A DNA stretch of 64,000 nucleotides from Polyangium spumosum (GTDB lineage: Bacteria > Myxococcota_A > Polyangia > Polyangiales > Polyangiaceae), in contig NZ_WJIE01000001.1 of the NCBI RefSeq assembly GCF_009649845.1, positions 1-64,000 on the forward strand, in the 5' to 3' direction. The translations under genes were made by a program, and so were the position numbers. A model generated the notes under the pieces. It was not told the origin of the DNA. It saw only the letters and a list, made by a program, of their open reading frames with translations, and searched no databases. Positions 1 through 64,000 of this stretch are shown piece by piece. Position 1 is the first letter of the stretch. Each line of letters opens with the position of its first letter.

Positions 1-395
1 GCTCCTCGCGTCGAGCCTCGCGCCCCTCGTCGAGGACCTCGCCGCGGAGGGTTTCCGCCGCCTTGGTTTCCGCCACCTCGACCCCCCCGGATGCGGGGGT
101 GGCGGAAATACGACGTCGAGCGCGGTCCGGGCGCCTCGACCCCGGGGAAGATTTCCGCCGAGGGCCGGCCGCCTCGCCGAGGGGCCCTCGACCCCTTGCG
201 CGCGCCGAGCTCGCCGAGCTCGAGGCCCTCGACCCGGCCCCGGCCTCCCCGTCGCCCTCGACCTCGGCGGGATCGCCCGCCTCGACCAGGACCCCCGCGG
301 CAACGTGCGACTCGGCCGAACCCCTCGGCGAGGCCCTCGCGCCGAGCCTCGCCACGCTCGCCGAGGAGCTCGCCGCGAGCGATCTTGCGCCGAAA
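1..395 (-). repeat. Element 1 copy of the 321-bp repeat, inverted relative to element 2
   Basis: The plus strand here matches the reverse complement of the tandem repeats at 16276-17058 with scattered mismatches and small indels. Shared blocks include the palindromic CCGGATGCGGGGGTGG at 87-102 and the CTCGACCCCGGGGAAGAT block near 137. The similarity fades around 395, just before lower-GC cargo DNA starts, and continues off the left edge. No single reading frame is convincingly preserved between the copies: the best protein similarity jumps frame, which suggests degraded coding DNA or a non-coding repeat. Confidence 0.8.
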
Positions 396-527
396 GTGGA
401 ACTGTGTAAGGGTCCGTCCGGATGGTCCTCAACCAATCAACCCGCCGGCACCAGTAGCCGGTAATCAAAATGCGCGTATCAAGCGTGCGGTTCCGCATAG
501 CCACCGAATCAGCAGAACGAGTATCCC

Positions 528-1232
528 ATGCCGCTTACCCCTCAAATTGACAAGGACATCCGCGCCCGGTTTAAGTCTTTACAGGCCAAGGGCACCGATC
601 TTGTGCAGCGGATGAAGCAGGAGGTTCGTCACAATGTGTACGACCTCACTTCTTTTGGTGACGAGTATTTCGCATTTCGGACGAGCTGTGTCACTCTCAT
701 CGAATACCTGTCGCACGGGTCAGGGCGACTGGCGAATGTCGTCAAGGAGATTTATGAGCAGGGCGAGACTTATCTCGGTGCACGGGCACTACTTGGCATA
801 ATTTGCGGCTTGTCTGATGACTATGATAACGGATTGCTCGATAGCATGTTTGCTCGAATGGAAGCAGAAATCGCTGCTGACTACCTGGGGCAGGCAGAAG
901 CTCTTCTCAAGGAGGGACAGCCGGGTAAGCACGACCATGTCCCTGCCGCGGTTCTGATAGGGGCGATTCTGGAAAAGACGCTTCGTGACCTCTGCCGTAG
1001 ACAAAGTCCACCCATTCCTTTGGTTACGCCTGCGGGCGGACCCAAAATGCTAAACGGCCTCATTGACGAACTAAAGAAGGCGGGGGTTTTTAATGAACTC
1101 AGAGCGAAACAGCTTCGCCATTGGGCGGATGTTAGGAACGCGGCAGCACACGGTGACTTTGAAAAATTTACTCGTGCTGACGTCGACTCGATGCTTTCAG
1201 GGGTTGGTCAATTTTTAGCAGATTACTCGTAG
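528..1232 (+). CDS. HEPN-like domain protein, probable defence cargo
   Basis: This 234-residue soluble protein is almost all helical in composition. Near the C-terminus is an R-x4-H motif, R203 to H208 within VRNAAAHG. That is the catalytic signature of HEPN ribonucleases, and the surrounding 'LRHWADVRNAAAHGDF' pattern also occurs in DUF4145-like proteins. The gene sits between the 321-bp repeat and a DUF4236 remnant, the position used for cargo in both elements. Its base composition is clearly less GC-rich than the flanks, with many A/T-ending codons, which suggests recent transfer. There is no strong Shine-Dalgarno sequence before the ATG. An RNase role is inferred; no toxin/antitoxin partner such as MNT is adjacent. 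Confidence 0.6.
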   Translation: MPLTPQIDKDIRARFKSLQAKGTDLVQRMKQEVRHNVYDLTSFGDEYFAFRTSCVTLIEYLSHGSGRLANVVKEIYEQGETYLGARALLGIICGLSDDYDNGLLDSMFARMEAEIAADYLGQAEALLKEGQPGKHDHVPAAVLIGAILEKTLRDLCRRQSPPIPLVTPAGGPKMLNGLIDELKKAGVFNELRAKQLRHWADVRNAAAHGDFEKFTRADVDSMLSGVGQFLADYS

Positions 1233-1306
1233 ACGACTGAAGGGGCGCGGTAAGCGACGCCCAATGCTCGCCCCTGGAGAGAACTTCCCACGATAGGAGA
1301 TGACGA

Positions 1307-1549
1307 GTGTCCGCATATACACTTAAAAAGAAGCGCAATACGGATGAGCTGCATCTGTTCGAGGCCATGAAGCAGACAAACGGTCAAATTAGCCCCAAGC
1401 CACTGTCCGTGTGTCGAAAGATGAGCGCCAACGAAATGAGCAAAAACGAATTCATTGGTCTTTCTGACTTGCAGGCGCGTATCCGTTGTGCGGCAATAGG
1501 CCGTTCGGTGTGCGGCACCTGCGTCAGTCACTTGTACGCAAGGTATTAG
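1307..1549 (+). CDS. Small Cys-containing protein of unknown function
   Basis: This 80-residue ORF starts at GTG with an AGGAGA Shine-Dalgarno sequence six bases upstream, 74 bp after the HEPN-like gene and on the same strand. Its codon use is similarly AT-richer. It has a basic N-terminus (YTLKKKR) and four cysteines, three of them in the last 25 residues (RCAAIGRSVCGTCV), which could bind metal. I do not recognise a family. It could be a partner of the upstream gene or a truncated gene. Confidence 0.4.
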   Translation: MSAYTLKKKRNTDELHLFEAMKQTNGQISPKPLSVCRKMSANEMSKNEFIGLSDLQARIRCAAIGRSVCGTCVSHLYARY

Positions 1550-1594
1550 TCACAGCAATGGTGTCGCTATGATGTCACGTAGCACTACCTCGAT

Positions 1595-1795
1595 GCCCGA
1601 GTCGCCACGAGGTCGAGCTCCACGAGATGCTATCCGTCGCCTTCGATCGCGAGACTTTCTTTACGCTCAGGCTCGAAGCCATCGACCCCTCGGATTCGAT
1701 GGCTGATTTCGAGCACCTCATGGAGTACAAATAAACTCGGGATTCGACCCGATCGACGTCCTCACCCCGACGATCTCGAGCAGAACCAGGCGTGA
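1595..1795 (+). pseudogene. C-terminal remnant of a DUF4236 gene
   Basis: The plus strand encodes LSVAFDRETFFTLRLEAID and following residues, closely matching the C-terminus of the intact DUF4236 protein at 12972-14126. A stop after MEYK and two further frame changes are needed to recover the ending NSGFDPIDVLTP...DDLEQNQA. The N-terminal 320 or so residues are missing. Its orientation is inverted relative to the intact copy, consistent with the mirror arrangement of the two elements. Confidence 0.8.
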
Positions 1796-1798
1796 TCC

Positions 1799-1935
1799 CG
1801 CCTCCCCGGGGGGGCTCCGCTTCCACTTCTCCAGATCGTCGTCCTCCGCGTCCTCGAGCAGATCGTTCTCTTCCTCGGTCGCCAGATCGAACGGAGCCCC
1901 CTCGACCGCATCGAGGATCGGAGCCCGCTACCGGA
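1799..1935 (-). pseudogene. Remnant of the small antitoxin-like gene
   Basis: The minus strand reads PILDAVEGAPFDLATEEEND and continues LLEDAEDDDLEKWKRSP, similar to the intact copies at 3228-3446 and 12794-13006. The MKVGEDD start region is absent and no start codon is evident. It is convergent with the DUF4236 remnant, exactly as the intact pair is arranged at 12794-14126. A 26-bp block resembling part of the 321-bp repeat follows at 1931-1956. Confidence 0.7.
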
Positions 1936-2105
1936 TGCTGGGGTGGCGGAAGTACGGCATCGAACGATGCCGACCTCGTCGCGATTGGTGAAACGATCTG
2001 GGCGACAGGGCTTGCGCGTGTGTGGCTCATGTGGGAGGGTCCCATGTCCGTTCGTCGTGGTGGGTTTGCTCTCGGTGGATTAGCTCGCGTTCATGGATTG
2101 TAGCA

Positions 2106-3236
2106 ATGGATGATGATGTCCTCGACGACCTTGTGCGTATAGTTCGACGTTGTGAGCGTGCAGCGAACACGCTCGACGCTGAGCCAATTGCATCGGCCTG
2201 TGCTCGCCTTCGGAAGGAGGCCGAAGATATTGCTAAGGCATCCTCGGGAGGATTGCTAGGGTATCATTCAACCGTATACACCGAGGGACTCCGCCCCAGA
2301 GGCCCGGGAGATTACTTTGACACAGAATGGGGCGGCGAGCGTGTATCTTCCGCGGGCACTCGAGGTGGACCGTGGGTAATATACGATTACGAAGCCTTGA
2401 TGACCGAGATAAGAGAGCGCGCAGGCGGTGTTGATGTCAAGGTTCTCGACGATGCCGCTGAGACAGTCAGGGAGATATTTGGCGATTGCCGCGATGAGTT
2501 GCTCCCTACGATTGACGCGCTTCTTGCGATTAAGGATGATGATGCAATCAAGAAGGTGCGCGCGGAAGTTGCGTCCCTGAAGCCATATTACACAGAACGA
2601 GAATTGTTCGAGGCGATGATCGCGGGCAAGGAGTTCGGCACTCGCGACCGCCGTGCGGCGGCGGAAGGTATACGTACCCCGCCACATCTAAAAGTCATTC
2701 TCTATGTCGCGTCAATACTTTCTTGTCAGAATGGGGTACGGGAGCTTGCAAAGCAGGCTCAGTACCTCGTCCGGTACCTTCAAAAGACCCGCAAAATGAA
2801 AGGGAAAACCGTGGCAAAAGTGGATGGCAAGATTTTTATTGGACACGGACGCTCTCGTGTGTGGAAGGATTTAAAGGACTTTCTGCAGGATCGTCTGAAG
2901 CTTCAGTGGGATGAGTTCAATCGCGACCCCACTGCGGGGCTCTCAACGAAAGAGCGCCTGGAAGGCATGCTGGACGAAGCCTGCTTCGCCTTCATCATCA
3001 TGACCGCTGAAGACGAGCGGGCAGACCAGACCAAGCACGCACGGGCCAACGTTATCCATGAAGTCGGCCTCTTTCAGGGACGACTCGGTTTTAAGCGCGC
3101 CATTGTCTTGCTTGAACAGGGATGCGAAGAATTCTCGAATATCGTAGGTCTCGGTCAGATTCGCTTCCCGCCGGGCGATGTCGCATCCAAATTCGAGGAT
3201 ATTCGCTTGGTCTTGGAGCGTGAGGGCCTACTCTAG
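2106..3236 (+). CDS. TIR-like domain protein (PF10137 type), probable anti-phage effector
   Basis: This protein has 376 residues. The C-terminal 135 (about 242-376) form a TIR-like nucleotide-binding domain of the PF10137 (CAP12/PycTIR) type. The first strand is KIFIGHGRS, followed by a helix and FAFIIMTAEDE. The motif NVIHEVGLFQGRLG contains the likely catalytic glutamate, E319, and the domain ends with an IRFPPGD...RLVLEREGLL tail. Such domains act as NADases or sense nucleotides in CBASS, Pycsar and stand-alone TIR defence. The N-terminal 240 residues include a WxGYH-like segment (LGYHSTVYTEG) and FDTEWG, seen in other PF10137 proteins; no cyclase or STING domain is visible. I chose the ATG at 2106 over an upstream non-ATG extension. 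Codon use is AT-richer than the neighbours. The gene lies between two copies of the antitoxin-like ORF. Confidence 0.85.
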   Translation: MDDDVLDDLVRIVRRCERAANTLDAEPIASACARLRKEAEDIAKASSGGLLGYHSTVYTEGLRPRGPGDYFDTEWGGERVSSAGTRGGPWVIYDYEALMTEIRERAGGVDVKVLDDAAETVREIFGDCRDELLPTIDALLAIKDDDAIKKVRAEVASLKPYYTERELFEAMIAGKEFGTRDRRAAAEGIRTPPHLKVILYVASILSCQNGVRELAKQAQYLVRYLQKTRKMKGKTVAKVDGKIFIGHGRSRVWKDLKDFLQDRLKLQWDEFNRDPTAGLSTKERLEGMLDEACFAFIIMTAEDERADQTKHARANVIHEVGLFQGRLGFKRAIVLLEQGCEEFSNIVGLGQIRFPPGDVASKFEDIRLVLEREGLL

Positions 3237-3446
3237 CCCACGCCCCCCACGTTCGCTTTCGACGTTGGCCCTATTATCGGATGCTTTAAGGATCCGCTTC
3301 CACGTCGCCGGCCCGTCTTCCCCTTCCTCGAGCAACTCGATCTCCTCATCGGTCGCCGGAACGAGCGGGGCCCTCTCGACCGCCTCGAGCACCGGATCCC
3401 GCTTGCACCCAGGCCCCTCGTCCCCGTCATCCTCGCCGACCTTCAC
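3228..3446 (-). CDS. Small antitoxin-like protein
   Basis: This 72-residue acidic protein starts at GTG, overlapping the stop of the upstream loader gene by four bases (GTGA). Its core, DPVLEAVERAPLVPATDEEI followed by ELLEE, resembles short proteins often annotated as antitoxins, which share a DPVLxALxxAP...ETEEE pattern. No toxin gene follows: the next gene is the convergent TIR gene, whose 3' end overlaps by nine bases. A near-identical homologue sits at the same place in element 2 (12794-13006). A role in regulation or addiction is a guess. Confidence 0.6.
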   Translation of the reverse strand: MKVGEDDGDEGPGCKRDPVLEAVERAPLVPATDEEIELLEEGEDGPATWKRILKASDNRANVESERGGRGLE

Positions 3447-4294
3447 GCGCCGCCTTCTTGCGGACCGACGCGCACGACCGCCGCGTGCTCATACACCCGC
3501 TCCGCGGTCCCGCCCCCGTAAAACCTCGCCATCTCCCGCTTGGGAAGCCACGTCGTGAAGATCGTCTTGAGCTCGGGCCGCTTGTGCCGATAATCGATCA
3601 CGTCCCGCGTCCCGGTGATCCTGTCCGGAATCCACCCGGACGCGGCCGGCGCACCATCGAGCTCGTCCCCCACGTCATCGAACACCAGCACCGTCGCCCG
3701 CTTCGCCTCCCGCCGCGCCTCGATCGCCTCGGGACTCTCCCCGCGCACGTCCCGCACCGCGACGAACCGCGCCCCTCGCGCGATCCGCACCTGCTCCGCG
3801 AGCCGATCCGACGCGAACCGCGGCCGCTCTCCCGGCCTCGCCGCGGGCCCGCTCCCGAGCGCCGCCATCCGCGTGTCCTCGGGCAACGCGTCGAGCGCGC
3901 CCCGCTCGATCACGCGCCGGAGCATCACGCACGCCGCCGAGGTCTTCCCGACCTGGGGCTTGGGCCCGAGCAGGACCACATTCCGGCCCGCCTCGACGGC
4001 CTCCGTGAGCTCCCGCCGAACCCGTGGCCATTCCTTGATCCGCGCGTGTTTCAGCCGCTCGGCCGCCTCATCGTCCCCGGGGATCGCCCACTGGAAACGC
4101 GGCGGGATCGAGCGCAGGGCCGGAAGCAGCTCCCGCTGATACTTCGCCCGGACCTCGTCCTCCACGCACCCCGCACACACGCCCGGCAGGCGCGTCGTCC
4201 GCCCGCAGTCATTCGCGCACGCGTACACCCCGACGGGCGGCCCTGCAAAACGCGTCAAGGTCTCCGCCATCGATTGAAAGCCATCGCGCCTCAT
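3443..4294 (-). CDS. DnaC/lambda P-like helicase loader ATPase
   Basis: This 283-residue protein has an N-terminal zinc-ribbon-like set of cysteines (C26, C30, C40, C43). An AAA+ ATPase follows: Walker A GPKPQVGKTS (110-119), Walker B TVLVFDDVGDE (from about 201), and a DnaC-like end, TIFTTWLPKREMARFYGGG...ERV, with the sensor and arginine region. The family loads DnaB helicase at origins. The start at 4294 has a GGAGGT Shine-Dalgarno eight bases upstream and overlaps the initiator stop by ATGA, so the two are translationally coupled. The pairing with the iteron-bearing initiator mirrors lambda O and P. IstB of transposons is an alternative family, but no transposase is present. Confidence 0.85.
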   Translation of the reverse strand: MRRDGFQSMAETLTRFAGPPVGVYACANDCGRTTRLPGVCAGCVEDEVRAKYQRELLPALRSIPPRFQWAIPGDDEAAERLKHARIKEWPRVRRELTEAVEAGRNVVLLGPKPQVGKTSAACVMLRRVIERGALDALPEDTRMAALGSGPAARPGERPRFASDRLAEQVRIARGARFVAVRDVRGESPEAIEARREAKRATVLVFDDVGDELDGAPAASGWIPDRITGTRDVIDYRHKRPELKTIFTTWLPKREMARFYGGGTAERVYEHAAVVRVGPQEGGA

Positions 4295-5496
4295 AAGTAC
4301 CCACCTCCGGGCGAAGCCATCGAATCGTCCGAATCGAAGAGCTCGGGAGGAGCCTCCTTTTCGCAGGCATCCCCGAGCGGCTGCAATCCCACGGCCCGAC
4401 GAGGACCGGGCCCCGCCGTCCGCCTGTCCTCGGTCATGGCCTGCTTCCAAGCGAACTTGATCCCCATGCGGATCCAGTTTTCCCAGGCTGCCCCCCAATC
4501 CGCCCAGCGCTGATCCTTTGCCCTCGCCTTGCTGCAAAACGTGGCGATCTCGTGATCCACGTCCGCCTCGGTCCACGCGAGCCCGGCCTCTTTCGCTTGG
4601 GCCAGCGCCCATTGACGCATCGTCGGTGAGGGAGCCCAGCCATCCGGCAGAGGTGTCGACGGCTTTCGCCGTTTCGCTGCCTCGCGCCCGTCGCTCGCCG
4701 AGGCGATGCCCACGAGCCCCACCTGGTAGGGCCCGGCCTCGCCCCGCGCCGCGCCTCGAGCCCGCCGCTTCGAGCTCCGCGCTTTCGTCGCCTCTCTCTC
4801 TGGATCTCTTTCTGGATCTTTCTGATCATGATCCAGAGAGAGAGGGAGAGATCCGGGCCCCGCTGAACCGCCCGGCGGTCCAGGGTGCACCGCCGGGCGG
4901 TCCAGACTGGACTGCCGGGCGGTCCAGGCTTGCGCGTCCTCGGCGCCGCCCTGAACCGCCGGGCGGTCCAGGACCGCGTTCTCGCTGGACTGCCGGGCGG
5001 TCCAGGCGTCCACCGCGCCCCCGGCAACCTCCGCGCCATCGTGAACCGCCGGGCGGTCCAGGCTGGACTGCGGGGCGGTATAGGCTCGCGCGTCCTCAGA
5101 ACCGCCGGGCGGTCCAGGCTGCACCGCCGGGCGGTCCAGCCGCTTCGAGGCCCGCTCCCGCCGCCGAGGCTCCCCGGGCGGCCCGCTGAGGGCCTCGAGC
5201 GCGATCCGGAAGGGCAACACGGGCCGCCGCGCGGTCGGCCCCTCGACCACCAGGACGCCGAGGGTCCGGAGGAACGCCACGACCTCGGCGACAACCGATT
5301 TCGACGTCCCGAGATCCCGGGCGATCGTCCCGAGGTTCGTCCGCGCGACCCCGTCGTGATCCATGCGGAGCGCAATCGCGAGGAGGACCGCCTTTTCCGC
5401 GAGCTTCAGATCGGCCCGCGTCGCCTCCCGGATCGCGCAGATCGCCACCGCGCCCAGGCTCCGACCTCCACCGAGTGCGCCGGGATCGAGCAGCAT
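4291..5496 (-). CDS. Lambda O-like replication initiator with origin iterons inside the gene
   Basis: This 401-residue protein has an N-terminal winged-helix region (about 28-85, LAEKAVLLAIALRMDHDG...LGTIARDLGTSKSVVAEV), as in phage replication proteins of the lambda O and DnaD type. A low-complexity middle (about 119-211) is encoded by nine copies of a 20-bp palindromic iteron, read in different frames as LDRPAVQ, WTARQSS and PGPPGGS. The C-terminal part (about 285-360, WTEADVDHEIATFCSKA...WADWGAAWENWIRMG) is similar to C-terminal domains of DnaD-like and phage initiators. The gene begins two bases after the methyltransferase stop and overlaps the loader. It is predicted to bind the iterons and recruit the loader and host DnaB. 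Confidence 0.8.
   Translation of the reverse strand: MLLDPGALGGGRSLGAVAICAIREATRADLKLAEKAVLLAIALRMDHDGVARTNLGTIARDLGTSKSVVAEVVAFLRTLGVLVVEGPTARRPVLPFRIALEALSGPPGEPRRRERASKRLDRPAVQPGPPGGSEDARAYTAPQSSLDRPAVHDGAEVAGGAVDAWTARQSSENAVLDRPAVQGGAEDAQAWTARQSSLDRPAVHPGPPGGSAGPGSLPLSLDHDQKDPERDPEREATKARSSKRRARGAARGEAGPYQVGLVGIASASDGREAAKRRKPSTPLPDGWAPSPTMRQWALAQAKEAGLAWTEADVDHEIATFCSKARAKDQRWADWGAAWENWIRMGIKFAWKQAMTEDRRTAGPGPRRAVGLQPLGDACEKEAPPELFDSDDSMASPGGGYL
4792..4844. repeat. 15-bp perfect inverted repeat beside the iterons
   Basis: CTCTCTCTCTGGATC (4792-4806) is the exact reverse complement of GATCCAGAGAGAGAG (4830-4844), with a 23-base spacer that is unusually AT-rich for this DNA. It lies 20 bp from the first iteron. 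The position recalls the easily melted region next to lambda-type origins. It is also inside the initiator coding sequence. Confidence 0.65.
4864..5139. repeat. Nine 20-bp iterons: candidate origin of element 1
   Basis: Copies start at 4864, 4886, 4908, 4952, 4986, 5042, 5064, 5098 and 5120. The consensus is TGAACCGCCGGGCGGTCCAG, with variants TGCACC and TGGACT at the left; the copy at 5064 is the most degenerate. Each core ACCGCCGGGCGGT is palindromic. Spacings are 22, 22, 44, 34, 56, 22, 34 and 22 bp. Because 22 and 34 are not multiples of three, the same DNA is read in all three frames of the host gene. This indicates selection on the DNA rather than on the protein. Confidence 0.85.
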
Positions 5497-5497
5497 C

Positions 5498-6334
5498 CTA
5501 TTCCCCGAACAGTCCGAGTTGGTGCGCCTTCCGCATGTGCCGCGCGTCCGTGCTCTGTGACTTGATCGCCTCCCGAGCTCGCGCCGCGATCCTCTTGTCG
5601 ATCTCGCTCCCGAGGAACCGCATCCCGAGCCGCCGCGCGGCAACCCCCGTCGAGCCGCCCCCCGTGAAGAAATCGACGACGAGGCCCCCGGGCGGAGCCA
5701 CGACCCCGAGACAGCGCTCGATCACCTCGGGAGGCTTGGCCGTTTGGTGATTCCGCGCCTCATGGTGGAGCCGCGAGCCGTTCAGGACGTCCCCCGTGCT
5801 CGCGTCGTGGAAGATCCCCGTTCCTTTCACGAAATGGAGGACGACCTCGTGTTGACGCCGGAACCCCGTCCCGAGGGCCGGAGCTCCCTTGTCCCAGATG
5901 ATCATCCCCTGCCAGCGCAGCCCGCTCGATTCGAGCGCCGGAGCGAGGAGCGGAACCATCCGCCAATCGCAAAAGACCCCGAGGCTCCCGCCCTCGACCA
6001 GGATCCGGAACGCTTGAACCGCGACGCAGCGGAGGAGCCACACGATCCCCGCCGAGCCCATGTTGTCATTGATGAACCAGCCCATGGCCTTCACGCTTTG
6101 ATGCCGGATCATCCCGCGGGACTGGCGCTTGGCGGACTCCGTGTACCCGCCCGAGCAGTAGGGCGGATCGGTCCAAACCGCATGCGCGCACGCGTCCGGG
6201 AGCGTTTCGGCGAAGTCGAGCGCATCAGCCGTGCTCACGTGCCACCCGGCCGAGCCTGCGATCACCTCGTCGGTCGAGCCCTCGCGCCCAAGCATGAGCG
6301 AATCGGGAGCCGCTGACATCGAGCGAGCCACCAT
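5498..6334 (-). CDS. Site-specific DNA methyltransferase (adenine-N6 or cytosine-N4), element 1
   Basis: This 278-residue amino-methyltransferase has the catalytic motif DPPY (56-59) before the AdoMet-binding motif DFFTGGGSTG (221-230), the order of the beta class. No restriction endonuclease is next to it, so it is probably a solitary phage methyltransferase that protects the element or regulates it. It is nearly identical to the methyltransferase at 8920-9759 in the opposite orientation. It leads the replication operon: the initiator starts immediately after it. The sequence just upstream contains a site shared with the other copy (6391-6407). Adenine versus cytosine specificity cannot be settled from sequence. 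Confidence 0.9.
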   Translation of the reverse strand: MVARSMSAAPDSLMLGREGSTDEVIAGSAGWHVSTADALDFAETLPDACAHAVWTDPPYCSGGYTESAKRQSRGMIRHQSVKAMGWFINDNMGSAGIVWLLRCVAVQAFRILVEGGSLGVFCDWRMVPLLAPALESSGLRWQGMIIWDKGAPALGTGFRRQHEVVLHFVKGTGIFHDASTGDVLNGSRLHHEARNHQTAKPPEVIERCLGVVAPPGGLVVDFFTGGGSTGVAARRLGMRFLGSEIDKRIAARAREAIKSQSTDARHMRKAHQLGLFGE

Positions 6335-6677
6335 GGCGAGGACAGTATCAGCCCGCGATCGAACGTCTCAACTGAAACCGAATGCAACAGCGGACATTAT
6401 CCGTCCGATCGCATCGACACTGTAACGATACGGAGCCCCCGGAAACATGGCCGTCCGTGCCTTTCATCACCGGCCAGGACAACCGCGTGGAAGGCCGATT
6501 TACCGCCACTTCTGCGACGAATGCGCGCCCCAGCCTATGATTCACGCGGTTCCAGCATGGGACACATAATGTCCTAGGTTGCGTCATTCCATGCTGGCAC
6601 TTCACGACCGGCCCGGCCGATAGTGCTCCCATCGACCCCGGGGCGGGCCCTGGGGCTCGCTTCACCCGAAACACGCG
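6335..6677. other. Divergent intergenic region between methyltransferase and integrase module
   Basis: This region has no supported gene. The first 75 bp are similar to the mirror-image region upstream of the second methyltransferase (8840-8919), including the site at 6391-6407. The rest carries no obvious repeat; it likely holds the divergent promoters for the methyltransferase operon and the small ORF-integrase pair. Confidence 0.6.
6391..6407 (+). promoter_or_regulatory. Operator-like half-site upstream of methyltransferase 1
   Basis: CGGACATTATCCGTCCG lies exactly 57 bp from the methyltransferase start at 6334. The same sequence (CGGACATAATCCGTCCG when read away from the gene) occurs 57 bp upstream of the second methyltransferase. 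The strict spacing suggests a promoter element or regulator-binding site. Confidence 0.55.
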
Positions 6678-6950
6678 ATGGCACGTCGAGCGACCCGTCC
6701 CAAGAACGAGCCGAGCAAGCCCCACGAGGAGGGCGCAGAGGTGCCCAACCCCTGCACTCCGTGCGCGCAGCCCACGCGAGGAGCAGGGAAGGGGACCACG
6801 ACGAAGACGAGCCCCACGGCGCACCAAGACGAGGTTCGGATCACCGTGGGCCCTTCCCCCGCGGGAAAACGCTTTGATCGCGAAGCGTTCGTCCGGGCAC
6901 TCGCGGCGCTTGTCGTGGCAGACCTTTTGGACTATCCTCCCAAGCCGTGA
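6678..6950 (+). CDS. Conserved small protein preceding serine integrase 1
   Basis: This 90-residue protein has a disordered, charged N-terminus and a conserved helical C-terminus, FDREAFVRALAALVVADLLD followed by YPPKP. The protein at 42683-42946, in front of the second integrase, ends similarly (FAVALAELVLEDLLKYPPDK). Both overlap the integrase start by four bases (GTGA here, ATGA there). Small proteins tied to serine integrases can be recombination directionality factors, but this is inference from position only. Confidence 0.65.
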   Translation: MARRATRPKNEPSKPHEEGAEVPNPCTPCAQPTRGAGKGTTTKTSPTAHQDEVRITVGPSPAGKRFDREAFVRALAALVVADLLDYPPKP

Positions 6951-8668
6951 CCATGCGATTGCTCAACATGCGGATCGCGCTGTACGCCCGGCGCTCGACC
7001 GACGAACACCAGATGGCCTCCGTCGAGGTCCAATTGCAGGAGGCGCAGCGTTACGTCCTCGCGAACGGGGGGACCGTCGCGCCCGATCACGTCTTCATCG
7101 ACGACGCCGTGAGCCGCGCCGAGTTCAAGAAGCGGCCCGGCCTGATTTCGCTCTTGAACGCCGCGAACGCGGGCCAGTTCGACGCCGTCATCGTCCGGGA
7201 TGATTCCCGCCTCGGCGGGGATACCTTCCGGTCCGGCCTCGTGATCCAGGACCTTTTGGAGACGGGAACGCGCCTCTTCTACTACTACAAGAACGAGGAG
7301 GTCACCCTCGACGGCGCCGTCGACAAGTTCATGATCGCGGCCCGGAGCTTCGCCGCGGAGCTCGAACGCGAGAAGACATCCCAGCGCACCCACGAGCACC
7401 TTTTGACGAAGGCCCGGCGCGGGCTCGTCGTCGGGGGGCGCGTGTACGGCTACGACAACGCCGAGGTCCTCGATGGCGAGCAGCGCGTCCGCGTCGAGTA
7501 CAAAATCAACGAGGAGCAGGCGCAGATTATCCGCGAGCTTTTCAAGCGGTACGCGGACGGCGAGGGCCTACGCTCTATCGTCAAGGACTTGAACGCGCGC
7601 CGAGTTCCGCCGCCGCGCGCTGGCAAGCGAGGGACGGGATCGTGGGCGACCTCGGCCGTCTGGTCGATGCTCCGCCGCGAGCGCTACCGCGGGATCCTCG
7701 TCTGGAACACGAGGGAGAAGACCTACAAGGGCGGGACGAAGGTCCGGATCGCGCGGGATCCTTCCGAGTGGATCCGCGCCGAGGCGCCCCAGCTTCGGAT
7801 CGTGGACGACGAGCTTTGGTTTGCCGTCCAGGCCAGGGCGCAGACGCAGGAGCACCGCGAGAGCCGACGCGGCGCCGGGCGACCCGCGCGCCACCTCCTG
7901 TCAGGCCTCGGCCGCTGCGGTCAGTGCGGCGGACCGATGACCGTGACGAACGGCAAACGCAGCTACGAGACCGTGAAGGTCTACGGCTGCGCCTACAGCC
8001 GCGATCGGGGGAAGGCTGTCTGTACCAACACCCTGCGCCGGCCCGTGGACGGCATCAACAACGCCGTGGCCAAGTGGATCTCGGAGACCGTCCTTTCCGA
8101 GGAGCTCCTTCTGGACGTGCTCCAAAACGTCCGGGAGCGGCTCGCCGAGCGGACGACCAAGACGACGACGGATCTGCCCCGGATGGAGAAGGAGGCCACG
8201 CGGCTCCGGACCGAGATCGATCGTCTCATCACGGCCCTGGCGACGATCGACCAGAAGCCCGAGGCCGTGATCCGCGCCATCGCCGAGCGTCAAGAGGAGC
8301 TCTCCGCGCTCGAGGCCCGGCTCCGCGGAGCCAAGGCAGCGCCCGAGGCGATCCACCTCGAGCTCCGGCGGATGGAGGCGGAGGCCCGCACGCGGCTCGA
8401 TGAGCTGAAGGGGATCTTGACCCGCAAGCCCGAGCAGGCCCGCGAGGTGATCAGCATGCTCTTCGAGGGGCCGATCAAGCTCACGCCGATCGAGACCCCA
8501 GAGGGGAAGCGCTTCTGGGTGGAGGGGTCCGCGAACCTGTGGGCCTTGCTCGCGGCTGGATGTCTTAAATCAGCGTCCCCAGGGGGACACGAACGGTACT
8601 GCACTTCAAAAAAGCGGCGAATGCAGGGGTATCAAATGCCCCTCCCGGTCCAAATCCTCTGGAACTGA
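6947..8668 (+). CDS. Large serine integrase of element 1
   Basis: This 573-residue recombinase has a resolvase-type N-terminal domain with catalytic Ser17 in ALYARRS and conserved arginines in VIVRDDSRLGGD. A recombinase domain follows (about 185-300, KRYADGEGLRSIVKDLNAR), then a zinc ribbon (CGQCGGPM near 324 and C...C near 348-359), a coiled coil (about 385-480) and a C-terminal tail. It overlaps the upstream small ORF by GTGA. The last residues after ASP are encoded by DNA to the right of the att core, that is by element 2. In an unoccupied arrangement the frame would run into the tRNA and end AGFEPA, exactly as integrase 2 does. The two integrases are clearly homologous but diverged. Confidence 0.95.
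   Translation: MTMRLLNMRIALYARRSTDEHQMASVEVQLQEAQRYVLANGGTVAPDHVFIDDAVSRAEFKKRPGLISLLNAANAGQFDAVIVRDDSRLGGDTFRSGLVIQDLLETGTRLFYYYKNEEVTLDGAVDKFMIAARSFAAELEREKTSQRTHEHLLTKARRGLVVGGRVYGYDNAEVLDGEQRVRVEYKINEEQAQIIRELFKRYADGEGLRSIVKDLNARRVPPPRAGKRGTGSWATSAVWSMLRRERYRGILVWNTREKTYKGGTKVRIARDPSEWIRAEAPQLRIVDDELWFAVQARAQTQEHRESRRGAGRPARHLLSGLGRCGQCGGPMTVTNGKRSYETVKVYGCAYSRDRGKAVCTNTLRRPVDGINNAVAKWISETVLSEELLLDVLQNVRERLAERTTKTTTDLPRMEKEATRLRTEIDRLITALATIDQKPEAVIRAIAERQEELSALEARLRGAKAAPEAIHLELRRMEAEARTRLDELKGILTRKPEQAREVISMLFEGPIKLTPIETPEGKRFWVEGSANLWALLAAGCLKSASPGGHERYCTSKKRRMQGYQMPLPVQILWN
8573..8604 (+). other. attL of element 2 (junction with element 1)
   Basis: The core GCGTCCCCAG (8573-8582) is identical to 44578-44587 in the same orientation. 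The right arm 8583-8604 (GGGGAC...GGTACTGCAC) is the reverse complement of the arm at 44564-44585 with two mismatches in 22. Joining the two element arms gives a 46-bp palindrome around AG, the expected form of a serine-integrase attP. The left arm (TCTTAAATCA side) belongs to element 1. The site is inside the 3' end of integrase 1. Confidence 0.85.
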
Positions 8669-8821
8669 TCCTCTCGCCATCCTTGGGCCCGCGCTTGCCT
8701 ACCGCTGCGGCGGCGTGACGCGGCGCGCGCCCGGCATCCAACTCGACATGGCCCCGAGGTCTCGGGCGGGAAGGGGGTAACCTCGGCCGCTCGGGGTCGA
8801 TCGTTCCGGCATTGGTGCGAT

Positions 8822-8863
8822 CGGACATTATCATTCCGATCATGATCGGACGGATTATGTCCG
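8822..8863. promoter_or_regulatory. 42-bp near-palindrome upstream of methyltransferase 2
   Basis: The two arms are CGGACATTATCATTCCG (8822-8838) and CGGACGGATTATGTCCG (8847-8863), with a central ATCATGAT that is itself palindromic. The proximal arm is 57 bp from the methyltransferase start and matches the site at 6391-6407. A dimeric regulator operator is the simplest reading. Confidence 0.6.
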
Positions 8864-8919
8864 TTACGTCCACTGGAATCCGTTGAAATCATCGACTTTC
8901 GGCTGATAGGGTCCTCGCC

Positions 8920-9759
8920 ATGGTCGCTCGACCGAAGGCGGCGGATCCCGAGGTGCTCGCGCACGGGCGCGAGGGCTCGCCGGACGAAGTGATCGCAGGC
9001 TCGGCCGGGTGGCACGTGAGCACGGCTGACGCGCTCGACTTCGCCGAAACGCTCCCGGACGCGTGCGCGCATGCCGTGTGGACCGATCCGCCCTACTGCT
9101 CGGGCGGCTACACCGAGACGGCCAAGCGCCAAGCGCGCGGGATGCTCCGGCATCAAACCGTCAAGAGCCTCGGCTGGTTCATCAACGACAACATGGGCTC
9201 GGCGGGGATCGTGTGGCTCCTCCGCTGCGTCGCGGTCCAAGCGTTCCGGATCCTGCTCGAGGGCGGGAGCCTCGGCGTCTTCTGCGATTGGCGGATGGTT
9301 CCGCTCCTCGCGCCGGCCCTCGAATCGAGCGGGCTGCGCTGGCAGGGGATGATCATCTGGGACAAGGGAGCGCCGGCCCTCGGGAGCGGGTTCCGGCGCC
9401 AACACGAGGTCGTCCTTCACTTCGTGAAAGGGACCGGCGTCTTTCACGATGCGAGCACGGGGGACGTTCTGAACGGCTCGCGGCTCCACCATGAGGCGCG
9501 GAATCACCAAACGGCCAAGCCTCCCGAGGTGATCGAGCGGTGCCTCGGGGTGGTCGCTCCGCCCGGGGGACTCGTCGTCGATTTCTTCACGGGGGGCGGC
9601 TCGACGGGCGTTGCCGCGCGGCGGCTCGGGATGCGGTTTCTCGGGAGCGAGATTGATCGGGGGATCGCGGCGAGGGCGCGAGAGGCGATCAAGTCACAGA
9701 GCACGGACGCGCGGCGCGTGCGGAAGGCGCACCAACTCGGCCTTTTCGATGGCGAGTAA
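8920..9759 (+). CDS. Site-specific DNA methyltransferase, element 2
   Basis: This 279-residue protein is nearly identical along its whole length to the element 1 copy, with DPPY at the same place and the DFFTGGGSTG AdoMet motif. Differences are concentrated at the two ends. It is the first gene inside attL and is followed, with an overlap or short gap, by the PrimPol-helicase gene. With the other copy it forms roughly 0.9-kb inverted repeats around the integrase 1 region, long enough for homologous recombination. Confidence 0.9.
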   Translation: MVARPKAADPEVLAHGREGSPDEVIAGSAGWHVSTADALDFAETLPDACAHAVWTDPPYCSGGYTETAKRQARGMLRHQTVKSLGWFINDNMGSAGIVWLLRCVAVQAFRILLEGGSLGVFCDWRMVPLLAPALESSGLRWQGMIIWDKGAPALGSGFRRQHEVVLHFVKGTGVFHDASTGDVLNGSRLHHEARNHQTAKPPEVIERCLGVVAPPGGLVVDFFTGGGSTGVAARRLGMRFLGSEIDRGIAARAREAIKSQSTDARRVRKAHQLGLFDGE

Positions 9760-9784
9760 TCTCGTCGATTTTCGGAGAACGAAC

Positions 9785-12502
9785 ATGGACCTCGACCCGA
9801 AATATCTTCCGGATCCTGACGATCCGCCCTCGCTCGCCGCTTCTCTCTACGTGAGCATGGGATGGCGGCCGATTCCCCTCTGGTCCGTCGATCCAAGGAC
9901 GGGCGCCTGCGAATGCTCGCGCGGCATGCGCTGCGGGGGTAGCGCGGGCAAGCATCCGCGCATGCGCGCGTGGCAGGAGTTGCAGCCGACGCGCGAGGAT
10001 GTCCTCGCCTGGTGGAAGAAGTGGCCCGGTGCTGGGGTGGGGCTGGCGATGGGCGGCGAGGCGCGGCTCGTCGCGCTCGATATCGACGGGCCTGCGGGGC
10101 GGGAGAGCTTGGCCGCGCTCGAGGCAGTCCACGGGCCGCTTCCGCGGACGTTGGCGTCGCGCTCCGGGCGAGTCGACGGGGGCGAGCATCGGCTGTTCGT
10201 CGTTCCGGAACACTTCGACATGAGCGCGATCCGGAACAACGCGGGGAAGATCGCGCCCGGGCTCGACGTGCGCGGGGAAGGCGGGCAGATCGCGACGTGC
10301 CCGACCGTGCATCGCACGGGGAGCGTCTACACGTGGACGGATCGTGTCCCGGTGGCGGAGTTGCCGCGGTGGCTCTTCGAGCGGATGGCATCGACGAGCA
10401 CGCGCGCGGCTGCTCCGGCGCGCGCCGAGGCGACCGCGGCGCCCGAGGCTCCCTCCTTCGGCGAGGATCACGCACGGTATGCGCGGGCGGCGCTGAATCA
10501 GGCGATCGAGGCGGTCGAGCGCGCGCCGAAGGGCTCCCGTAACGACACCCTCAATCGTGAGGCGTACTCGCTCGGCGGGCTGGTCGCGCGGGGGCTGCTC
10601 TCGGCGAGCGAGGTCGAGGACGCGCTCCATGGCGCGATGCTGAACGGTCGATGGGATCCCGAGGCGATCAAGGCGCAGCACCTCCGGACGTTGCGCCGGG
10701 CGCTCGAAGATGGGCGCGCGGCGCCTCGGACGGTTCCGGCGCGGTCGAGCCACGGGCGGGGCGGGAGTTCCTCCGATTCGCTGCACAACGCGAGGTCGCG
10801 CGAGCCGGATCGGGCGGCGGAGTCATTCGGGGAAGACGACGACATCGAGCGGGCGGCGCTCGTGACCGAGGGCAAGCGGACTCCCGCTCGGCCGGATGCG
10901 GGCCGAGCTCCGAGCCCCCCGCCTGCGCCTCGGGCGGGGACCGCTCCGGTCGAGGGCGCGGCGAGCCCTCGGCGAGACGGCGCGGCTCGAGCTCCGCGCG
11001 CGCTGCCTGCGCTCCGCCCGGGGACGGGTGAATGCACCGAGCTTGCCAATGCTGAGGGCCTCGTCGCTCACCACGGCGCGGACCTCCGCTACGTGGAGGA
11101 GCTCGGCGGCTGGCACCATTACGACGGGCGGCGCTGGTCGCGCGATACGCCTGCTGTAGAGCGGGCGGCGAAGGATTACACGCGGCTCCTTTCGCTGGTC
11201 GGGGCGGAACGTCTCGCGGCGGCGCGGAGGGCCCTCGATGCGGTGGAAGGGTCCGCGGACGAACCGGCGATCCAGCGAGCTCGGGCCGCGCTCGATGGCG
11301 CGCAGCGTCGCCAGGCGTGGGCGATGCGCTCCCAGGGGGCGCGCGCCCTCTCGAACATGCTCGCGCTCGCGTCGTCGGAGCCGGGCGTGGTCGAGCGGGC
11401 GTCGGCGTTCGATGCGGATCCGTGGGCGCTCTCGTGCCTGAATGGCGTGGTGGACCTGCGGACGGGGAAGTTGCGGCCGCATCGGCGGGAGGACCTGATC
11501 ACGCGGCTCGCTCCGGTCGTGTACGATCCCGCGGCGCGGTCGGAGCTCTGGGAATCCTTCCTCCACGATGTGACGGGCGGCGATCAGGAGCTCGCCGGGT
11601 TCCTCTGCCGGGCCGTCGGCTACTCGATGTCGGCGGACACGAGCGAGGAAAAGCTCTTCTTCGTGCACGGGCCCGCGGCCTCGGGCAAGTCGACGTTCCT
11701 CGAGGCCGTCAAGGCGGCGCTGGGGGACTACGGGATGACGTCCGATTTCGAGACATTCCTCGTCCGGCCGCAGGTCGGCGCGCCTCGAAATGACATCGCC
11801 AGGCTCGCGGGGTCGCGGTTCGTCGTGTCGATCGAGGTGGACGACGGCAAACGGCTCGCGGAGGCCCTCGTCAAGAGCATCACGGGCGGCGATACGGTTA
11901 CCGCTCGAATGCTCTATCAGGAGTCGTTCGAGTTCAAGCCGAGCTTCAAGTTATGGCTCTCGGCAAACCACGCGCCTCGGGTGAGTGACGATGATCTGGC
12001 CATGTGGCGGCGGATCCTGCGTATTCCGTTTGACCGGGTGATCCCGAAAGAACGGCGCGACAGGCGCGTAAAACGGACGCTCACCGACGTGCGAAAATCG
12101 GGGGCGGCTATCCTCGCTTGGGCGGTGCGTGGTTGCCTCGCCTGGCAAAAGGACGGGCTCGCGGTGCCTGCGTCGGTCGAGGCTGCAACCGAGGCGTACC
12201 GGCAGGAAAACAACCCGTTGCGGGACTTCCTGGACGACGAATGCGTGGTCGCCACGGATCGGGCGCTTTGGCCTGATGTCTGGGTGACGCGCTCCGCCCT
12301 CCGGGAGGCTTACGAGCGCTGGGGAAAGGCGAACGGCGCGCGGCATTTGCTCGGGCCGAAGGCGTTTACGCGTCATCTGCGGGAGCTCGGCTGCAATGAC
12401 AAGGCGAAGCGGTGGGTGGACAATGCTTCGGTGCGAGCTTGGGAGGGGATCCGATTGCGACAGGCGGCGGACGATGCCGTGGAAGGCGTGGGCCATGCGT
12501 AA
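9785..12502 (+). CDS. PrimPol-SF3 helicase replication protein (P4/D5 type)
   Basis: This 905-residue fusion has an N-terminal bifunctional primase-polymerase domain, with the acidic pair in VALDIDG (D99, D101) and a later GGEHRLF histidine near 135. A Ser/Gly/Arg-rich linker (about 315-410) and a D5-N-like region (about 430-600) come next. The C-terminal SF3 helicase has Walker A GPAASGKST at 629-637, an acidic B motif (SIEVDDGK) and the P4-family continuation LWLSANHAPRV...WRRILRIPFD. It primes and unwinds at the element's origin. I chose the ATG at 9785 because a GGAGA lies at good distance; an in-frame ATG at 9749 overlaps the methyltransferase stop and is also possible. It replaces the initiator/loader pair of element 1. 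Confidence 0.9.
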   Translation: MDLDPKYLPDPDDPPSLAASLYVSMGWRPIPLWSVDPRTGACECSRGMRCGGSAGKHPRMRAWQELQPTREDVLAWWKKWPGAGVGLAMGGEARLVALDIDGPAGRESLAALEAVHGPLPRTLASRSGRVDGGEHRLFVVPEHFDMSAIRNNAGKIAPGLDVRGEGGQIATCPTVHRTGSVYTWTDRVPVAELPRWLFERMASTSTRAAAPARAEATAAPEAPSFGEDHARYARAALNQAIEAVERAPKGSRNDTLNREAYSLGGLVARGLLSASEVEDALHGAMLNGRWDPEAIKAQHLRTLRRALEDGRAAPRTVPARSSHGRGGSSSDSLHNARSREPDRAAESFGEDDDIERAALVTEGKRTPARPDAGRAPSPPPAPRAGTAPVEGAASPRRDGAARAPRALPALRPGTGECTELANAEGLVAHHGADLRYVEELGGWHHYDGRRWSRDTPAVERAAKDYTRLLSLVGAERLAAARRALDAVEGSADEPAIQRARAALDGAQRRQAWAMRSQGARALSNMLALASSEPGVVERASAFDADPWALSCLNGVVDLRTGKLRPHRREDLITRLAPVVYDPAARSELWESFLHDVTGGDQELAGFLCRAVGYSMSADTSEEKLFFVHGPAASGKSTFLEAVKAALGDYGMTSDFETFLVRPQVGAPRNDIARLAGSRFVVSIEVDDGKRLAEALVKSITGGDTVTARMLYQESFEFKPSFKLWLSANHAPRVSDDDLAMWRRILRIPFDRVIPKERRDRRVKRTLTDVRKSGAAILAWAVRGCLAWQKDGLAVPASVEAATEAYRQENNPLRDFLDDECVVATDRALWPDVWVTRSALREAYERWGKANGARHLLGPKAFTRHLRELGCNDKAKRWVDNASVRAWEGIRLRQAADDAVEGVGHA

Positions 12503-12556
12503 TCGCGGGACGCGAGGTTATCGGCGGCCGGACGGGGGAGGCGCCCTCGGGCGGTG

Positions 12557-12748
12557 CTGGTCACGACATGGTCAGATGGCGCGCGGCTGGGCAGGATCAC
12601 GTGTCCAGGAATTTCGTTCGAGGATTCGGGCACTTGGGCCCGTTCTGGTCACGTCTGGTCACGTTTTTTGTACTCTCGCGCGGGGGTGTACGCGCGCGCA
12701 GGATCGGGAGTTTTCAAGATCGGTGACCAGACGTGACCAGGTGACCAG
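12557..12748. repeat. Iteron cluster with 18-bp inverted repeats: candidate origin of element 2
   Basis: Six copies of the octamer GTGACCAG occur in the 291-bp gap after the helicase gene. Three read CTGGTCAC (12557, 12645, 12655) and three GTGACCAG (12723, 12733, 12741). CTGGTCACGTCTGGTCAC (12645-12662) and GTGACCAGACGTGACCAG (12723-12740) are perfect inverted repeats 60 bp apart, and neighbouring copies are 10 bp apart, one helical turn. A short T-run follows the left arm. The rest of the gap shows no gene. Confidence 0.7.
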
Positions 12749-12793
12749 GCGGCCGGTGGTGGTGCGTGGCGCGGGCTCGATGGGAGGTGACGC

Positions 12794-13006
12794 GTGAAGG
12801 TCGGCGAGGATGATGGCGACGAGGGGCCCGAGGACGATCTGGATCCGGTGCTCGAGGCGGTCCGGCGCGCGCCGCTCGTTCCGGCGACCGAGGAGGAGCT
12901 CGCGCTGCTCGAGGAAGCGGAGCGGGAGGGGCCGGCGTCGTGGAAGCTGCTGCTTCCCCTGCAAGAGGGGTCTACGCCTCGCTTCGTTCGAGGTCGTCGG
13001 GGGTGA
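12794..13006 (+). CDS. Small antitoxin-like protein, element 2
   Basis: This 70-residue homologue of 3228-3446 shares the MKVGEDDGDEGP start and the core DPVLEAVRRAPLVPATEEEL. The start is GTG, as in the other copy. The 3' end overlaps the convergent DUF4236 gene by 35 bp. It lies at the matching position in both elements, directly after the replication module, which argues for a role in element maintenance or control rather than cargo. Confidence 0.6.
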   Translation: MKVGEDDGDEGPEDDLDPVLEAVRRAPLVPATEEELALLEEAEREGPASWKLLLPLQEGSTPRFVRGRRG

Positions 13007-14126
13007 GGGGCTCGATCCGGTCGAGGCCCGAGTTCTTCTTGTGCTCCATGCGGTGCTCGAAATTGGCCATCGAATCGGAGGGGTCGATCGCTTCGAGCCT
13101 GAGCTGGAAGAAGGTCTCGATGTCGAAGGCGACCGAAAGAATGGGGTAGCGATCCGGGAGGCCCGTTTGGCTGTTCGTCCACGGGTAGGCGACGTGGACC
13201 AGCGTGACGGGGATCCGGAGGATCGCGAAGACCTCCCGAGCGATCCGGAGGGCGGCGCTGCACACGTGGTCCTGATAGATCGACCAATACCGCTGGGTCG
13301 GCATCGTCTTCCGGGAGATCCTACCCGTCGACGTGTAGGAGACGGCCTCAACAGGCAGGACGCTTTGATCGTTCGCGGTGAGCCACGCCTCCACACACCA
13401 CGGGCGGGTGATACACACGTTCAGCGAGGATCCGAGCTGCTGGAAGGCTTGGAAGGGGCCGAGGTGGTCGAGGACCGCCTGGCAGGCTTCCGGGTCGCCG
13501 GAAAGGACGCCTTGCGCGGTGCGCTGAAACCATTTCCAGCGGTCGAGCTCGTTCATGTACGCGGCGTAATGGGCGGCGTACTCCTGCTCGTCCTGGGCGC
13601 GGGCGACGTGGACGGCTTGCTGGAGCTCATCGAGTCGGCGATCGGCTCCGGTGAGCTTCCCGAGGACGCTGGGGCGGTGCGCCTGGAGGGCCTGGAGGGC
13701 GGCGGCCTCGCGGTGGTTCTGCCGGTACGGCTGCGGCGGCGGGGGCGGGGGCGAGGCGGCGATCTGGCGCCAATCCCAGGGGGACCACCCTTCGTGGTGA
13801 AGCGTGGTCAGGGCGCGGAGGTGCTGCTCGTGGAGCTGGACCTCGTCGGGGATCGGCTGGTGGTAGAGGGCGCGGCTCGGGTCGTGCTGGGCCGCGAGCA
13901 TCTGCTGATACTGCGCGCCGGCCGAGGAGCCGACGCGCTGGCCGGCGCCGAGGTTCTGGCTCCAGTGGAGGCCGGTGCCGGGGAGGCCGAAGTGGGCGCG
14001 GGGGCCGGAGGGGCCGGTGCCGACGCGGAAGCCGGGAACGCCCCAGGATGCGCCGATGCCGCGGCTGCTGAGGTTGACGCGGAAGCCTCCGGGGATCTTG
14101 ATGCTCTTGCGGAAGCGGAGGGACAT
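12972..14126 (-). CDS. DUF4236-domain protein
   Basis: This 384-residue protein begins MSLRFRKSIKIPGGFRVNLS and continues with repeated SRGIGASWGVPGFRVGTGP-like Gly-rich strands, the signature of the short DUF4236 domain. It then has a Gln/His-rich region with a polyproline run (about 113-122), a helical middle and a C-terminal domain (about 230-384) with many aromatic residues. The function of DUF4236 is unknown. I chose the internal ATG at 14126 because the domain starts there. Element 1 keeps only the last 60 or so residues of a homologue. It may mark the start of the cargo region. Confidence 0.75.
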   Translation of the reverse strand: MSLRFRKSIKIPGGFRVNLSSRGIGASWGVPGFRVGTGPSGPRAHFGLPGTGLHWSQNLGAGQRVGSSAGAQYQQMLAAQHDPSRALYHQPIPDEVQLHEQHLRALTTLHHEGWSPWDWRQIAASPPPPPPQPYRQNHREAAALQALQAHRPSVLGKLTGADRRLDELQQAVHVARAQDEQEYAAHYAAYMNELDRWKWFQRTAQGVLSGDPEACQAVLDHLGPFQAFQQLGSSLNVCITRPWCVEAWLTANDQSVLPVEAVSYTSTGRISRKTMPTQRYWSIYQDHVCSAALRIAREVFAILRIPVTLVHVAYPWTNSQTGLPDRYPILSVAFDIETFFQLRLEAIDPSDSMANFEHRMEHKKNSGLDRIEPLTPDDLERSEA

Positions 14127-14369
14127 GGCGGACCGTGGGGTGGGTTTGGCATCTCGGGAGTGCCATACCTCGGTTCGCACGTTCGGGGACGGGGTGCAAG
14201 GGGGGCTCGGTCCGACCGATCAGTCAGCTGCGGGAGTTCGGACGAGGGCCTTGGGGTTGAGCGGGATCTAGCGCCGAGGTGATCCTGCGGGCTCCGCTTG
14301 CTTCGGCCGATTGAGAAGGATGTCGTCGCAGGAAAGGTCGAGGAGCGTCCGCTGTGGACAAACTAAGTA
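14127..14369. other. Intergenic, no gene seen
   Basis: This gap lies between the DUF4236 start and the GvpU-like gene end. Base composition changes here from GC-rich to AT-richer, marking the edge of the cargo segment. Confidence 0.5.
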
Positions 14370-14858
14370 TCAACCTTGCATGTCCAAGATGCCGAGACAG
14401 AAGCCCCCGACTTCCGAAAGCCTTCCCCGCCACCACACGCCATTGTTGGACGGGATAGGTTTTCCACCGACGTGAAAAAATCGCGCCTCTTTCAGATGAA
14501 TGTATTGAGGCAGTGGCTTAGGCTCGTTTCCGTCAGCGGGTTTAGTGAAATTTTCACCCAGCCGACTAATCGTACTACGGAGCCTTTCTTTTGTTTCATC
14601 ACTACCGGGCGTTGCAGCAGCGAGCTCCGCGCCGACTCCCGAGAAATACTTATGTCCGCTCACCAGAGTTCCAGATACCAGTAATCCCCCCACCTGAAGG
14701 GTAACACCGAGACTGGCATCTGTGCCGTTGATCATCTTTACAAGACCCTGCAGGAACCAATCGGTTTTCGTCTGCTGCGGAGCCGTGCCGGATGCAGTCG
14801 TGGCGGGTGCCGGTGGGTCAGGGGGTGCGGCAAAAAGTGCAACGATGTTCTCGTCCAT
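14370..14858 (-). CDS. GvpU-like protein, cargo
   Basis: This 162-residue protein matches gas vesicle accessory protein GvpU in pattern. After a disordered Pro/Thr-rich N-terminus come DWFLQGLVKMI, GVTLQVGGLLVSGTLVSGHK with YF following, and near the C-terminus YIHLKEARFFHVGG...WWRGRLSEVGGFCLGIL. No gas-vesicle structural gene (GvpA and so on) is near, so it is not part of a vesicle cluster. The sequence is AT-richer than the phage genes. It is 189 bp downstream of, and codirectional with, the ATPase gene. GvpU has been linked to condensate or cluster behaviour; its role here is unknown. Confidence 0.8.
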   Translation of the reverse strand: MDENIVALFAAPPDPPAPATTASGTAPQQTKTDWFLQGLVKMINGTDASLGVTLQVGGLLVSGTLVSGHKYFSGVGAELAAATPGSDETKERLRSTISRLGENFTKPADGNEPKPLPQYIHLKEARFFHVGGKPIPSNNGVWWRGRLSEVGGFCLGILDMQG

Positions 14859-15047
14859 GCCTGTCTTCCATTCTCACGTTCCGTAGGTCTTCCTACGCCG
14901 GCGGCGCTGCGCTAATCTATTGCGCGCACTTACATGGTTCGGCTACTGCTCTACGCCCATTGCGACACCCTTCACCAATCGCGCGTTGAGTCACCGTGGC
15001 CAGATCGAAATCCTGAACGACACTGCCAGCTAACTCCTTCCACTCAC

Positions 15048-16058
15048 TTATCCACCAAGTTTTTCACGGAGCAATTCTGATCGGAACGGCCCGATCCCTT
15101 GCGGAAACGCAGCTGTGGTGACGTTACCGTCTGCGCCACGCTCAATCTCAATCAATCCGAACTTGTCGCGGCGGTCCGTCTCTTCTTGAGCCCGCTGCCG
15201 AAGGAGCTCGAAAAACGACACCGAGTGTGTCGAGACGATTACCTGTGCGTTGGCGTCTGCCGCGCTCCAAATGATATCGGCGATTTTGTTCAGCACGCGC
15301 GGGTGCTGGAAGCACTCAGGCTCCTCTATGAGGGCAGGAAACTCGTCTGCACCGGAGAGTCGCGCCACCAAGGAAAGTAGCCGCTTCATGCCATCGCCAA
15401 AGACCGCGAGCGGGATGGTCCTGTCTGCATACATTGCATGCGGCTCCCACCGGGCGTTGTCCACTGGAATGGCACGAATATCCGCAAGATCAGGATCGAT
15501 AACCTTTAGGTGTTGCACCAACCGCGCGTGCGTCGACTCGCCGCGGCGCGCGATTATGCCCACGGCGTCAACGAGTTCATCTGGTGATATTTGCTGATCT
15601 GTAAGCAACCGAGCAAACCCTGGGAGGTCACCGCCACTATGCATGACAGTGAATGTTCTCCCTTGGGCATCGATAAAAAATCGACCACTACGAGGGTGCC
15701 CGGCGACGTATACAGCCTGAGGTCGCTTTAGCTCTGTCTGCTGCAAATGCTCCGTATCCGTCGATTCGATTATCGATACACGCTTCAGCGTTGTGGTCAC
15801 CTCGGTTCCGTCATGACGCTGCACGACTGTCTTGGTTTTTTCGTGCGGCAGCATTGCAGAAAGCATTGAGAGCCCGGGCCACCCGCGGCGACGAACGATT
15901 TCGGGCAACGCCTGGACACCGCCGATAGATATGGCGAGAGCCTCTAAAAGCGTGGACTTGCCCGCATTATTGGGAGCGACAAGGACCGTAACAGGGAAGA
16001 GCGGAACATCTGCCGAGGTGATTCCACGAAAGTTTTCGACTTTAATCCGCGTCAACAT
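15048..16058 (-). CDS. RecF/OLD-like AAA ATPase, probable defence cargo
   Basis: This 336-residue ABC-type ATPase of the AAA_15/AAA_21 group opens with MLTRIKVENFRGI. It has Walker A APNNAGKST (about 28-36), a signature-like FGDGMKRLLSL, Walker B ALIEEPECFQHP, and the H-loop VIVSTHSVSFFE. The long coiled coil of SMC/Rad50 is replaced by a short insert, and there is no C-terminal TOPRIM domain as in full OLD nucleases. Such truncated forms are common in anti-phage systems, usually with a partner effector. The only codirectional neighbour is the GvpU-like gene. I chose the internal ATG at 16058. Its codon use is AT-richer than the virion genes. Confidence 0.85.
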   Translation of the reverse strand: MLTRIKVENFRGITSADVPLFPVTVLVAPNNAGKSTLLEALAISIGGVQALPEIVRRRGWPGLSMLSAMLPHEKTKTVVQRHDGTEVTTTLKRVSIIESTDTEHLQQTELKRPQAVYVAGHPRSGRFFIDAQGRTFTVMHSGGDLPGFARLLTDQQISPDELVDAVGIIARRGESTHARLVQHLKVIDPDLADIRAIPVDNARWEPHAMYADRTIPLAVFGDGMKRLLSLVARLSGADEFPALIEEPECFQHPRVLNKIADIIWSAADANAQVIVSTHSVSFFELLRQRAQEETDRRDKFGLIEIERGADGNVTTAAFPQGIGPFRSELLREKLGG

Positions 16059-16275
16059 GCCGAGACCCCATGCATGACCGAAATGATACGGAGGCCGCCA
16101 ACTCACCGTTAGCTAAGCGCGCCATTGCTCCCGTCCGAAGAATCGAGCGGTTGGCCGAATAAACCAGCGGTGAGCATCGCACATCCGGTGTCCGCTGGCA
16201 AGGTGTCCGTTTGTCGCAAGAGGCTCGGCATCCTGTTGGGCGGGCCGGGCTCCTGCCTATGTAAGCGATCCCGCC

Positions 16276-17058
16276 GAGGTCGAGGGCGACGGGGAGGCCG
16301 GGCCTGGTCGAGGGGCGCGAGCTCGGCGCGCGCAAGGGGGTCGAGGGCCCTCGGCGAGGCGGCTGGCCCTCGTCGAAAATCTTCCCCGGGGTCGAGGCGC
16401 CCGGACCGCGCTCGACGTCGTATTTCCGCCACCCCCGCATCCGGGGGGGTCGAGGTGGCGGAAACCAAGGCGGCGGAAACCCTCCGCGGCGAGCTCCTCG
16501 ACGAGGGGCGCGAGGCTCGACGCGAGGAGCTCGATCGCGGGTTCGTCGGAGCCGCACGTTGACCGAGGGGCCGGCGTCGAGGCCGGCGATCGAGGCGAGG
16601 TCGAGGGCGACGGGGAGGCCGGGCCTGGTCGAGGGGCGCGAGCTCGGCGCGCGCAAGGGGGTCGAGGGCCCTCGGCGAGGCGGCTGGCCCTCGTCGAAAA
16701 TCTTCCCCGGGGTCGAGGCGCCCGGACCGCGCTCGACGTCGTATTTCCGCCACCCCCGCATCCGGGGGGGTCGAGGTGGCGGAAACCAAGGCGGCGGAAA
16801 CCCTCCGCGGCGAGCTCCTCGACGAGGGGCGCGAGGCTCGACGCGAGGAGCTCGATCGCGGGTTCGTCGGAGCCGCACGTTGACCGAGGGGCCGGCGTCG
16901 AGGCCGGCGATCGAGGCGAGGTCGAGGGCGACGGGGAGGCCGGGCCTGGTCGAGGGGCGCGAGCTCGGCGCGCGCAAGGGGGTCGAGGGCCCTCGGCGAG
17001 GCGGCTGGCCCTCGTCGAAAATCTTCCCCGGGGTCGAGGCGCCCGGACCGCGCTCGAC
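16276..17058. repeat. 321-bp tandem repeat, 2.4 copies
   Basis: Two full units (16276-16596, 16597-16917) appear identical; a third is cut after 141 bp at 17058, where AT-rich sequence begins. The unit length is 107 codons, so minus-strand frames stay open as a 107-residue repeat, but these translations are Arg/Pro-rich and look like by-products. An inverted, diverged copy is at 1-395. It separates cargo from the virion operon. Confidence 0.9.
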
Positions 17059-17121
17059 ATTTTATTTTTTGCTTCCCCTGATCCCCGACCGGAGCGACCC
17101 TTCGACGAAGGGAGGTCCGCT

Positions 17122-17532
17122 ATGGCCTCGATGGATTCCAATTGGGAAGAGGTGGTCAATGTCGTCGCGGCGCGTACCCCCGGCGCGGCGCGCGTGGAAT
17201 CGCGCCTGCTCGGCTGCATCGAGCTTGCGGAAGCGGGGGCCATGATCGGCGAAGCGACCACGCATCCGGATTGGCGCCGTCGGCTACTGCGGCGGCTTCG
17301 GGCGCTCGAAAAGGAGCACCACGTCGAGATCCTCGTTTCGCGCAGGGGTCGGGAGGGGGCGATGGTGCGGATCGAGGGGCTTTATCTGGCCTGTCCGGTT
17401 CCGGTCGCGGCGGCGCTGGCCGTTCAGGAGCTCCGCGAACGGTGCGTCGCCCTGGAGCAGCGGCTCGCGGCGGTCGAACGCGAGATCGGCGGCCCGGCGT
17501 CTACAATGCGACCGAAAACGGGCCAAAAATGA
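17122..17532 (+). CDS. Phage protein of unknown function, first gene of the virion operon
   Basis: This 136-residue protein has a strong GGGAGG Shine-Dalgarno seven bases before the ATG. The N-terminal half is helical and basic (WRRRLLRRLRALEKEHH). The C-terminal part has a short heptad-like coiled coil (QELRERCVALEQRLAAVERE). It may be a DNA-binding or regulatory protein. Its stop overlaps the next start by ATGA, so it is coupled to the HNH gene. Confidence 0.7.
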   Translation: MASMDSNWEEVVNVVAARTPGAARVESRLLGCIELAEAGAMIGEATTHPDWRRRLLRRLRALEKEHHVEILVSRRGREGAMVRIEGLYLACPVPVAAALAVQELRERCVALEQRLAAVEREIGGPASTMRPKTGQK

Positions 17533-17837
17533 CACGATCGCGGCGTAAGGGCGAGATGGCAGAACCCAGGGCCGAGACCCCTCAAAGCCGTTACCGGCGC
17601 ATCGTCCGCGAGGTCCTCGACGCGCGCGGGCGGTTCTGCGAGTGCTGCGGCGTTCCGGCGCGGCATGTTCACCATATCATCCCGTGCTCTATCTCGGGGA
17701 TCGCCTCGGAGCTGGTCTTCGATCCCGCCAATCTGATCGTGATCTGCAACGATTGCCACATGCTCATGCACCCCCTGATCCGGAGGCCGTCATGGACCAA
17801 AGCAGCGAAGGGCCGCGGGATCGCGCTCAACCGTTGA
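17529..17837 (+). CDS. HNH endonuclease
   Basis: This 102-residue HNH nuclease has a Cys pair (FCECCG), then HHIIP (the His-His of the first strand), the Asn in DPANLIVICNDCH, and a final HxxxH-like CHMLMH. The four cysteines would bind structural zinc. Small HNH proteins beside terminase genes support DNA packaging in many tailed phages, and that is the likely role. It starts at the ATG overlapping the previous stop. Confidence 0.85.
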   Translation: MTRSRRKGEMAEPRAETPQSRYRRIVREVLDARGRFCECCGVPARHVHHIIPCSISGIASELVFDPANLIVICNDCHMLMHPLIRRPSWTKAAKGRGIALNR

Positions 17838-18181
17838 CCCCGGAGGAAGCCGAGCGCGCTTCCGCCGAGGGCCGGCCCGAACCGAACCCCAACGCGCCGA
17901 AGATGGACGCGGACGTCAAGACCCTCCGCTGGCTGCTCCGCGTCGAGAAAAGGCGGCTCAAGGAGGCCGTGCGCATCGAGCGGGAGCGGCGGATCGTCTT
18001 CCCGGAAACGAGCGTGATCCTGCGCGATGTCCATCGGCTCCTCGATGCCATTGCCATCCGCGAAGGGCGGCTTTCCTCGCGTACGGCCACGGCTCCCGAA
18101 CCGGAACGCTTCGAGGGGGGCTCGAAGGGCGGCGCGAGATCGCGGGACGAATTCGACGATTTCCGGAACCTGCTGGAGTAG
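17792..18181 (+). CDS. Phage protein of unknown function between HNH and terminase
   Basis: This 129-residue protein starts inside the 3' end of the HNH gene (46-bp overlap) with a GGAGG Shine-Dalgarno five bases upstream. It has an acidic N-terminus, then a basic helical region (LLRVEKRRLKEAVRIERERR) and a Gly/Ser-rich tail. No family was recognised. Its position suggests a packaging accessory factor. Confidence 0.65.
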   Translation: MDQSSEGPRDRAQPLTPEEAERASAEGRPEPNPNAPKMDADVKTLRWLLRVEKRRLKEAVRIERERRIVFPETSVILRDVHRLLDAIAIREGRLSSRTATAPEPERFEGGSKGGARSRDEFDDFRNLLE

Positions 18182-18184
18182 ACC

Positions 18185-18709
18185 ATGAGCGGCCGGCCGA
18201 CTCTCCGAACCCCCGAGGTTGAAAAGCAGATCCTCGACGCTCTCCGGCTCGGACAACTGCATCGCCCGACCGTCTGCGCGCTCGTCGGGATCAAGCCGCG
18301 CACGTTGCGGGATTGGCGAAAGCAGGATCCCGCCTTCGACGCTGCGATCCGAGCCGCGGAAGCGAAGGGCGAAGCGCGGCTCGCCTCGATCGCGACGCAA
18401 GGGGCCGCGGACGATCCGCGCCTCGCGCTCGACATCCTGCGCGCGCGGTATCCCGAGAAGTGGAATCGCAGGCATACGCGGGTCGATGGCAACGTCCACG
18501 TGGACGTCGCTCGTCCGTCGACGCTCCCGAAGGAGCTCCGCGCCGCGTGGGACGCGGGCGCGAAGAGCGGGTGGAAGGATCGGAAGGCTTGTCGGGAGCT
18601 GGAAATCTATTGGGCGACGGGGGAGATCGGGAGGCCCGAGCAGATCGCGGCGCTCGAAAAGCTCCTGGCCGAGCTCAAAGCAAACCCGGAGCCGTACCTC
18701 GGGGAATAG
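18185..18709 (+). CDS. Terminase small subunit
   Basis: This 174-residue protein has an N-terminal helix-turn-helix (VEKQILDALRLGQLHRPTVC...GIKPRTLRDWRKQDPAF). A helical oligomerisation region and a basic segment (YPEKWNRRHTR) typical of small terminases that pick phage DNA follow. It is directly upstream of the large subunit. Confidence 0.8.
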   Translation: MSGRPTLRTPEVEKQILDALRLGQLHRPTVCALVGIKPRTLRDWRKQDPAFDAAIRAAEAKGEARLASIATQGAADDPRLALDILRARYPEKWNRRHTRVDGNVHVDVARPSTLPKELRAAWDAGAKSGWKDRKACRELEIYWATGEIGRPEQIAALEKLLAELKANPEPYLGE

Positions 18710-18713
18710 CTCG

Positions 18714-20123
18714 ATGGCGAAGGCTTTCGGCTATCGGGTCGGCGATTTCTCCTACCGGGAGCACGGCCGGATCGCGGCGGCCCCCTCCGAAGGCCTCGCG
18801 GCGTTCATACCGGCCGTAACGCCCGGGTATTCGCGCCCGGATCATCTTGGCCCGCTGATCGAGCTCCTCGAGCGCGCGCGGCGCGAGCCTGTCCGCGCGG
18901 TGATCCACGCTCCGCCGCGCCACGGGAAGACGGACACGATCCTCCATGCGATTGCGTGGTACCTGCGGAAGGATCCCACCCTCCCGATCGCTTATGCGAC
19001 GTACGGGATCGAGCTAGCCAACAGCAAGAGCCGCGACGCTCGGGCGATGGCGCGCGCGGCCGGCGTCGAGCTCGATGCCGGGGCGAAGGGCGTCGGCGAG
19101 TGGCGCACGCGCGAGGGCGGGCGGGCCGTGTTCACGGCGCTAAACGGCTCGCTGACGGGCAAGGGCTTTCGGGTCCTCTTCGTGGATGACCCCTTCAAGA
19201 ACCGGATCCAGGCGGAAAGCCCGACCTATCGCTCGCGGATCTGGGACCTCTGGCAGGGCTCGACGATCAACCGTGTCGAGCCGGGCGGGAGCGCAATCGT
19301 CCTTGCCACGCGGTGGCATCCTGAAGACCTCTCGGGGCGGCTGATCTCCCAGGGGTGGCAATACCTCCGCCTCCCTGCGCTCTCCGACGACGGGCGCGCG
19401 CTCTGGCCCGAACGATGGCCCGCGGCCGAGCTCGAAGCACGGCGGCGCGAGGTCGGAGAGTATACGTGGGCCTCGCTGTATCAAGGCGTCCCGAGGCCTC
19501 GGGGCGGGGCCGTGTTCAACGCTGAGCCGGCCCTCTATACCTCCGCGGCCCTCGACGTGGTGCGGGAGTATCGCGACGGGATCGGCGTCGATTTCGCGTA
19601 TACCGCGCGGAAGCACGCGGATTACTCGTCGGCGGTCGTCATGCGCTCGCACGAACCGGAGCGCGGGCGGCGCGTTTACTACGTGCTCGAATGCCTGCGG
19701 AAGCAGGTCCTTGCGCCGGAGTTTGCCGCGGAGGGCGCGCGGCTGCAACGGGCGCACGGGGGATGCAAGGCAATGGGCTACGTCACGGTGTTCGAAAAGA
19801 TGATCGTCCCCTTCATGTCGGATCGGGGCTTCACGGTCGAGGCGCGCCGGGTGAAGGCGGACAAGTTCACGCGGGCGCAACCCTACGCGGCGTCCTGGAA
19901 CGATGGGCGCGTGCTCCTCCCGGAAGACGTGGGCCCGGATTCGTGGGTCAACGTCTTCCTGGCGGAGCATCTTCGGTTCACGGGGCAGGACGACGACGAA
20001 GACGACCAGGTCGACGCCGGCGCGGCCGCGCATGACCTGCTCGCCTCGCCCGCGGGGCGGATTGCGGGATCGTTCTCCGCGGCGAACAAACGGCCGGTGA
20101 AGCTCACGAGGTACACCCGATGA
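18714..20123 (+). CDS. Terminase large subunit
   Basis: This 469-residue protein has an N-terminal packaging ATPase with Walker A HAPPRHGKTDT (about 67-76) and Walker B VLFVDDP. A coupling region with ATRWHPEDLSGR comes next. The C-terminal RNase-H-like nuclease has acidic residues in IGVDFAYTARKHADYSS and later in DDDEDDQVDAGAAA. The translation start is the ATG at 18714. The stop overlaps the portal ATG (ATGA). Nuclease motifs look intact. Confidence 0.93.
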   Translation: MAKAFGYRVGDFSYREHGRIAAAPSEGLAAFIPAVTPGYSRPDHLGPLIELLERARREPVRAVIHAPPRHGKTDTILHAIAWYLRKDPTLPIAYATYGIELANSKSRDARAMARAAGVELDAGAKGVGEWRTREGGRAVFTALNGSLTGKGFRVLFVDDPFKNRIQAESPTYRSRIWDLWQGSTINRVEPGGSAIVLATRWHPEDLSGRLISQGWQYLRLPALSDDGRALWPERWPAAELEARRREVGEYTWASLYQGVPRPRGGAVFNAEPALYTSAALDVVREYRDGIGVDFAYTARKHADYSSAVVMRSHEPERGRRVYYVLECLRKQVLAPEFAAEGARLQRAHGGCKAMGYVTVFEKMIVPFMSDRGFTVEARRVKADKFTRAQPYAASWNDGRVLLPEDVGPDSWVNVFLAEHLRFTGQDDDEDDQVDAGAAAHDLLASPAGRIAGSFSAANKRPVKLTRYTR

Positions 20124-22387
20124 CTCGCGCTCCTCGCGTCCGCTACGCGCAACATGTCTTCGCGCCGCTCATGGGCTGGGATAACGATCGCGTGCGGCAA
20201 GCGCTCGAACGGCATGAGGCGGGAGACTTCCGCGAGTCGGCGGACCTCGCGGAAGCGCTGTTGACCGACGAGCGGCTCGATGGCGCTCTCCAGCAACGGA
20301 TCGACGGGCTGCTCGCGCTGCCGCTCTCCTTCGAGGTCTCGACCGAGACGGGCGACGCGGCGGCGGCGGAGCTCGCGCAGAAGAAGGCCGCGGAGGTCTG
20401 GTGGCGCTTTTGTCCCGAGCCTGTCCTGCGTGACGTCCTGAAGTGGTTGATCATGCTCGGCGTCGCGGTCGTGCAACTGAATTGGACCGAGGAGCGGGGG
20501 CAATGGCTGCCGCTGCTCGAGGTCTGGCATCCGCGCGATCTGTGGTTCGATGGGCATGAGGTTACGTACAGGGTCGGCACTCCGACCGCGCAGATCGCGC
20601 TCGGCGCGGATCCGTATAAGTGGGCGATCTTCGCCTCGGGGAGCCAGACACCCTGGATGAACGGCGCCGTCCGCCGGGTCGCGATGTACTACCTCGCGAA
20701 ACAACAGATGTTCACGGATTGGGCCCATTACTCCGAGGTCTACGGGCATCCTACACGCGTCGGGAAGTATCCCGCGGGCCTCGATGAGAGCGACGAGACC
20801 GCGCGGGAGCGCGACGCGTACCAGGATGCGCTCGTCAACGCGGGGAAATCGCCGGTGATCATGCTCCCGGTGGATATCGACAGCGAAGGCAAGGCGGCTG
20901 CGGGCTGGGATTACGAGCTTGTTCAGGCGGACGGCGCGAGCGCGGTCGAGGTGTTCGAGCGCGGGATCCGGTACTGCGACAGCGCGGCGGCGATGGCGAT
21001 CCTCCGGCAGACGCTCACCATGGAACCGGCGCCGATCGGCTCGCATGCACTCGGGAAGGTGCATAACGCGGTTCGTCACGAGGGGAAGCGGGCGGACACG
21101 GAAGGGCTCGCGACCACGGGGCATTACGAGGTGTTGCGGCCGTGGGCCCTGTTCAACTTCGGGGATGAACGTCTCGCGCCCTGGCCAAAGTGGGACACGA
21201 GGACGCCCGAGGAACGCGAGGCGCAAGCCGAGGCCGAGGTGCTCGAGGCGCGGCGGCGCGCGGACGTGGCGAAGGCGGAAGCGGAAGCGCGGCGCGCCGT
21301 CGCTGAGGCGAAACGGGCGGAAGCCATCGCGGCGGCTGAGGCGGCGAAGCTCCGGGCCGAGACGCTCGAACGTGTCGCGGGCGCGGTCGCTGCGCTCGGC
21401 GCGAGCACGCTTGCGAGCCGCGTGGATTGGGACGCGCTGGCGAAGGACGGGGGGCTTCCCCTGGCTCCGGCGGGCAAGTCTCAGCCGCGGGAGCTCGGGC
21501 GCCGCGCCTTGTCGGGCGGCGGGAAGGTGCTCCACGTCGTGGACGGCACGTATGAGCTCTTCCGCGCTCACTTCTCGCGAGGCCGGCGGCGCGTCGTCGA
21601 TGGGAAGGACGTCAAGGCGACCGTGGGCATGGTCGCGTCCCTCGTGGCCCTGCTCGAGGCCGGCGAGGTCACGCATCTTGCCGTGGCATTCGACAACCCG
21701 ATCACGAGCTTCCGAAACAAGCTGTTCGAGGGATACAAGGACGATTCCGTCGTCCCGGCGGCCCTGCGCGCGCAGTTCGAGGACGCGGAAGCGGCGGCGC
21801 GCGCGCTCGGGGTCGTGGTCTGGTCGATGGACGAGTTCGAGGCCGACGACGCGCTTGCCACGGCATGCCAGAAGTACGCGCAGAACTTCGCCACAATCCG
21901 CCTCCTCTCCCCGGACAAAGACTTGGCGCAATGCCTGACACGCGCGGGCGTCGTGCTCGTGGATCGTGCTCGTGGTCGGGAGCTCGCGGCGGATGGCGTG
22001 CGGGAGCGGTTCGGCGTCGATCCGGAGAGCATCCCCGATCTGCTCGCGCTCGTGGGCGATGCCGCCGACCAGATCCCGGGGCTCGGTGGGGTGGGCATCG
22101 AGGCGGCGGCCGCGCTCTTGTCGAGATACAGCCATATTGAAGATATCCCGGAAGATGCGGCGGCTTGGGACGTCGAGGTCTGGGGCGCGGAGCGTGTCGC
22201 GGCGGCCCTGAAGGCCGGTCGAGAGGACGCGCTCCTGTACCGCGAGCTCGCCACGCTCGTTCGGAATGTCCCCCTCGAAGAGACTGCGGCAGAGCTCGCA
22301 TGGGGTGGGGAGAACGAAGGCTTTGGCGCATGGTGTGAGAGAATGAATGCAGACCATTTGAAGGGACGGTTACCTGTCGCCGGGTGA
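20120..22387 (+). CDS. Portal protein (DUF935/Mu gp29-like) fused to a 5'-3' flap endonuclease
   Basis: This is one continuous 755-residue frame. Residues 1-360 are a DUF935 portal, including KWAIFASGSQTPWMNGAVRR and the WAHYSEVYGHPTRVGKYPAG block. Residues 370-425 are an Ala/Glu/Arg coiled-coil linker. From about 469 to 745 there is a complete FEN-type nuclease: VVDGTYELFRAHF, AVAFDNPITSFRNKLFEGYK, SMDEFEADDALA, LLSPDKDLAQCL and the helix-3-turn-helix GDAADQIPGLGGVGIEAAAA. All acidic metal ligands seem present. The usual Mu-type portal is 450-530 residues, so the nuclease is an addition. An in-frame GTG at 21527 could give a separate nuclease, but it lacks a clear Shine-Dalgarno. Confidence 0.88.
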   Translation: MTRAPRVRYAQHVFAPLMGWDNDRVRQALERHEAGDFRESADLAEALLTDERLDGALQQRIDGLLALPLSFEVSTETGDAAAAELAQKKAAEVWWRFCPEPVLRDVLKWLIMLGVAVVQLNWTEERGQWLPLLEVWHPRDLWFDGHEVTYRVGTPTAQIALGADPYKWAIFASGSQTPWMNGAVRRVAMYYLAKQQMFTDWAHYSEVYGHPTRVGKYPAGLDESDETARERDAYQDALVNAGKSPVIMLPVDIDSEGKAAAGWDYELVQADGASAVEVFERGIRYCDSAAAMAILRQTLTMEPAPIGSHALGKVHNAVRHEGKRADTEGLATTGHYEVLRPWALFNFGDERLAPWPKWDTRTPEEREAQAEAEVLEARRRADVAKAEAEARRAVAEAKRAEAIAAAEAAKLRAETLERVAGAVAALGASTLASRVDWDALAKDGGLPLAPAGKSQPRELGRRALSGGGKVLHVVDGTYELFRAHFSRGRRRVVDGKDVKATVGMVASLVALLEAGEVTHLAVAFDNPITSFRNKLFEGYKDDSVVPAALRAQFEDAEAAARALGVVVWSMDEFEADDALATACQKYAQNFATIRLLSPDKDLAQCLTRAGVVLVDRARGRELAADGVRERFGVDPESIPDLLALVGDAADQIPGLGGVGIEAAAALLSRYSHIEDIPEDAAAWDVEVWGAERVAAALKAGREDALLYRELATLVRNVPLEETAAELAWGGENEGFGAWCERMNADHLKGRLPVAG

Positions 22388-22438
22388 ATTGGCGTCGATT
22401 TCGTGCTCGTCTTCAATTGACGCGCTGAATCATCCATC

Positions 22439-22460
22439 AATCAGCCAGATCTGGCTGATT
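22439..22460. promoter_or_regulatory. 22-bp perfect palindrome in the portal-protease gap
   Basis: The arms AATCAGCC and GGCTGATT flank AGATCT; the symmetry is complete over 22 bp and stops at its edges. It lies in the only sizeable gap (119 bp) of the early virion operon. It could be a regulator operator or form an RNA hairpin. Confidence 0.6.
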
Positions 22461-22477
22461 CCCGCCCGAAGGGTAGA

Positions 22478-22498
22478 GGCTCCTCATTTTGAGGAGCC
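22478..22498 (+). promoter_or_regulatory. Hairpin covering the protease Shine-Dalgarno
   Basis: GGCTCCTCA and TGAGGAGCC pair over nine bases with a TTT loop. The 3' arm contains GAGGAG, which is the ribosome-binding site 10 bases before the protease ATG at 22507. In the mRNA the site would be masked, which would lower protease translation unless opened by temperature, a factor or upstream ribosomes. Confidence 0.65.
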
Positions 22499-22506
22499 CG
22501 CACCCG

Positions 22507-23562
22507 ATGAAACGCACGGCTCGTGCCACGCTTCGCCTCGTAGACCTATCCGGGGATCCCCCTGGCGAAGTGCTGCTCTTCCGCGCGGGCGTTAACAAGT
22601 CGTACAAGGGCCTCCTCCTCTTCGACGAAGAAGCCGCGCGGCGCGTCCTGGCAGACTTCGAGGCGCACGGCGCCGAGCTCTTCTTCGACTACGACCACGC
22701 GTCCCTTTTCGGCTTCTCGAAGGGCGCGGGCGAGGCGGCGGCGTGGTTCCGGCCCGAGGTTCGCGAGGGCGCGCTCTGGGCCGTCGATGTCCGCTGGACC
22801 GAGGAAGCGGCCGAGAAGGTCCGGGCGCGGAAGTATCGCTACATCTCGCCCGCGGTCGATTACGAGCTCGATAGCAACCGGATCACGCGGCTGATCAACG
22901 TCGCGCTGACGAACCTGCCCGCTTCGCACGGGCTTCCGCCGCTGATGGCGGCTTCGCAGGGAGCAAAAGGCATGTTGGAAGGCGCGCTCGCGCATATCGC
23001 CTCGGCGCTCGGGCTCGATCCCGATTCGGCGACCGAGGACGACGTGATCAAGGCGTTTGATGATCACATGGCCGAGGAGGGCGGCGACGAGGGGGACGAC
23101 GCGCTGAAGGATAGCGACGCGGCGGAGGCCCTCGCGCAGATCCGCACGCTCACCGGGAAGGCGACGGCGCGCGAGGCGCTCGCGGCGGCGGCCGAGGAGC
23201 TGCAAGCGGCGCGCGCGGCGGCCGTGGAGGACGAGATCGGCGCGCTCGTGGATCGGGGCGTCGCGGCGAAGCTGATACCCGAGGCGGGGCGCGAGGCGTT
23301 CGTGAAGCTCGGCCGAAAGGACCTCGACGCGTTGCGGGAGCTCGTCGGGAGCTCGGGCGAGGATCCCGCGCGGGAGAAGCCGAAAGGGGATCCGCCGAAG
23401 GGCGATCCCCCGAAGAAACCGGCGGCGAGGCCCTCGCCTCCGGCGACGCGGTATCAGCAGGCGACGCTCGCGGCGCGTACGCGTCGGAATGGGGAGTTTG
23501 ATCTCCAGGTGGCGAAGACGCTGCGGATCGATCCCGCCGCGATGGATGAGGCCGACGATTGA
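22507..23562 (+). CDS. Mu gpI-like head maturation protease/scaffold
   Basis: This 351-residue protein has an N-terminal protease domain (about 1-150) with the typical Mu-I pattern, FFDYDHASLFG, AAWFRPEVREGALWAVDVRWT, RKYRYISPAV and a final TNLPASHGLP. The C-terminal half is an acidic Ala/Glu-rich helical region and a Pro/Lys linker (about 285-325), suited to an internal scaffold. The order protease, decoration, major head fits Mu. I chose ATG 22507 rather than a TTG at 22489. Confidence 0.88.
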   Translation: MKRTARATLRLVDLSGDPPGEVLLFRAGVNKSYKGLLLFDEEAARRVLADFEAHGAELFFDYDHASLFGFSKGAGEAAAWFRPEVREGALWAVDVRWTEEAAEKVRARKYRYISPAVDYELDSNRITRLINVALTNLPASHGLPPLMAASQGAKGMLEGALAHIASALGLDPDSATEDDVIKAFDDHMAEEGGDEGDDALKDSDAAEALAQIRTLTGKATAREALAAAAEELQAARAAAVEDEIGALVDRGVAAKLIPEAGREAFVKLGRKDLDALRELVGSSGEDPAREKPKGDPPKGDPPKKPAARPSPPATRYQQATLAARTRRNGEFDLQVAKTLRIDPAAMDEADD

Positions 23563-23578
23563 AGGAGGGTGCTGAGCC

Positions 23579-23992
23579 ATGGTCCGCGACGTGAAGCGAT
23601 ACGGGATCGGCGTCTGCGTCGAGAGACTCGCGCCCGGCATGAAGGCGGGCGCGGTGATCGAGGAAGGCAATATCGTCTGCGTGGATGCCTCGGGCTACGC
23701 GGTCGAGGCGACCGAGGCGGCGGATCTCCGGCCGGTCGGGCGAGCCTGCGAGACGAAGGACAACAGCGCGGGCCAGGACGGCGCCGAGCGGATCAACTGC
23801 GAGCCGGGGACGTTCCTGCTCCAGAACTCGGGCGGGGCCGACGCGGTGACCATGGCCGATTTCCTGAAGGACGTGTTCCTCGTGAACGGGGGACGCGTCG
23901 CGAGGACGAGCGGCGGCGGGAAACGCTCGGTGGCGGGAAAGATGATGGGCCTCGACGGGGGCCGCGTCGCGGTCTCCATCGGTCCGCGGTGA
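23579..23992 (+). CDS. Capsid decoration-type protein
   Basis: This 137-residue beta-rich protein sits between the protease and the major head protein, the usual site of the DUF2190 or head-decoration gene. It has Gly/Val strands such as MKAGAVIEEGNIVCVDASGY. A strong AGGAGGG Shine-Dalgarno precedes the ATG. The assignment rests on position and composition. Confidence 0.65.
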   Translation: MVRDVKRYGIGVCVERLAPGMKAGAVIEEGNIVCVDASGYAVEATEAADLRPVGRACETKDNSAGQDGAERINCEPGTFLLQNSGGADAVTMADFLKDVFLVNGGRVARTSGGGKRSVAGKMMGLDGGRVAVSIGPR

Positions 23993-24010
23993 CGCGAGGA
24001 AGGGCGTTCG

Positions 24011-24958
24011 ATGATCATCACGCGTTCGAGCCTGCGGGCGATGTTCAAAGGCTTCCAGGTCCTCTTCAAAAGCGGGATGGGTATGGCGGAGCCGTGGGGC
24101 TCGAAGGTCGCCCGCACGCTCCCGAGCACGGGCGAGGAAGAGACTTACTCCTGGTTGACCGCGATCCCGGGCCTTCGGCATTGGGTGGGCCCTCGCGTAG
24201 TCGAAAACCTCCGCTCGCGTAGCTTCACGATCAAAAACAAGCCCTTCGAGAAGACTCTCGGCGTCGAGCGGGAGAAGATCGAAGACGACAAATACGGGAT
24301 GTATGGGGATTATGCGAGCCTGCTCGGGCAGCAGGCCGCGAAGCATCCCGACGACTGCATCGCGCCGATCCTCCTCTACGGGGAGCAAACGAGCTACCTC
24401 GATCCCCTCGTCGGGCCGGTTTCGCTCGTCGTCTACGATGGCCAGCCTGTCTTTTCCGAGGTGCATCCGGTGGATCAAGACGATCCCGATTCACCCGTCC
24501 AGGCGAACTATCACCCCTCGGGGATGGCGCTCACGCCGGAGAATTACGAGATCGTCCGCGCGAACATGCGGTCGCTCGTCGACGTGAACGGCCGGCGGAT
24601 CGGGATCAAACCGGATACGCTGATCGTGAGCCCGCAGAAGGAAGGCGCGGCGAAGCGGATCGTGGAAGCCGAGACGATCGCCCGCGGCGGCGCGCAGGAA
24701 GACAACATCAATCAGGGGACGGCCGAGGTGCTCGTGATCGATGAGCTGAGCGATGCGCCCGGGGTCTGGTTCCTCGCCATGCTCAAGAATCAGTTGATGC
24801 GGCCGATCATCTGGCAGGAGCGGCAAAAGCCGAGGTTTCAGGCGCTCATGAACGGGAGCGAGTACGCGTTCGTCAATAATCAATACCTCGCGGGGGTCGA
24901 CTGCCGGGGCAATGCCGCGCCGGCCGTCTGGCAGAGCATCGCGAAATGTCGCCCGTAG
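24011..24958 (+). CDS. Major head protein (Mu gpT-like)
   Basis: This 315-residue protein resembles the Mu head subunit gpT: an N-terminal MIITRSSLRAMFKGFQVLFK, YSWLTAIPGLRHWVGPRVV, and a C-terminal RPIIWQERQKPRFQ followed by a short YAFVNNQY segment. It forms the icosahedral shell with HK97-type fold. The gene is followed at once by the small head proteins. Confidence 0.9.
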   Translation: MIITRSSLRAMFKGFQVLFKSGMGMAEPWGSKVARTLPSTGEEETYSWLTAIPGLRHWVGPRVVENLRSRSFTIKNKPFEKTLGVEREKIEDDKYGMYGDYASLLGQQAAKHPDDCIAPILLYGEQTSYLDPLVGPVSLVVYDGQPVFSEVHPVDQDDPDSPVQANYHPSGMALTPENYEIVRANMRSLVDVNGRRIGIKPDTLIVSPQKEGAAKRIVEAETIARGGAQEDNINQGTAEVLVIDELSDAPGVWFLAMLKNQLMRPIIWQERQKPRFQALMNGSEYAFVNNQYLAGVDCRGNAAPAVWQSIAKCRP

Positions 24959-24976
24959 GGCCTGGAGGGAAGGACG

Positions 24977-25300
24977 ATGATCATCGTAACGTGTGTTCCG
25001 CCTCCCGGATATGACGCCTACCGTTGCGGGTGGCGCGAGGAGGAGCGCGACGGGAAGAGGGTACGGATCGGGCTCTGCTGGAAGGCCGGGGCAACCGAGC
25101 TCCCGGATGATGCGTTGACGCGCGAGCAAATCGAAATGCTGAAGCGTGATCCCGGGAAGCGGATCACGGTGCGGGAGCTGCCGGGCGTCGAGCAGGTGCG
25201 CGCGCCGAGGTCGAAGGAGCCGACCGAGGCGAAGGGCAAGGCGTCGAAGGAGGGCGCCGAGGAGAAGGGCCCGAGCACGGGCGCCGCGGGGGAGACGTGA
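24977..25300 (+). CDS. Small phage protein after the major head gene
   Basis: This 107-residue protein has an N-terminal half with a compact fold and two to three Cys (MIIVTCVPPPGYDAYRCGWR). The last 40 residues are charged and low-complexity (EPTEAKGKASKEGAEEKG). Family unknown. Its stop overlaps the next start. Confidence 0.65.
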   Translation: MIIVTCVPPPGYDAYRCGWREEERDGKRVRIGLCWKAGATELPDDALTREQIEMLKRDPGKRITVRELPGVEQVRAPRSKEPTEAKGKASKEGAEEKGPSTGAAGET

Positions 25301-25722
25301 ACGCGTACGCCACGCTCGCGCAACTGTACGCGCTCGGCGTCAACAAGGAGGCGCTGGCTCGTGTACCCGTTCCGGATCAACTCGAAGGGCTCGAGGCGGC
25401 TTCGCGCAAGGTGGATACGTATCTCGCGGATCTCAACCCGCCGCTTGCCGTCTTCACGGGGGCGATCGTCGAAGCTACGGCGGCGATTGCGGCCTATATG
25501 CTCATGTCCGCCTCGGGCTTCGATCCCGAGCACGACGATTCCAAGAACCTGCGGCAAAGGTACCTCGACCAAATCCACTGGCTCGAAGGGCTCGACGGGG
25601 GGAAGAAGCTGCCGGGCGTCGTTGGGCAATCGGGCGCGAACGGCAAGCGGCTCGGGCCGCGTGTACGCGCGGCGGAGCTGCGGGGCTGGGAACGGGGATG
25701 GCGAGGAGGGCGGCGGGCATGA
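25297..25722 (+). CDS. Neck/connector protein (Mu gp36, DUF1320-like)
   Basis: This 141-residue protein begins MNAYATLAQLYALGVNKEAL and has SRKVDTYLADLNPPL. That pattern is typical of DUF1320 head-tail connector proteins. It overlaps both neighbours by four bases. Confidence 0.75.
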   Translation: MNAYATLAQLYALGVNKEALARVPVPDQLEGLEAASRKVDTYLADLNPPLAVFTGAIVEATAAIAAYMLMSASGFDPEHDDSKNLRQRYLDQIHWLEGLDGGKKLPGVVGQSGANGKRLGPRVRAAELRGWERGWRGGRRA

Positions 25723-26174
25723 AGCTGTCACGGGTCGCGGGGCGCGGGCTGCTCGAAATGGCCAAGGGGCTTCGAGGGCTCTCGAACGGCTCGCATCAAA
25801 CCGAGGTGCAAAAGACCCTCGGCAAAGAGGCCGTCGAGCTCGTGCGGGATGGCATCGAGTCCGGCCGCTCGCCCGATGGGGACGCCTGGCCAAAGCGGGC
25901 GGCGGATGGCGCGCTCGCGCTACAGCCGCTCGCGGCGCACGTCGAGTATCGTCCGCTTCCGCCGAACCCTTTCGAGTGTGCGGTCGAGGTGCGGGTGAAT
26001 CACTGGACCGCGCATTTCGCGCAACGGGGGACGCTTCAGCATGGCGTCATCCATAACCCCGAGCGAGCGCTCGTTCCCGATGGCCAACCCCCTCCGGGCT
26101 GGATTGCGCGCATCCGTGCGAGTGCGGGTGTCGCTTTCTCGGCCGCGGTGCGGCGCGCGGTCAAGGGGGAGTAA
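25719..26174 (+). CDS. Virion morphogenesis-type protein (gpG/gpS-like)
   Basis: This 151-residue protein opens with helices (GLLEMAKGLRGLSNGSHQTE), then IESGRSPDGDAWPKRAADG. This matches virion morphogenesis proteins that act in head completion or tail terminator assembly, where a 'G..P.G..W..' motif is usual. It starts at the ATG overlapping the previous stop. Confidence 0.7.
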   Translation: MKLSRVAGRGLLEMAKGLRGLSNGSHQTEVQKTLGKEAVELVRDGIESGRSPDGDAWPKRAADGALALQPLAAHVEYRPLPPNPFECAVEVRVNHWTAHFAQRGTLQHGVIHNPERALVPDGQPPPGWIARIRASAGVAFSAAVRRAVKGE

Positions 26175-26680
26175 TGGGCGGCTGGGACGAAACGAGCCTC
26201 GGGCGTTTCGCCAAGGAGCTCCACGCGAAAATGAACGTCGAGGGCCTCGATCTCGCGATCGGAAAGGATGAGGGGCGCGGGCTCGCCTCGCCCGCGCGGC
26301 TGATCGTCTCGGTGCCGGAACATGAGGACCTCGAACCCCCTGCACAGCAAGGCGGCGCGGGGAAACACGTCTGCGAGGATCGTGTGATTGAAGCGACGTT
26401 CACGGTCTGGGGGAGCTCGCCCGTCGAGGCGGAAAGCGTGTACCTCCGCCTCCTGCAATCGGTGCGGGAGCTCGGGGTGAGCCGGCGCGCGCGTGGTTAT
26501 GGTCGCGTCCAGTGGATCGCGGGCGCTGGGCGCGCGGGGTCGGCGGGGGTCAAGGTCGTCGTTCCGATGTCGATCCGCCTCCCCGTGGTGGACGTCGATC
26601 TGCGGCATGCGTTGATCCTGAAAGCCTCGGTCGAGGGGGAGACGGCTGCGCCCGATGGCTCGAAACGCGAGGGGTTCTGA
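26174..26680 (+). CDS. Tail terminator-like protein
   Basis: This 168-residue alpha/beta protein lies just before the sheath gene, where Mu-type phages encode gp37-like terminator proteins. It contains EATFTVWGSSPVEAESVYLR, like the strand-helix layout of terminator folds. The start overlaps the previous stop (TAATG) and the stop overlaps the sheath ATG (TGATG). Confidence 0.6.
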   Translation: MGGWDETSLGRFAKELHAKMNVEGLDLAIGKDEGRGLASPARLIVSVPEHEDLEPPAQQGGAGKHVCEDRVIEATFTVWGSSPVEAESVYLRLLQSVRELGVSRRARGYGRVQWIAGAGRAGSAGVKVVVPMSIRLPVVDVDLRHALILKASVEGETAAPDGSKREGF

Positions 26681-28728
26681 TGCCGAGCGCTGAAATCACG
26701 TTCACCGAATTCGGGCCGGCGGGCGAGCCTGCCTCCGCCGCGCGGGTGGTCGCCAAGGTTGGCGTATGCTCGGCGGGGTCGAAGAATACCGTTTATGCGT
26801 TCGATGTACCTTCGCCCGTCGCGAAAGCTCTCGGCGAGGGACCGCTCACGGAAGCCACGGCGCAAGCGGTCCGCGTCTCCAGGCAGCGCACGCTCGCGGT
26901 TCCCGTCGAGGCAAGCATTCCGGGCGCGCTCGACCCGCTCATGCAATCCGGGCCGGGGCCGGCGCTGCTGTTCGCGGGCGCTCCGACCGATACGGCGGCG
27001 GTGCGTGTACGCATCACAAAGAGCGGGCCGCAAGGCGTCGGGCGGTTCCGCGTCTCCATCTCGGGGACGTCGGCGGGCGCGCAGGTGGTTCCTCGGTTTG
27101 GAACCGAGCTCGTGATTCCCTCGCGGAAGGCGGCCGAGGTTACGGGGACGCGGGACCTGTCGCGGCTCGCGTATGCAAAACCGGCCGTCGTCCGCGGTGA
27201 CAAAGACCTCGGGGCGTCGGGCCTCTACGGGGCCGGGGGCCTGCTCGATGGGAAGGGCATCGAGGCGAAGATCCACGGCGCCGAGGTGTCTTGCTTGCTC
27301 GAGGCGCCGAAGGACGGGGCCGCGCTGCTCGCGCAACTGTCGAACGCGTTTGCCGCGTGCGTGTTCTCGATCGACGGGGGCGCGCGGCTCGTGTGGACCT
27401 CGAAGGCCATCGGGAAGGCGGCGACGATCGAGCTCCTCGGCGGCTCGGCGCTCGTCGCGCTTGGCCTGGTGGTCGGGCTGAAGCAAGGCGAGGCGGGGGA
27501 CCTCGACGGGACGACGCTCGATTTGCAGGAAGACGCGGGCCAGGTGCAAACCGTCGAATTCAAGGATCCGCCTGCCGATCCGGCGGCGGTCGTCGCGGTG
27601 CTCGGGAAGGCGAATAACGTGGCGGCGTCGCTCGTGGCTCCGGCCTCGAAGCTGCGGCTCGCGAGCAAGACGATCGGCGAGGGGTCGAGCCTCGCGATCC
27701 TCGGCGGGAGCGCGATCGAGCTGCTCGGCCTCCCAAAGGCGACGGCGAAGGGGCGCGAGGCGGACCATAAGATCCCGGGCCTCGGCGTGACGATCCAGTT
27801 TCCCGCGGCTGCGTTCGTCAAGGACACTGAATACGGGTTCGCCTGCCATGCGCCGGGGTTCTCGATCGAGTCTGTGATCCAGGCGATCGACAAGCTCGTG
27901 CACGTGAAGGCCGATTTCCGGATCCTGCATGTCGTCGGCGAGCTCGCCGATGCTGCGGAAACGAGGGCGCTGGCGGAGGCCCTGGACACGAAGATCGCTG
28001 AGCTCGAAGCGCTCAAGCGGCCGATCGTCGCGATCCTCGGTGCGCCGCTCGGCGAGACGGACGAAGCGCTCGCGGAAGCTTTCGAGGGCTTCGTTTCGCG
28101 GCGCGTGTGCGTGTGCGCGCGGGGCGCGTGGCTCCGCGGTGGGACGCTGCAAGGGTCGTTCCTGCGCTCGCAATCGTGGGCGGCCGCGTACAAGGCGGCG
28201 GCGGTGCGGTTCTCGTCGGACCTCGGCAACCACGATGACGGGCCGCTGAAGGAGGTGGACGCGCTCCCGGTGGACGAGGGGCTCGCGACGGTGAAGCTCC
28301 GCGCGGCGCGGTTCACGGTCATGGATACGAGCGGGGGAAACGTGTACTTCGCTCGCGGGCTCACGATGGCGGACGAACGGAGCCGATATCGGGATCTGAA
28401 CGTGGCGCGCGTCATGATCGAGGCGTACCTCGCGGCGCAACCGATCCTTGATAACGAGATCAACAACGATCCGCCGCTGAACGAGGACGGGACCCTCGAA
28501 ACGAATACCGCGGGGGCGATCGACCGAGCGGTAACGAATGCCCTGTCAGGTGCGCTGATGCCCGACCATGCAAGCGCGGTGCGGGCGCGCGTCATCCGCA
28601 CGGACAACGTCTTCGAGACGAACCTCCTCCGGGCACGCATGACCGTGGTCCCTCGGGGGCAAATCTACGGGGTCTCGGCCGAGCTCGGGCCGGGGCTCTT
28701 GACGGACAACGAGGAGGAGGGCGGCTGA
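26680..28728 (+). CDS. Contractile tail sheath protein with repeated inserts
   Basis: This 682-residue protein has N- and C-terminal sheath regions. The latter holds NVYFARGLTMADERSRYRDL, a variable region, and the end RARMTVVPRGQIYGVSAELG. The middle includes two tandem, related segments (about 27327-27480 and 27598-27735) with the pattern LxxAxGGxRLVxTSKxIGxxxxIxILGGSAxxLLGL. A third copy of that pattern is in the tail fibre. Sheaths are usually 380-500 residues, so these inserts explain the length. They may be surface-exposed receptor or sugar-binding modules. Confidence 0.82.
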   Translation: MPSAEITFTEFGPAGEPASAARVVAKVGVCSAGSKNTVYAFDVPSPVAKALGEGPLTEATAQAVRVSRQRTLAVPVEASIPGALDPLMQSGPGPALLFAGAPTDTAAVRVRITKSGPQGVGRFRVSISGTSAGAQVVPRFGTELVIPSRKAAEVTGTRDLSRLAYAKPAVVRGDKDLGASGLYGAGGLLDGKGIEAKIHGAEVSCLLEAPKDGAALLAQLSNAFAACVFSIDGGARLVWTSKAIGKAATIELLGGSALVALGLVVGLKQGEAGDLDGTTLDLQEDAGQVQTVEFKDPPADPAAVVAVLGKANNVAASLVAPASKLRLASKTIGEGSSLAILGGSAIELLGLPKATAKGREADHKIPGLGVTIQFPAAAFVKDTEYGFACHAPGFSIESVIQAIDKLVHVKADFRILHVVGELADAAETRALAEALDTKIAELEALKRPIVAILGAPLGETDEALAEAFEGFVSRRVCVCARGAWLRGGTLQGSFLRSQSWAAAYKAAAVRFSSDLGNHDDGPLKEVDALPVDEGLATVKLRAARFTVMDTSGGNVYFARGLTMADERSRYRDLNVARVMIEAYLAAQPILDNEINNDPPLNEDGTLETNTAGAIDRAVTNALSGALMPDHASAVRARVIRTDNVFETNLLRARMTVVPRGQIYGVSAELGPGLLTDNEEEGG

Positions 28729-28729
28729 C

Positions 28730-29188
28730 ATGGGCCATACCGTGACCACTCCGCGCGGGGAATTCGCGCACGATGACCTGACGATCACGGCGATCCTCCA
28801 CAACGGCAAGCGGCACACATTCACCACGTGCTCGTCGATCACCTACGGCAATGGCCTGTCCTCGAGCACGGTCGGCGGGACGCAACCCGGACCGAAGGCG
28901 CACGGGGGCCGAAAAGCCGAGCCGAAATGCGAGATGGAGATTTCCCGGGGCGAGGAGGACGAGCTGCGCGGGAAGCAGGGGGACGGCTGGATTTATCGGA
29001 CCGTGGATCTGCAAATCGTCTATTCACTCCCGGGGCGGCCGGACATCATCGATCGCGTGGAGACGTGGCTGCCGCTGGGGGATGAAACGTCATCGCAAGC
29101 CGGGGATCCATCCATGACGAAGCTCGAAGGTAATTGCCTCAAGGTGATCAAGAACGGAATCGATCCTTTCAAGAAGCCGAGGAGCTGA
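28730..29188 (+). CDS. Tail tube protein
   Basis: This 152-residue protein is directly after the sheath gene, the universal sheath-tube order. It shows a tube-like pattern, LTITAILHNGKRHTFTTCSS and VGGTQPGPKAHGGRKAEPKC, followed by TVDLQIVYSLPGRPDIID. Confidence 0.75.
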   Translation: MGHTVTTPRGEFAHDDLTITAILHNGKRHTFTTCSSITYGNGLSSSTVGGTQPGPKAHGGRKAEPKCEMEISRGEEDELRGKQGDGWIYRTVDLQIVYSLPGRPDIIDRVETWLPLGDETSSQAGDPSMTKLEGNCLKVIKNGIDPFKKPRS

Positions 29189-29193
29189 TCGAA

Positions 29194-29883
29194 ATGCGAA
29201 AGCTGACGGATGAGGTGCGGGAAGAGCTCCGCCGGACACACGGCGGGGAGCTGCGGGTGATCGAGGTCGAGGGACACGAGGGGCTCGCCCTCGTGGTGAA
29301 GGCGCCGGACCGGAAGGCGTGGGCGGCGGCGTTCGATGGGCTCGGGAAGCCTGCGGGGCGCATCGATGCGCTCCACAACCTGCTCGTGGATTGCGTCGTC
29401 TGGCCCGAGGCGGCCGCGCTGCCGGCGGCGCTCGACGAAGTGCCAGCGCTGCCTGAGCTCGTGTGGCCGGTGCTCGCTGGGCTCGCGGGTGCGCCCGAGG
29501 ACGAGCTGCAAGCGATTCCGCTGTCGAAGCTCGGGGCCGAGGAGCGCGCCGAGCTCGCGGCGGCGGGATTGACCGAGGGCAGGCTGGCGGAGCTCATGGC
29601 GACGACGCGAGGAGCCTCGCAACACGTCGCGCTGCGGGTGGGGACGGCCCTGTGGCTCCTGAAGTGTCCGAGCTCCTCGCATTACGCGGCGTCGCGGCGG
29701 CTGAGCCTGCAAGGCAAGGTCTTCGAGGGGCTCTATCGCCTCGCGCTCAACGCGATCGAATGGCCGACGAGTGAAGCGGTGGCGACGGTCTTCGAGCGCG
29801 CGCCGGGGCTCGCGAGCGCCGTCGGCGAGGTGGTGATGGAGCTCTGCGGTTCGGAGGCAAAGCTTCGCGTGGGGGGGATCTAA
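29194..29883 (+). CDS. Tail assembly chaperone, zero-frame product
   Basis: This 229-residue protein lies between the tube and the tape measure, where tailed phages encode chaperones that coat the tape measure. The middle is Ala/Leu-rich and helical; the C-terminus ends MELCGSEAKLRVGGI. The final codons GTG GGG GGG ATC TAA form a slippery run. The start at ATG 29194 follows the GGAG in the previous gene's end. Confidence 0.78.
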   Translation: MRKLTDEVREELRRTHGGELRVIEVEGHEGLALVVKAPDRKAWAAAFDGLGKPAGRIDALHNLLVDCVVWPEAAALPAALDEVPALPELVWPVLAGLAGAPEDELQAIPLSKLGAEERAELAAAGLTEGRLAELMATTRGASQHVALRVGTALWLLKCPSSSHYAASRRLSLQGKVFEGLYRLALNAIEWPTSEAVATVFERAPGLASAVGEVVMELCGSEAKLRVGGI

Positions 29884-29899
29884 GCCTGCTGCGACAGGC
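29871..29899 (+). promoter_or_regulatory. Programmed -1 frameshift signal
   Basis: Seven G residues (29871-29877) span the last two glycine codons; a -1 slip keeps GGG in both codons. After six bases there is a hairpin with stem GCCTG (29884-29888), loop CTGCGA and stem CAGGC (29895-29899), at the usual stimulatory distance. The zero-frame stop is at 29881. Confidence 0.7.
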
Positions 29900-30035
29900 G
29901 CGGACGGATTTGGGCCTGTTCGCAGACGGGCTCCTCGAGCTCTGCGGCTCCGATGCCGAAGCAGAACCGGCACGCGCGGCGGCGCTCACGATCGCGGCGT
30001 TTCTTTACTCCAACATTCGATGGCCTGATCTATGA
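29877..30035 (+). CDS. -1 frame extension of the tail chaperone (GT-like)
   Basis: After the slip the frame reads DLSLLRQARTDLGLFADGLL and continues through ELCGSDAEAE to a stop at 30033, overlapping the tape measure ATG at 30032. This adds 52 residues. The ELCGSDA motif resembles the ELCGSEA at the end of the zero-frame product, so the extension is a related domain, not random sequence. This is the G/GT layout of lambda and Mu gp41/42. Confidence 0.72.
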   Translation, partial: DLSLLRQARTDLGLFADGLLELCGSDAEAEPARAAALTIAAFLYSNIRWPDL

Positions 30036-32656
30036 CCGTTTCCGAGAAAATCGTCCTTCGGGAAGACGTGGCGCGGCCCGCGGCGAAGGCGGCGCAGAAC
30101 GTCGAACGCCTCGCGGGCGCGCTCGGCGAGCTCGGGGCCGTGAAGGTGGACGCGGGAGCGGCCGCAAAAATCGAGCGGACGGCGAAGACAGCAGCCGCGG
30201 CGCAAGATCGCGCGACGGAGGCGGCGAAGCGGGCCGCGGCGGTCCGGAATGCAGCGACGAAGACCGAGGCGAAGGCGCGCGAGGCGGCCGAACGAGTGGC
30301 GCACGCGCGCCGCGAGGCAGAGGACAAGGCCGCGGCGACGGCGAAGAAAGCCGCGGCGCTCCGCGAGGAGGCGGCGAAGGCCTCCGAGAAGGCGGAGGAA
30401 GCCGCGGCGCGGGCGGCGCGGCTGCGGGAGACCGGGGTCGCGTCGGAGAAGGCAGACCGGAAGGCAGCGCGCGCGGCGGCAAAGGCGGCGCGCCTCCGGG
30501 TGAGCGCGGATCGGGCCGAGGAAGCGGCGCGGGAGCGTTCTGCGGCTGCGGCGCGGGCGCAGTCGTCCGCGGAACGGCAAGCGGAACGGCTCGGGGAGAA
30601 AGCCGCGAGGCAACGGGCAGCGGCGGAGCGCGCGGAAGCGACGGCGAAGAAGCGCGCGGCTTCCGCGGAGCGTGCTCGATCCTCGGCGAACAAGGCCAGG
30701 AACAAGGCGGAAGAGGCCGCAGCAAAACAGGCGGAGAAGGCCAAGAAGCGGGCCGAGAAGGAAGAAAAGCGGCGGGCGAAAGCCCTTCCTCCCGGGATAA
30801 GCAAGACCGAGGCGCGCCTGCTGGACTCGGTCCGGAAATTCAATCCGGCGCAGGAACGGCGCGAGGCCATGCTGGAAAGGCAACTGCGCAAGATGCGCGA
30901 GGGGGCCCGCGTCGGCGTCGATGACGACGGGGGAGGGGGCGGAGGGTTCGGCGGAGGCCGCGCTGCCGCGATTGCGGCGCTCGCGGCAGCGGGAACGGCC
31001 GTCGCCTCGGGAGCCGCGCGAGCCGCGTTCGACCTGGGTTCGGCTGCCGTGGATGCGGCGGCATTTCGGGAGGACACCACGCGGGCGCTCGCCATTCTGC
31101 GCAGGTCCAAGGGGGACGCGGATCAGGTCCTCATGACTGCCATCCGCACGGCTGACTTCATCGGCCAAGGGCGGCGGGATACGCTGGCACAATTTACGGG
31201 ATTGCTCGGGCATTTCAAGGATGCTGGGCTCGTGGATCGGATCGTTCGATCGATCGCTGATCTCGGCACGGTCAATCCCGAGGCGAACGTGGATTCCATC
31301 GTTCGTGCGATGGGCAAGATCCAGGCGCAAGGCTACCTCCAAGGGGATGAGCTCAACATGCTCACGGAAGCGGGGCTTGCGGCGGACAAGGTGTACGGGA
31401 AGCTCGCTGAAAGGCTTGGAAAGAGCACCGACGAGGTTCGCCGAATGCAAGGCGCCGGGCAACTCAAGGCTGCGGACGTCATCGAGGCAATCCTCGCCGC
31501 GATCAACGAGCTCTCGGGCGGCCGAGCGGCCGGCCTCGCGGCGCGCGCGAAGTCGCTGGAAGACATCACCGGGATCCTCGGGCGCCTCCACGCGATGCCT
31601 GGAAACCTGATGATGGACCTCGACGTCACGCCCGGCATGCGTTCCTTCAAGAGCTTCATGGGAGGCATTCTCGACACTCTGGATCCATCGGGACCGCAAT
31701 GGGGGCGAATCACGGGGGTCCTCGGGAAGGTCCTCAATAACACGTTCGGCGGGATCTTCGCGGATCAGGATCCAGGGAAGTTCATCGATCGCCTCGTGAC
31801 GAAGATGGAACAGGCGGAACCGATCATCTCGGCCGCTGTTTCGGGGTTTCGGACGGGGTTGGGGGGCGTACTCGGGATCTTCGAGAAGCTCGATGCAATG
31901 AATGCAGGGCCTTTCGGTGAGCTCTCCAAGCTCCTCGGGCTTGACGATGTCCCTTGGATCGAACGCGTGGCGAAGGGCGTGGGATTGATCGCTGGCGTCG
32001 CTGGCGTCGCGGTCGGGCTCGTTGGGATGCTCGCGGCGAAGTGGGCGTCGTTCGTCGGGTCGGTCTACGCGGGGATCCTGGCATCGTACGGCTATGTTGT
32101 GCACTTCGCTGAGCAGGTCGGGGGATTGCTCTCCGGCGAGGGCCTCGCGGAAGCCGGGCGCTCGGCGGGGACCGCGATCGTCGATGGCCTGGTCGGTGGG
32201 ATTCGTTCAGGCGCGCTCGCGGTCGCTACCGCGGTGAAAGCCATGGCGGGTGGGGCGATCACAACGGCCGAGAAGACGTTCGGCGTCGCGAGTCCCTCGC
32301 GCGTCTTCCTGGGGATCGGCCACAACGTGGCGAGCGGGGCCGAGCTGGGCATCACCGGAGGCGCGGGGCGCGTGATCCGCGCGGCGGAGACCATGGCCCT
32401 CGCGGCGACGCGGGCGGCAAACGACAACGTTGTCACGCCCAAGGCCGCCGGGCTCGGGGGATCGGGGGGCGCCTCGAGCGCGGGCGGTCGGCCGGTTGGC
32501 CAAGCGGCCCAGTTCGGCGGCGAGCGCGTGGTGATGAACTTCGCGCCCGGCTCGATCCAGATCGTCATCCAGGGCAGCGCAACGGAGCGCGACGGGGAAG
32601 CCGTCGCCCGCGGACTCTGGGCCGAGCTGCAACGCATCGCGGAAGAAGGGGCCTGA
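30032..32656 (+). CDS. Tape measure protein
   Basis: This 874-residue protein opens with about 250 residues of Ala/Glu/Arg/Lys coiled coil. A typical tape-measure domain follows (about 270-520: AFREDTTRALAILRRSKGDA, QAQGYLQGDELNMLTEAGLA, PGNLMMDLDVTPGM). Hydrophobic segments near 635-680 and a conserved end (KTFGVASPSRVFLGIGHNVA) come next. It sets tail length and is packed inside the tube. Continuous overlap with the chaperone extension supports the annotation. Confidence 0.9.
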   Translation: MTVSEKIVLREDVARPAAKAAQNVERLAGALGELGAVKVDAGAAAKIERTAKTAAAAQDRATEAAKRAAAVRNAATKTEAKAREAAERVAHARREAEDKAAATAKKAAALREEAAKASEKAEEAAARAARLRETGVASEKADRKAARAAAKAARLRVSADRAEEAARERSAAAARAQSSAERQAERLGEKAARQRAAAERAEATAKKRAASAERARSSANKARNKAEEAAAKQAEKAKKRAEKEEKRRAKALPPGISKTEARLLDSVRKFNPAQERREAMLERQLRKMREGARVGVDDDGGGGGGFGGGRAAAIAALAAAGTAVASGAARAAFDLGSAAVDAAAFREDTTRALAILRRSKGDADQVLMTAIRTADFIGQGRRDTLAQFTGLLGHFKDAGLVDRIVRSIADLGTVNPEANVDSIVRAMGKIQAQGYLQGDELNMLTEAGLAADKVYGKLAERLGKSTDEVRRMQGAGQLKAADVIEAILAAINELSGGRAAGLAARAKSLEDITGILGRLHAMPGNLMMDLDVTPGMRSFKSFMGGILDTLDPSGPQWGRITGVLGKVLNNTFGGIFADQDPGKFIDRLVTKMEQAEPIISAAVSGFRTGLGGVLGIFEKLDAMNAGPFGELSKLLGLDDVPWIERVAKGVGLIAGVAGVAVGLVGMLAAKWASFVGSVYAGILASYGYVVHFAEQVGGLLSGEGLAEAGRSAGTAIVDGLVGGIRSGALAVATAVKAMAGGAITTAEKTFGVASPSRVFLGIGHNVASGAELGITGGAGRVIRAAETMALAATRAANDNVVTPKAAGLGGSGGASSAGGRPVGQAAQFGGERVVMNFAPGSIQIVIQGSATERDGEAVARGLWAELQRIAEEGA

Positions 32657-33243
32657 TGGCGATTCCCGCGCCAAGCGATAACCCGGACGTCTGGGACACC
32701 GTGACCCTCGGGCCGGGCGATCTTCCGCCGAACCCTCGCGAGGGGACGGCAACGCTCAAGGTGCAGCCAAAGGCAAAGCTCGATACCAAGCGAAAGGGCG
32801 GCGCGTCGAAGCCGACCACGACCAACGTAGCGCGCGAGCTCGCCGAGGTGACGATCACCGTTCGTTTCACCGAAGCCCTATGGCCCGACATGGAGGCGGC
32901 GATCGAGCGGCTCCAACCGGGGAGTGGGCCGCACAAGATCGGGCATCCGAAGTGCAGGCTCGCGAAGATCAACGCGGTTTCCATCGAGTCATACGAGGGG
33001 CCGGATTGGGACGATTTCCAGGTCGGGACAATCGTCTGGCATTGCAAGGAATGGGCGCCTCCGCCTCCGGCCGAGGTCGCTCCGAAGAAGCCGGACGCGG
33101 TAGAAACTCCGAGCACGGCTGTCCCGTACGAAAACAAGCCGTGGCATGAGGTCAAGCCGGGGAGCACGATCGCCAATAAGGGCATCGGCGCGCTCTTCGC
33201 GACGGCGGCGGCGAAAGCCGTGGCGGGAGCGAACCGGCCGTGA
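32656..33243 (+). CDS. Tail protein between tape measure and hub
   Basis: This 195-residue protein has an N-terminal beta domain (PREGTATLKVQPKAKLDTKR and LAEVTITVRFTEALWPDMEA), a Pro-rich linker near 130 and a short C-terminal helix. The position corresponds to the Mu gp43 or small baseplate hub protein slot. I cannot name the family. The start and stop overlap the neighbours. Confidence 0.6.
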   Translation: MAIPAPSDNPDVWDTVTLGPGDLPPNPREGTATLKVQPKAKLDTKRKGGASKPTTTNVARELAEVTITVRFTEALWPDMEAAIERLQPGSGPHKIGHPKCRLAKINAVSIESYEGPDWDDFQVGTIVWHCKEWAPPPPAEVAPKKPDAVETPSTAVPYENKPWHEVKPGSTIANKGIGALFATAAAKAVAGANRP

Positions 33244-33911
33244 GCCTCGTTCAGATCGGCGCGCTCGAAGTGATCTCGCTGCGGCTCTCGATGCCGCTCG
33301 CGGGCGCCTGGACGGCGGAGGCCGAGGTCGACACGGGCGAGCCTCTCGCGGGCTCGGTCGTGGTCGCCATGGGCGTGGAGGATGCCGCGCCGGTCGAGTT
33401 CTCGGGGACGGTGCTCGAAAGCCGGGCCTTCGAGGGGCGCGCGCGGGCCTTCATCGTCGGCGGGCGTGGAGGCCTGCGGCGCGAGCTCCCTCCGCGGCAA
33501 TACCAACTGGCTCCGCCTCGGCTCGTCGTCTCGGCGATCCTTCGCGAGGCTGGCGAGGAGGCGGCCGAGCTCGAAGGGCTCGACGGGCTGCCGCTGCTCG
33601 CGCGGTGGGTTCGGGCGCGGGCGCGGGCGGCGGAAGCGCTCAACGTGATCTGTCGACGGGCGGGCGTCGTGTGGCGGGTTCGGCGGAACGGTACAATCCG
33701 CGTCGGCGGCGAGACTTGGGCCGCGTATCCCGGCCGGCCGTTCTGCGTCTCGGAAGACGGGGCGCATGCGCGGGCGACGTACGCGCAAGAGGCTCCGGAC
33801 ATCGAGCCGGGGATGCTGCTCGAGGGGCGGCGCGTCGGGCGCGTGGTTCACCAAGTGAACGATGCCGGGGCCTTCCGGACCGAGGTCATCTTCGACGAGG
33901 GCGGCTCATGA
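33240..33911 (+). CDS. Baseplate hub-like protein (gp44/GpD type)
   Basis: This 223-residue protein has the layout of small tail hub proteins: an N-terminal beta barrel (MPLAGAWTAEAEVDTGEPL and VEFSGTVLESRAFEGRARAF) and a helical insertion (LARWVRARARAAEALNVICR). It precedes the spike gene, as hub proteins do. Confidence 0.65.
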   Translation: MSLVQIGALEVISLRLSMPLAGAWTAEAEVDTGEPLAGSVVVAMGVEDAAPVEFSGTVLESRAFEGRARAFIVGGRGGLRRELPPRQYQLAPPRLVVSAILREAGEEAAELEGLDGLPLLARWVRARARAAEALNVICRRAGVVWRVRRNGTIRVGGETWAAYPGRPFCVSEDGAHARATYAQEAPDIEPGMLLEGRRVGRVVHQVNDAGAFRTEVIFDEGGS

Positions 33912-34447
33912 CTGCGACGCGCGAGAAGGAGATCCTCCGGCGGATCGTGGCGCAAGCGCTCCCGGTTCCGCTGCAATACCTGGCGAGCCATGATGCCACG
34001 GTCGTGGCGCAAGGGGCCGACGGGACGCTCGATCTGCGCCTCGATGCCGCGGACATGCCTGGTTTGTCGGGCGTCCCGATATGGCTCGGTCTGCCGGGGA
34101 TCCGGGTCGAGGTGGCGAAGGGGGCACGCGTGAAGGTCGGGTTTTCCGAGGGGGATCCGGCCAAGCCTTTCGCGGGCCTGTGGGAGACGGATGCGGCCAT
34201 GATTCGGATCGTCCTCGGCGGCGGAACGAAGGCCGTTGCACGGGTCGACGATTCCACGGATTCGGGGACGCTCGTCCTTCGCACGGTCACGGAACCGGCA
34301 GCCCTCTGCACGATTGAATGGAAGCCGCCCGGCTCGGCGGTCGCGGTCGTCCTCGGAACCATCGGCGTCCAGGTCTCCGGGCCTTCGGTGGTCGAGATCC
34401 CGATCCGGGGCATCATCACAAGCGGGCTCGCCTCGCTGCTGGGATAG
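33908..34447 (+). CDS. Baseplate spike protein (gpV/gp45-like)
   Basis: This 179-residue protein has an OB-like N-terminal part (YLASHDATVVAQGADGTLDL, PIWLGLPGIRVEVAKGARVK) and a C-terminal repetitive strand region ending IRGIITSGLASLLG. It fits the membrane-piercing spike or its hub of contractile tails. Starts at the ATG overlapping the hub stop. Confidence 0.72.
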   Translation: MTATREKEILRRIVAQALPVPLQYLASHDATVVAQGADGTLDLRLDAADMPGLSGVPIWLGLPGIRVEVAKGARVKVGFSEGDPAKPFAGLWETDAAMIRIVLGGGTKAVARVDDSTDSGTLVLRTVTEPAALCTIEWKPPGSAVAVVLGTIGVQVSGPSVVEIPIRGIITSGLASLLG

Positions 34448-34451
34448 ACCG

Positions 34452-34859
34452 ATGGCGATCGACTATGGCGACGATCTAAGCACGTTCGGTCCGGATGGGT
34501 CGATCGATATCGATTTCGAGGCGGTCGTGGAAGGTCCGCGCGTCGTCCTCGACGCCGTGGCGCGCCGGTGGCTCATGAGCTCGGGAGCGCTTCCCTGGTC
34601 GCCCGCTGAAGGCGTCAACGTGCTCCGCATGATCAACGCGGATCCCTCGCCGACGGACCTCTATCGGCTCGGCGAGCTCCTCGAAGGTGAGGCGCTGCAA
34701 GAGCCGGGCGTCGTCGGGGCCTCGGTGCGCGCGGAGCTGCGGGGCGGCGTGCTCTTCATCGTGGGGCGACTCGAGCTCGCCGAGGGTAGCTACCTCCTCA
34801 CGGTCGAGACGGGCGAGGCGCGGCGCGTGCTGTTCCGCCCGCTCGGGGAGGCTGCTTGA
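34452..34859 (+). CDS. Baseplate wedge protein (gp46/gp25-like)
   Basis: This 135-residue protein has the pattern of W/gp25-like wedges: an N-terminal LVARRWLMSS-type segment (DAVARRWLMSSGALPWSPAE), then RLGELLEGEALQEPGV. It lies immediately before the J-like gene. Its stop overlaps the next ATG (TGATG). Confidence 0.75.
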   Translation: MAIDYGDDLSTFGPDGSIDIDFEAVVEGPRVVLDAVARRWLMSSGALPWSPAEGVNVLRMINADPSPTDLYRLGELLEGEALQEPGVVGASVRAELRGGVLFIVGRLELAEGSYLLTVETGEARRVLFRPLGEAA

Positions 34860-36004
34860 TGGGCGCGCCGTCGCTCGCGGCGCTGCTTCGCGCTCGCCGA
34901 AAGGACGTCATCTTCGAGGATCTGCTCGAAAAGGCCCACGGGCTTGGGTTGCGTGCGCGCGGCTGGGACTCGAAGCGAATCGGGCGCGTGCTCCTCGAAA
35001 TCGAGGCGCAAACGGTCGAGGCATGGGAAGCGGCGAGGATCGCAATCACGCGCGGCGGATACCTCGGCGACGACGAAAACGGTCCGTTCGGCGCGTGGCT
35101 CGATCTCGTGGCGCTCGGCTGGTTTCAAGAGCTGCGGCGCGAGGCCATTCCGACCGAGGGGCGGATGGTCTTGACCGAGTTTGCCGACGACTCGCTGCAC
35201 GTCATCCAACCGGGCGAGCTCGCGGCGGTCTTCGGGCCCGATCTCGCCGATCCTCTCCGGTACGTGAACGTTGACGGCGGGACGCTGCCGAAAGGCGGTA
35301 GCCTCTCGCTCACCTTTCGCGCCGAGGCGCCCGGCGCGCGGTACAACGTTCCTCCGTCGACCATTTCCTTTCTGAATACGCCGCTCCAAGGGGTCCGCAT
35401 CTCGAATCCCGCCGATCCCGCAACGGGGACATGGATCACCCGGGCCGGCGCGGACGAAGAAAGCGATCCGAGCCTCCGCGCGAAGTGCCGGGACAAGTGG
35501 GGATCGCTCGGCGCAGGAGGAAACCTCGCGGCCGTCCGGTACCGCATCCGCAAGGCGGCCGAGCTCTTCGGACTCTCCGTCTCGCGGTTCCGCGTCCGTG
35601 ACGATAACCCGAACGGGCCCGGGAGCGTGGACGTCTACCTCGCGAATCCAGCCGGGCCGGCGTCGGCGGCCGAGGTGAAGGCGGTTCGGGGCTACCTCGC
35701 GGGGCTGAAGGCCGTGGGGACGGGGCCGCTCCGGTGCTTCTCGGCAACGCTGCTCGAGGTGCCGATCGTCGCGGGCCTGCGAAACCCGACGAATCCGCAC
35801 GCGGTAACGGAAGCGATCGGGCGGCTCGTCGCGCTGCAATCGGATTACCCTCTCGGCGAGGCCCTCTACCGCGCGCGGCTGATCGAAGAACTCGTCGACG
35901 TCGCCAGCGGAACGGTGGACGTGCGGCTCGTGTCGCCCGCGCGGGACGTGCTGCCAAAGGCGACGGACGCGATCGTCTTCGTCCCTCAACTCACGCTGCT
36001 TTAA
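34859..36004 (+). CDS. Baseplate J-like protein (gp47-like)
   Basis: This 381-residue protein has an N-terminal helical domain and the core baseplate-J region, with TFRAEAPGARYNVPPSTISF, GADEESDPSLRAKCRDKWGS and VRYRIRKAAELFGLSVSRFR. It ends LVSPARDVLPKATDAIVFVP. J proteins build the wedge and link it to the sheath. Confidence 0.88.
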   Translation: MGAPSLAALLRARRKDVIFEDLLEKAHGLGLRARGWDSKRIGRVLLEIEAQTVEAWEAARIAITRGGYLGDDENGPFGAWLDLVALGWFQELRREAIPTEGRMVLTEFADDSLHVIQPGELAAVFGPDLADPLRYVNVDGGTLPKGGSLSLTFRAEAPGARYNVPPSTISFLNTPLQGVRISNPADPATGTWITRAGADEESDPSLRAKCRDKWGSLGAGGNLAAVRYRIRKAAELFGLSVSRFRVRDDNPNGPGSVDVYLANPAGPASAAEVKAVRGYLAGLKAVGTGPLRCFSATLLEVPIVAGLRNPTNPHAVTEAIGRLVALQSDYPLGEALYRARLIEELVDVASGTVDVRLVSPARDVLPKATDAIVFVPQLTLL

Positions 36005-36018
36005 CGAACCGAGGACGC

Positions 36019-36780
36019 ATGGCCGACGAGTTTCGCGAGCTACAGCGCGGCAACATCCCTGACGGAGGGCAATGGACCGACGCGGAATGGCTCCGCGGCC
36101 CGAACGCGCAAGCCTTTCTCGCTCTGCTCGGCGAGACGAAGGACGCCACGCTCGACGAGCTCCGGGCGGCGATCAAAGCGCGCTGGCCGGGGCTCGGGCC
36201 GCCCGATGCGCTGCGGTGGCAGGGGCAGGGCTTCGACGTCGAACGCTTCGAGGGGGAGACGGACGAAGCCTATCTCGCACGGCTGGAAAAGGCGTGGGAG
36301 ACGCACCAACGGGCGGGAACGGCGGGAGCGATAGAGGAAAGCCTGCGGGCCTTCGGGATCCCGGATGTCCTGGTGATCGAGGACTGGCAAGGGCGCTTCG
36401 CTGAGGGGTCCTGGTATTCGCGGTTTTGGGTCGTCCTCGGCCCGGATTTCGGGACGCTCGGGATCGAGCCGCTGCGAATGCCCTTCCTTCTGGGGGGGTC
36501 AATGCTCGGGAGCTCGGCGACCGTGGCACAAGTGCGGGCCATCAAGCGGCAAATCTTCAAGTGGAAGGACGCGCACGGCTACCCCATCCACGTGATCCTT
36601 CGCTTTCGGGACGCTCCGATCCTCGGCCTCGGGCTCGAGCTCGGTTTCAAGCTCGGCGGCTCCGAAGGGAGCGGCTTCGCATGCTGGCCGATCGGCGCGG
36701 GGAACATGCTTGGCGCAATGTCGATGCCCTTCCGGCTCGGCGGCGGTTACGACATCGATGGAGGCGGTCATGGCTTATGA
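36019..36780 (+). CDS. Tail protein I/gp48-like
   Basis: This 253-residue protein follows baseplate J, the conserved place for gpI/gp48. It contains an ARLEKAWETHQRAGTAGAIE region and VLVIEDWQGRFAEGSWYSRF. The C-terminus is Gly-rich with repeated LGxLGxxLGF-like strands. It overlaps the fibre start by 11 bp. Confidence 0.75.
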   Translation: MADEFRELQRGNIPDGGQWTDAEWLRGPNAQAFLALLGETKDATLDELRAAIKARWPGLGPPDALRWQGQGFDVERFEGETDEAYLARLEKAWETHQRAGTAGAIEESLRAFGIPDVLVIEDWQGRFAEGSWYSRFWVVLGPDFGTLGIEPLRMPFLLGGSMLGSSATVAQVRAIKRQIFKWKDAHGYPIHVILRFRDAPILGLGLELGFKLGGSEGSGFACWPIGAGNMLGAMSMPFRLGGGYDIDGGGHGL

Positions 36781-37813
36781 TTTCATGGGTTCGCTCGTCT
36801 TCCATGCCTTCGTTCGCATGCTGAACGACGGGGAGCTCGTCAATCACGAATCCCTCTACCGTCTCGGCCTGGTCCGCCTCGCGGATCGGACGGCGTACCT
36901 GCTCGATGCCATCGGCCGGGCGCGCGCCGATCTCGCCAGCGTGGCGAACGGGACGCGGGCTACGCTCCTCGGCTCGAAGCGGCTGTCCACGTTCACGCAA
37001 TATGACGCTGAGACGAACCCTACCGGCGAGCTTGGGCCGGGCGGGCTCCTCGACGCAAAGACGTTGCTCCTCGGCGAGGACTCGGGGCCGGCCGAGCTGG
37101 TCCAATTCGCGGCGCCGATGACGCCTGCGGACATCGTGCAGCAGATCAAGGCGGGCGCGCCCATGAACAAGGACGCCGGCCTCGATGATGAATCCCGGCT
37201 CGTGCTCGTCTCGAAGACGTTGGGCGCGAGCTCCTCGCTCTCGGCGAGCGGGACGGCGGCGGCGATCCTCGGGCTCCCGAGCGGGACCGCCATGGGGACG
37301 GGGACGATCGATGATGGCGCGTCTCGGATCGGTTTCTTCGAGTATGGCGCGATCCCGACGGGAAGCGTCCGATCGGCCCTCGTCGGACTGATCCAGGCGG
37401 TGGACAAGCTCGGGAAGACGAAGGCGACGCTCGCCGGGGATACGTTCACGGGGCCGGTTACGTTCGCGGGGCCGGTCACGTTCAAATCGGGGACGCAGGA
37501 TACGATCTTCGCGAATGCGCCGAACGCCGACGCGGTGCTCGATGCGAGCACGGCGAATGTCTTCCTCCTGCCCGTGCTGACGGCGTCCCGTACCTATACG
37601 CTCGCGGAGCCCACGGGGGGCGCGCGACGGATCCGGGTCCTGCGCCACTGGACATCCGGCTTCGGTGCGACGTTCCGGCGGCAGGACAGCGCGATGCTCG
37701 GATTCCTGCCGAACGGCCAGGCGTGGGCGGAGTTCACGCATTTCGACGATGGAACAGGGGCGCGGTGGCGGGCTACCGCTTGGGGCGGGAGCGTGTCGCA
37801 GGTGGCCTGGTAG
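36770..37813 (+). CDS. Tail fibre protein
   Basis: This 347-residue protein has an N-terminal attachment region (MAYDFMGSLVFHAFVRMLND). A segment (about 37129-37285) with the ESRLVLVSKTLGASSSLSAS pattern found twice in the sheath comes next. Short repeats follow (GDTFTGPVTFAGPVTFKSGT), typical of trimeric fibres, and the protein closes with a beta-rich tip. It is likely the receptor-binding protein. No tail-fibre assembly gene follows. Confidence 0.75.
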   Translation: MAYDFMGSLVFHAFVRMLNDGELVNHESLYRLGLVRLADRTAYLLDAIGRARADLASVANGTRATLLGSKRLSTFTQYDAETNPTGELGPGGLLDAKTLLLGEDSGPAELVQFAAPMTPADIVQQIKAGAPMNKDAGLDDESRLVLVSKTLGASSSLSASGTAAAILGLPSGTAMGTGTIDDGASRIGFFEYGAIPTGSVRSALVGLIQAVDKLGKTKATLAGDTFTGPVTFAGPVTFKSGTQDTIFANAPNADAVLDASTANVFLLPVLTASRTYTLAEPTGGARRIRVLRHWTSGFGATFRRQDSAMLGFLPNGQAWAEFTHFDDGTGARWRATAWGGSVSQVAW

Positions 37814-38093
37814 CGCTATTCATCCGAGGGGTTGCCTTGCGCTTTGCGGAAACGGTCACGTTGAAGGCGATTTGGTGCACCGCGGCGGCGGCGCGCTGGG
37901 CCTCCTCGGGCGTCATCGCGTAACCCTGGAACATGCGGCGGCCCTCGCGCTCCTTGGCGGTCAGGTGCGACGCGTTCACGTAGATACGCCCATCCGAGCC
38001 GAGGGCGAGCTCGGTGATCAACTCCTCCGGTTCCTCCTCGGCAGGCGTCGCGGTTGTCGCTGGGGTGCTTGCTTGGGCTTTCGTTTTTTTCAT
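37773..38093 (-). CDS. Small basic/acidic protein, convergent with the fibre gene
   Basis: This 106-residue protein has a GGGAGG Shine-Dalgarno seven bases before the ATG. It has a Thr/Ala/Pro-rich start, an acidic EEEPEEL stretch, a middle GRIYVNASHLTAKEREGRRM and an Arg/Lys tail. It overlaps the fibre 3' end by 41 bp. Unknown family. Confidence 0.55.
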   Translation of the reverse strand: MKKTKAQASTPATTATPAEEEPEELITELALGSDGRIYVNASHLTAKEREGRRMFQGYAMTPEEAQRAAAAVHQIAFNVTVSAKRKATPRMNSATRPPATRSRPKR

Positions 38094-38119
38094 AGGGTCG
38101 CCTCCCTCTCGACGCAATG

Positions 38120-38797
38120 TCACAAGGGGGATCGGAGCTCGATATGCGTGAGACACCCACGAACGGGGCTTGAAATGCCACCAGCTACCGCGCGCGGATC
38201 GCTCGTCTCCAGACCATAAAGCGTGATGAGGTTCTCCTCCTCGAGCCGTTCGAGGGCGCGGTTCAGGTCGGACCTGCGCACCTCGGGCAGGCGCGCGCGA
38301 ACCCATACGACAGGCACAGGCTCCCGAGTAGCTGCGCTGAGTCGCGTGATCGCGAAATGCACGAAAACGAGGATCCGATCCTGGCTCGGAAAGCGTTGGA
38401 TGTGCTGGGCCTCTCGGACGACCTGCTCGGCTGCGAGCAAATATGCCGGGGAGAGTCGGAAGATGTTGTGGAGCAGAATCTCGCCGATCTGCTCGTCCGG
38501 GAGCTCGCCTCTGCGATGGAGGGGCGGCGGCGGGAGGAAGCTGGCCAAGGGCGGCGGGTCGAGGCGCTCGCGAATGCGTTGAAACGGACGACCGAAGAAT
38601 GCCAGGATGGCAAATACCAAATCGAGCGCTCGACGGTGCCAGGGCATCGGCGGAGCACAACGGGGATCGTACAACGTTTCGCGCTGATCCTCGGGGGGCG
38701 CGCTCGGGCGAACGCCCGAGGCCGGCGGATCGGCGCTCGATGCGCAGACCACGGTGGGCTCGTCGTCGACCATTGTTTCGACCGGTTGCGCGGACAT
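38120..38797 (-). CDS. Winged-helix-type protein with a hydrophobic segment
   Basis: This 225-residue protein has a disordered N-terminus, a short hydrophobic stretch (LDLVFAILAFFG) near residue 65 and a Pro-rich linker. The C-terminal half reads RRSDLNRALERLEEENLITL, resembling the recognition helix and wing of a winged-helix domain. GGAGG precedes the ATG at 38797. A regulatory function is possible. It is the first gene of a minus-strand pair with 37773-38093. Confidence 0.6.
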   Translation of the reverse strand: MSAQPVETMVDDEPTVVCASSADPPASGVRPSAPPEDQRETLYDPRCAPPMPWHRRALDLVFAILAFFGRPFQRIRERLDPPPLASFLPPPPLHRRGELPDEQIGEILLHNIFRLSPAYLLAAEQVVREAQHIQRFPSQDRILVFVHFAITRLSAATREPVPVVWVRARLPEVRRSDLNRALERLEEENLITLYGLETSDPRAVAGGISSPVRGCLTHIELRSPL

Positions 38798-39114
38798 AAG
38801 ACCTCCAGGCAAAAAGACGGGGCCGTCCGCTTGGCCTCAATGCTTGTGACATGCGGCCCAGCGGGGTGACATTATGGAGCGTGCGGGTGTCCGTCGAATG
38901 CCGCGCCGCGAGCTCGTACGTCGGCGTTGGCCAAACGGACGGCCCCCAAAGGGGCGCGTGGCGATTGCAGCGCGCGCCTTTGCGAGCCGTAGGGCTATCG
39001 TCCGAGCAAAGCGGGTGGCTCGTCGGGTCTCCCGACGTTCCTGTTTGTCACCCCCTTACTTCAGGGGATCGCTCCCGTTTTCCGGAACAAACTGTCGATT
39101 GGTGGGAGCTTGTG
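38798..39114. other. Intergenic with a short hairpin
   Basis: No gene is supported. CGTCGGG-TCT-CCCGACG at 39021-39037 is a seven-base-pair hairpin that could end minus-strand transcription after the sigma-like gene; it lacks a strong U-tract. Confidence 0.4.
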
Positions 39115-40155
39115 CTACGGTGTAGGCTTGCAGGCGCCGCGGAGCTCGAAGGCCGCGGCAAAGGCGCCCGTGAGCTCGCGGCGGAGCTTGTTCGCGGTTT
39201 CGCAGTCCCCCCGCTCCTCGGCCGCCAGGATGGCGCGCGCGAGGTGGCGGTTCTTCGCCCTGATCTCGGGCTGGCCCGGTCCGCTCGGGGGCGGCGGCGA
39301 GGCGGGGCTGGGCGCGGCGACGACCTCTGGGCAGACGAGCGGGCGATCCACCCCAAGGATGCCCCCCTGGACGCTGGGTCGCCCCTCGGCGGCCACGGTG
39401 ACGATGATAGGCGAGAGCCTCGCGAGCGGCGCGGCGGAGTGCATCAAGAGGTACACGATGAGCCCGCCAAGGGCCGCGCCGCTGGTCACGTAGAGGACGG
39501 GCCTACTCCAGCGGCCCGGGGGGCGAACCGAGGGCGCAACGGGCGCGGCGAAGGAGACGGGCGCCTCGCCCTTGTCGGTCCCTCCGGGCGGCAAGGCTGG
39601 CCCTCCGTGCTCGCCCGTCCTCTCGACGAGGGGAAGGACCATGCGGCGCGTGATCCCGCGCCTTCTGAACTCCTCCGCGAGCTCGGCGAGCGTGCGTTCG
39701 CTCAGGTCGTGTGCCGTGCTCTTCGGCATCCCCATCGTCTTCGCGATCTGATCGAGCGTCATGTTCTGGGCGAAACGCGCCCAGATAACGGCGCGGCCGC
39801 GGGGTTCGCAGTGCTCGAGGATCTCGGTCAGGTGCTTGCGGATCTCGCGCTCGTTGTACTCGTGCTCGGGGTTCGAAGGCGCGACGTCGTCCTCCGCGAG
39901 CTTCGGCGCACCACGGCGCTCGATGCCGCGCTCGTTCCAGTAATCGGCCGCGACGCTGTCCGCCGTCCGGAGCAAGAGGCCCTTTACGGCATCCGTGATC
40001 TCTCGCTTGGAGAGGTACTTCAGCGCGCGGCGGTAGACCTCCTGTCGTAGGTCTGGCACGTCATTCGCCGGGATGTTCTTCTTTCGTAGCTGCGCGTCGA
40101 TCGCGTCTTGATGGGTCGTCAGAATGGCCAGCCGATCCCGGTCACGTACATCCAT
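39115..40155 (-). CDS. Sigma-70 family-like protein with a membrane segment
   Basis: This 346-residue protein has region-2-like sequence at the N-terminus (QEVYRRALKYLSKREITDAV) and a region-4 helix-turn-helix near 130-165 (MTLDQIAKTMGMPKSTAHDL). A Pro-rich linker leads to one membrane helix (about 222-245, PVLYVTSGAALGGLIVYLLM), and the C-terminal part (about 280-346) has AAEERGDCETANKLRRELTG. Fusion of a sigma-like domain to a membrane segment suggests control by membrane anchoring or cleavage. It is the last of three minus-strand genes inside the prophage, after a lipoprotein and a secreted protein. Confidence 0.7.
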   Translation of the reverse strand: MDVRDRDRLAILTTHQDAIDAQLRKKNIPANDVPDLRQEVYRRALKYLSKREITDAVKGLLLRTADSVAADYWNERGIERRGAPKLAEDDVAPSNPEHEYNEREIRKHLTEILEHCEPRGRAVIWARFAQNMTLDQIAKTMGMPKSTAHDLSERTLAELAEEFRRRGITRRMVLPLVERTGEHGGPALPPGGTDKGEAPVSFAAPVAPSVRPPGRWSRPVLYVTSGAALGGLIVYLLMHSAAPLARLSPIIVTVAAEGRPSVQGGILGVDRPLVCPEVVAAPSPASPPPPSGPGQPEIRAKNRHLARAILAAEERGDCETANKLRRELTGAFAAAFELRGACKPTP

Positions 40156-40194
40156 GGTCTTGATCCTCGATCAGAAGGGAAACGATCTCCGGTT

Positions 40195-41316
40195 TCAAGG
40201 ACGACAACACAAGGTCCGCGGCCCGAGGAGCTGCACGGCGCCGTCGAGCTCGCCGCCTTGGGCCTGGCAAATCCCCGCGTGGTACGCCGGAACGGTCGCG
40301 GTCTTCGCGCCGATGGCCTGCCCGTCGGGGTTCACGTCGAAGCACGTCGGCTCTATTGAGGACGCGGATACTGTGAATGTAGGCGCGGTGCAACTTGCAT
40401 CGGGGTAGAAGGAAACCGAGGCTTGGCAGTAGCTTCCCGAGGGCGCGCCGCACGTGCAGGGGGAACACGTGCGCTCGTCCTCGAACGCCTCGTAGAGAAT
40501 GTGCCGCTCGGTGTATTCCTCGGCGGGACAGTCGTGGATTCCCGTGCGCTGGACGCATTGTTGAAAGCTACCCACGGGCGCGGGGACGCAATGCTCGTCC
40601 GCCAAACACTGGCCGAACGCGCTGCCTTCGCAGATCCGCGCGATGGTGCCCCACGTGGGAACCGTCGGCGCCTGGGTCGGGCTTCCTGCACCGTCCACGG
40701 GTGCGCAAGCCTCGTCCGTGATCGCGAGCGGACCGATCGTGATCGATTGAACGCAGGGCAGGGAAGGGCCGCACGCGAGGCCCGCGGGGATCGCCCCCTC
40801 CGCAGCACACGAACCGTCCCAGGCCTCGGGCGGGTCCGTCGGCGTCGCGATTGTCCCCTCGGGCGGCCAGCAAGAGGCCGCGTGCGCGGTGATACTCGAC
40901 GGTGGGGAGCAAGCGCCGGTCGATGGCCGGCAGGAGCACGGGCCGCACGGCTTCGGCGGAATCTGGATGTCATCGTGCCAAACGAATTGCTCGACGGGCG
41001 CGGTGTCGGGACAGCCGGGCGCCGTGCCGTCGTCGGGGCCGACGTAGGCGAGTACGGGGAGGGAGAAGTCGCCGGGACGAAACGGCGCGCAATCCCCGAG
41101 GCATGTAAAGTCACAATCGTCCCTCGCGTCGGTAGGTGGAACGTCGGCGTCCTCATCGCCGGAGTCTGCGCCCGCGTCGGGTGAGCCCCCCCCTTCGCCC
41201 GCGTCCTGCGGCGCGACGAGGGTATAATCAACCAAACCATCGGCGCAAGATGCGGCGAACACACAGAATGTGAGAGCTGCAACGCGCAAAGACCCTTGCT
41301 TGGACATCGGGTTCAT
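40195..41316 (-). CDS. Cys-rich surface lipoprotein of unknown function
   Basis: This protein has about 373 residues with a lipoprotein signal (SLRVAALTFCVFAASC, lipobox AASC). An Asp/Gly-rich linker leads to repeated Cys-containing modules (CDFTCLGDCAP, CGPCSCRPSTGACSPP, CSPCTCGAPSGSYCQ). The paired C-x-C clusters suggest disulphide-rich units outside the cell. I chose ATG 41316 for its GAGG Shine-Dalgarno. Similar proteins are common in Polyangiales; the function is unknown. Confidence 0.7.
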   Translation of the reverse strand: MNPMSKQGSLRVAALTFCVFAASCADGLVDYTLVAPQDAGEGGGSPDAGADSGDEDADVPPTDARDDCDFTCLGDCAPFRPGDFSLPVLAYVGPDDGTAPGCPDTAPVEQFVWHDDIQIPPKPCGPCSCRPSTGACSPPSSITAHAASCWPPEGTIATPTDPPEAWDGSCAAEGAIPAGLACGPSLPCVQSITIGPLAITDEACAPVDGAGSPTQAPTVPTWGTIARICEGSAFGQCLADEHCVPAPVGSFQQCVQRTGIHDCPAEEYTERHILYEAFEDERTCSPCTCGAPSGSYCQASVSFYPDASCTAPTFTVSASSIEPTCFDVNPDGQAIGAKTATVPAYHAGICQAQGGELDGAVQLLGPRTLCCRP

Positions 41317-41328
41317 AGGCATCCTCAA

Positions 41329-42390
41329 TCAGTCGAACAGAGCGGCCGACACAGCAACTCCTGCGACGACGCGAACAGTGGGCGATCTCCAATAGTAAAC
41401 GGGAGCTGTAGGGTCCTCGGGGTCCCTGACGCGGAAGACGATATTTCTGATTTCCCCGGTCGTCTCTGCATAGCCAACGAGGGCAAATCTAGAGCTGAAC
41501 TGCCACCGTGCGGCCACACGACCACCAAAGCCCATGGAGAAAGCGTCGGCGCTCTGTAATTGGCTGCTCGGGTCGAGGTCGAAGTTTAGTCTGCTTGCAT
41601 TCACGACGGCGCAAACATCGAACATCTTGGGGGTGGCGCAACCGAGGAGCGCGAAGGTCGTCAGCGAGGCCCGTCCAGGCGCCTCTGGCTCGCCGATGCC
41701 GGACGCTGGCGTAATGAGCCCACGCACGTCACCGGCGAGAGCGAAACGCTTCCATCGAACGGCAAGCATCCCGTTCCCACCGAGGCCGAAACTGGGGAGG
41801 CCGTAGGGCGAGGCCGCGACCCCGAGGGACGCCTCCACTTGTACGGGTGGCTCGTCGGTCGCCTCGGGTGAGGTCACCACCGAAGCGAGGGCTGGCGGAA
41901 GGAGGTAGGAGAGGGACTCGGGCAAGCGAGGAGCGACAGGGCGAAGCTCGGGGCGCTGGACCTCCACCTCGGGCGGCGCGGCGAGGTGGGCCGGCGGGTC
42001 CTCGTGTCCCCACGCGCCCGGCCCGAGGCGCGCCCTCACGAGCGCGGCGATGTCGTACGCGAGCTCGCGGCATGTCCCCTGCGCGTCCGTCTTGCCGTGC
42101 CACGCCTCCGCGCCGTCGGCGGCATCGGGTCCCCAAAGCTCCGCCTCGAACGCTCTCCCGACGCGGTGGACCTCGACCCTCACCACGGGCGAGACGTCGG
42201 TCCTGACAACCATGTACCCGAATTCGCCCGCGAGCATGAACGCGAGCTCCTCGGCATCGGGGCACCCCTCGGGCGGCGTCGGCGGCGCGTACTCCAGGCG
42301 GAACGCGATCTTCGGCTTCGCCGCGAGGGCAGGCGGCGCGAGGGTGAGCCCGAAGAGCACGGCGGCGAGGCTGGCGAGGCGGCGCGGCAT
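41329..42390 (-). CDS. Secreted protein with possible outer-membrane C-terminal part
   Basis: This 353-residue protein has a signal peptide (LASLAAVLFGLTLAPPALAA). The N-terminal domain (about 25-130) has the pattern CPDAEELAFMLAGEFGYMVV. After a linker the C-terminal half has alternating strands (VEASLGVAASPYGLPSFGLG, RVAARWQFSSRFALVGYAET) like a small beta barrel, ending in a hydrophobic-F-D tail. It is upstream of the lipoprotein and sigma-like genes and probably in one operon with them. Confidence 0.65.
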   Translation of the reverse strand: MPRRLASLAAVLFGLTLAPPALAAKPKIAFRLEYAPPTPPEGCPDAEELAFMLAGEFGYMVVRTDVSPVVRVEVHRVGRAFEAELWGPDAADGAEAWHGKTDAQGTCRELAYDIAALVRARLGPGAWGHEDPPAHLAAPPEVEVQRPELRPVAPRLPESLSYLLPPALASVVTSPEATDEPPVQVEASLGVAASPYGLPSFGLGGNGMLAVRWKRFALAGDVRGLITPASGIGEPEAPGRASLTTFALLGCATPKMFDVCAVVNASRLNFDLDPSSQLQSADAFSMGFGGRVAARWQFSSRFALVGYAETTGEIRNIVFRVRDPEDPTAPVYYWRSPTVRVVAGVAVSAALFD

Positions 42391-42682
42391 GTCGGAACGA
42401 GGACGAAGCTACGCTCGGTCTTCGCGGGGATGCAAGCGCCGTTTGCCCTGGCTCGCCGTCTGCGGGTCATGAAAGCCGTTTCCGGAGGTCTCGCCGGTCG
42501 AGAGGTTCGTCCGGGGCGACGGTGGCGGGAGCGCTCCGGGGGCGTGTCGGACCTCCGATCGGAGCCGACGGGATAGGACAGAATTTGTCCTATTTTGGCC
42601 CGGTTTTCCCTAGCAAATCCACTTCTTCGGCGGGTACCTTCCTCCTACCAGGCTCGCCCCTGCGGCCGATCCTGGATCCGCC
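42391..42682. other. Divergent intergenic region
   Basis: This gap between the secreted protein and the integrase module has no gene or clear repeat. It contains the direct near-copies GGACAGAATTTG and TTGTCCTATTTTGG near 42577, a possible promoter region for the small ORF and integrase. Confidence 0.35.
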
Positions 42683-42946
42683 ATGCGCCGAGGAGCCCGA
42701 GCCAGAAGACCATCACCCCCCGAACCCGAGGCCCGTCCCGCGCCTCGCGCCAAAGGCATCGGCGGCCCCCTTCCCGAGGGGGCTGGTATGAGGGGCGATC
42801 GGGGGGAGGCAGGCCCCCCGGAGACGGGTGTCGCGACAACCCCCTCCCTACCGAAGCCCTTGGACCGATGGCGCGCGGAGTTTGCCGTTGCGCTGGCCGA
42901 GCTTGTCCTGGAAGACCTGTTGAAGTACCCTCCCGACAAATCATGA
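42683..42946 (+). CDS. Conserved small protein preceding serine integrase 2
   Basis: This 87-residue homologue of 6678-6950 has a Pro/Arg/Gly-rich N-terminus and a conserved C-terminus (FAVALAELVLEDLLKYPPDK). Its stop overlaps the integrase ATG. Conservation in two diverged integrase modules supports it as a real gene linked to recombination. Confidence 0.65.
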   Translation: MRRGARARRPSPPEPEARPAPRAKGIGGPLPEGAGMRGDRGEAGPPETGVATTPSLPKPLDRWRAEFAVALAELVLEDLLKYPPDKS

Positions 42947-44607
42947 AGCTCACCGGCCTACGTTGCGCCCTCTACGCCCGGCGCAGCAAAGAAGAGCACC
43001 AAGCCGCATCGATCGAGGTCCAAACAGGGGAGGGCGCGCGCTACATCGCCGAACAAGGCGGCGAGCTCGCTCCCGAGCACGTCTTCGTCGATGCCGATCA
43101 CGGGCGCGCCGAGTTCAAGAAGCGGCCCGGCCTGATCTCGATGCTGAATGCCGCTGCGCGCCGCGCGTTCGATGTCGTCGTGGTGCGCGACGAGTCGCGG
43201 CTCGGCGGCGACACGAACCGGACGTCCTTGTTCATCCAGGACCTCCTCGATGCCGGGGTTCGGCTCTTCTACTACTTCACCGACGAGGAGGTGATGATCG
43301 AGGGCGCCATTGACAAGTTCATGATCAACGTCCGGAACTTCGCCTCCGAGCTCGAACGGGAGAAGATCAGCCAAAGGACGCACGAGCACCTGATGACGAA
43401 GGCGCGTAAAGGGCTCAACGTGGGAGGACGCGTCTACGGATACGATAACGTCGAGGTGAAAGACGGCGATCGGCGCGTCCGCGTCGAGTACCGCGTCAAT
43501 GAGGCGGAAGCCGCGATCGTGCGTGAAATCTTCGACCGGTACGCGGGCGGCGAAGGGCTACGGACGCTCGCCAAGGACCTCAACGCTCGTCATGTTCGTC
43601 CGCCGCGCGCTGGCAAGAGGGGGACCGGCTCGTGGTCCTACTCGTCGATCTACGCGATGGTCCGGCGGGATCGATACCGCGGCGTCGTCGTCTGGGGGAA
43701 GAAGGAGAAGACGTACAAGGGCGGGACGAAGGTCCGGGTGGACCGGACGAAGGACGCCTGGGTGACGGTCGAGGTGCCCGAACTGCGGATCGTCTCCGAG
43801 GAGGTCTGGCTGGCTGTCCAAACCCGCAACGAGGAGCAGGCGCGCACGATGGGGACGAAGGCCCGCGGGCCACGGGCGCGTTACCTGCTCTCGGGGATCG
43901 GGAGGTGCGCGGAGTGCGGGGGCCCGATGCGGTCAGACCATGGCAAAGTAAGTTACGAAACGGTCCTCATGTATAGCTGCTCGTGGCATCGAGACCGAGG
44001 GCCGGCCGTGTGTGGGAACGGGCTCCGGCGGCCGATCGCGACGATCGACGCGGCAGTCATCCGCTGGATCAAGACGCACGTCCTCCGGGAGGAGGTCATC
44101 CTCCACGCGCTCAAGATGCTGCGCGAGCGTCTCGCCGAGCGGGCGAAGACGACACCACGCGAGGCGCCCGAGCTCGAGGCGGAGGCGCGGAAGCTCCGGG
44201 TGGAGATCGAGCGGCTCGGGGAGGCGATCGTCGCGACCTCGGACGCCCCGACCACGCTCGTCCGCATGATGGCGGAGCGAGAGAAGCGGCTTTCAGCCGT
44301 CGAGACCAGGCTCTCGGCCATCCGGACGGCGCCGTCGGTGCTGGATCTGGAAGTCCGGCGGATGGAGAAGGAAGCGCGCGCCCGGATCGAGGGGTTCGAG
44401 GAGCTGATCTCGCGCAACCCGGAGAAGGTGCGCTCGGCCCTCGAACGGCTGATGACGGAGCCCTTTCGCTTCGTGCCCGTCGAGACCCCAGAAGGGAAGC
44501 GGTACAACATCGAGGGCGAGATCGCCCTCGATGCCCTGTTTGTGACCGAGGCCCCAGACTCTGGTGCAGTACCGTTTGCGTCCCCAGCGGGATTCGAACC
44601 CGCGTAA
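42943..44607 (+). CDS. Large serine integrase of element 2
   Basis: This 554-residue integrase has catalytic Ser15 in ALYARRS, VVVRDESRLGGDTNR, a recombinase domain (about 185-300) and a zinc ribbon (CAECGGPM and C...C). Coiled-coil segments come next. The last nine residues, ASPAGFEPA, are read through the attR core and the tRNA-Glu 3' end. In the circular phage the same frame would continue ASPGGHERYC and on to the end now carried by integrase 1, giving about 576 residues. It mediates attP x attB recombination; excision needs a directionality factor. Confidence 0.95.
   Translation: MKLTGLRCALYARRSKEEHQAASIEVQTGEGARYIAEQGGELAPEHVFVDADHGRAEFKKRPGLISMLNAAARRAFDVVVVRDESRLGGDTNRTSLFIQDLLDAGVRLFYYFTDEEVMIEGAIDKFMINVRNFASELEREKISQRTHEHLMTKARKGLNVGGRVYGYDNVEVKDGDRRVRVEYRVNEAEAAIVREIFDRYAGGEGLRTLAKDLNARHVRPPRAGKRGTGSWSYSSIYAMVRRDRYRGVVVWGKKEKTYKGGTKVRVDRTKDAWVTVEVPELRIVSEEVWLAVQTRNEEQARTMGTKARGPRARYLLSGIGRCAECGGPMRSDHGKVSYETVLMYSCSWHRDRGPAVCGNGLRRPIATIDAAVIRWIKTHVLREEVILHALKMLRERLAERAKTTPREAPELEAEARKLRVEIERLGEAIVATSDAPTTLVRMMAEREKRLSAVETRLSAIRTAPSVLDLEVRRMEKEARARIEGFEELISRNPEKVRSALERLMTEPFRFVPVETPEGKRYNIEGEIALDALFVTEAPDSGAVPFASPAGFEPA
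44564..44587 (+). other. attR of element 2 at tRNA-Glu
   Basis: The element arm GTGCAGTACCGTT...GTCCCC (44564-44585) joins the core GCGTCCCCAG (44578-44587); the tRNA 3' end starts at 44579. It pairs with attL at 8573-8604. It lies within the 3' end of integrase 2. Confidence 0.85.
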
Positions 44608-44653
44608 CAGCCTTGAAAGGGCTGGGTCCTGGGCCGGGCTAGACGATGGGGAC
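44579..44653 (-). tRNA. tRNA-Glu (anticodon UUC)
   Basis: Read on the minus strand, the acceptor stem GTCCCCA pairs with TGGGGAC. The anticodon arm is CAGCC-CTTTCAA-GGCTG with anticodon TTC, and the T arm contains GGGTTCGAATCCC. The 3' CCA is not encoded. The 3' half is the integration target of both serine integrases, and the gene is kept intact by the att core. Confidence 0.95.
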
Positions 44654-45185
44654 GGGTGCTTCCTGGGAAGCGGGCGCGAACCCTAGCGTCGGTCGGCCTC
44701 CAGCGCAAGAGCAATTCGCTCTCCAGTTGTGCAGATTGTCGTAACCCGCAGCACTTATCATGCACTCCTGGGTCTCCCCCTCGTCGGCGACCGTTTCGAG
44801 GTGCCAGCATCGGCTGCCTCGTACCTCGCGGATCGCTCCTCCTTCCTCTCATGCGTCACGGACGCCGTCTGCCGTGAGGGAGTCCTCGCTCGGGCCACAG
44901 TGCCGCGCTTTGGGTGATCTGCACCTCTGCTCGCCGTGGCGCGGGGGAGCGCTCGGTGGATCCGCGGGGCTCGGCTTGCCTGGGCGGCTCGTGGTCGACG
45001 CTCGCCGAGGTCGCGGCTCGTCGTCGTCGCCGGGCTCGTGTATTTCGTCGCGCTCGTCGCGGCATGGATCGGGTATACGGCGCATCGCGGGGATTTGAAT
45101 GGCCGGGGAGGCGCGACGCACGAGATCGCTGTCGCGTCCGAAAATGGCCAGACATCGCGGCGCGGGCGCGGTAGGAGGGGAGGCG
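44654..45185. other. Chromosomal gap downstream of the att site, no firm gene
   Basis: Short open frames exist, for example 44729-44917, and a frame from about 44936 with a hydrophobic stretch (LVVVAGLVYFVALVAAWIGY). The latter could encode a small membrane protein, but there is no clear start or homologue, and its frame runs on into the repair gene in another frame. I do not annotate it. Confidence 0.4.
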
Positions 45186-46643
45186 ATGATGGATGCCGAG
45201 ACCTGCTACCGAGCCCTGTGCGCCCGCGACGAGCGCTTCGATGGGCTGTTTTTCGTGGCCGTACGGACGACCGGCGTCTACTGCCGGCCCGTTTGTCCTG
45301 CGCGCACGCCGGCGCAGGATCGGTGCGTGTTTTACCGGTACGCCGCCGAGGCGGACCGCGACGGGTTTCGCGCTTGTTTTCGTTGCCGACCAGAGCTCTC
45401 GCCGGGCGGCGCGCCGCAGGACTCGGTGCCGCGCCTGGTCCGCGCCGCGCTCGCTTCTATCGAGCGCGGCTTCCTCGACGAGGCCTCCGTCGACGACCTC
45501 GGGCGCGCGCTCGGCGTGACCGGCAGGCACCTCCGGCGCGCCATGGAAGCCGAGCTCGGCGTGGCCCCGGTCGAGCTCGCCCAATCGCGGCGCCTCGCGC
45601 TCGCCAAGCAGCTCCTGCAGGACTCTTCCTTGCCGCTCGCCGAGATCGCCTTCGCGAGCGGATTCGGGAGCGTACGGCGATTCAATGCGCTCTTCTCGGC
45701 CCGGTTCGGCAGGCCGCCGTCGGCGCTCCGGCGCAGGGCCGCCGAGGCCGGGAGCGAAGCAGGCGCCGCCATCACGCTGCGCCTCGATTATCGGCCGCCG
45801 CTCGATTGGGATGCGCTCCTCGTGTTCCTCGGCGAACGCGCGATCGCCGGCGTCGAGGTCGTCGAGAACGACGCTTATGCCCGCGCCATCGGGTGGGGCG
45901 AAACGACGGGGTGGGCGCGGGTGACGCATATTCCGCAAAAAAACGCGCTCCGGGTGGAGGTCGCGCCCGCGCTCGCGGGCGCGATCGGGCCTCTGCTCGG
46001 CAGGTTGCGGGCGCTCTTCGACCTCGACGCGCATCCTCGGCTCATTGGTGAGTCGCTCGGCCGCGATCCGCTGCTCGGGCCGCTCGTCGCGCGTCGCCCC
46101 GGGCTCCGCGTGCCGGGCGCGTTCGACGGATTCGAGGCGGCGGTGCGCGCCATCCTCGGGCAGCAGGTGTCCGTGCGCGCGGCGACCACGCTCGCCGGGC
46201 GCGTGGCGCAGCGTTTTGGCCGGGCCGTGGACACGCCTGCGCCCGGCGTGACGCACCTCTTTCCCTCTGCGGCCGCGCTCGCGGAGGCGCCGCTCGAGGC
46301 CATCACGCAGATTGGTTTGCCCACGGCGCGCGCGCGCTCGATCCAGGCGCTCGCGCGTGCCTCTGCGCAGGGAGAGGTCCGGCTCGAGCGGGGCGAGGAT
46401 CCCGAGGCCGCCGCGGCTGCGCTCGTCGCATTGCCGGGCATCGGCCCCTGGACGGCCCAGTACCTCGGCATGCGCGTCCATGGTTTTCCCGACGCCTTTC
46501 CGGCCTCGGATCTCGGCGTCCTCAAGGCGCTCGGCGTGAAGTCGGCCCGCGCCGCCGAGGAGCGCGCGGCGGCGTTCAGGCCGTGGCGAGCTTATGCGGT
46601 GATGCACCTCTGGCAGGGCCTCGCGGAAGGAGCATTCTCATGA
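45186..46643 (+). CDS. alkA: Ada-AlkA type DNA repair protein
   Basis: This 485-residue fusion has an N-terminal Ada-like zinc domain with [17 protein letters not shown] and ACFRC cysteines. An AraC-type helix-turn-helix region follows (about 85-185, [37 protein letters not shown]). The C-terminal AlkA 3-methyladenine glycosylase (about 200-485) has the helix-hairpin-helix [14 protein letters not shown] and catalytic Asp in [10 protein letters not shown]. It removes alkylated bases and probably activates the repair operon after methylation of an N-terminal Cys. The start has a run of AGGAGGGGAGG before it. It overlaps ogt by ATGA. Confidence 0.92.
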
Positions 46644-47146
46644 TGAAAACGCTTCACGAACGCCGCACCTCGAGCCCGCTCGGCGAGCTCCACGTCGTTG
46701 CTTCGGACGACGCGATCGTGGGGGTGTACCTGCCTGGGCACAAGGGCGCGCCCGAAATCGTGGCCCACGACGGGCGGGAGCATCCCGTCCTCCGCGAGGC
46801 TACGCGCCAGCTCGACGCTTATTTCGAAGGACGACGCGATTCTTTCGTGCTGCCGCTCGATCTGCGGGGGAGCCCATTTCAACGCGAGGTCTGGGCTGCG
46901 CTCCTCACGATTCCTTTCGGGGAAACACGGTCGTACGCGGAGCTCGCGCGGGCCCTCGGCCGGCCGCAGGCGGCGCGCGCCGTGGGCGCGGCCAACGCAA
47001 AGAACCCGATCAGCATCATCGTGCCCTGCCACCGCGTCATCGCGGGGGACGGCGCGCTCACCGGATATGCGGGCGGCGTCGCGGCGAAGCGATGGCTCCT
47101 CTCGCACGAGCAGCGCCGCCGCTCGTCTTTTCTCTCCGTTCCCTAG
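46640..47146 (+). CDS. ogt: Methylated-DNA-protein cysteine methyltransferase
   Basis: This 168-residue protein has the active site [11 protein letters not shown] with acceptor Cys130 and the helix-turn-helix region [20 protein letters not shown]. It transfers O6-methyl groups from guanine to itself. It is translationally coupled to the Ada-AlkA gene, forming an alkylation-repair operon. Confidence 0.93.
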
Positions 47147-47172
47147 GCGCTTCGGCCTACGCCCGCTCGCCC

Positions 47173-48114
47173 TCAGCGGAACAAGGCCTCGCGCAGCGAC
47201 GCCGCGCAGAACGTGACGGCCGCGTTCGCCTCGTCGAGGACCTTGCCCATCAAGACAAAACCGTGGATCTGCCGCTCGAAGCAGACGGAGACCGCCTTCG
47301 AGCCCGCCGCGGTCAGGCGCTCGGCGTATTGGGCTCCCTCGTCGCGCAGCGGATCGTAGCCGGCCGTCAGCACCAGCGCGGGCGGCAGGTTCGCGTGGTT
47401 CGGGTGGAGGAGCGGCGAGGCCCGCCAATCGAGGTCGTGCGCGGGATCTCCGATGTAATGGTCGTGGTAATAGGTGACCGATTCGCGCGTGAGCAGATAT
47501 CCCTCACCGTTCGTCACGTGGGACGGCGCGACGCGCCGCATGTCCGTGGCCGGATAAATCAGGAGCTGATACGCAATGGCGAGATCCCCCGCGTCCCGAG
47601 CCGCCAGCGCCACCACGGCGGCGAGGTTTCCCCCCGCGCTGTCGCCCCCGACCGCGATGCGGGCCCCGTCGATCCCGAGCGCCGCGGCATTTCGTCGCAC
47701 CCAGTACGTCGCGGCCAGGCTATCGTCGACGGCGGCGGGGAAGCGGTGCTCGGGCGCCAGTCGGTAATCGACCGCCACGACCACGCAGCCGGCGCCATTC
47801 GCGATCATGCGGCAGAACGTGTCGTGGGTGTCGAGGTCGCCGATCGTCCATCCGCCGCCGTGGTAATACACGAGCGCGGGCGAGGCTGTACCGGTCGACG
47901 CGCCCGCGGGGCGGTACAGTCGGAGCGGGATCCGGCCGTGCGGCGTCTCCGCGTGGAGATCACGCACCTCGGCGACCTCGGGCGGATCCGGCTGGGTGAA
48001 CGCGCGGCGCTCGCGGAAGGCGCGCCGCGCGTCCGGCGGCGAGAGCTTGTGCGCCGGCGGCATGCCACTTCGTTCGATGAGATCGAGCAGGGCCCGGGTC
48101 TGGGGGTGGAGCAT
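47173..48114 (-). CDS. Alpha/beta hydrolase of the hormone-sensitive lipase family
   Basis: This 313-residue protein has the oxyanion motif YYHGGGW, nucleophile motif GGDSAGG, acidic residue in TAGYDPLRDE and catalytic His in QIHGFVLMG. It is a carboxylesterase or lipase acting on short or medium chains. There is no signal peptide, so it is cytoplasmic. It is convergent with the repair operon. Confidence 0.9.
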   Translation of the reverse strand: MLHPQTRALLDLIERSGMPPAHKLSPPDARRAFRERRAFTQPDPPEVAEVRDLHAETPHGRIPLRLYRPAGASTGTASPALVYYHGGGWTIGDLDTHDTFCRMIANGAGCVVVAVDYRLAPEHRFPAAVDDSLAATYWVRRNAAALGIDGARIAVGGDSAGGNLAAVVALAARDAGDLAIAYQLLIYPATDMRRVAPSHVTNGEGYLLTRESVTYYHDHYIGDPAHDLDWRASPLLHPNHANLPPALVLTAGYDPLRDEGAQYAERLTAAGSKAVSVCFERQIHGFVLMGKVLDEANAAVTFCAASLREALFR

Positions 48115-48202
48115 GGGGCCGGATCGCGCATCAACTCGGCGGCGCGGTCAAGGACGAAACGCAATCTTGACGGCGGCGCGGGCAGGCGGTCTCCTGCTCT
48201 CG

Positions 48203-50695
48203 ATGGCGCGCGCCCTCTCCCGACGCTCTTGCTTGCTCGTCCTGACCCTCGGAGGTCTCGCGGCCGGATGTGGGCCTGCTCCGACGAGACCCTCCGACCC
48301 CGCGACCGCCTCGCCGCGCCCGTCGAGCCTGCCTGTCGCGGCGCCTCCGACAGCGTCGGCGTCTCCGCCCGCGACCCGCGCTTGCCCCGGCGCCCTCGCG
48401 ACCGCGACGCCCGATCTCGGCTGGTTCCCGCTCGGCGCCTCCGCGCCCTCGTCCTCCGCCGCACCCGCGCCGAGCCCTGGCGTCGTCTCTCCGTCGACGG
48501 GGGGTTTTCCGAGCGCCGTCTACGACGCCGAGGGGCGGCTCGTCGTCGCCTGGACGGAGGCGCCCGGCGTGCGCCTGCGCAGATTCGAAGGAGGGCGCTT
48601 CCAGGACTTGCCGCCCATCACGACGCGGACCGTCGATGGATTCGCCGCGCCCATGGTCACGCGGGATTCGGCGGGGCGGGTGCTCGTGTATTTCCTCGAA
48701 GACACGCGCCCGCGCGTCTTCCGCGTCGAAGCGAACAACGTGGTCGATCTCTCGCCGAAATCGCCGCCGCCTGCGCGGTTCTTCGGCGTTCGCGGGATCC
48801 CGCGGATCGTCACATGCCTCGCCATGATCGTCCCCGTCGCCCCGAGCCGCCTCGTCGTGGACGGCGAGGGCCGGCCGCTCGTCGGCTGGGCGGAGGCGGG
48901 TCCCCATTCGATGCGGGCCGTCGTGCACCGATGGACCGGCTCCGCGTGGACGACGTTGTCGATCCCCGACATCGGGCCGATTGATCATTGCGCGCCCAAC
49001 GCCAAGACCATCACCCTGGCGGCGGATCCCAAGGGCCAGCCCTACGTCGCGTTCCGCAAGGACGACGCGATCACCGTCATGGCCTGGAATGGCAGCGGTT
49101 TCCGCCAGGAGTCCAGGCGCGTGCCCGATCGCGACGCGGCCACCACGAGCGAGCCGTGGATCACGTTCGGCCCGAAAAACGTGCGCTGGAAGGCGTGGAC
49201 CGAGCGGGTCCGCGAGGGCGGCAAGCTGCGCGAGCACGTGCAGGTCGTCCGCAGCGACGCGAAGGGCTCGCGGGTGCTGAAGCAGCCGGCGGGTCGGCCG
49301 CTGCGCGGGCAGATCGTCGCGTTCGGCGGCGGAGAACGTCCGCGGATCGCCGTGCTCGACACGAACGACGATCGAGCCGAGCTCCGGTTCGTGGCGTGGG
49401 ACGACGACGCGCCCGTGGAGCTCACGGGAGGCCCGGGCGCCGCGGACTTCACGTATGGCCGCCGCCACAGCTTTCCCTCGGCGGCCTTGCCCGAAGGCGC
49501 GGCGCCGCCCGCGGTCGTGTATCGCGGAGGCACGGAGATCGCCGCGCGGGTCTGGGAGGCGGGCGGGTATCGCGCGCCGGGAGGGGCTCCGGCGGCCAAG
49601 GACGGGCTCGGTCGAGGGGTGGCCGAGGGGATTCCGCCGGTGATCGCGATGCGTGGGGGCAGGGTCGCCGTCGCGTGGCTCATGCCCGGCGCGTTTCCGA
49701 CGATCATCACGCGTCGGTGGACGGGTTGCCGCTGGGAGACGGCGCCCGCGCTCCCCGTGCTGGAGGCGGGGCGGCCGGGGCCCGGGCTCCGTCCGGCGAT
49801 CTCGATCGACGCCGAGGGGAGGGTGCTCCTGGTGTATTCGACCGGCGGCGCGGGGGCGATGGTGGTGACGCGCTGGGCAGGCGCCTCGTGGGAGCTCTGG
49901 CACGTGCCCCGCGAAGGGTCGGCGCCGGCCGGACCTCGTTCGCCGACGGCGCTCGCCTTCGGCGTCGAGGTGGACGCAGCGGGGACGCCCGTCGTCGCCT
50001 GGGCCGACCGCACGCGCCAGGCGCTCGGCCTCTCGCGCCACCTCGGGCAGGGGTACGGGCAAGGCTTTCGGCTGATCTCATCGGATCCCGCGCCCATCTC
50101 CATCACGCCGGCGATGACCACGGACGACGCGGGCCGGCCCGTCGTCGCCATGCTCGACCTGAAGCCTCACAGCGGTTTCGTCGGGTACACGCGGCGCCTC
50201 GACGGCGATCGATTCGTGGAGGTGCCGCCCTGGACCAGCGCCCCCATGCCGAACAACGGCTTCCCGCCCGAGCATTTCGACCTCGCGGCCGGCCCCGACG
50301 GCGCGCTCGCCCTCGCGTTCCGGTGGAGCTCGGTCGACGCGCCCTACGTGGCCCTGTGGAATGGTTCCTCCTGGAATACCATTTCCTCACCCGGCACCAC
50401 CGCCGCGCCCGGAGACGCGCCGGGGCCGGGGGGCAGCCCTGCGATCACCTTCGACGAGGCGGGCGGGCTTCGCGTCGCGTATGCCGATCGTGCTTCGGGC
50501 GAGGTCCTCGTGAAGCGGTTCGTCGGGGGAGCCTGGGCCCAGGACGAGCCGGGCGGGACGCCAAACGACTCGGTCTCGCGGAGCGAGGCCGCTTCGGTGG
50601 ATCCGGTCATCGCCTCGTCGGGTGGCGCCGTCTGCGTGGCCTGGACCGAACGGGCAGGGGACGACGGGCGCGTGCTCTTGCGCTGCCGGAAGTAG
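48203..50695 (+). CDS. Large lipoprotein with beta-propeller-like repeats
   Basis: This 830-residue protein has a lipoprotein signal (LLVLTLGGLAAGC, lipobox AAGC), an Ala/Pro/Ser linker and then repeating blade-like units, each with a 'W.g..W....' strand (TGSAWTTLSIPD, WAGASWELWHVPRE, NGSSWNTISSPG). Asp-Gly 'VDGEGRPLVGWAEA' and 'DDAGRPVVAM' lead-ins recur. It is an exported surface protein of unknown role. I chose ATG 48203 because the signal begins there. Confidence 0.78.
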   Translation: MARALSRRSCLLVLTLGGLAAGCGPAPTRPSDPATASPRPSSLPVAAPPTASASPPATRACPGALATATPDLGWFPLGASAPSSSAAPAPSPGVVSPSTGGFPSAVYDAEGRLVVAWTEAPGVRLRRFEGGRFQDLPPITTRTVDGFAAPMVTRDSAGRVLVYFLEDTRPRVFRVEANNVVDLSPKSPPPARFFGVRGIPRIVTCLAMIVPVAPSRLVVDGEGRPLVGWAEAGPHSMRAVVHRWTGSAWTTLSIPDIGPIDHCAPNAKTITLAADPKGQPYVAFRKDDAITVMAWNGSGFRQESRRVPDRDAATTSEPWITFGPKNVRWKAWTERVREGGKLREHVQVVRSDAKGSRVLKQPAGRPLRGQIVAFGGGERPRIAVLDTNDDRAELRFVAWDDDAPVELTGGPGAADFTYGRRHSFPSAALPEGAAPPAVVYRGGTEIAARVWEAGGYRAPGGAPAAKDGLGRGVAEGIPPVIAMRGGRVAVAWLMPGAFPTIITRRWTGCRWETAPALPVLEAGRPGPGLRPAISIDAEGRVLLVYSTGGAGAMVVTRWAGASWELWHVPREGSAPAGPRSPTALAFGVEVDAAGTPVVAWADRTRQALGLSRHLGQGYGQGFRLISSDPAPISITPAMTTDDAGRPVVAMLDLKPHSGFVGYTRRLDGDRFVEVPPWTSAPMPNNGFPPEHFDLAAGPDGALALAFRWSSVDAPYVALWNGSSWNTISSPGTTAAPGDAPGPGGSPAITFDEAGGLRVAYADRASGEVLVKRFVGGAWAQDEPGGTPNDSVSRSEAASVDPVIASSGGAVCVAWTERAGDDGRVLLRCRK

Positions 50696-50734
50696 CCCTT
50701 CGACCTCACGCGTCTGCTACCATCCCGCACCGCG

Positions 50735-51211
50735 ATGGCCCCCGCACGAGATTGTCCTTGTTGTTCTGGTCTGCAATACGCGCGCTGCTGTGCGCCCTAC
50801 CACCGCGGCGAGCGTGAGGCGCCCACCGCGGAGGCGCTCATGCGCTCGCGATTCTCGGCGTATGCGCGCAAGGAGTCGGCGTACGTGTTTCGCACGCTCC
50901 ACCCCGAGCACGAGGACAAGAAGCGGCCCGAGGCCAAGGTGCTGCGCGAGATCCGCGACGCGACCTCCACGCTCAAGTTCATGCGCCTCGACGTCCTCGA
51001 TCGCGACGGCCCGGACGAGGCCGGCGTCTGGCACGTGCTCTTCCACGCGCGCGTCTTCGAGAAAGGGAAAAACCGCTCCTTTATCGAGCTCAGCGAATTC
51101 GCGCACGACGGCGTGGGCATCCGGTATCGCAGCGGCAAGCAGATGCCCGCGGCGTACGTCACCGATCCTGCCGGCCTCACCATTGCGGCCTTCCGGGCGA
51201 TGGACCCTTGA
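50735..51211 (+). CDS. YchJ-family (UPF0225) SEC-C protein
   Basis: This 158-residue protein has an N-terminal SEC-C-like zinc motif (CPCCSGLQYARCCAPYH). The YchJ core follows, with TAEALMRSRFSAYARKESAY and a cystatin-like fold including WHVLFHARVFEKGKNRSFIE. The family function is unknown, possibly nucleic-acid related. Confidence 0.88.
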   Translation: MAPARDCPCCSGLQYARCCAPYHRGEREAPTAEALMRSRFSAYARKESAYVFRTLHPEHEDKKRPEAKVLREIRDATSTLKFMRLDVLDRDGPDEAGVWHVLFHARVFEKGKNRSFIELSEFAHDGVGIRYRSGKQMPAAYVTDPAGLTIAAFRAMDP

Positions 51212-51321
51212 CGGGTCGGGCTCGCGCGGCCGTTCCTGCTGAAGCTGCCCGACGGCGCGGGTTTTGCGGAAGCTCCGCTGAAATTGGACGACGTGACGCC
51301 CTCGGGTAGAGTGCGCCCTGG

Positions 51322-52245
51322 ATGACCCCTGCCACGCGACAGCGCCTCGCGACCATCCTCGAGCGGGAGCTCGACGCCACCTCGGTCCAGATCGTCCCGA
51401 GCGGCGCCGATCCCGGCCCCGACGGGGACGGCACCACGCTCCGCTGGGACCTCGGCCGCGGGCGCCAGCTCGTCCTCCGTTTCGCCGGGCCGATCCTGGA
51501 CCGCGCCGACAAGGAGGCGCGGCTCGCGACGCTCATCGAGTCCTTCGCCGACCTCTTCGGCGAGGTCGCCGCCGAGGTCCCGCTCGCCCGCCCCGAGCCG
51601 GCCGCGGCCTTGCGGGCCGAGCTCTCGGCGCTCTCGGGCCGGGCGGGCGCCCTCGCGGCCCTGGTCATCGACGCGCGCTCACCCGTCGTCTGGGGCTCCT
51701 CCGAGGCCCCCACGGGCACGGACGACCCCGCGGCGGAGGCGCGTGTCAAGGACGTGTTCCGTCGCGCGCGGGCCGCCGGCATCTCCTGGGCCGAGCTCGT
51801 GCGCCGGCCGGGGGATCTCCCGCTGCCCTCCGAACGCAAGGGCCCGGAGGAGACGCCGGGGCGCGGCTTGCGCCTCGTGCCTCCCGTGGACGAGCTCGCG
51901 CCGCTCCCGACCGAGGATCGCGAGGAGATCGGCCGTCGCGTGCAGCTCACGCGTTCGGCGATCATGCGTGTCCGGAAGAACCCCACGCTCTCCGAGCTCC
52001 ATCGAGGCGAGCATCTGCACGAGGCGGTGCTGGAGGAGGGGCTCGGGTATCTGGCGCGCTCGTTCGCGACGATCTACGTGCTCCTGCTCGTTTACCCGGG
52101 CCCGTTCGACGAGCTCGGCGCCGAGCGGGCGGTGACGCGGGCGCTGCCGGCGATCGAGCGGCTCGTCGTGGCCTTGCCGCCGGACGACGCGCCGACGAAC
52201 GGCAAAGGGGCGGTCGTGGCGCTGCGGCCCCGACGCCGCAAGTGA
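51322..52245 (+). CDS. Unrecognised soluble protein
   Basis: This 307-residue protein has an N-terminal part with TSVQIVPSGADPGPDGDGTT and a middle resembling a small GAF or roadblock-like sensor (GALAALVIDARSPVVWGSSE). The C-terminal half repeats the same style (ATIYVLLLVYPGPFDELGAE). Two related halves may form a dimeric sensor. No catalytic motif was seen. It is convergent with a TPR lipoprotein gene. Confidence 0.6.
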   Translation: MTPATRQRLATILERELDATSVQIVPSGADPGPDGDGTTLRWDLGRGRQLVLRFAGPILDRADKEARLATLIESFADLFGEVAAEVPLARPEPAAALRAELSALSGRAGALAALVIDARSPVVWGSSEAPTGTDDPAAEARVKDVFRRARAAGISWAELVRRPGDLPLPSERKGPEETPGRGLRLVPPVDELAPLPTEDREEIGRRVQLTRSAIMRVRKNPTLSELHRGEHLHEAVLEEGLGYLARSFATIYVLLLVYPGPFDELGAERAVTRALPAIERLVVALPPDDAPTNGKGAVVALRPRRRK

Positions 52246-52248
52246 CGC

Positions 52249-53520
52249 CTACAACGCGTGTGATCCGACCAGCCTCGCCACCGCGGCAGGCGGCTTGCCC
52301 CCGGCCACGCTCACCTCCGCCTTGCCGTCCTCGAGCTTCACCTCGAGCGACCAGCCCTCCTTGAGGGGCAACCCCTTCGTCATGAGCTTGCGTGTCTCGG
52401 CGTCGGGGGTGAACCCCTCGAGCTGCATGCGATCCCGCACGTACGAGCGCTCGACGGGCACCGTGAGCGGGCATTTCCACTCCGTCACCTTGCCTTGCGG
52501 CGGCACGCAGAGCGTCACGGTCCGGACCGTCTCCTCCTCGTATTCGTCGATCCCCATGTCCGAGTCGTGCCGATCGTGCCGCGCCTCGATCCAGAGCACC
52601 GGCGTCTTCCCGGCCGTCTTTTCGGTCACCGTCGGGATCGAGAGCTCCTCGTAAATGCCAAATGCCCCCGGGTTGTGCGTCGATCCGATCCGCCCGATCG
52701 GCGAGAAGCCCTTCTCGCCCTTCGCGACGAGGATCCAGTCCGTCCGAAATGTCCCCGTTTGCGCCTCGAGCAGGGTGAGCTCCGGTCGGGGCAACTTCGG
52801 CTCCTTCACCGGCTCGCACGACCGCCCCCCCATGACCACCTCGCCCGGCTCGGGCTTCGTGAGGCACGTGCAGACGTCGGCGATCTTCACCGCCGGCGTC
52901 TGGCAGGGCAGGGGCTCCTGCGCCGGGGGCGCGGGCGCCTTCTCTTTTTTCGCGAGCTCCGCGAGCCGCTTCTCCACCGTCTCGTTCGGCCGGAGCGCGA
53001 CGGATTTTCGATAATGGTCGAGCGCGGTCTTCGGATCCTTGCGCTCCTCCGCGACGCGGCCGAGGTTGTAATGCGCCATTCCCTGGATCTTGGGGCTCGT
53101 CGTGCGACGAAGGGCCTCCTCGCACGACTTCTTCGCCCGCTCGAGCTCCCCGGCCTTGAACGCGGCCCAGCAGAGCTCCGTCAGCGCGGGCGCGTCCCCC
53201 GGCACGACCACGAGCGCCTTTTCGAACTCCTTGATCGCCTCGGGCCATTGCAACTTCCCCGCGAGGATGCGCCCCTCCGTGAGGGCTTTGCGGTACGCGC
53301 GCATCTTCTCGGGGCTCGGCGCCTCGCGGGTCTTCGGGCGCTTCGGCCGGGGCAGCGCCGCCGCGGGGGCCGAGCCGGTGGGCGCCGCGGAGGCCGTCGC
53401 CGCCGCCGTGGGGGCCGGGGCAGCGGCCGTGGGCGCGGGCGGCGAGGTCCCGCCTCCGTCCTTGCAAGCCACGAGCGAGACGAGGGCGGCGAGGGGAATC
53501 GAGGCGCGTATCGAGAGCAT
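52249..53520 (-). CDS. TPR-containing lipoprotein
   Basis: This 423-residue protein has a lipoprotein signal (ASIPLAALVSLVAC), a low-complexity Ala/Pro/Thr linker and TPR-like repeats at about 85-190 (GKLQWPEAIKEFEKALVVVP, AHYNLGRVAEERKDPKTALD). The C-terminal beta domain has several cysteines (CTCLTKPEPGEVVMGGRSCE). It is anchored in the envelope; partner unknown. Confidence 0.8.
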   Translation of the reverse strand: MLSIRASIPLAALVSLVACKDGGGTSPPAPTAAAPAPTAAATASAAPTGSAPAAALPRPKRPKTREAPSPEKMRAYRKALTEGRILAGKLQWPEAIKEFEKALVVVPGDAPALTELCWAAFKAGELERAKKSCEEALRRTTSPKIQGMAHYNLGRVAEERKDPKTALDHYRKSVALRPNETVEKRLAELAKKEKAPAPPAQEPLPCQTPAVKIADVCTCLTKPEPGEVVMGGRSCEPVKEPKLPRPELTLLEAQTGTFRTDWILVAKGEKGFSPIGRIGSTHNPGAFGIYEELSIPTVTEKTAGKTPVLWIEARHDRHDSDMGIDEYEEETVRTVTLCVPPQGKVTEWKCPLTVPVERSYVRDRMQLEGFTPDAETRKLMTKGLPLKEGWSLEVKLEDGKAEVSVAGGKPPAAVARLVGSHAL

Positions 53521-53601
53521 CGCCGGCCAAAAAACAACAGCCTGCGCGCCCCGTCAAGGCTCGGCGTACACTGCGGCAGGACCTCTCGCCCCGGAGCCCG
53601 C

Positions 53602-55161
53602 ATGTCCCCCCGAATCCCGCTTGCTTTTCCGACGCTCCCCCTGCTCGCCGCGCTCCTCGCGCCGCCGCTCGCCCGCGCCGCGCCTCCGCCCTCGGAGGTC
53701 ACCTTCCTCGACGGCGGCCGCCCCGTCACCGCCGAGCGCCTCGGCGCGCCGGCCCTCGATGCCCGCGGCAGGGCCCTCACGCCCATCCGCCTCCGCCACG
53801 GCGCACGATCCTTCCGCGCCTCGATCGACCCCACCGCCGTCGTCCGCCTCGATCCGGGCGGCGAGGCGGCCCTCGCTCGCCGCGGCTTGCGCCTCGTCGA
53901 GCCGCTCATGCCCTCGATCGGCCTCTGGCTCGTGGAGGACGCGGAAGGCCACGACGACGGCCTCGCCCTCGCCGCCCGCCTCGCGAGCCCCGAGGCGCGC
54001 GCCGAAGGCGTGCGCGACGCCGTGCCGAACCTCTACGTCCACATGGAGCGCCGGGGCGAGCCGTTCATCCCCGACGACCCTCGTTTTTCGGGGCAATGGT
54101 ATTTCGACGAGGCCCGCATGCGCATGACCGAGGCCTGGGGCCTCACGCAGGGTGATCCCGGCACGACGGTCGTCGTCATCGACAGCGGCTGCGATTTCAC
54201 GCACCCCGACCTCCAGGGCAAGCTCGATCCGGGCCTCGACGTGGTCGACGGCGACGACGACGCGAGTTACGACCCGGCCTTCTCGGGCGCCGAGCACGGC
54301 ACCGCGTGCGCGGGCATCATCGGCGCGGCCACGAACAACGGCGTGGGCATCGCCGGCGCCTGCCCCGAATGCCGCCTGCGTTGCGTCCGCATGCTTTCCG
54401 ACGAGGCCGCGCCCCTCTCGGCGCCCATCAAGGCCTTCGATTTCGCGCTGCAGACGGGCGCCGCCGTGGTCTCGAATAGCTGGGGGTACGTCGATCCCAT
54501 CCCGGTCCCGGCGACGCTGCGCGACGCGATCGACCACGTCTTCGATAGCGGCCGCGGCGGCAAAGGCGCCGTCGTGGTCTTCGCCGCCGGCAACGACGAC
54601 CGCGAGCTCGGCCCGGAGGAGCTCAATGCGGTGCGCGGCGTGTTGACGATCGGCGCGATCAACCAGTTCGACGACAAGACGTTTTTCACGAACTACGGCG
54701 CCTCGCTCGACCTCGTCGCGCCCATCGGCACGTTGACGACCGACATCGTGGGGCCGGGCGGGCTCGATCCGAGCGATTACACGACCAACTTCGGAGGCAC
54801 GTCCTCCGCGTGCCCCGTCGCCGCCGGCGTGGCCGCGCTGGTCGCGAGCGCCGCGCCGGAAAAGACCTCGGCCGAGATCGTCGATCTGCTCGTCGCGACC
54901 GCGAGGCCCGCGCCCTACGCGTCGCCCGACGAGGCGGGGCACGACGTCGTGTTCGGCCACGGCATCGTGGACCCGGTCGCGGCGCTGACGGAGGCGCTCG
55001 GCGGCCTGGAACCGGCGCCGAATCCGCCGGATCCTTCCGCCGAGGAAGACGCCGGCTGCGCGTGCCGCGCAGGCCAGGCGAGCACGCCTCCATCAATGTC
55101 GAATCTCTTTTACGGGGTATTGCTCGCCGGCCTCGTCTTGCGGCGCCGCGCCCGACGTTGA
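53602..55161 (+). CDS. Secreted subtilisin-like serine protease (S8), MYXO-CTERM type
   Basis: This 519-residue protein has a signal peptide (LPLLAALLAPPLARA), a propeptide-like region to about 150 and then the peptidase S8 core. The catalytic triad is Asp194 in VVVIDSGCDFTHPD, His232 in AEHGTACAGII and Ser401 in FGGTSSACPVAAG. The end has a Cys pair (AGCACRAG), a short membrane helix and an Arg tail (VLRRRARR), the MYXO-CTERM sorting layout. It is convergent with, and overlaps by 52 bp, a metalloprotease gene. Confidence 0.9.
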   Translation: MSPRIPLAFPTLPLLAALLAPPLARAAPPPSEVTFLDGGRPVTAERLGAPALDARGRALTPIRLRHGARSFRASIDPTAVVRLDPGGEAALARRGLRLVEPLMPSIGLWLVEDAEGHDDGLALAARLASPEARAEGVRDAVPNLYVHMERRGEPFIPDDPRFSGQWYFDEARMRMTEAWGLTQGDPGTTVVVIDSGCDFTHPDLQGKLDPGLDVVDGDDDASYDPAFSGAEHGTACAGIIGAATNNGVGIAGACPECRLRCVRMLSDEAAPLSAPIKAFDFALQTGAAVVSNSWGYVDPIPVPATLRDAIDHVFDSGRGGKGAVVVFAAGNDDRELGPEELNAVRGVLTIGAINQFDDKTFFTNYGASLDLVAPIGTLTTDIVGPGGLDPSDYTTNFGGTSSACPVAAGVAALVASAAPEKTSAEIVDLLVATARPAPYASPDEAGHDVVFGHGIVDPVAALTEALGGLEPAPNPPDPSAEEDAGCACRAGQASTPPSMSNLFYGVLLAGLVLRRRARR

Positions 55162-56696
55162 CCGAAGAACACGAGGGCCGCGCATACCAGGAGGCCGGGG
55201 CCCGCCGGGGCAGGCGCGTGGCTGCAGCCGCAGCCGCCGGGCTCGCTGCTTCCGCCGCCGCTTCCGCCGCTTCCGCCGCTTCCGCCGCCGCTGCCGCCGC
55301 CGCCGCCGCTCCCGCTTCCGGCCTCTTGCACGGCGGCCTTGCAGGCGTCGACCTCCTCGGGGCTCCCGATGCAAAGGGTGGGCTTGCGGGAGTTGCCCGA
55401 TTGCGACGTATTCACCACGGCGACCACGAGCTCATCGGCGCTCGAGGTATCGATGGCATCGACGGCGCTCACGTCGCTCGCCCGTGTCACCGGCCCGATC
55501 GTCGTCCCCGTCCGGGTCGTGACGAGCAGCTCGAGATCCTCGACCTCCGCCGCGGTCTCCTCCGGCGTGACGAGCGCCGCCGTCATCTGTCCACGCCCGC
55601 CCGTCCCGACCCGATAATATTGTGTCGACGCGTAAAACACCCGCAGCACGTCCGTATACGGCGCTGCGACGCCCTCCAGCTTCACGGGCGCATACTTCGC
55701 GCCGTTCGTGTATCCGCGCGCCGCGTCGGCGCTCTGGGCCGTGAACAGGTTCCACGTGGCGAACTCCACGAACGCCTCCGGGAACGAGGCGCCCGCCGCC
55801 GCGGCGAGCGTCGGATCCAGCACGTCGAACCAGCCCGGATCGGCCACGCCCTCCGCGCCGTCCTCGGTCCTCTCGACGAGGGCGCGGACCGTGCCGTCGC
55901 CGTATCGCTCCTCCAGGAACTGGAAGAAGATCGCGCTGCCGTAGCTGAAGGGATCCACGGGGCCGGGCAGGGGCAGGTCGAGCGAGCGGTCCGTGTTGTC
56001 GAGGTAGCCGTCGATGAAGGCCTCGAAATCGGGCAGCGCCGCGTCGTAACTCTCCGTCGCCCAGACCGCCGTCCCCTCGTTGAAGACGCTCCCCTGGCCG
56101 TTGTCGTAGGCGGCCTGGACGGCATGAAAAAACTCGTGGCTGCCGAGGATGCGGTTCGCCACGAGCGTGGACGGGTAGCCGTAGCCCTTGTAATCGTTCT
56201 CCTGGACCATGTAGCCGGTGCATTGCTCCGGCTTGTCGGGCCCGCAGGTGTCGGTCTGGTAGACGCCGTCGCCGATCCCCGCGAAGTCGACGAGGTAAAC
56301 GTCGAACCGTCCGTCGCCCCCGTTGTCCGGCAGCCCCTCGTCGCTGCGCGGCGGCCGGAACCCGAGCCCCTCGTAATGGGCGAGGACCTCGTCGTAGACC
56401 GACGCCACCTGCTCCACGAAATCGGGCGTGCCCGAGCCCTCGGCGTCCTCCGCCGGCACGGCGTTCGGGCCGGAGCGCGTGAAATGCACGAGGAACTTCC
56501 CGCCGGGTGAAGAAAACGCCTCCACCACGTCGCCCGGCTCGAAGTTGAACTGCAGCCCGTTGCCCGGCGTATCCGGCCGGTCGAGCGGCGCGAGGGACGG
56601 CCCGTCCCATTCGAATGCCCCGGGCAGAGCGCCCTCCGGCCCGCACGCGGCGAGACCGGAGAGCGCGGCCATGGCGAGGAGGCGAGCCGCCCTCAC
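55110..56696 (-). CDS. Metalloprotease-like lipoprotein (MXAN_6640 type), MYXO-CTERM
   Basis: This protein has about 528 residues. The GTG start overlaps the stop of the upstream gene (GTGA) and leads into a lipobox (MAALSGLAAC). The zinc motif HEFFHAVQAAYD fits HExxH, with a downstream EGTAVWATE that could supply the third ligand. The body resembles MXAN_6640-type putative metalloproteases. The tail has a Gly/Ser linker, a CGC pair, a membrane helix and an RRARRR end. It sits on the cell surface. It is coupled to a HmuY-like lipoprotein. Confidence 0.82.
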   Translation of the reverse strand: MRAARLLAMAALSGLAACGPEGALPGAFEWDGPSLAPLDRPDTPGNGLQFNFEPGDVVEAFSSPGGKFLVHFTRSGPNAVPAEDAEGSGTPDFVEQVASVYDEVLAHYEGLGFRPPRSDEGLPDNGGDGRFDVYLVDFAGIGDGVYQTDTCGPDKPEQCTGYMVQENDYKGYGYPSTLVANRILGSHEFFHAVQAAYDNGQGSVFNEGTAVWATESYDAALPDFEAFIDGYLDNTDRSLDLPLPGPVDPFSYGSAIFFQFLEERYGDGTVRALVERTEDGAEGVADPGWFDVLDPTLAAAAGASFPEAFVEFATWNLFTAQSADAARGYTNGAKYAPVKLEGVAAPYTDVLRVFYASTQYYRVGTGGRGQMTAALVTPEETAAEVEDLELLVTTRTGTTIGPVTRASDVSAVDAIDTSSADELVVAVVNTSQSGNSRKPTLCIGSPEEVDACKAAVQEAGSGSGGGGGSGGGSGGSGGSGGGSSEPGGCGCSHAPAPAGPGLLVCAALVFFGQRRARRRKTRPASNTP

Positions 56697-57511
56697 GGCA
56701 GGAAGGCCCAGCGGAAGCGGACGTTCCCCGAACCCGTGCCCATCATCGGGATCGAGTCGGTCGTGTTGCATTGCTCCTGGACCGCGGGCTCGTAATACGA
56801 GTCGACGATGAGCTTCAAATGGCGCCCGTCGGCGAGGCGGACGACGAAGACGTTGCCGTTCATCTTCACGCACCCGCTATACGTCCAGAAATGCACCGCG
56901 ACCGCGGGCGAGCCCGGCAGGCCCGAGCCGTCCGGGATCATCTCGCAGGCCTCGGAGAAATACTCGTCGGTGCGGTACGGGAGGTTGTCGGGCGCGGCAT
57001 TCACGTCCTCGTACTTCGTGCCGTCCTGCATCCGCGTCGCGGCGACGCAGGAGGGGCCGGAGTTGCCGCTGTTGATGCGGATGGTGGAGCGACGGAAGGC
57101 GATGTCCCAGTCCATCGAGCCAATCGAGTCCTCGTCGGAGATCTCGACCTTCTCGAGCCCGTTCTCGGTGAACCGACCATAAACGTACGAATGGGGCATG
57201 GGCGCGCCGAAGCCACCCGCGGTCGCGTCGACGTGGACGCTGAAGCCCGCGCCGTCGGCCTCCTCCGTGATGAGGCCGGGGGCCGCCTCGCCCTGGAAGT
57301 TCATGCCCTGGATGACCTGATCCTCACAAGGGACCGCGGCCGGGTCGGTGCAAACGGCCATCATGCCGCCGCCGCCACCCGCGCCGCCGGAGCCTCCGGA
57401 GCCGCCGGAGCCGCCGGAGCCGCCAGGGCCGGTGGTCGCCGGATCCGACGAACACGCAGGGAAGAGCGCGAGGAGTGAGCCCAGGAGGGGAAGGACGAGA
57501 AAGGAACGCAT
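56693..57511 (-). CDS. HmuY-like lipoprotein
   Basis: This 272-residue protein has a lipoprotein signal (LLGSLLALFPAC) and a Gly/Ser linker. A beta-rich domain with the pattern SMDWDIAFRRSTIRINSGNS, as in HmuY-family proteins that bind haem or other ligands, follows. Later segments LADGRHLKLIVDSYYEP and GSGNVRFRWAF fit that family. It is the first gene of an operon with the metalloprotease. Confidence 0.75.
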   Translation of the reverse strand: MRSFLVLPLLGSLLALFPACSSDPATTGPGGSGGSGGSGGSGGAGGGGGMMAVCTDPAAVPCEDQVIQGMNFQGEAAPGLITEEADGAGFSVHVDATAGGFGAPMPHSYVYGRFTENGLEKVEISDEDSIGSMDWDIAFRRSTIRINSGNSGPSCVAATRMQDGTKYEDVNAAPDNLPYRTDEYFSEACEMIPDGSGLPGSPAVAVHFWTYSGCVKMNGNVFVVRLADGRHLKLIVDSYYEPAVQEQCNTTDSIPMMGTGSGNVRFRWAFLP

Positions 57512-57557
57512 GGAGCGTGATGCTACCACGGCCGCCCGGTTCGGCTAAGCTCCGCGC

Positions 57558-58427
57558 ATGAACCACACGGGCACGTTGCTCGCCAACCACGGCTCCGCCT
57601 TCGTCGCCCACCGGACCTTGCCCTGCGCCAAAGCCCCGTCGCGGCCCGCCACCCACGAGTACGCCGCGCTCGCGCTCTACGTGGGCGGCTCGGCCGTCGT
57701 CGAGCAACGCGGGCGCCACACCCTCGGCCCGGGGGACGTGCTCGTCGTGCCCGCGGGCGAGCCCCATCGCATGCACGGCGCCAAGGACGTGGAGTTCTGG
57801 GGCCTCGGCCTCTGCGCGACGTGCCTCCCGTCCCGCGCGCTCGGGCCGCTGCTCGCGCCCTTCGAACGCGTGCGGGGCGGCGCGTCCGCCGTCGTCCACG
57901 TGCCCGGCGACCGGCAAGACCACCTCGTTGGCCTCTTCCGCGAGCTCGCGCGCGAGTCGAGCGCCCCCCCGGGCCCCGCGGCCGAGCTCGTCGTCCAGAG
58001 CCTCGTCGCGCTCATCCTGGCCGAGATCGTCCGCGCCCAGCCTTTCCAGGCGGCGGGGTCGAGCCCGCCGTCGCTCGTCGCGGAGGCGCTCGATTACATC
58101 GAGCGGCATTGCATGGAGCCCATCTCGCTCGCCGACGTCGCCGCCGCCGTGCGGCGCTCGCCCGCGCACGTGACGACGGCGCTGCGGCGCGCGACGGGGA
58201 AGACGGCGGGGGCGTGGATCGCGGCGGGGCGCGTGGCGGAGGCGGAGCGGCTGCTCGTCTCCTCGGACGAGCGGATCGACATCATCGCCGAGCGGGTCGG
58301 TTATGCGGACCCGACCCATTTCATCCGCATGTTTCGGCGCGCGCGTGGCATGACGCCGGCGGCGTTCCGCGCGGCGCACCGCCGCGTCACCTCGGGCGCG
58401 CCGACGCCTGGAGCGCCCCCCGGGTGA
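57558..58427 (+). CDS. AraC-family transcriptional regulator
   Basis: This 289-residue protein has an N-terminal cupin-like sensor (GRHTLGPGDVLVVPAGEPHR) and a C-terminal double helix-turn-helix (about 185-280), with SLADVAAAVRRSPAHVTTAL and RIDIIAERVGYADPTHFIRM. Divergent to the HmuY-like operon, so it may control it. Confidence 0.9.
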   Translation: MNHTGTLLANHGSAFVAHRTLPCAKAPSRPATHEYAALALYVGGSAVVEQRGRHTLGPGDVLVVPAGEPHRMHGAKDVEFWGLGLCATCLPSRALGPLLAPFERVRGGASAVVHVPGDRQDHLVGLFRELARESSAPPGPAAELVVQSLVALILAEIVRAQPFQAAGSSPPSLVAEALDYIERHCMEPISLADVAAAVRRSPAHVTTALRRATGKTAGAWIAAGRVAEAERLLVSSDERIDIIAERVGYADPTHFIRMFRRARGMTPAAFRAAHRRVTSGAPTPGAPPG

Positions 58428-59580
58428 CGCGCCGCATGCAGACCTTGATTGCCTCACGCAGGTTGCTGAGTGTCCTCGCCCCTGCGAAGCCCGCTTCGAG
58501 GGTCGCGAACATCTGCGCCACGGCTGGCCGGATCCCCGTGACGATGCCCTCTGCGCCGAGGAGCCGGATGGCCCGGAGGATACCCGACAGCCGCTCCGCC
58601 GTGCCCGCGTCCACGGACTCGACCCCGGTCAGGTCCAGGATCGCGAACCGCGCCCCGGTCGCGACGACGGCGTCGAGCAGCCGCGACGTGATGTCCGCCG
58701 CGCGCGCCTCGTCCACCTCGCCGACCACGGGCAGCGCGAGCACGTCGTCCCATACCTGGATGATCGGCACGGAGAGCGCTTGAATCTCCGACCGCTGCGC
58801 CTCGATGATCGCGAGCTTCTCTTCCAGATCGAGCTCGCGGCGCTTGAATTCGTCGATGTCCTGGAAGGCGCCCATGACCCGGACCACCTTCCCGTTCTCC
58901 ATCACCGGCACGCCCGCGGTGCGCACCCAGACCCGACGGCCTGTCGCGGTGATGAGCTGGAGCTCGAGGTCGTACGGCTTGCCCTCGCTGGCGGCGGCGC
59001 CGAAGGCCGCCGCGATCGTCGCCTGGTCCTCCGGCGCGTAGGACGCGATCCCCGTGTCGACCTTCGGATCGTGGCTGAGCGGGAGCTCGTGGATCCGGTA
59101 CGTCTCCTCGGTCCAGTATTGCTCTCCCGTCTCCAGATCGACGTCCCAGCCCCCTACCTTGGCGGTGGCGCCCATCTTGTGGAACAGGTTCCGCCGCCGC
59201 TCCCAGTCGGGGACGGGCTCCTGCGTGTGGATCTCGATCCCGGAGCCGTAGAGCTTCGTATCTCCGGCCACGCGGCGGAGCACGAAGACGAGGCTCCGGT
59301 GGCTCAGGTCCCGGTGCAAGAACCTGGCGCGGACCGAGACGTTCGCGTCTCCCCCCTCGTTTGATGCCAGAAAGGCGCGCACCGGCCCCGCGTCCTCGGG
59401 GTGCAAGAGCTTGAGCAAGGGCTCGCCCACGAGGATCGACTCGGGATACCCGAGCACGCTCCGGAATGCGTCGTTCGTGCGGATCATACGCCCGTCGCCG
59501 CGGAGCACACAGAGCAGATCGCGGGACGTCTGGAAGAAGAGATCGTAGGGAATGCTGTGCTCGTCGTGAGCGGAGGACAT
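58387..59580 (-). CDS. PAS-STAS signalling protein (RsbR/RsbS-like)
   Basis: This 397-residue protein has two PAS domains, about 12-120 (SRDLLCVLRGDGRMIRTNDA) and about 150-260 (WTEETYRIHELPLSHDPKVD). A coiled linker leads to a C-terminal STAS domain (about 285-385), with VPIIQVWDDVLALPVVGEVD and FAILDLTGVESVDAGTAERL. That is typical of stressosome sensors, with a phosphorylatable Thr or Ser in the STAS loop. It is convergent with the AraC gene (41-bp overlap). Confidence 0.88.
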   Translation of the reverse strand: MSSAHDEHSIPYDLFFQTSRDLLCVLRGDGRMIRTNDAFRSVLGYPESILVGEPLLKLLHPEDAGPVRAFLASNEGGDANVSVRARFLHRDLSHRSLVFVLRRVAGDTKLYGSGIEIHTQEPVPDWERRRNLFHKMGATAKVGGWDVDLETGEQYWTEETYRIHELPLSHDPKVDTGIASYAPEDQATIAAAFGAAASEGKPYDLELQLITATGRRVWVRTAGVPVMENGKVVRVMGAFQDIDEFKRRELDLEEKLAIIEAQRSEIQALSVPIIQVWDDVLALPVVGEVDEARAADITSRLLDAVVATGARFAILDLTGVESVDAGTAERLSGILRAIRLLGAEGIVTGIRPAVAQMFATLEAGFAGARTLSNLREAIKVCMRRVTRGALQASARPR

Positions 59581-59659
59581 GATTGGAAACCTCGTCAGCG
59601 CACGCCCGGATCCGCGCGGAGCAACCAAGGAGAAAACGCCGAGTCCCCCCCGCTCGGCG

Positions 59660-60280
59660 TCACGGCGACTCGACCCGCATGAACGTGAGGAGCCGCAAGG
59701 TCCGCTTGGCGATCTTCCAGCCCTGGGGCGTGCGGACGACGATGTCGTCGTAGGTCCCGACGGCCATGTCGACGGCGCCGGCGGGGTCGAGGACGTGGGT
59801 CGCGCTGAGGTAGGTCGACATCGTCGCCGTGTTCCCCTGCACGTTGATCACGACGTTACTGTTCAGGTGTTGCGTCGAGAGATAGCCGGCCGTGACGAAC
59901 ACGTCGTTCGCGACGTCGGCCCACGCGGAGGGGCCGGAGGTCAGGCCGGGGGGGCCATTGGGGGGATTGTCGGGGAAATAAACCTCGAGCACGGCGTTCG
60001 GCGTGAAACACTGCTCGTAAAGGCTCCGGCCTCCCTCCACGTCGCCACGCCCGATGGTGTCCGTGGCTTGGGCATAACAGTAGGTCAGCTTCTCGATCTC
60101 CGCCTCGTCGAGGAGGCGCTGGAGCCCCGGAGGCCCGCCGCCCGGATGTCCGCCCCAGGGATGGCCACCCTGCGCAGGCGTCACGGCACCGATGGCGATC
60201 GCCCCGAGAGCCCCCGCGCACAAGGCGGCACCAACGCGACCCCACGAACTACGGGAACCCAATCGGCTGCTTCGCTCCAT
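59660..60280 (-). CDS. Secreted SnoaL-like (NTF2-fold) protein
   Basis: This 206-residue protein has a signal peptide (ALCAGALGAIAIGAVTPAQG), a Gly/Pro/His stretch and an NTF2-like domain: EIEKLTYCYAQATDTIGRGD, YEQCFTPNAVLEVYF and the end VRTPQGWKIAKRTLRLLTFM. Such folds bind small hydrophobic ligands. Substrate unknown. Confidence 0.8.
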   Translation of the reverse strand: MERSSRLGSRSSWGRVGAALCAGALGAIAIGAVTPAQGGHPWGGHPGGGPPGLQRLLDEAEIEKLTYCYAQATDTIGRGDVEGGRSLYEQCFTPNAVLEVYFPDNPPNGPPGLTSGPSAWADVANDVFVTAGYLSTQHLNSNVVINVQGNTATMSTYLSATHVLDPAGAVDMAVGTYDDIVVRTPQGWKIAKRTLRLLTFMRVESP

Positions 60281-60485
60281 GGTGCATCTCTCCTTCCAAG
60301 GTACAGCTCCCCCCATTCGTCCACACTAGGAAGATCCGCCCTGAAGGGCAAGCGCCTTCTAAGGGACGCCAGAAAATGCAGTGAGGCCACCAATTGCCGT
60401 CCTCCTCGATACGAGGTCAAGGGCGCGCGGGCAGAATTGTCGGTGCCTCCGATGCCCGGTCGACCGGGCAAGGAGCGGAAGGGGA

Positions 60486-61265
60486 TCACCCCGACGCGCA
60501 GAGCACCCCCTCCTCGAGCGGCAAGCTCCGGAAGGTCTCGGGCCGCGAGAAGCTCTCCGGCGTCGTGATGGCCTCGGCGAGCCGCGTATCCGCGAGCCGA
60601 ATACGCGAAAGGTCATCGAGCGGCAAAGGCCCGGGGCACGGGAGCAGGGCCACCATCCCCCATATCGACAGACGCGGCTCCGGCAGGAGGCTCTCGTAAA
60701 GCGCGTGGCCGAAAACAAGGGCGACGGCGCCGCCGCCAGTGATCTCGTTCCGCACGACGGACACGTCCCGCGCCTCGAGCGCCGTCGCGATCTTCGAAGC
60801 CCGGCCCGCGTCGACGAGCAGGAGCAAGCTGCCTTCGTCGAGCAGCGCGAGCCCGTCCTGCTCACGCGTGCGCCGGTCGGGGAGCGTCTTCGACGTATCG
60901 CCGAGCCGCGCGGCCATGGCCCGGTGCTGCCGGGCGTGCAGGGCGCGCTTGCTCGCGGGGAACGTGGCCCAGACGAGCGCGTTCAGGAAGTCGTGCCAGC
61001 TCGAGGGGCGCGTCGGCACCCAGCCCTCGACGTGGATGCGAGCATCGTAGAGCGACGAAGGGTCGACCGGCTCGCGGCGCCGCCCACGACCACGACGCGG
61101 CTTCGGCGGCTGCTGGCGAAAATGGACACCCGCGGCCCCGGAGAGCGCCTCGTCGACGGCCTCGACGGTCGGCCATTCGAGGGCGCCCTCGAAACACGCG
61201 GCGACGCGCTGAATCGGCCAGTAGAGAGGGCTCTTCCGGAAGAACCGCGGATCCCAGGCGCTCAC
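60486..61265 (-). CDS. DUF3025 protein
   Basis: This 259-residue protein starts at GTG 61265. It contains the DUF3025 pattern SWHDFLNALVWATFPASKRA, with LHARQHRAMAARLG and the mid-part ALLDEGSLLLLVDAGRASKI. The family has no known function. It is divergent from the methyltransferase lipoprotein gene with only a 48-bp gap. Confidence 0.82.
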   Translation of the reverse strand: MSAWDPRFFRKSPLYWPIQRVAACFEGALEWPTVEAVDEALSGAAGVHFRQQPPKPRRGRGRRREPVDPSSLYDARIHVEGWVPTRPSSWHDFLNALVWATFPASKRALHARQHRAMAARLGDTSKTLPDRRTREQDGLALLDEGSLLLLVDAGRASKIATALEARDVSVVRNEITGGGAVALVFGHALYESLLPEPRLSIWGMVALLPCPGPLPLDDLSRIRLADTRLAEAITTPESFSRPETFRSLPLEEGVLCASG

Positions 61266-61313
61266 GCGCCCCAGAGTAGACCGCCGCGCGGCATCCGCGC
61301 TAGCGTGCGCCGC

Positions 61314-62162
61314 ATGCGTAGCCTCCCCATCCCCCTGGTCCTGCCCCTCGTCGCCCTGCTCGCCGCCTGCGGCGGCTCCCAGCCACCCGCGGAGACGGCC
61401 CAGGCCGAAGAGACGCCCAAAGCAGCCGAGACGGTCACGCCCCCGAGCACGGCCGAGAAGCCGGCCGCGGACACGAACGTGCCCGAGGCCCTCGCCGCCG
61501 TCGTCGCCGCGCCCGATCGGGCCGAGGCGGATCGCGCCCTCGACGCAGGCCGCAAGCCGGCCGAGCTGCTCGCGTTCCTCGACATCCGCCCGGGGATGAA
61601 GGTCGCGGAGATCGCCGCCGGCGGCGGATACACGGCCGAGCTCCTGGCGCGGGCGGTCGGGGAGACCGGCAAGGTGTACGGCAGCAATTCGAAGTTCATC
61701 CTGGAGCGGTTCGCCGAAAAACCCTGGGCCGAGCGGCTGCAAAAGCCCGTCATGAAGAACGTGGTCCGCGTGGACCGCGAGTTCGACGATCCGCTGCCGC
61801 CCGAGGCGAAGGACCTCGACGCGGTGGTGATGGTCCTCTTTTATCACGACACGGTCTGGATGAAGACGGACCGCGACAAGATGAACAAGAACATCTTCAA
61901 TGCCCTGCGCTCGGGCGGGGTGTACGGGATCGTCGACCACAGCGCGAAGGCGGGCGCCGGGACGTCGGAGGCGCAAACGACGCACCGGATCGAGGAGAAG
62001 GTGCTGCGCGAAGAGGTGGAGCGGGCAGGCTTCAAGCTCGCAGGCGAGGCGAGCTTTCTGCGGAACGAGAAGGATACACGCGACTGGAATGCGTCGCCGA
62101 TGAAGGCGGGGGAGATGCGCGGGACGAGCGACAGGTTCGTGCTGAAATTCGTGAAGCCCTGA
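61314..62162 (+). CDS. Lipoprotein with class I methyltransferase fold
   Basis: This 282-residue protein has a lipobox (LLAAC), a long Ala/Glu/Pro linker and then a Rossmann-type methyltransferase: motif I VAEIAAGGGYTAELLARA, VMVLFYHDTVWM and the C-terminal region RSGGVYGIVDHSAKAGAG. Homologues in other bacteria are annotated as predicted methyltransferases with signal sequences. Substrate unknown. Confidence 0.82.
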   Translation: MRSLPIPLVLPLVALLAACGGSQPPAETAQAEETPKAAETVTPPSTAEKPAADTNVPEALAAVVAAPDRAEADRALDAGRKPAELLAFLDIRPGMKVAEIAAGGGYTAELLARAVGETGKVYGSNSKFILERFAEKPWAERLQKPVMKNVVRVDREFDDPLPPEAKDLDAVVMVLFYHDTVWMKTDRDKMNKNIFNALRSGGVYGIVDHSAKAGAGTSEAQTTHRIEEKVLREEVERAGFKLAGEASFLRNEKDTRDWNASPMKAGEMRGTSDRFVLKFVKP

Positions 62163-62183
62163 CCGTCGCCCGCCCCGCCTCGA

Positions 62184-64000
62184 TCAGCCGAGCTTCTTCT
62201 GCAGAAGCTCGTTCACGCGCTCGGCGTTCGCCTTGCCGCCGGACGCCTTCATCACCTTGCCGACGAAGAAGCCGAGGAGTTTTACGTTTCCCTCCTTGTA
62301 ACGCTTCACCTCGTTCGGGCTCTCGGCGAGGACCTTGTCCACGATGGGCTCGAGCGCGGAGGCGTCCGAGACCTGGCGCATGCCCTTCTTCTCGACGATG
62401 GCGCGCGGGCCCTCGCCGGTCGCGAGCATCTCGGAGAGGACCTCCTTCGCGATCGTGGGCGTGATCGTGCGGTCGTCGACGAGCGACGCGAGCTCGCCGA
62501 GGGCCGCGCCGCCGAAGGGAAGGGCGCTCGGCTTCTTGCCGTCGAGCTTGCGGGCGAGCTCGTTCACGACGAGGCTCGCCACGGTCTTGGGGCCCGGGTG
62601 CGCCGCGACGGCCTGCTCGTAGAAGGCGCGGAGATCGGCGTCCTCGGCGAGCACGATGGCGTCCTCGCGGCCGAGGCCGCGCGTCTCGAGCGATTCGGCG
62701 ATGGCACGCGCCTCCGGCGAGAGTTTTGCCATTCGCTCCTCGGGGCTCGTCTTGACGGCGGGCTTGTCCTCGGCCTTCTTCGCCCGAGGCTCCTGCTTCG
62801 GCTCGGCGATCTTCGCCCACGAGTCCTTGAGCGAGACCGTGCGATTGAAGACGGGCGCGCCGGGCTTCGAATCGATGGGGTCGACGAAAAAGAAGCCCTG
62901 CCGCTCGAACTGGAAATGGGTGCCGCCTTCGGCCTTGGCGAGGCTCGGCTCGACGGCGGCGTCACCGATCACCACGAGTGACTCGGGGTTGAGGCCCGCC
63001 TTCCAGTCCTGGCCCTCCTCCACGAGGTCCGGCCGCTCATCGCGGAACAGCCGATCGTACAGGCGCACCTCGGTCCGGAGCGCATGCGCCGCGCTCACCC
63101 AGTGCAGCGTGCCCTTCACCTTCTTGCCAGCCTGCGCCGCGCCCTCGCGTGTCTCCGGATCGTAAGTGCACCGGAGCTCCGTCACTTCACCCGTCGCCGG
63201 ATCCCGCACGACGTCCTTGCACGTCACGATGTACGCATACCGCAGCCGCACCTCGCGGCCCGGCGCGAGGCGGAACCACTTGTCCGGCGGATCCTGCATG
63301 AAGTCGTCCCGCTCGATGTAGAGCTCGCGCGAGAACGGGATCTTCCGCGTGCCACCCTTGCCGGGCTCGTCCGGGAAGAGCGGGGCCTCGAAGTCCTCGA
63401 CCTTGCCCTCGGGGTAGTTCTCGATGACGACCTTGAGCGGGCGGAGCACGGCCATCACGCGGCCGGCGCGGCGGTCGAGATCGGCGCGGATGCAGGCCTC
63501 GAGGCGCTCGACCTCGATGGTGCTGTTCGTCTTAGCGACGCCGATCTCCTCGCAGAAGGCGCGGAGCGAGTCGGGCGTGACGCCGCGGCGACGAAGGCCC
63601 GCGAGCGTCGGCATGCGCGGATCGTCCCAGCCACGCACGAGGCCACCCTTCACGAGCTCGAGCAGCTTGCGCTTGCTCATCACGGTGAACGTCAGGTTCA
63701 GCCGCGCGAACTCGTATTGCCGCGGCCGCGCGGGGACGTCGACGTTCTCGACGAACCAGTCGTAGAGCTCGCGGTTGTTCTCGAACTCGAGCGTGCAGAT
63801 CGAGTGCGTGATGCCCTCGATCGCGTCCGAGAGGCTGTGGGCGAAGTCGTAGAGCGGGTAGATGTGCCACGCGTCGCCCGTGCGGTAGTGGTGCGCGTGC
63901 TTGATGCGGTACATCGGCCAGTCGCGCATCTTCATGTTGCTCGAGGCGAGATCACCCTTCATGCGCAGGACGTGCGCGCCCTCGGGGAACTCGCCTTTGC
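62184..64000 (-). CDS. glnS: Glutaminyl-tRNA synthetase, 3' part, with YqeY-like tail
   Basis: The frame is open to the right edge, so the N-terminus is missing. What is present is the class I core with SSNMKMRDWPMYRIKHAHHY, the KMSKS equivalent VMSKRKLLELV, and the anticodon-binding beta barrels (IPFSRELYIERDDFM, LRLRY-type strands). A C-terminal extension (about the last 190 residues, from PEERMAKLSPEARAIAESLE) matches the GatB/YqeY domain, as in Deinococcus GlnRS. It charges tRNA-Gln. The tail often improves tRNA binding. Confidence 0.93.
   Translation of the reverse strand, partial: KGEFPEGAHVLRMKGDLASSNMKMRDWPMYRIKHAHHYRTGDAWHIYPLYDFAHSLSDAIEGITHSICTLEFENNRELYDWFVENVDVPARPRQYEFARLNLTFTVMSKRKLLELVKGGLVRGWDDPRMPTLAGLRRRGVTPDSLRAFCEEIGVAKTNSTIEVERLEACIRADLDRRAGRVMAVLRPLKVVIENYPEGKVEDFEAPLFPDEPGKGGTRKIPFSRELYIERDDFMQDPPDKWFRLAPGREVRLRYAYIVTCKDVVRDPATGEVTELRCTYDPETREGAAQAGKKVKGTLHWVSAAHALRTEVRLYDRLFRDERPDLVEEGQDWKAGLNPESLVVIGDAAVEPSLAKAEGGTHFQFERQGFFFVDPIDSKPGAPVFNRTVSLKDSWAKIAEPKQEPRAKKAEDKPAVKTSPEERMAKLSPEARAIAESLETRGLGREDAIVLAEDADLRAFYEQAVAAHPGPKTVASLVVNELARKLDGKKPSALPFGGAALGELASLVDDRTITPTIAKEVLSEMLATGEGPRAIVEKKGMRQVSDASALEPIVDKVLAESPNEVKRYKEGNVKLLGFFVGKVMKASGGKANAERVNELLQKKLG

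Follow-up and report, generated by a model that had tools for sequence, protein, structure and literature searches.

The window analysed here, a stretch of 64,000 nucleotides (contig NZ_WJIE01000001.1, positions 1 to 64,000) from Polyangium spumosum, a member of a genus of soil bacteria, carries a prophage in which a portal protein of the DUF935 family and a flap endonuclease (FEN) are encoded as a single gene. The left part of the prophage encodes a serine recombinase and a Prim-Pol/D5 protein. Terminase genes lie upstream of the fusion gene, whose ATG overlaps the terminase stop codon, and a protease gene lies directly downstream, followed by genes for a virion structural protein and the major head protein. 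Genes farther on match tail sheath, tape measure and baseplate wedge, with strengths ranging from weak to clear, so the phage is likely to be contractile-tailed. No transposase match was found among the scanned genes of the prophage; consequently, the head module is Mu-like, and a transposable phage is not implied. The features discussed below are as follows.

18645..20123 (stretch scanned), + strand: large terminase
20120..22387, + strand: portal-FEN fusion gene, 755 amino acids plus stop, ATG start, no internal stop
20120..21253, + strand: portal core, residues 1-378 (PF06074 at 42-378)
21254..21472, + strand: native portal C-terminal tail, residues 379-451, with a predicted helix at 363-423
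21473..21526, + strand: linker, residues 452-469, inside the low-confidence stretch 421-466 of the structure model
21527..22384, + strand: flap endonuclease domain, residues 470-755, catalytic acids intact
21399..22512, + strand: stretch without DNA similarity to FEN-less sister prophages, a variable cargo site
22507..23562, + strand: Mu-I-like head maturation protease (PF10123), candidate cutter of the portal tail
24011..24958, + strand: major head protein

A scan of 20000-23000 for promoters and terminators found none of either, and a palindrome at about 22440-22461, behind the fusion gene, occurs in the window copy only.

The preliminary description of this DNA had read portal and nuclease as one uninterrupted frame, and this holds for all 755 codons at 20120-22387, with both domains complete. 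In Pfam searches with the 755-residue translation, Portal_Mu matches residues 42-378 (E 4.2e-61; 207.6 bits for PF06074, DUF935/Portal_Mu, against a curated cut-off of 23.9), 5_3_exonuc_N residues 471-632 (7.5e-29) and 5_3_exonuc residues 633-730 (1.9e-20); the two exonuclease profiles, PF02739 and PF01367, are complete, being covered at positions 2-164 of 164 and 1-93 of 97, and NCBIfam and PHROGs matches agree with those from Pfam. The fusion of a portal to a FEN thus stands as first described, with its domain limits revised to a portal core at 1-378, a tail reaching to about 451, a linker at 452-469 and a FEN at 470-755. With portal and nuclease in one stop-free reading frame, the protein is predicted to carry the nuclease attached to the portal.

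The fusion is not confined to the window. The P. spumosum genome holds three full copies (in the window and at C44 and C28-right) and a fourth cut by a contig end (C28-left), and Polyangium sp. y55x31 holds one at 95% identity. All are stop-free, and a sequencing or assembly error was rejected on these grounds. Because the FENs of C44 and C28-left are identical, these two could have been copied very recently or belong to a single locus, and we count three distinct fusion sequences in the P. spumosum genome. Among six Polyangium genomes the fusion is found in two, P. spumosum and G003, and FEN-less versions of the portal occur in P. spumosum (one, C21), G002, G003 and G005 (two). Among named records, FEN-less copies are present in y55x31 (one), Polyangium sp. 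15x6 (two) and P. fumosum. Genomes G001 and G004 contain neither form and gave no PF06074 match. P. spumosum additionally encodes a standalone FEN (C8, 47% identity) and PolA (C6). Between copies that differ, dN/dS ranges from 0.017 to 0.064 across residues 1-378 and from 0.105 to 0.170 across the FEN. The FENs of the window and G003 are separated by 27 amino-acid changes, where base changes placed at random give 57.9 on average (0 of 2000 trials gave a value as low as 27). Both halves are clearly under purifying selection, the FEN evolving faster than the portal yet constrained, and an intact portal-FEN fusion under selection is confirmed as real. Nevertheless the FEN is not essential, since sister prophages do without it.

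The nuclease half retains the residues expected of an active enzyme in the alignment, in which its motifs match those of Taq and Mycobacterium smegmatis Pol I: nine acids (D475, D525, E574, D576, D577, D599, D601, D647 and D650) and two basic residues of the arch (R532 and K540) are all present. None of these 11 catalytic positions is changed in three further copies (C44, C28-right and G003:C89), and the same FEN motifs are seen in the alignment of C28-left, in keeping with the earlier suggestion that the metal-binding motifs are intact. Seven standalone FENs can be aligned with the domain from end to end, at 52-57% identity, and the best identity to a standalone or PolA enzyme among the matches listed from 97 relative genomes is 58%. 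In a tree of 30 FEN rows, the three fusion FENs form a single clade (100/100) that falls within a cellular clade of 26 rows (95/95), mostly from Myxococcota and apart from PolA. Since the tree leaves 14 of its 27 inner forks open and stars 6, with a long-branch warning for L064, L062 and L007, we use this tree solely for the fusion clade and its place inside the cellular clade.

In an AlphaFold2 model of the fusion, built from an 18-row alignment (mean pLDDT 78.6, pTM 0.45), the FEN is predicted with confidence and the portal core shows weak patches; residues 363-423 form a helix, and confidence is low across 421-466. At this pTM the relative placing of the two halves, and hence the location of the FEN, is left unfixed. 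The FEN model matches plastid exonuclease 1, M. smegmatis FEN, ExoIX, Taq and T5 FEN (Z 21-29), and the portal model matches the portals of JBD30 and Mu (PDB 8rka and 9khx) at Z 21.9-23.2, with a high rmsd of 8.7-9.4. Its predicted Mu/JBD30-like fold and its setting in a packaging and head module both place the N-terminal half in the portal family. In the comparison with viral models every row shown is a portal or a nuclease; some of the rows, unnamed or portals, align over 500-800 columns at rmsd of about 20-32, and a distant fused relative could lie among them. The portal-like fold ends at model residues 376-385, which correspond to residues 388-390 of Mu and 409 of JBD30.

The stretch beyond this fold had been described as a coiled-coil linker. 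It is not one made for the fusion: five FEN-less sister portals, which end at 451-465 residues directly after a shared VPL-like end, have the coiled coil too, and it is therefore the portal's own tail, the normal C-terminus of such a protein. The FEN begins about 18 residues past the end of this tail. At the DNA level, similarity to the FEN-less copies ceases at 21368 (three copies) or 21398 (two) and returns at 22513 or 22516 in four of the five, the fifth (G003:C30) reaching a contig end before similarity returns. The last part of the tail also varies among the FEN-less copies. In one of them (G005:C49) the corresponding gap is occupied by a protein kinase gene on the opposite strand, and in three others the gap is just some 240 bases long. 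The FEN is thus added behind the portal tail at a variable site that elsewhere bears a kinase.

Searches beyond Polyangium suggest that this arrangement is rare. A match was present in 346 phage records and in 161 plasmids, and in none of either did one place cover 80% of the fusion query. Among viral contigs, a search with the whole protein matched the portal half alone at four loci, and a FEN search gave two loci at 29-31% identity, neither with a portal match. Among the matches listed from 97 relatives, 192 genomes of the class and 188 of the phylum (overlapping sets, with at most five candidates per genome scored in the class and phylum searches), no fusion was found outside Polyangium. 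PF06074 occurs at 34 places in 22 of 98 family genomes, with open frames longer than 603 residues at the five fusion places only. The profile search for DUF935-FEN fusions proposed in the preliminary description therefore found them in Polyangium only, within the sets searched, and its statement that no portal of this kind had been described agrees with our text searches, which among the open PMC papers listed showed no portal-FEN fusion.

Other additions to DUF935 portals do exist. From the best 80 viral-contig loci we obtained 71 distinct full-length DUF935 portals (71 of 82 rows, leaving out L065, L116, the contig-end runs L113, L097 and L099, and six duplicates). Of these, three carry an InPase domain and two a MuF-like domain, two match phasin weakly, and no 5'-3' exonuclease is present. 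An apparent portal-protease fusion (L065) was rejected, as its alignment crossed a stop. Given the C-terminal InPase and MuF-like additions, the slot is of a type already known and the FEN is a new cargo for it.

The portal of JBD30 has its crown and wing inside the capsid (PMC11445458, in excerpt), and by homology the portal tail and FEN would sit on the inner, crown side rather than on the outer face at which the motor docks. In the excerpted account of the Mu virion structure, the last 124 residues of the 512-residue portal gp29 are absent, and its authors suspect cleavage of the tail by protease I (PMC11915804); disorder could account for the missing residues instead. The counterpart of the last resolved gp29 residue is residue 385 or thereabouts (about 21272-21274) of the fusion, which precedes the FEN. 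If cleavage of the Mu tail holds here, the FEN is carried in and released, and is no fixed part of the mature portal. The earlier proposal of twelve nucleases at the vertex is consequently doubtful, as the absence of these 124 residues from the virion structure of Mu runs against its assumption.

Our preferred explanation, which we hold tentatively and with rather more doubt than confidence, is that the FEN is a head-loaded cargo, released by protease and acting on phage DNA. Contractile-tailed Polyangium prophages would have taken up a cellular-type 5'-3' exonuclease/FEN, fused complete behind the portal tail. The portal core would build the usual ring, with its C-terminal tail pointing into the prohead, such that up to twelve FENs would be held inside on flexible tethers. 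The head protease encoded by the next gene may then trim the tail near residue 385, as is suspected for Mu, freeing a fragment of tail plus FEN; we identified no cleavage motif in the fusion. In Mu-like phages procapsid maturation precedes packaging (PMC2628397, in excerpt). The freed FEN might act on the DNA of the phage, either within the head or, should it be ejected, in the next cell, removing 5' flaps or processing gapped or branched ends. The portal would in this way serve as a loading device, comparable to the capsid-targeting sequences of T4 internal proteins. A broader version, in which the DUF935 portal tail is a general protease-released cargo slot for different enzymes (InPase, MuF-like domains and FEN), is somewhat unlikely on present evidence, and would imply up to twelve enzyme copies per prohead, freed at maturation and acting in the head or the next host.

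Several alternative hypotheses may explain the fusion. In the first, which we consider unlikely, the FEN remains attached to the portal and removes flaps or branches as DNA is pumped in, much like T4 endonuclease VII. The covalent tie to the portal, the predicted-intact nuclease and the long flexible linker are all consistent with this, and in T4 gp49 is targeted to the portal gp20 and frees branched DNA that has become arrested (PMC9958956 and PMC3485210, in excerpt). However, branches would stall outside, away from a FEN on the inner side, if the JBD30 crown and wing inside the capsid (as excerpted) are a guide; moreover, the virion structure of Mu lacks the portal tail, and the sister prophages keep the portal without a FEN. 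A second and distinctly unlikely hypothesis is that a soluble FEN helps in late replication or recombination, before or outside assembly, with the portal as mere carrier for late and abundant expression. The resemblance of the FEN over its full length to standalone cellular enzymes, its position within their clade and the phage's own Prim-Pol/D5 replication protein all suit such a role; yet the host has a standalone FEN and PolA of its own, and in every copy found the FEN stays joined to the portal.

Very unlikely, in our view, is the production of a portal-like chain and a free FEN from the one gene, by early proteolysis or by internal initiation at TTG 21509. All four sequences tested have this codon, preceded by a weak ribosome-binding match (-6.1 kcal/mol, 12-nt spacing); in this gene, however, 7 of 39 internal start-like codons score as well or better, 9 of the 11 gene starts tested score more strongly, and the full-length fusion would remain despite such initiation. 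Another internal start, GTG 21527, was rejected because there is no start codon there in the other three sequences tested; this codon and the neighbouring GTG 21539 are start codons in the window copy only (four sequences tested). That the fusion is a recent accident, tolerated and with no role for the phage, would fit its narrow distribution (two of six Polyangium genomes) and the uptake of other genes at the same site, but is most improbable given purifying selection on the FEN across copies and two species and the unchanged catalytic positions.

Portals are among the most conserved parts of phages, and a selected repair-type nuclease on one of them would point either to the trimming of DNA at the packaging gate or to the loading of enzymes into heads by the portal. 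The tail of Mu-type portals could serve for loading proteins into capsids, and the fusion makes the purpose of this long tail, missing from the Mu structure, directly testable; prophages with and without the FEN in one genome provide a natural control.

Comparison with known systems places the fusion as follows. Mu gp29 and JBD30 gp32 (PDB 9khx and 8rka) belong to the same portal family by sequence and predicted fold, possess a C-terminal stretch past the ordered core and are encoded near a head protease, but lack a nuclease domain; the gp29 tail, ending at residue 512, is absent from the virion structure in the excerpted account. Standalone FENs of Myxococcota and others, Escherichia coli ExoIX, M. 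smegmatis FEN, T5 FEN and the Pol I 5' nuclease share the domain, catalytic acids and fold, yet these FENs are standalone or part of PolA, and none is joined to a virion protein. T4 endonuclease VII is a separate protein of another fold. It is likewise a structure-specific nuclease at the portal (gp49 at gp20), but is not covalently tied to it (PMC9958956 and PMC3485210, in excerpt). T4 internal proteins and Alt follow the logic proposed here, in that they enter the prohead, are cleaved by its protease, and are kept and later ejected; they differ in that short N-terminal sequences load them, not a portal, and in that this was shown by experiment whereas here it is proposed (PMC7411985, in excerpt). 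In MuF polymorphic toxins, too, a head-vertex protein ends in a C-terminal enzyme domain, and its gene lies beside the portal gene, but the carrier is MuF instead of the portal and the domains are toxins (PMC5576092, in excerpt), and the MuF domain PF04233 has no match in the fusion at E 0.01. Finally, the DUF935 portals L115, L110 and L085 (InPase) and L132 and L130 (MuF-like) carry, as the fusion does, an extra domain behind the core in one chain, although the domains are other ones.

In the window, ahead of the packaging genes, three direct repeats of 300 nt lie at 16265-17206 with a spacing of 321 nt; inverted copies of the same repeat occupy the extreme start of the contig (1-377), and it is also at this repeat that sister contigs come to an end. 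A separate inverted repeat (5485-6375 and 8879-9769; arms of 891 nt, 89% complementary) encloses a serine recombinase gene (6947-8668). The gene for a second large serine recombinase (42742-44607) overlaps at its 3' end a tRNA-Glu gene on the opposite strand (44578-44653), and this overlap possibly marks a prophage edge.

Elsewhere in the same genome, a 51-kb contig (G000:C28) carries two copies of the fusion of portal and flap endonuclease (FEN), at 1-2155 (cut by the contig end) and 45950-48214, lying at opposite ends and in opposed orientations. In Polyangium sp. y55x31 (locus L032), a short stretch of tandem repeats (1-400) that stays open in several frames lies close to the FEN-less portal, at the end of a contig. 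In Polyangium sp. 15x6 (L033), the site filled by the FEN in fusion prophages is taken by a protein kinase gene (PF00069) that runs the opposite way (3795-5057, minus strand).

Other C-terminal domains also occur on DUF935 portals in viral contigs. An InPase domain shares one chain with the portal in three of these (L115, 4001-6127; L110, 4001-6115; L085, 1896-3959), and a MuF-like domain follows the portal in two more, L130 (1938-4079) and L132 (4001-6142), the match in L132 scoring 26.3 bits, below the Pfam cut-off of 29.6.
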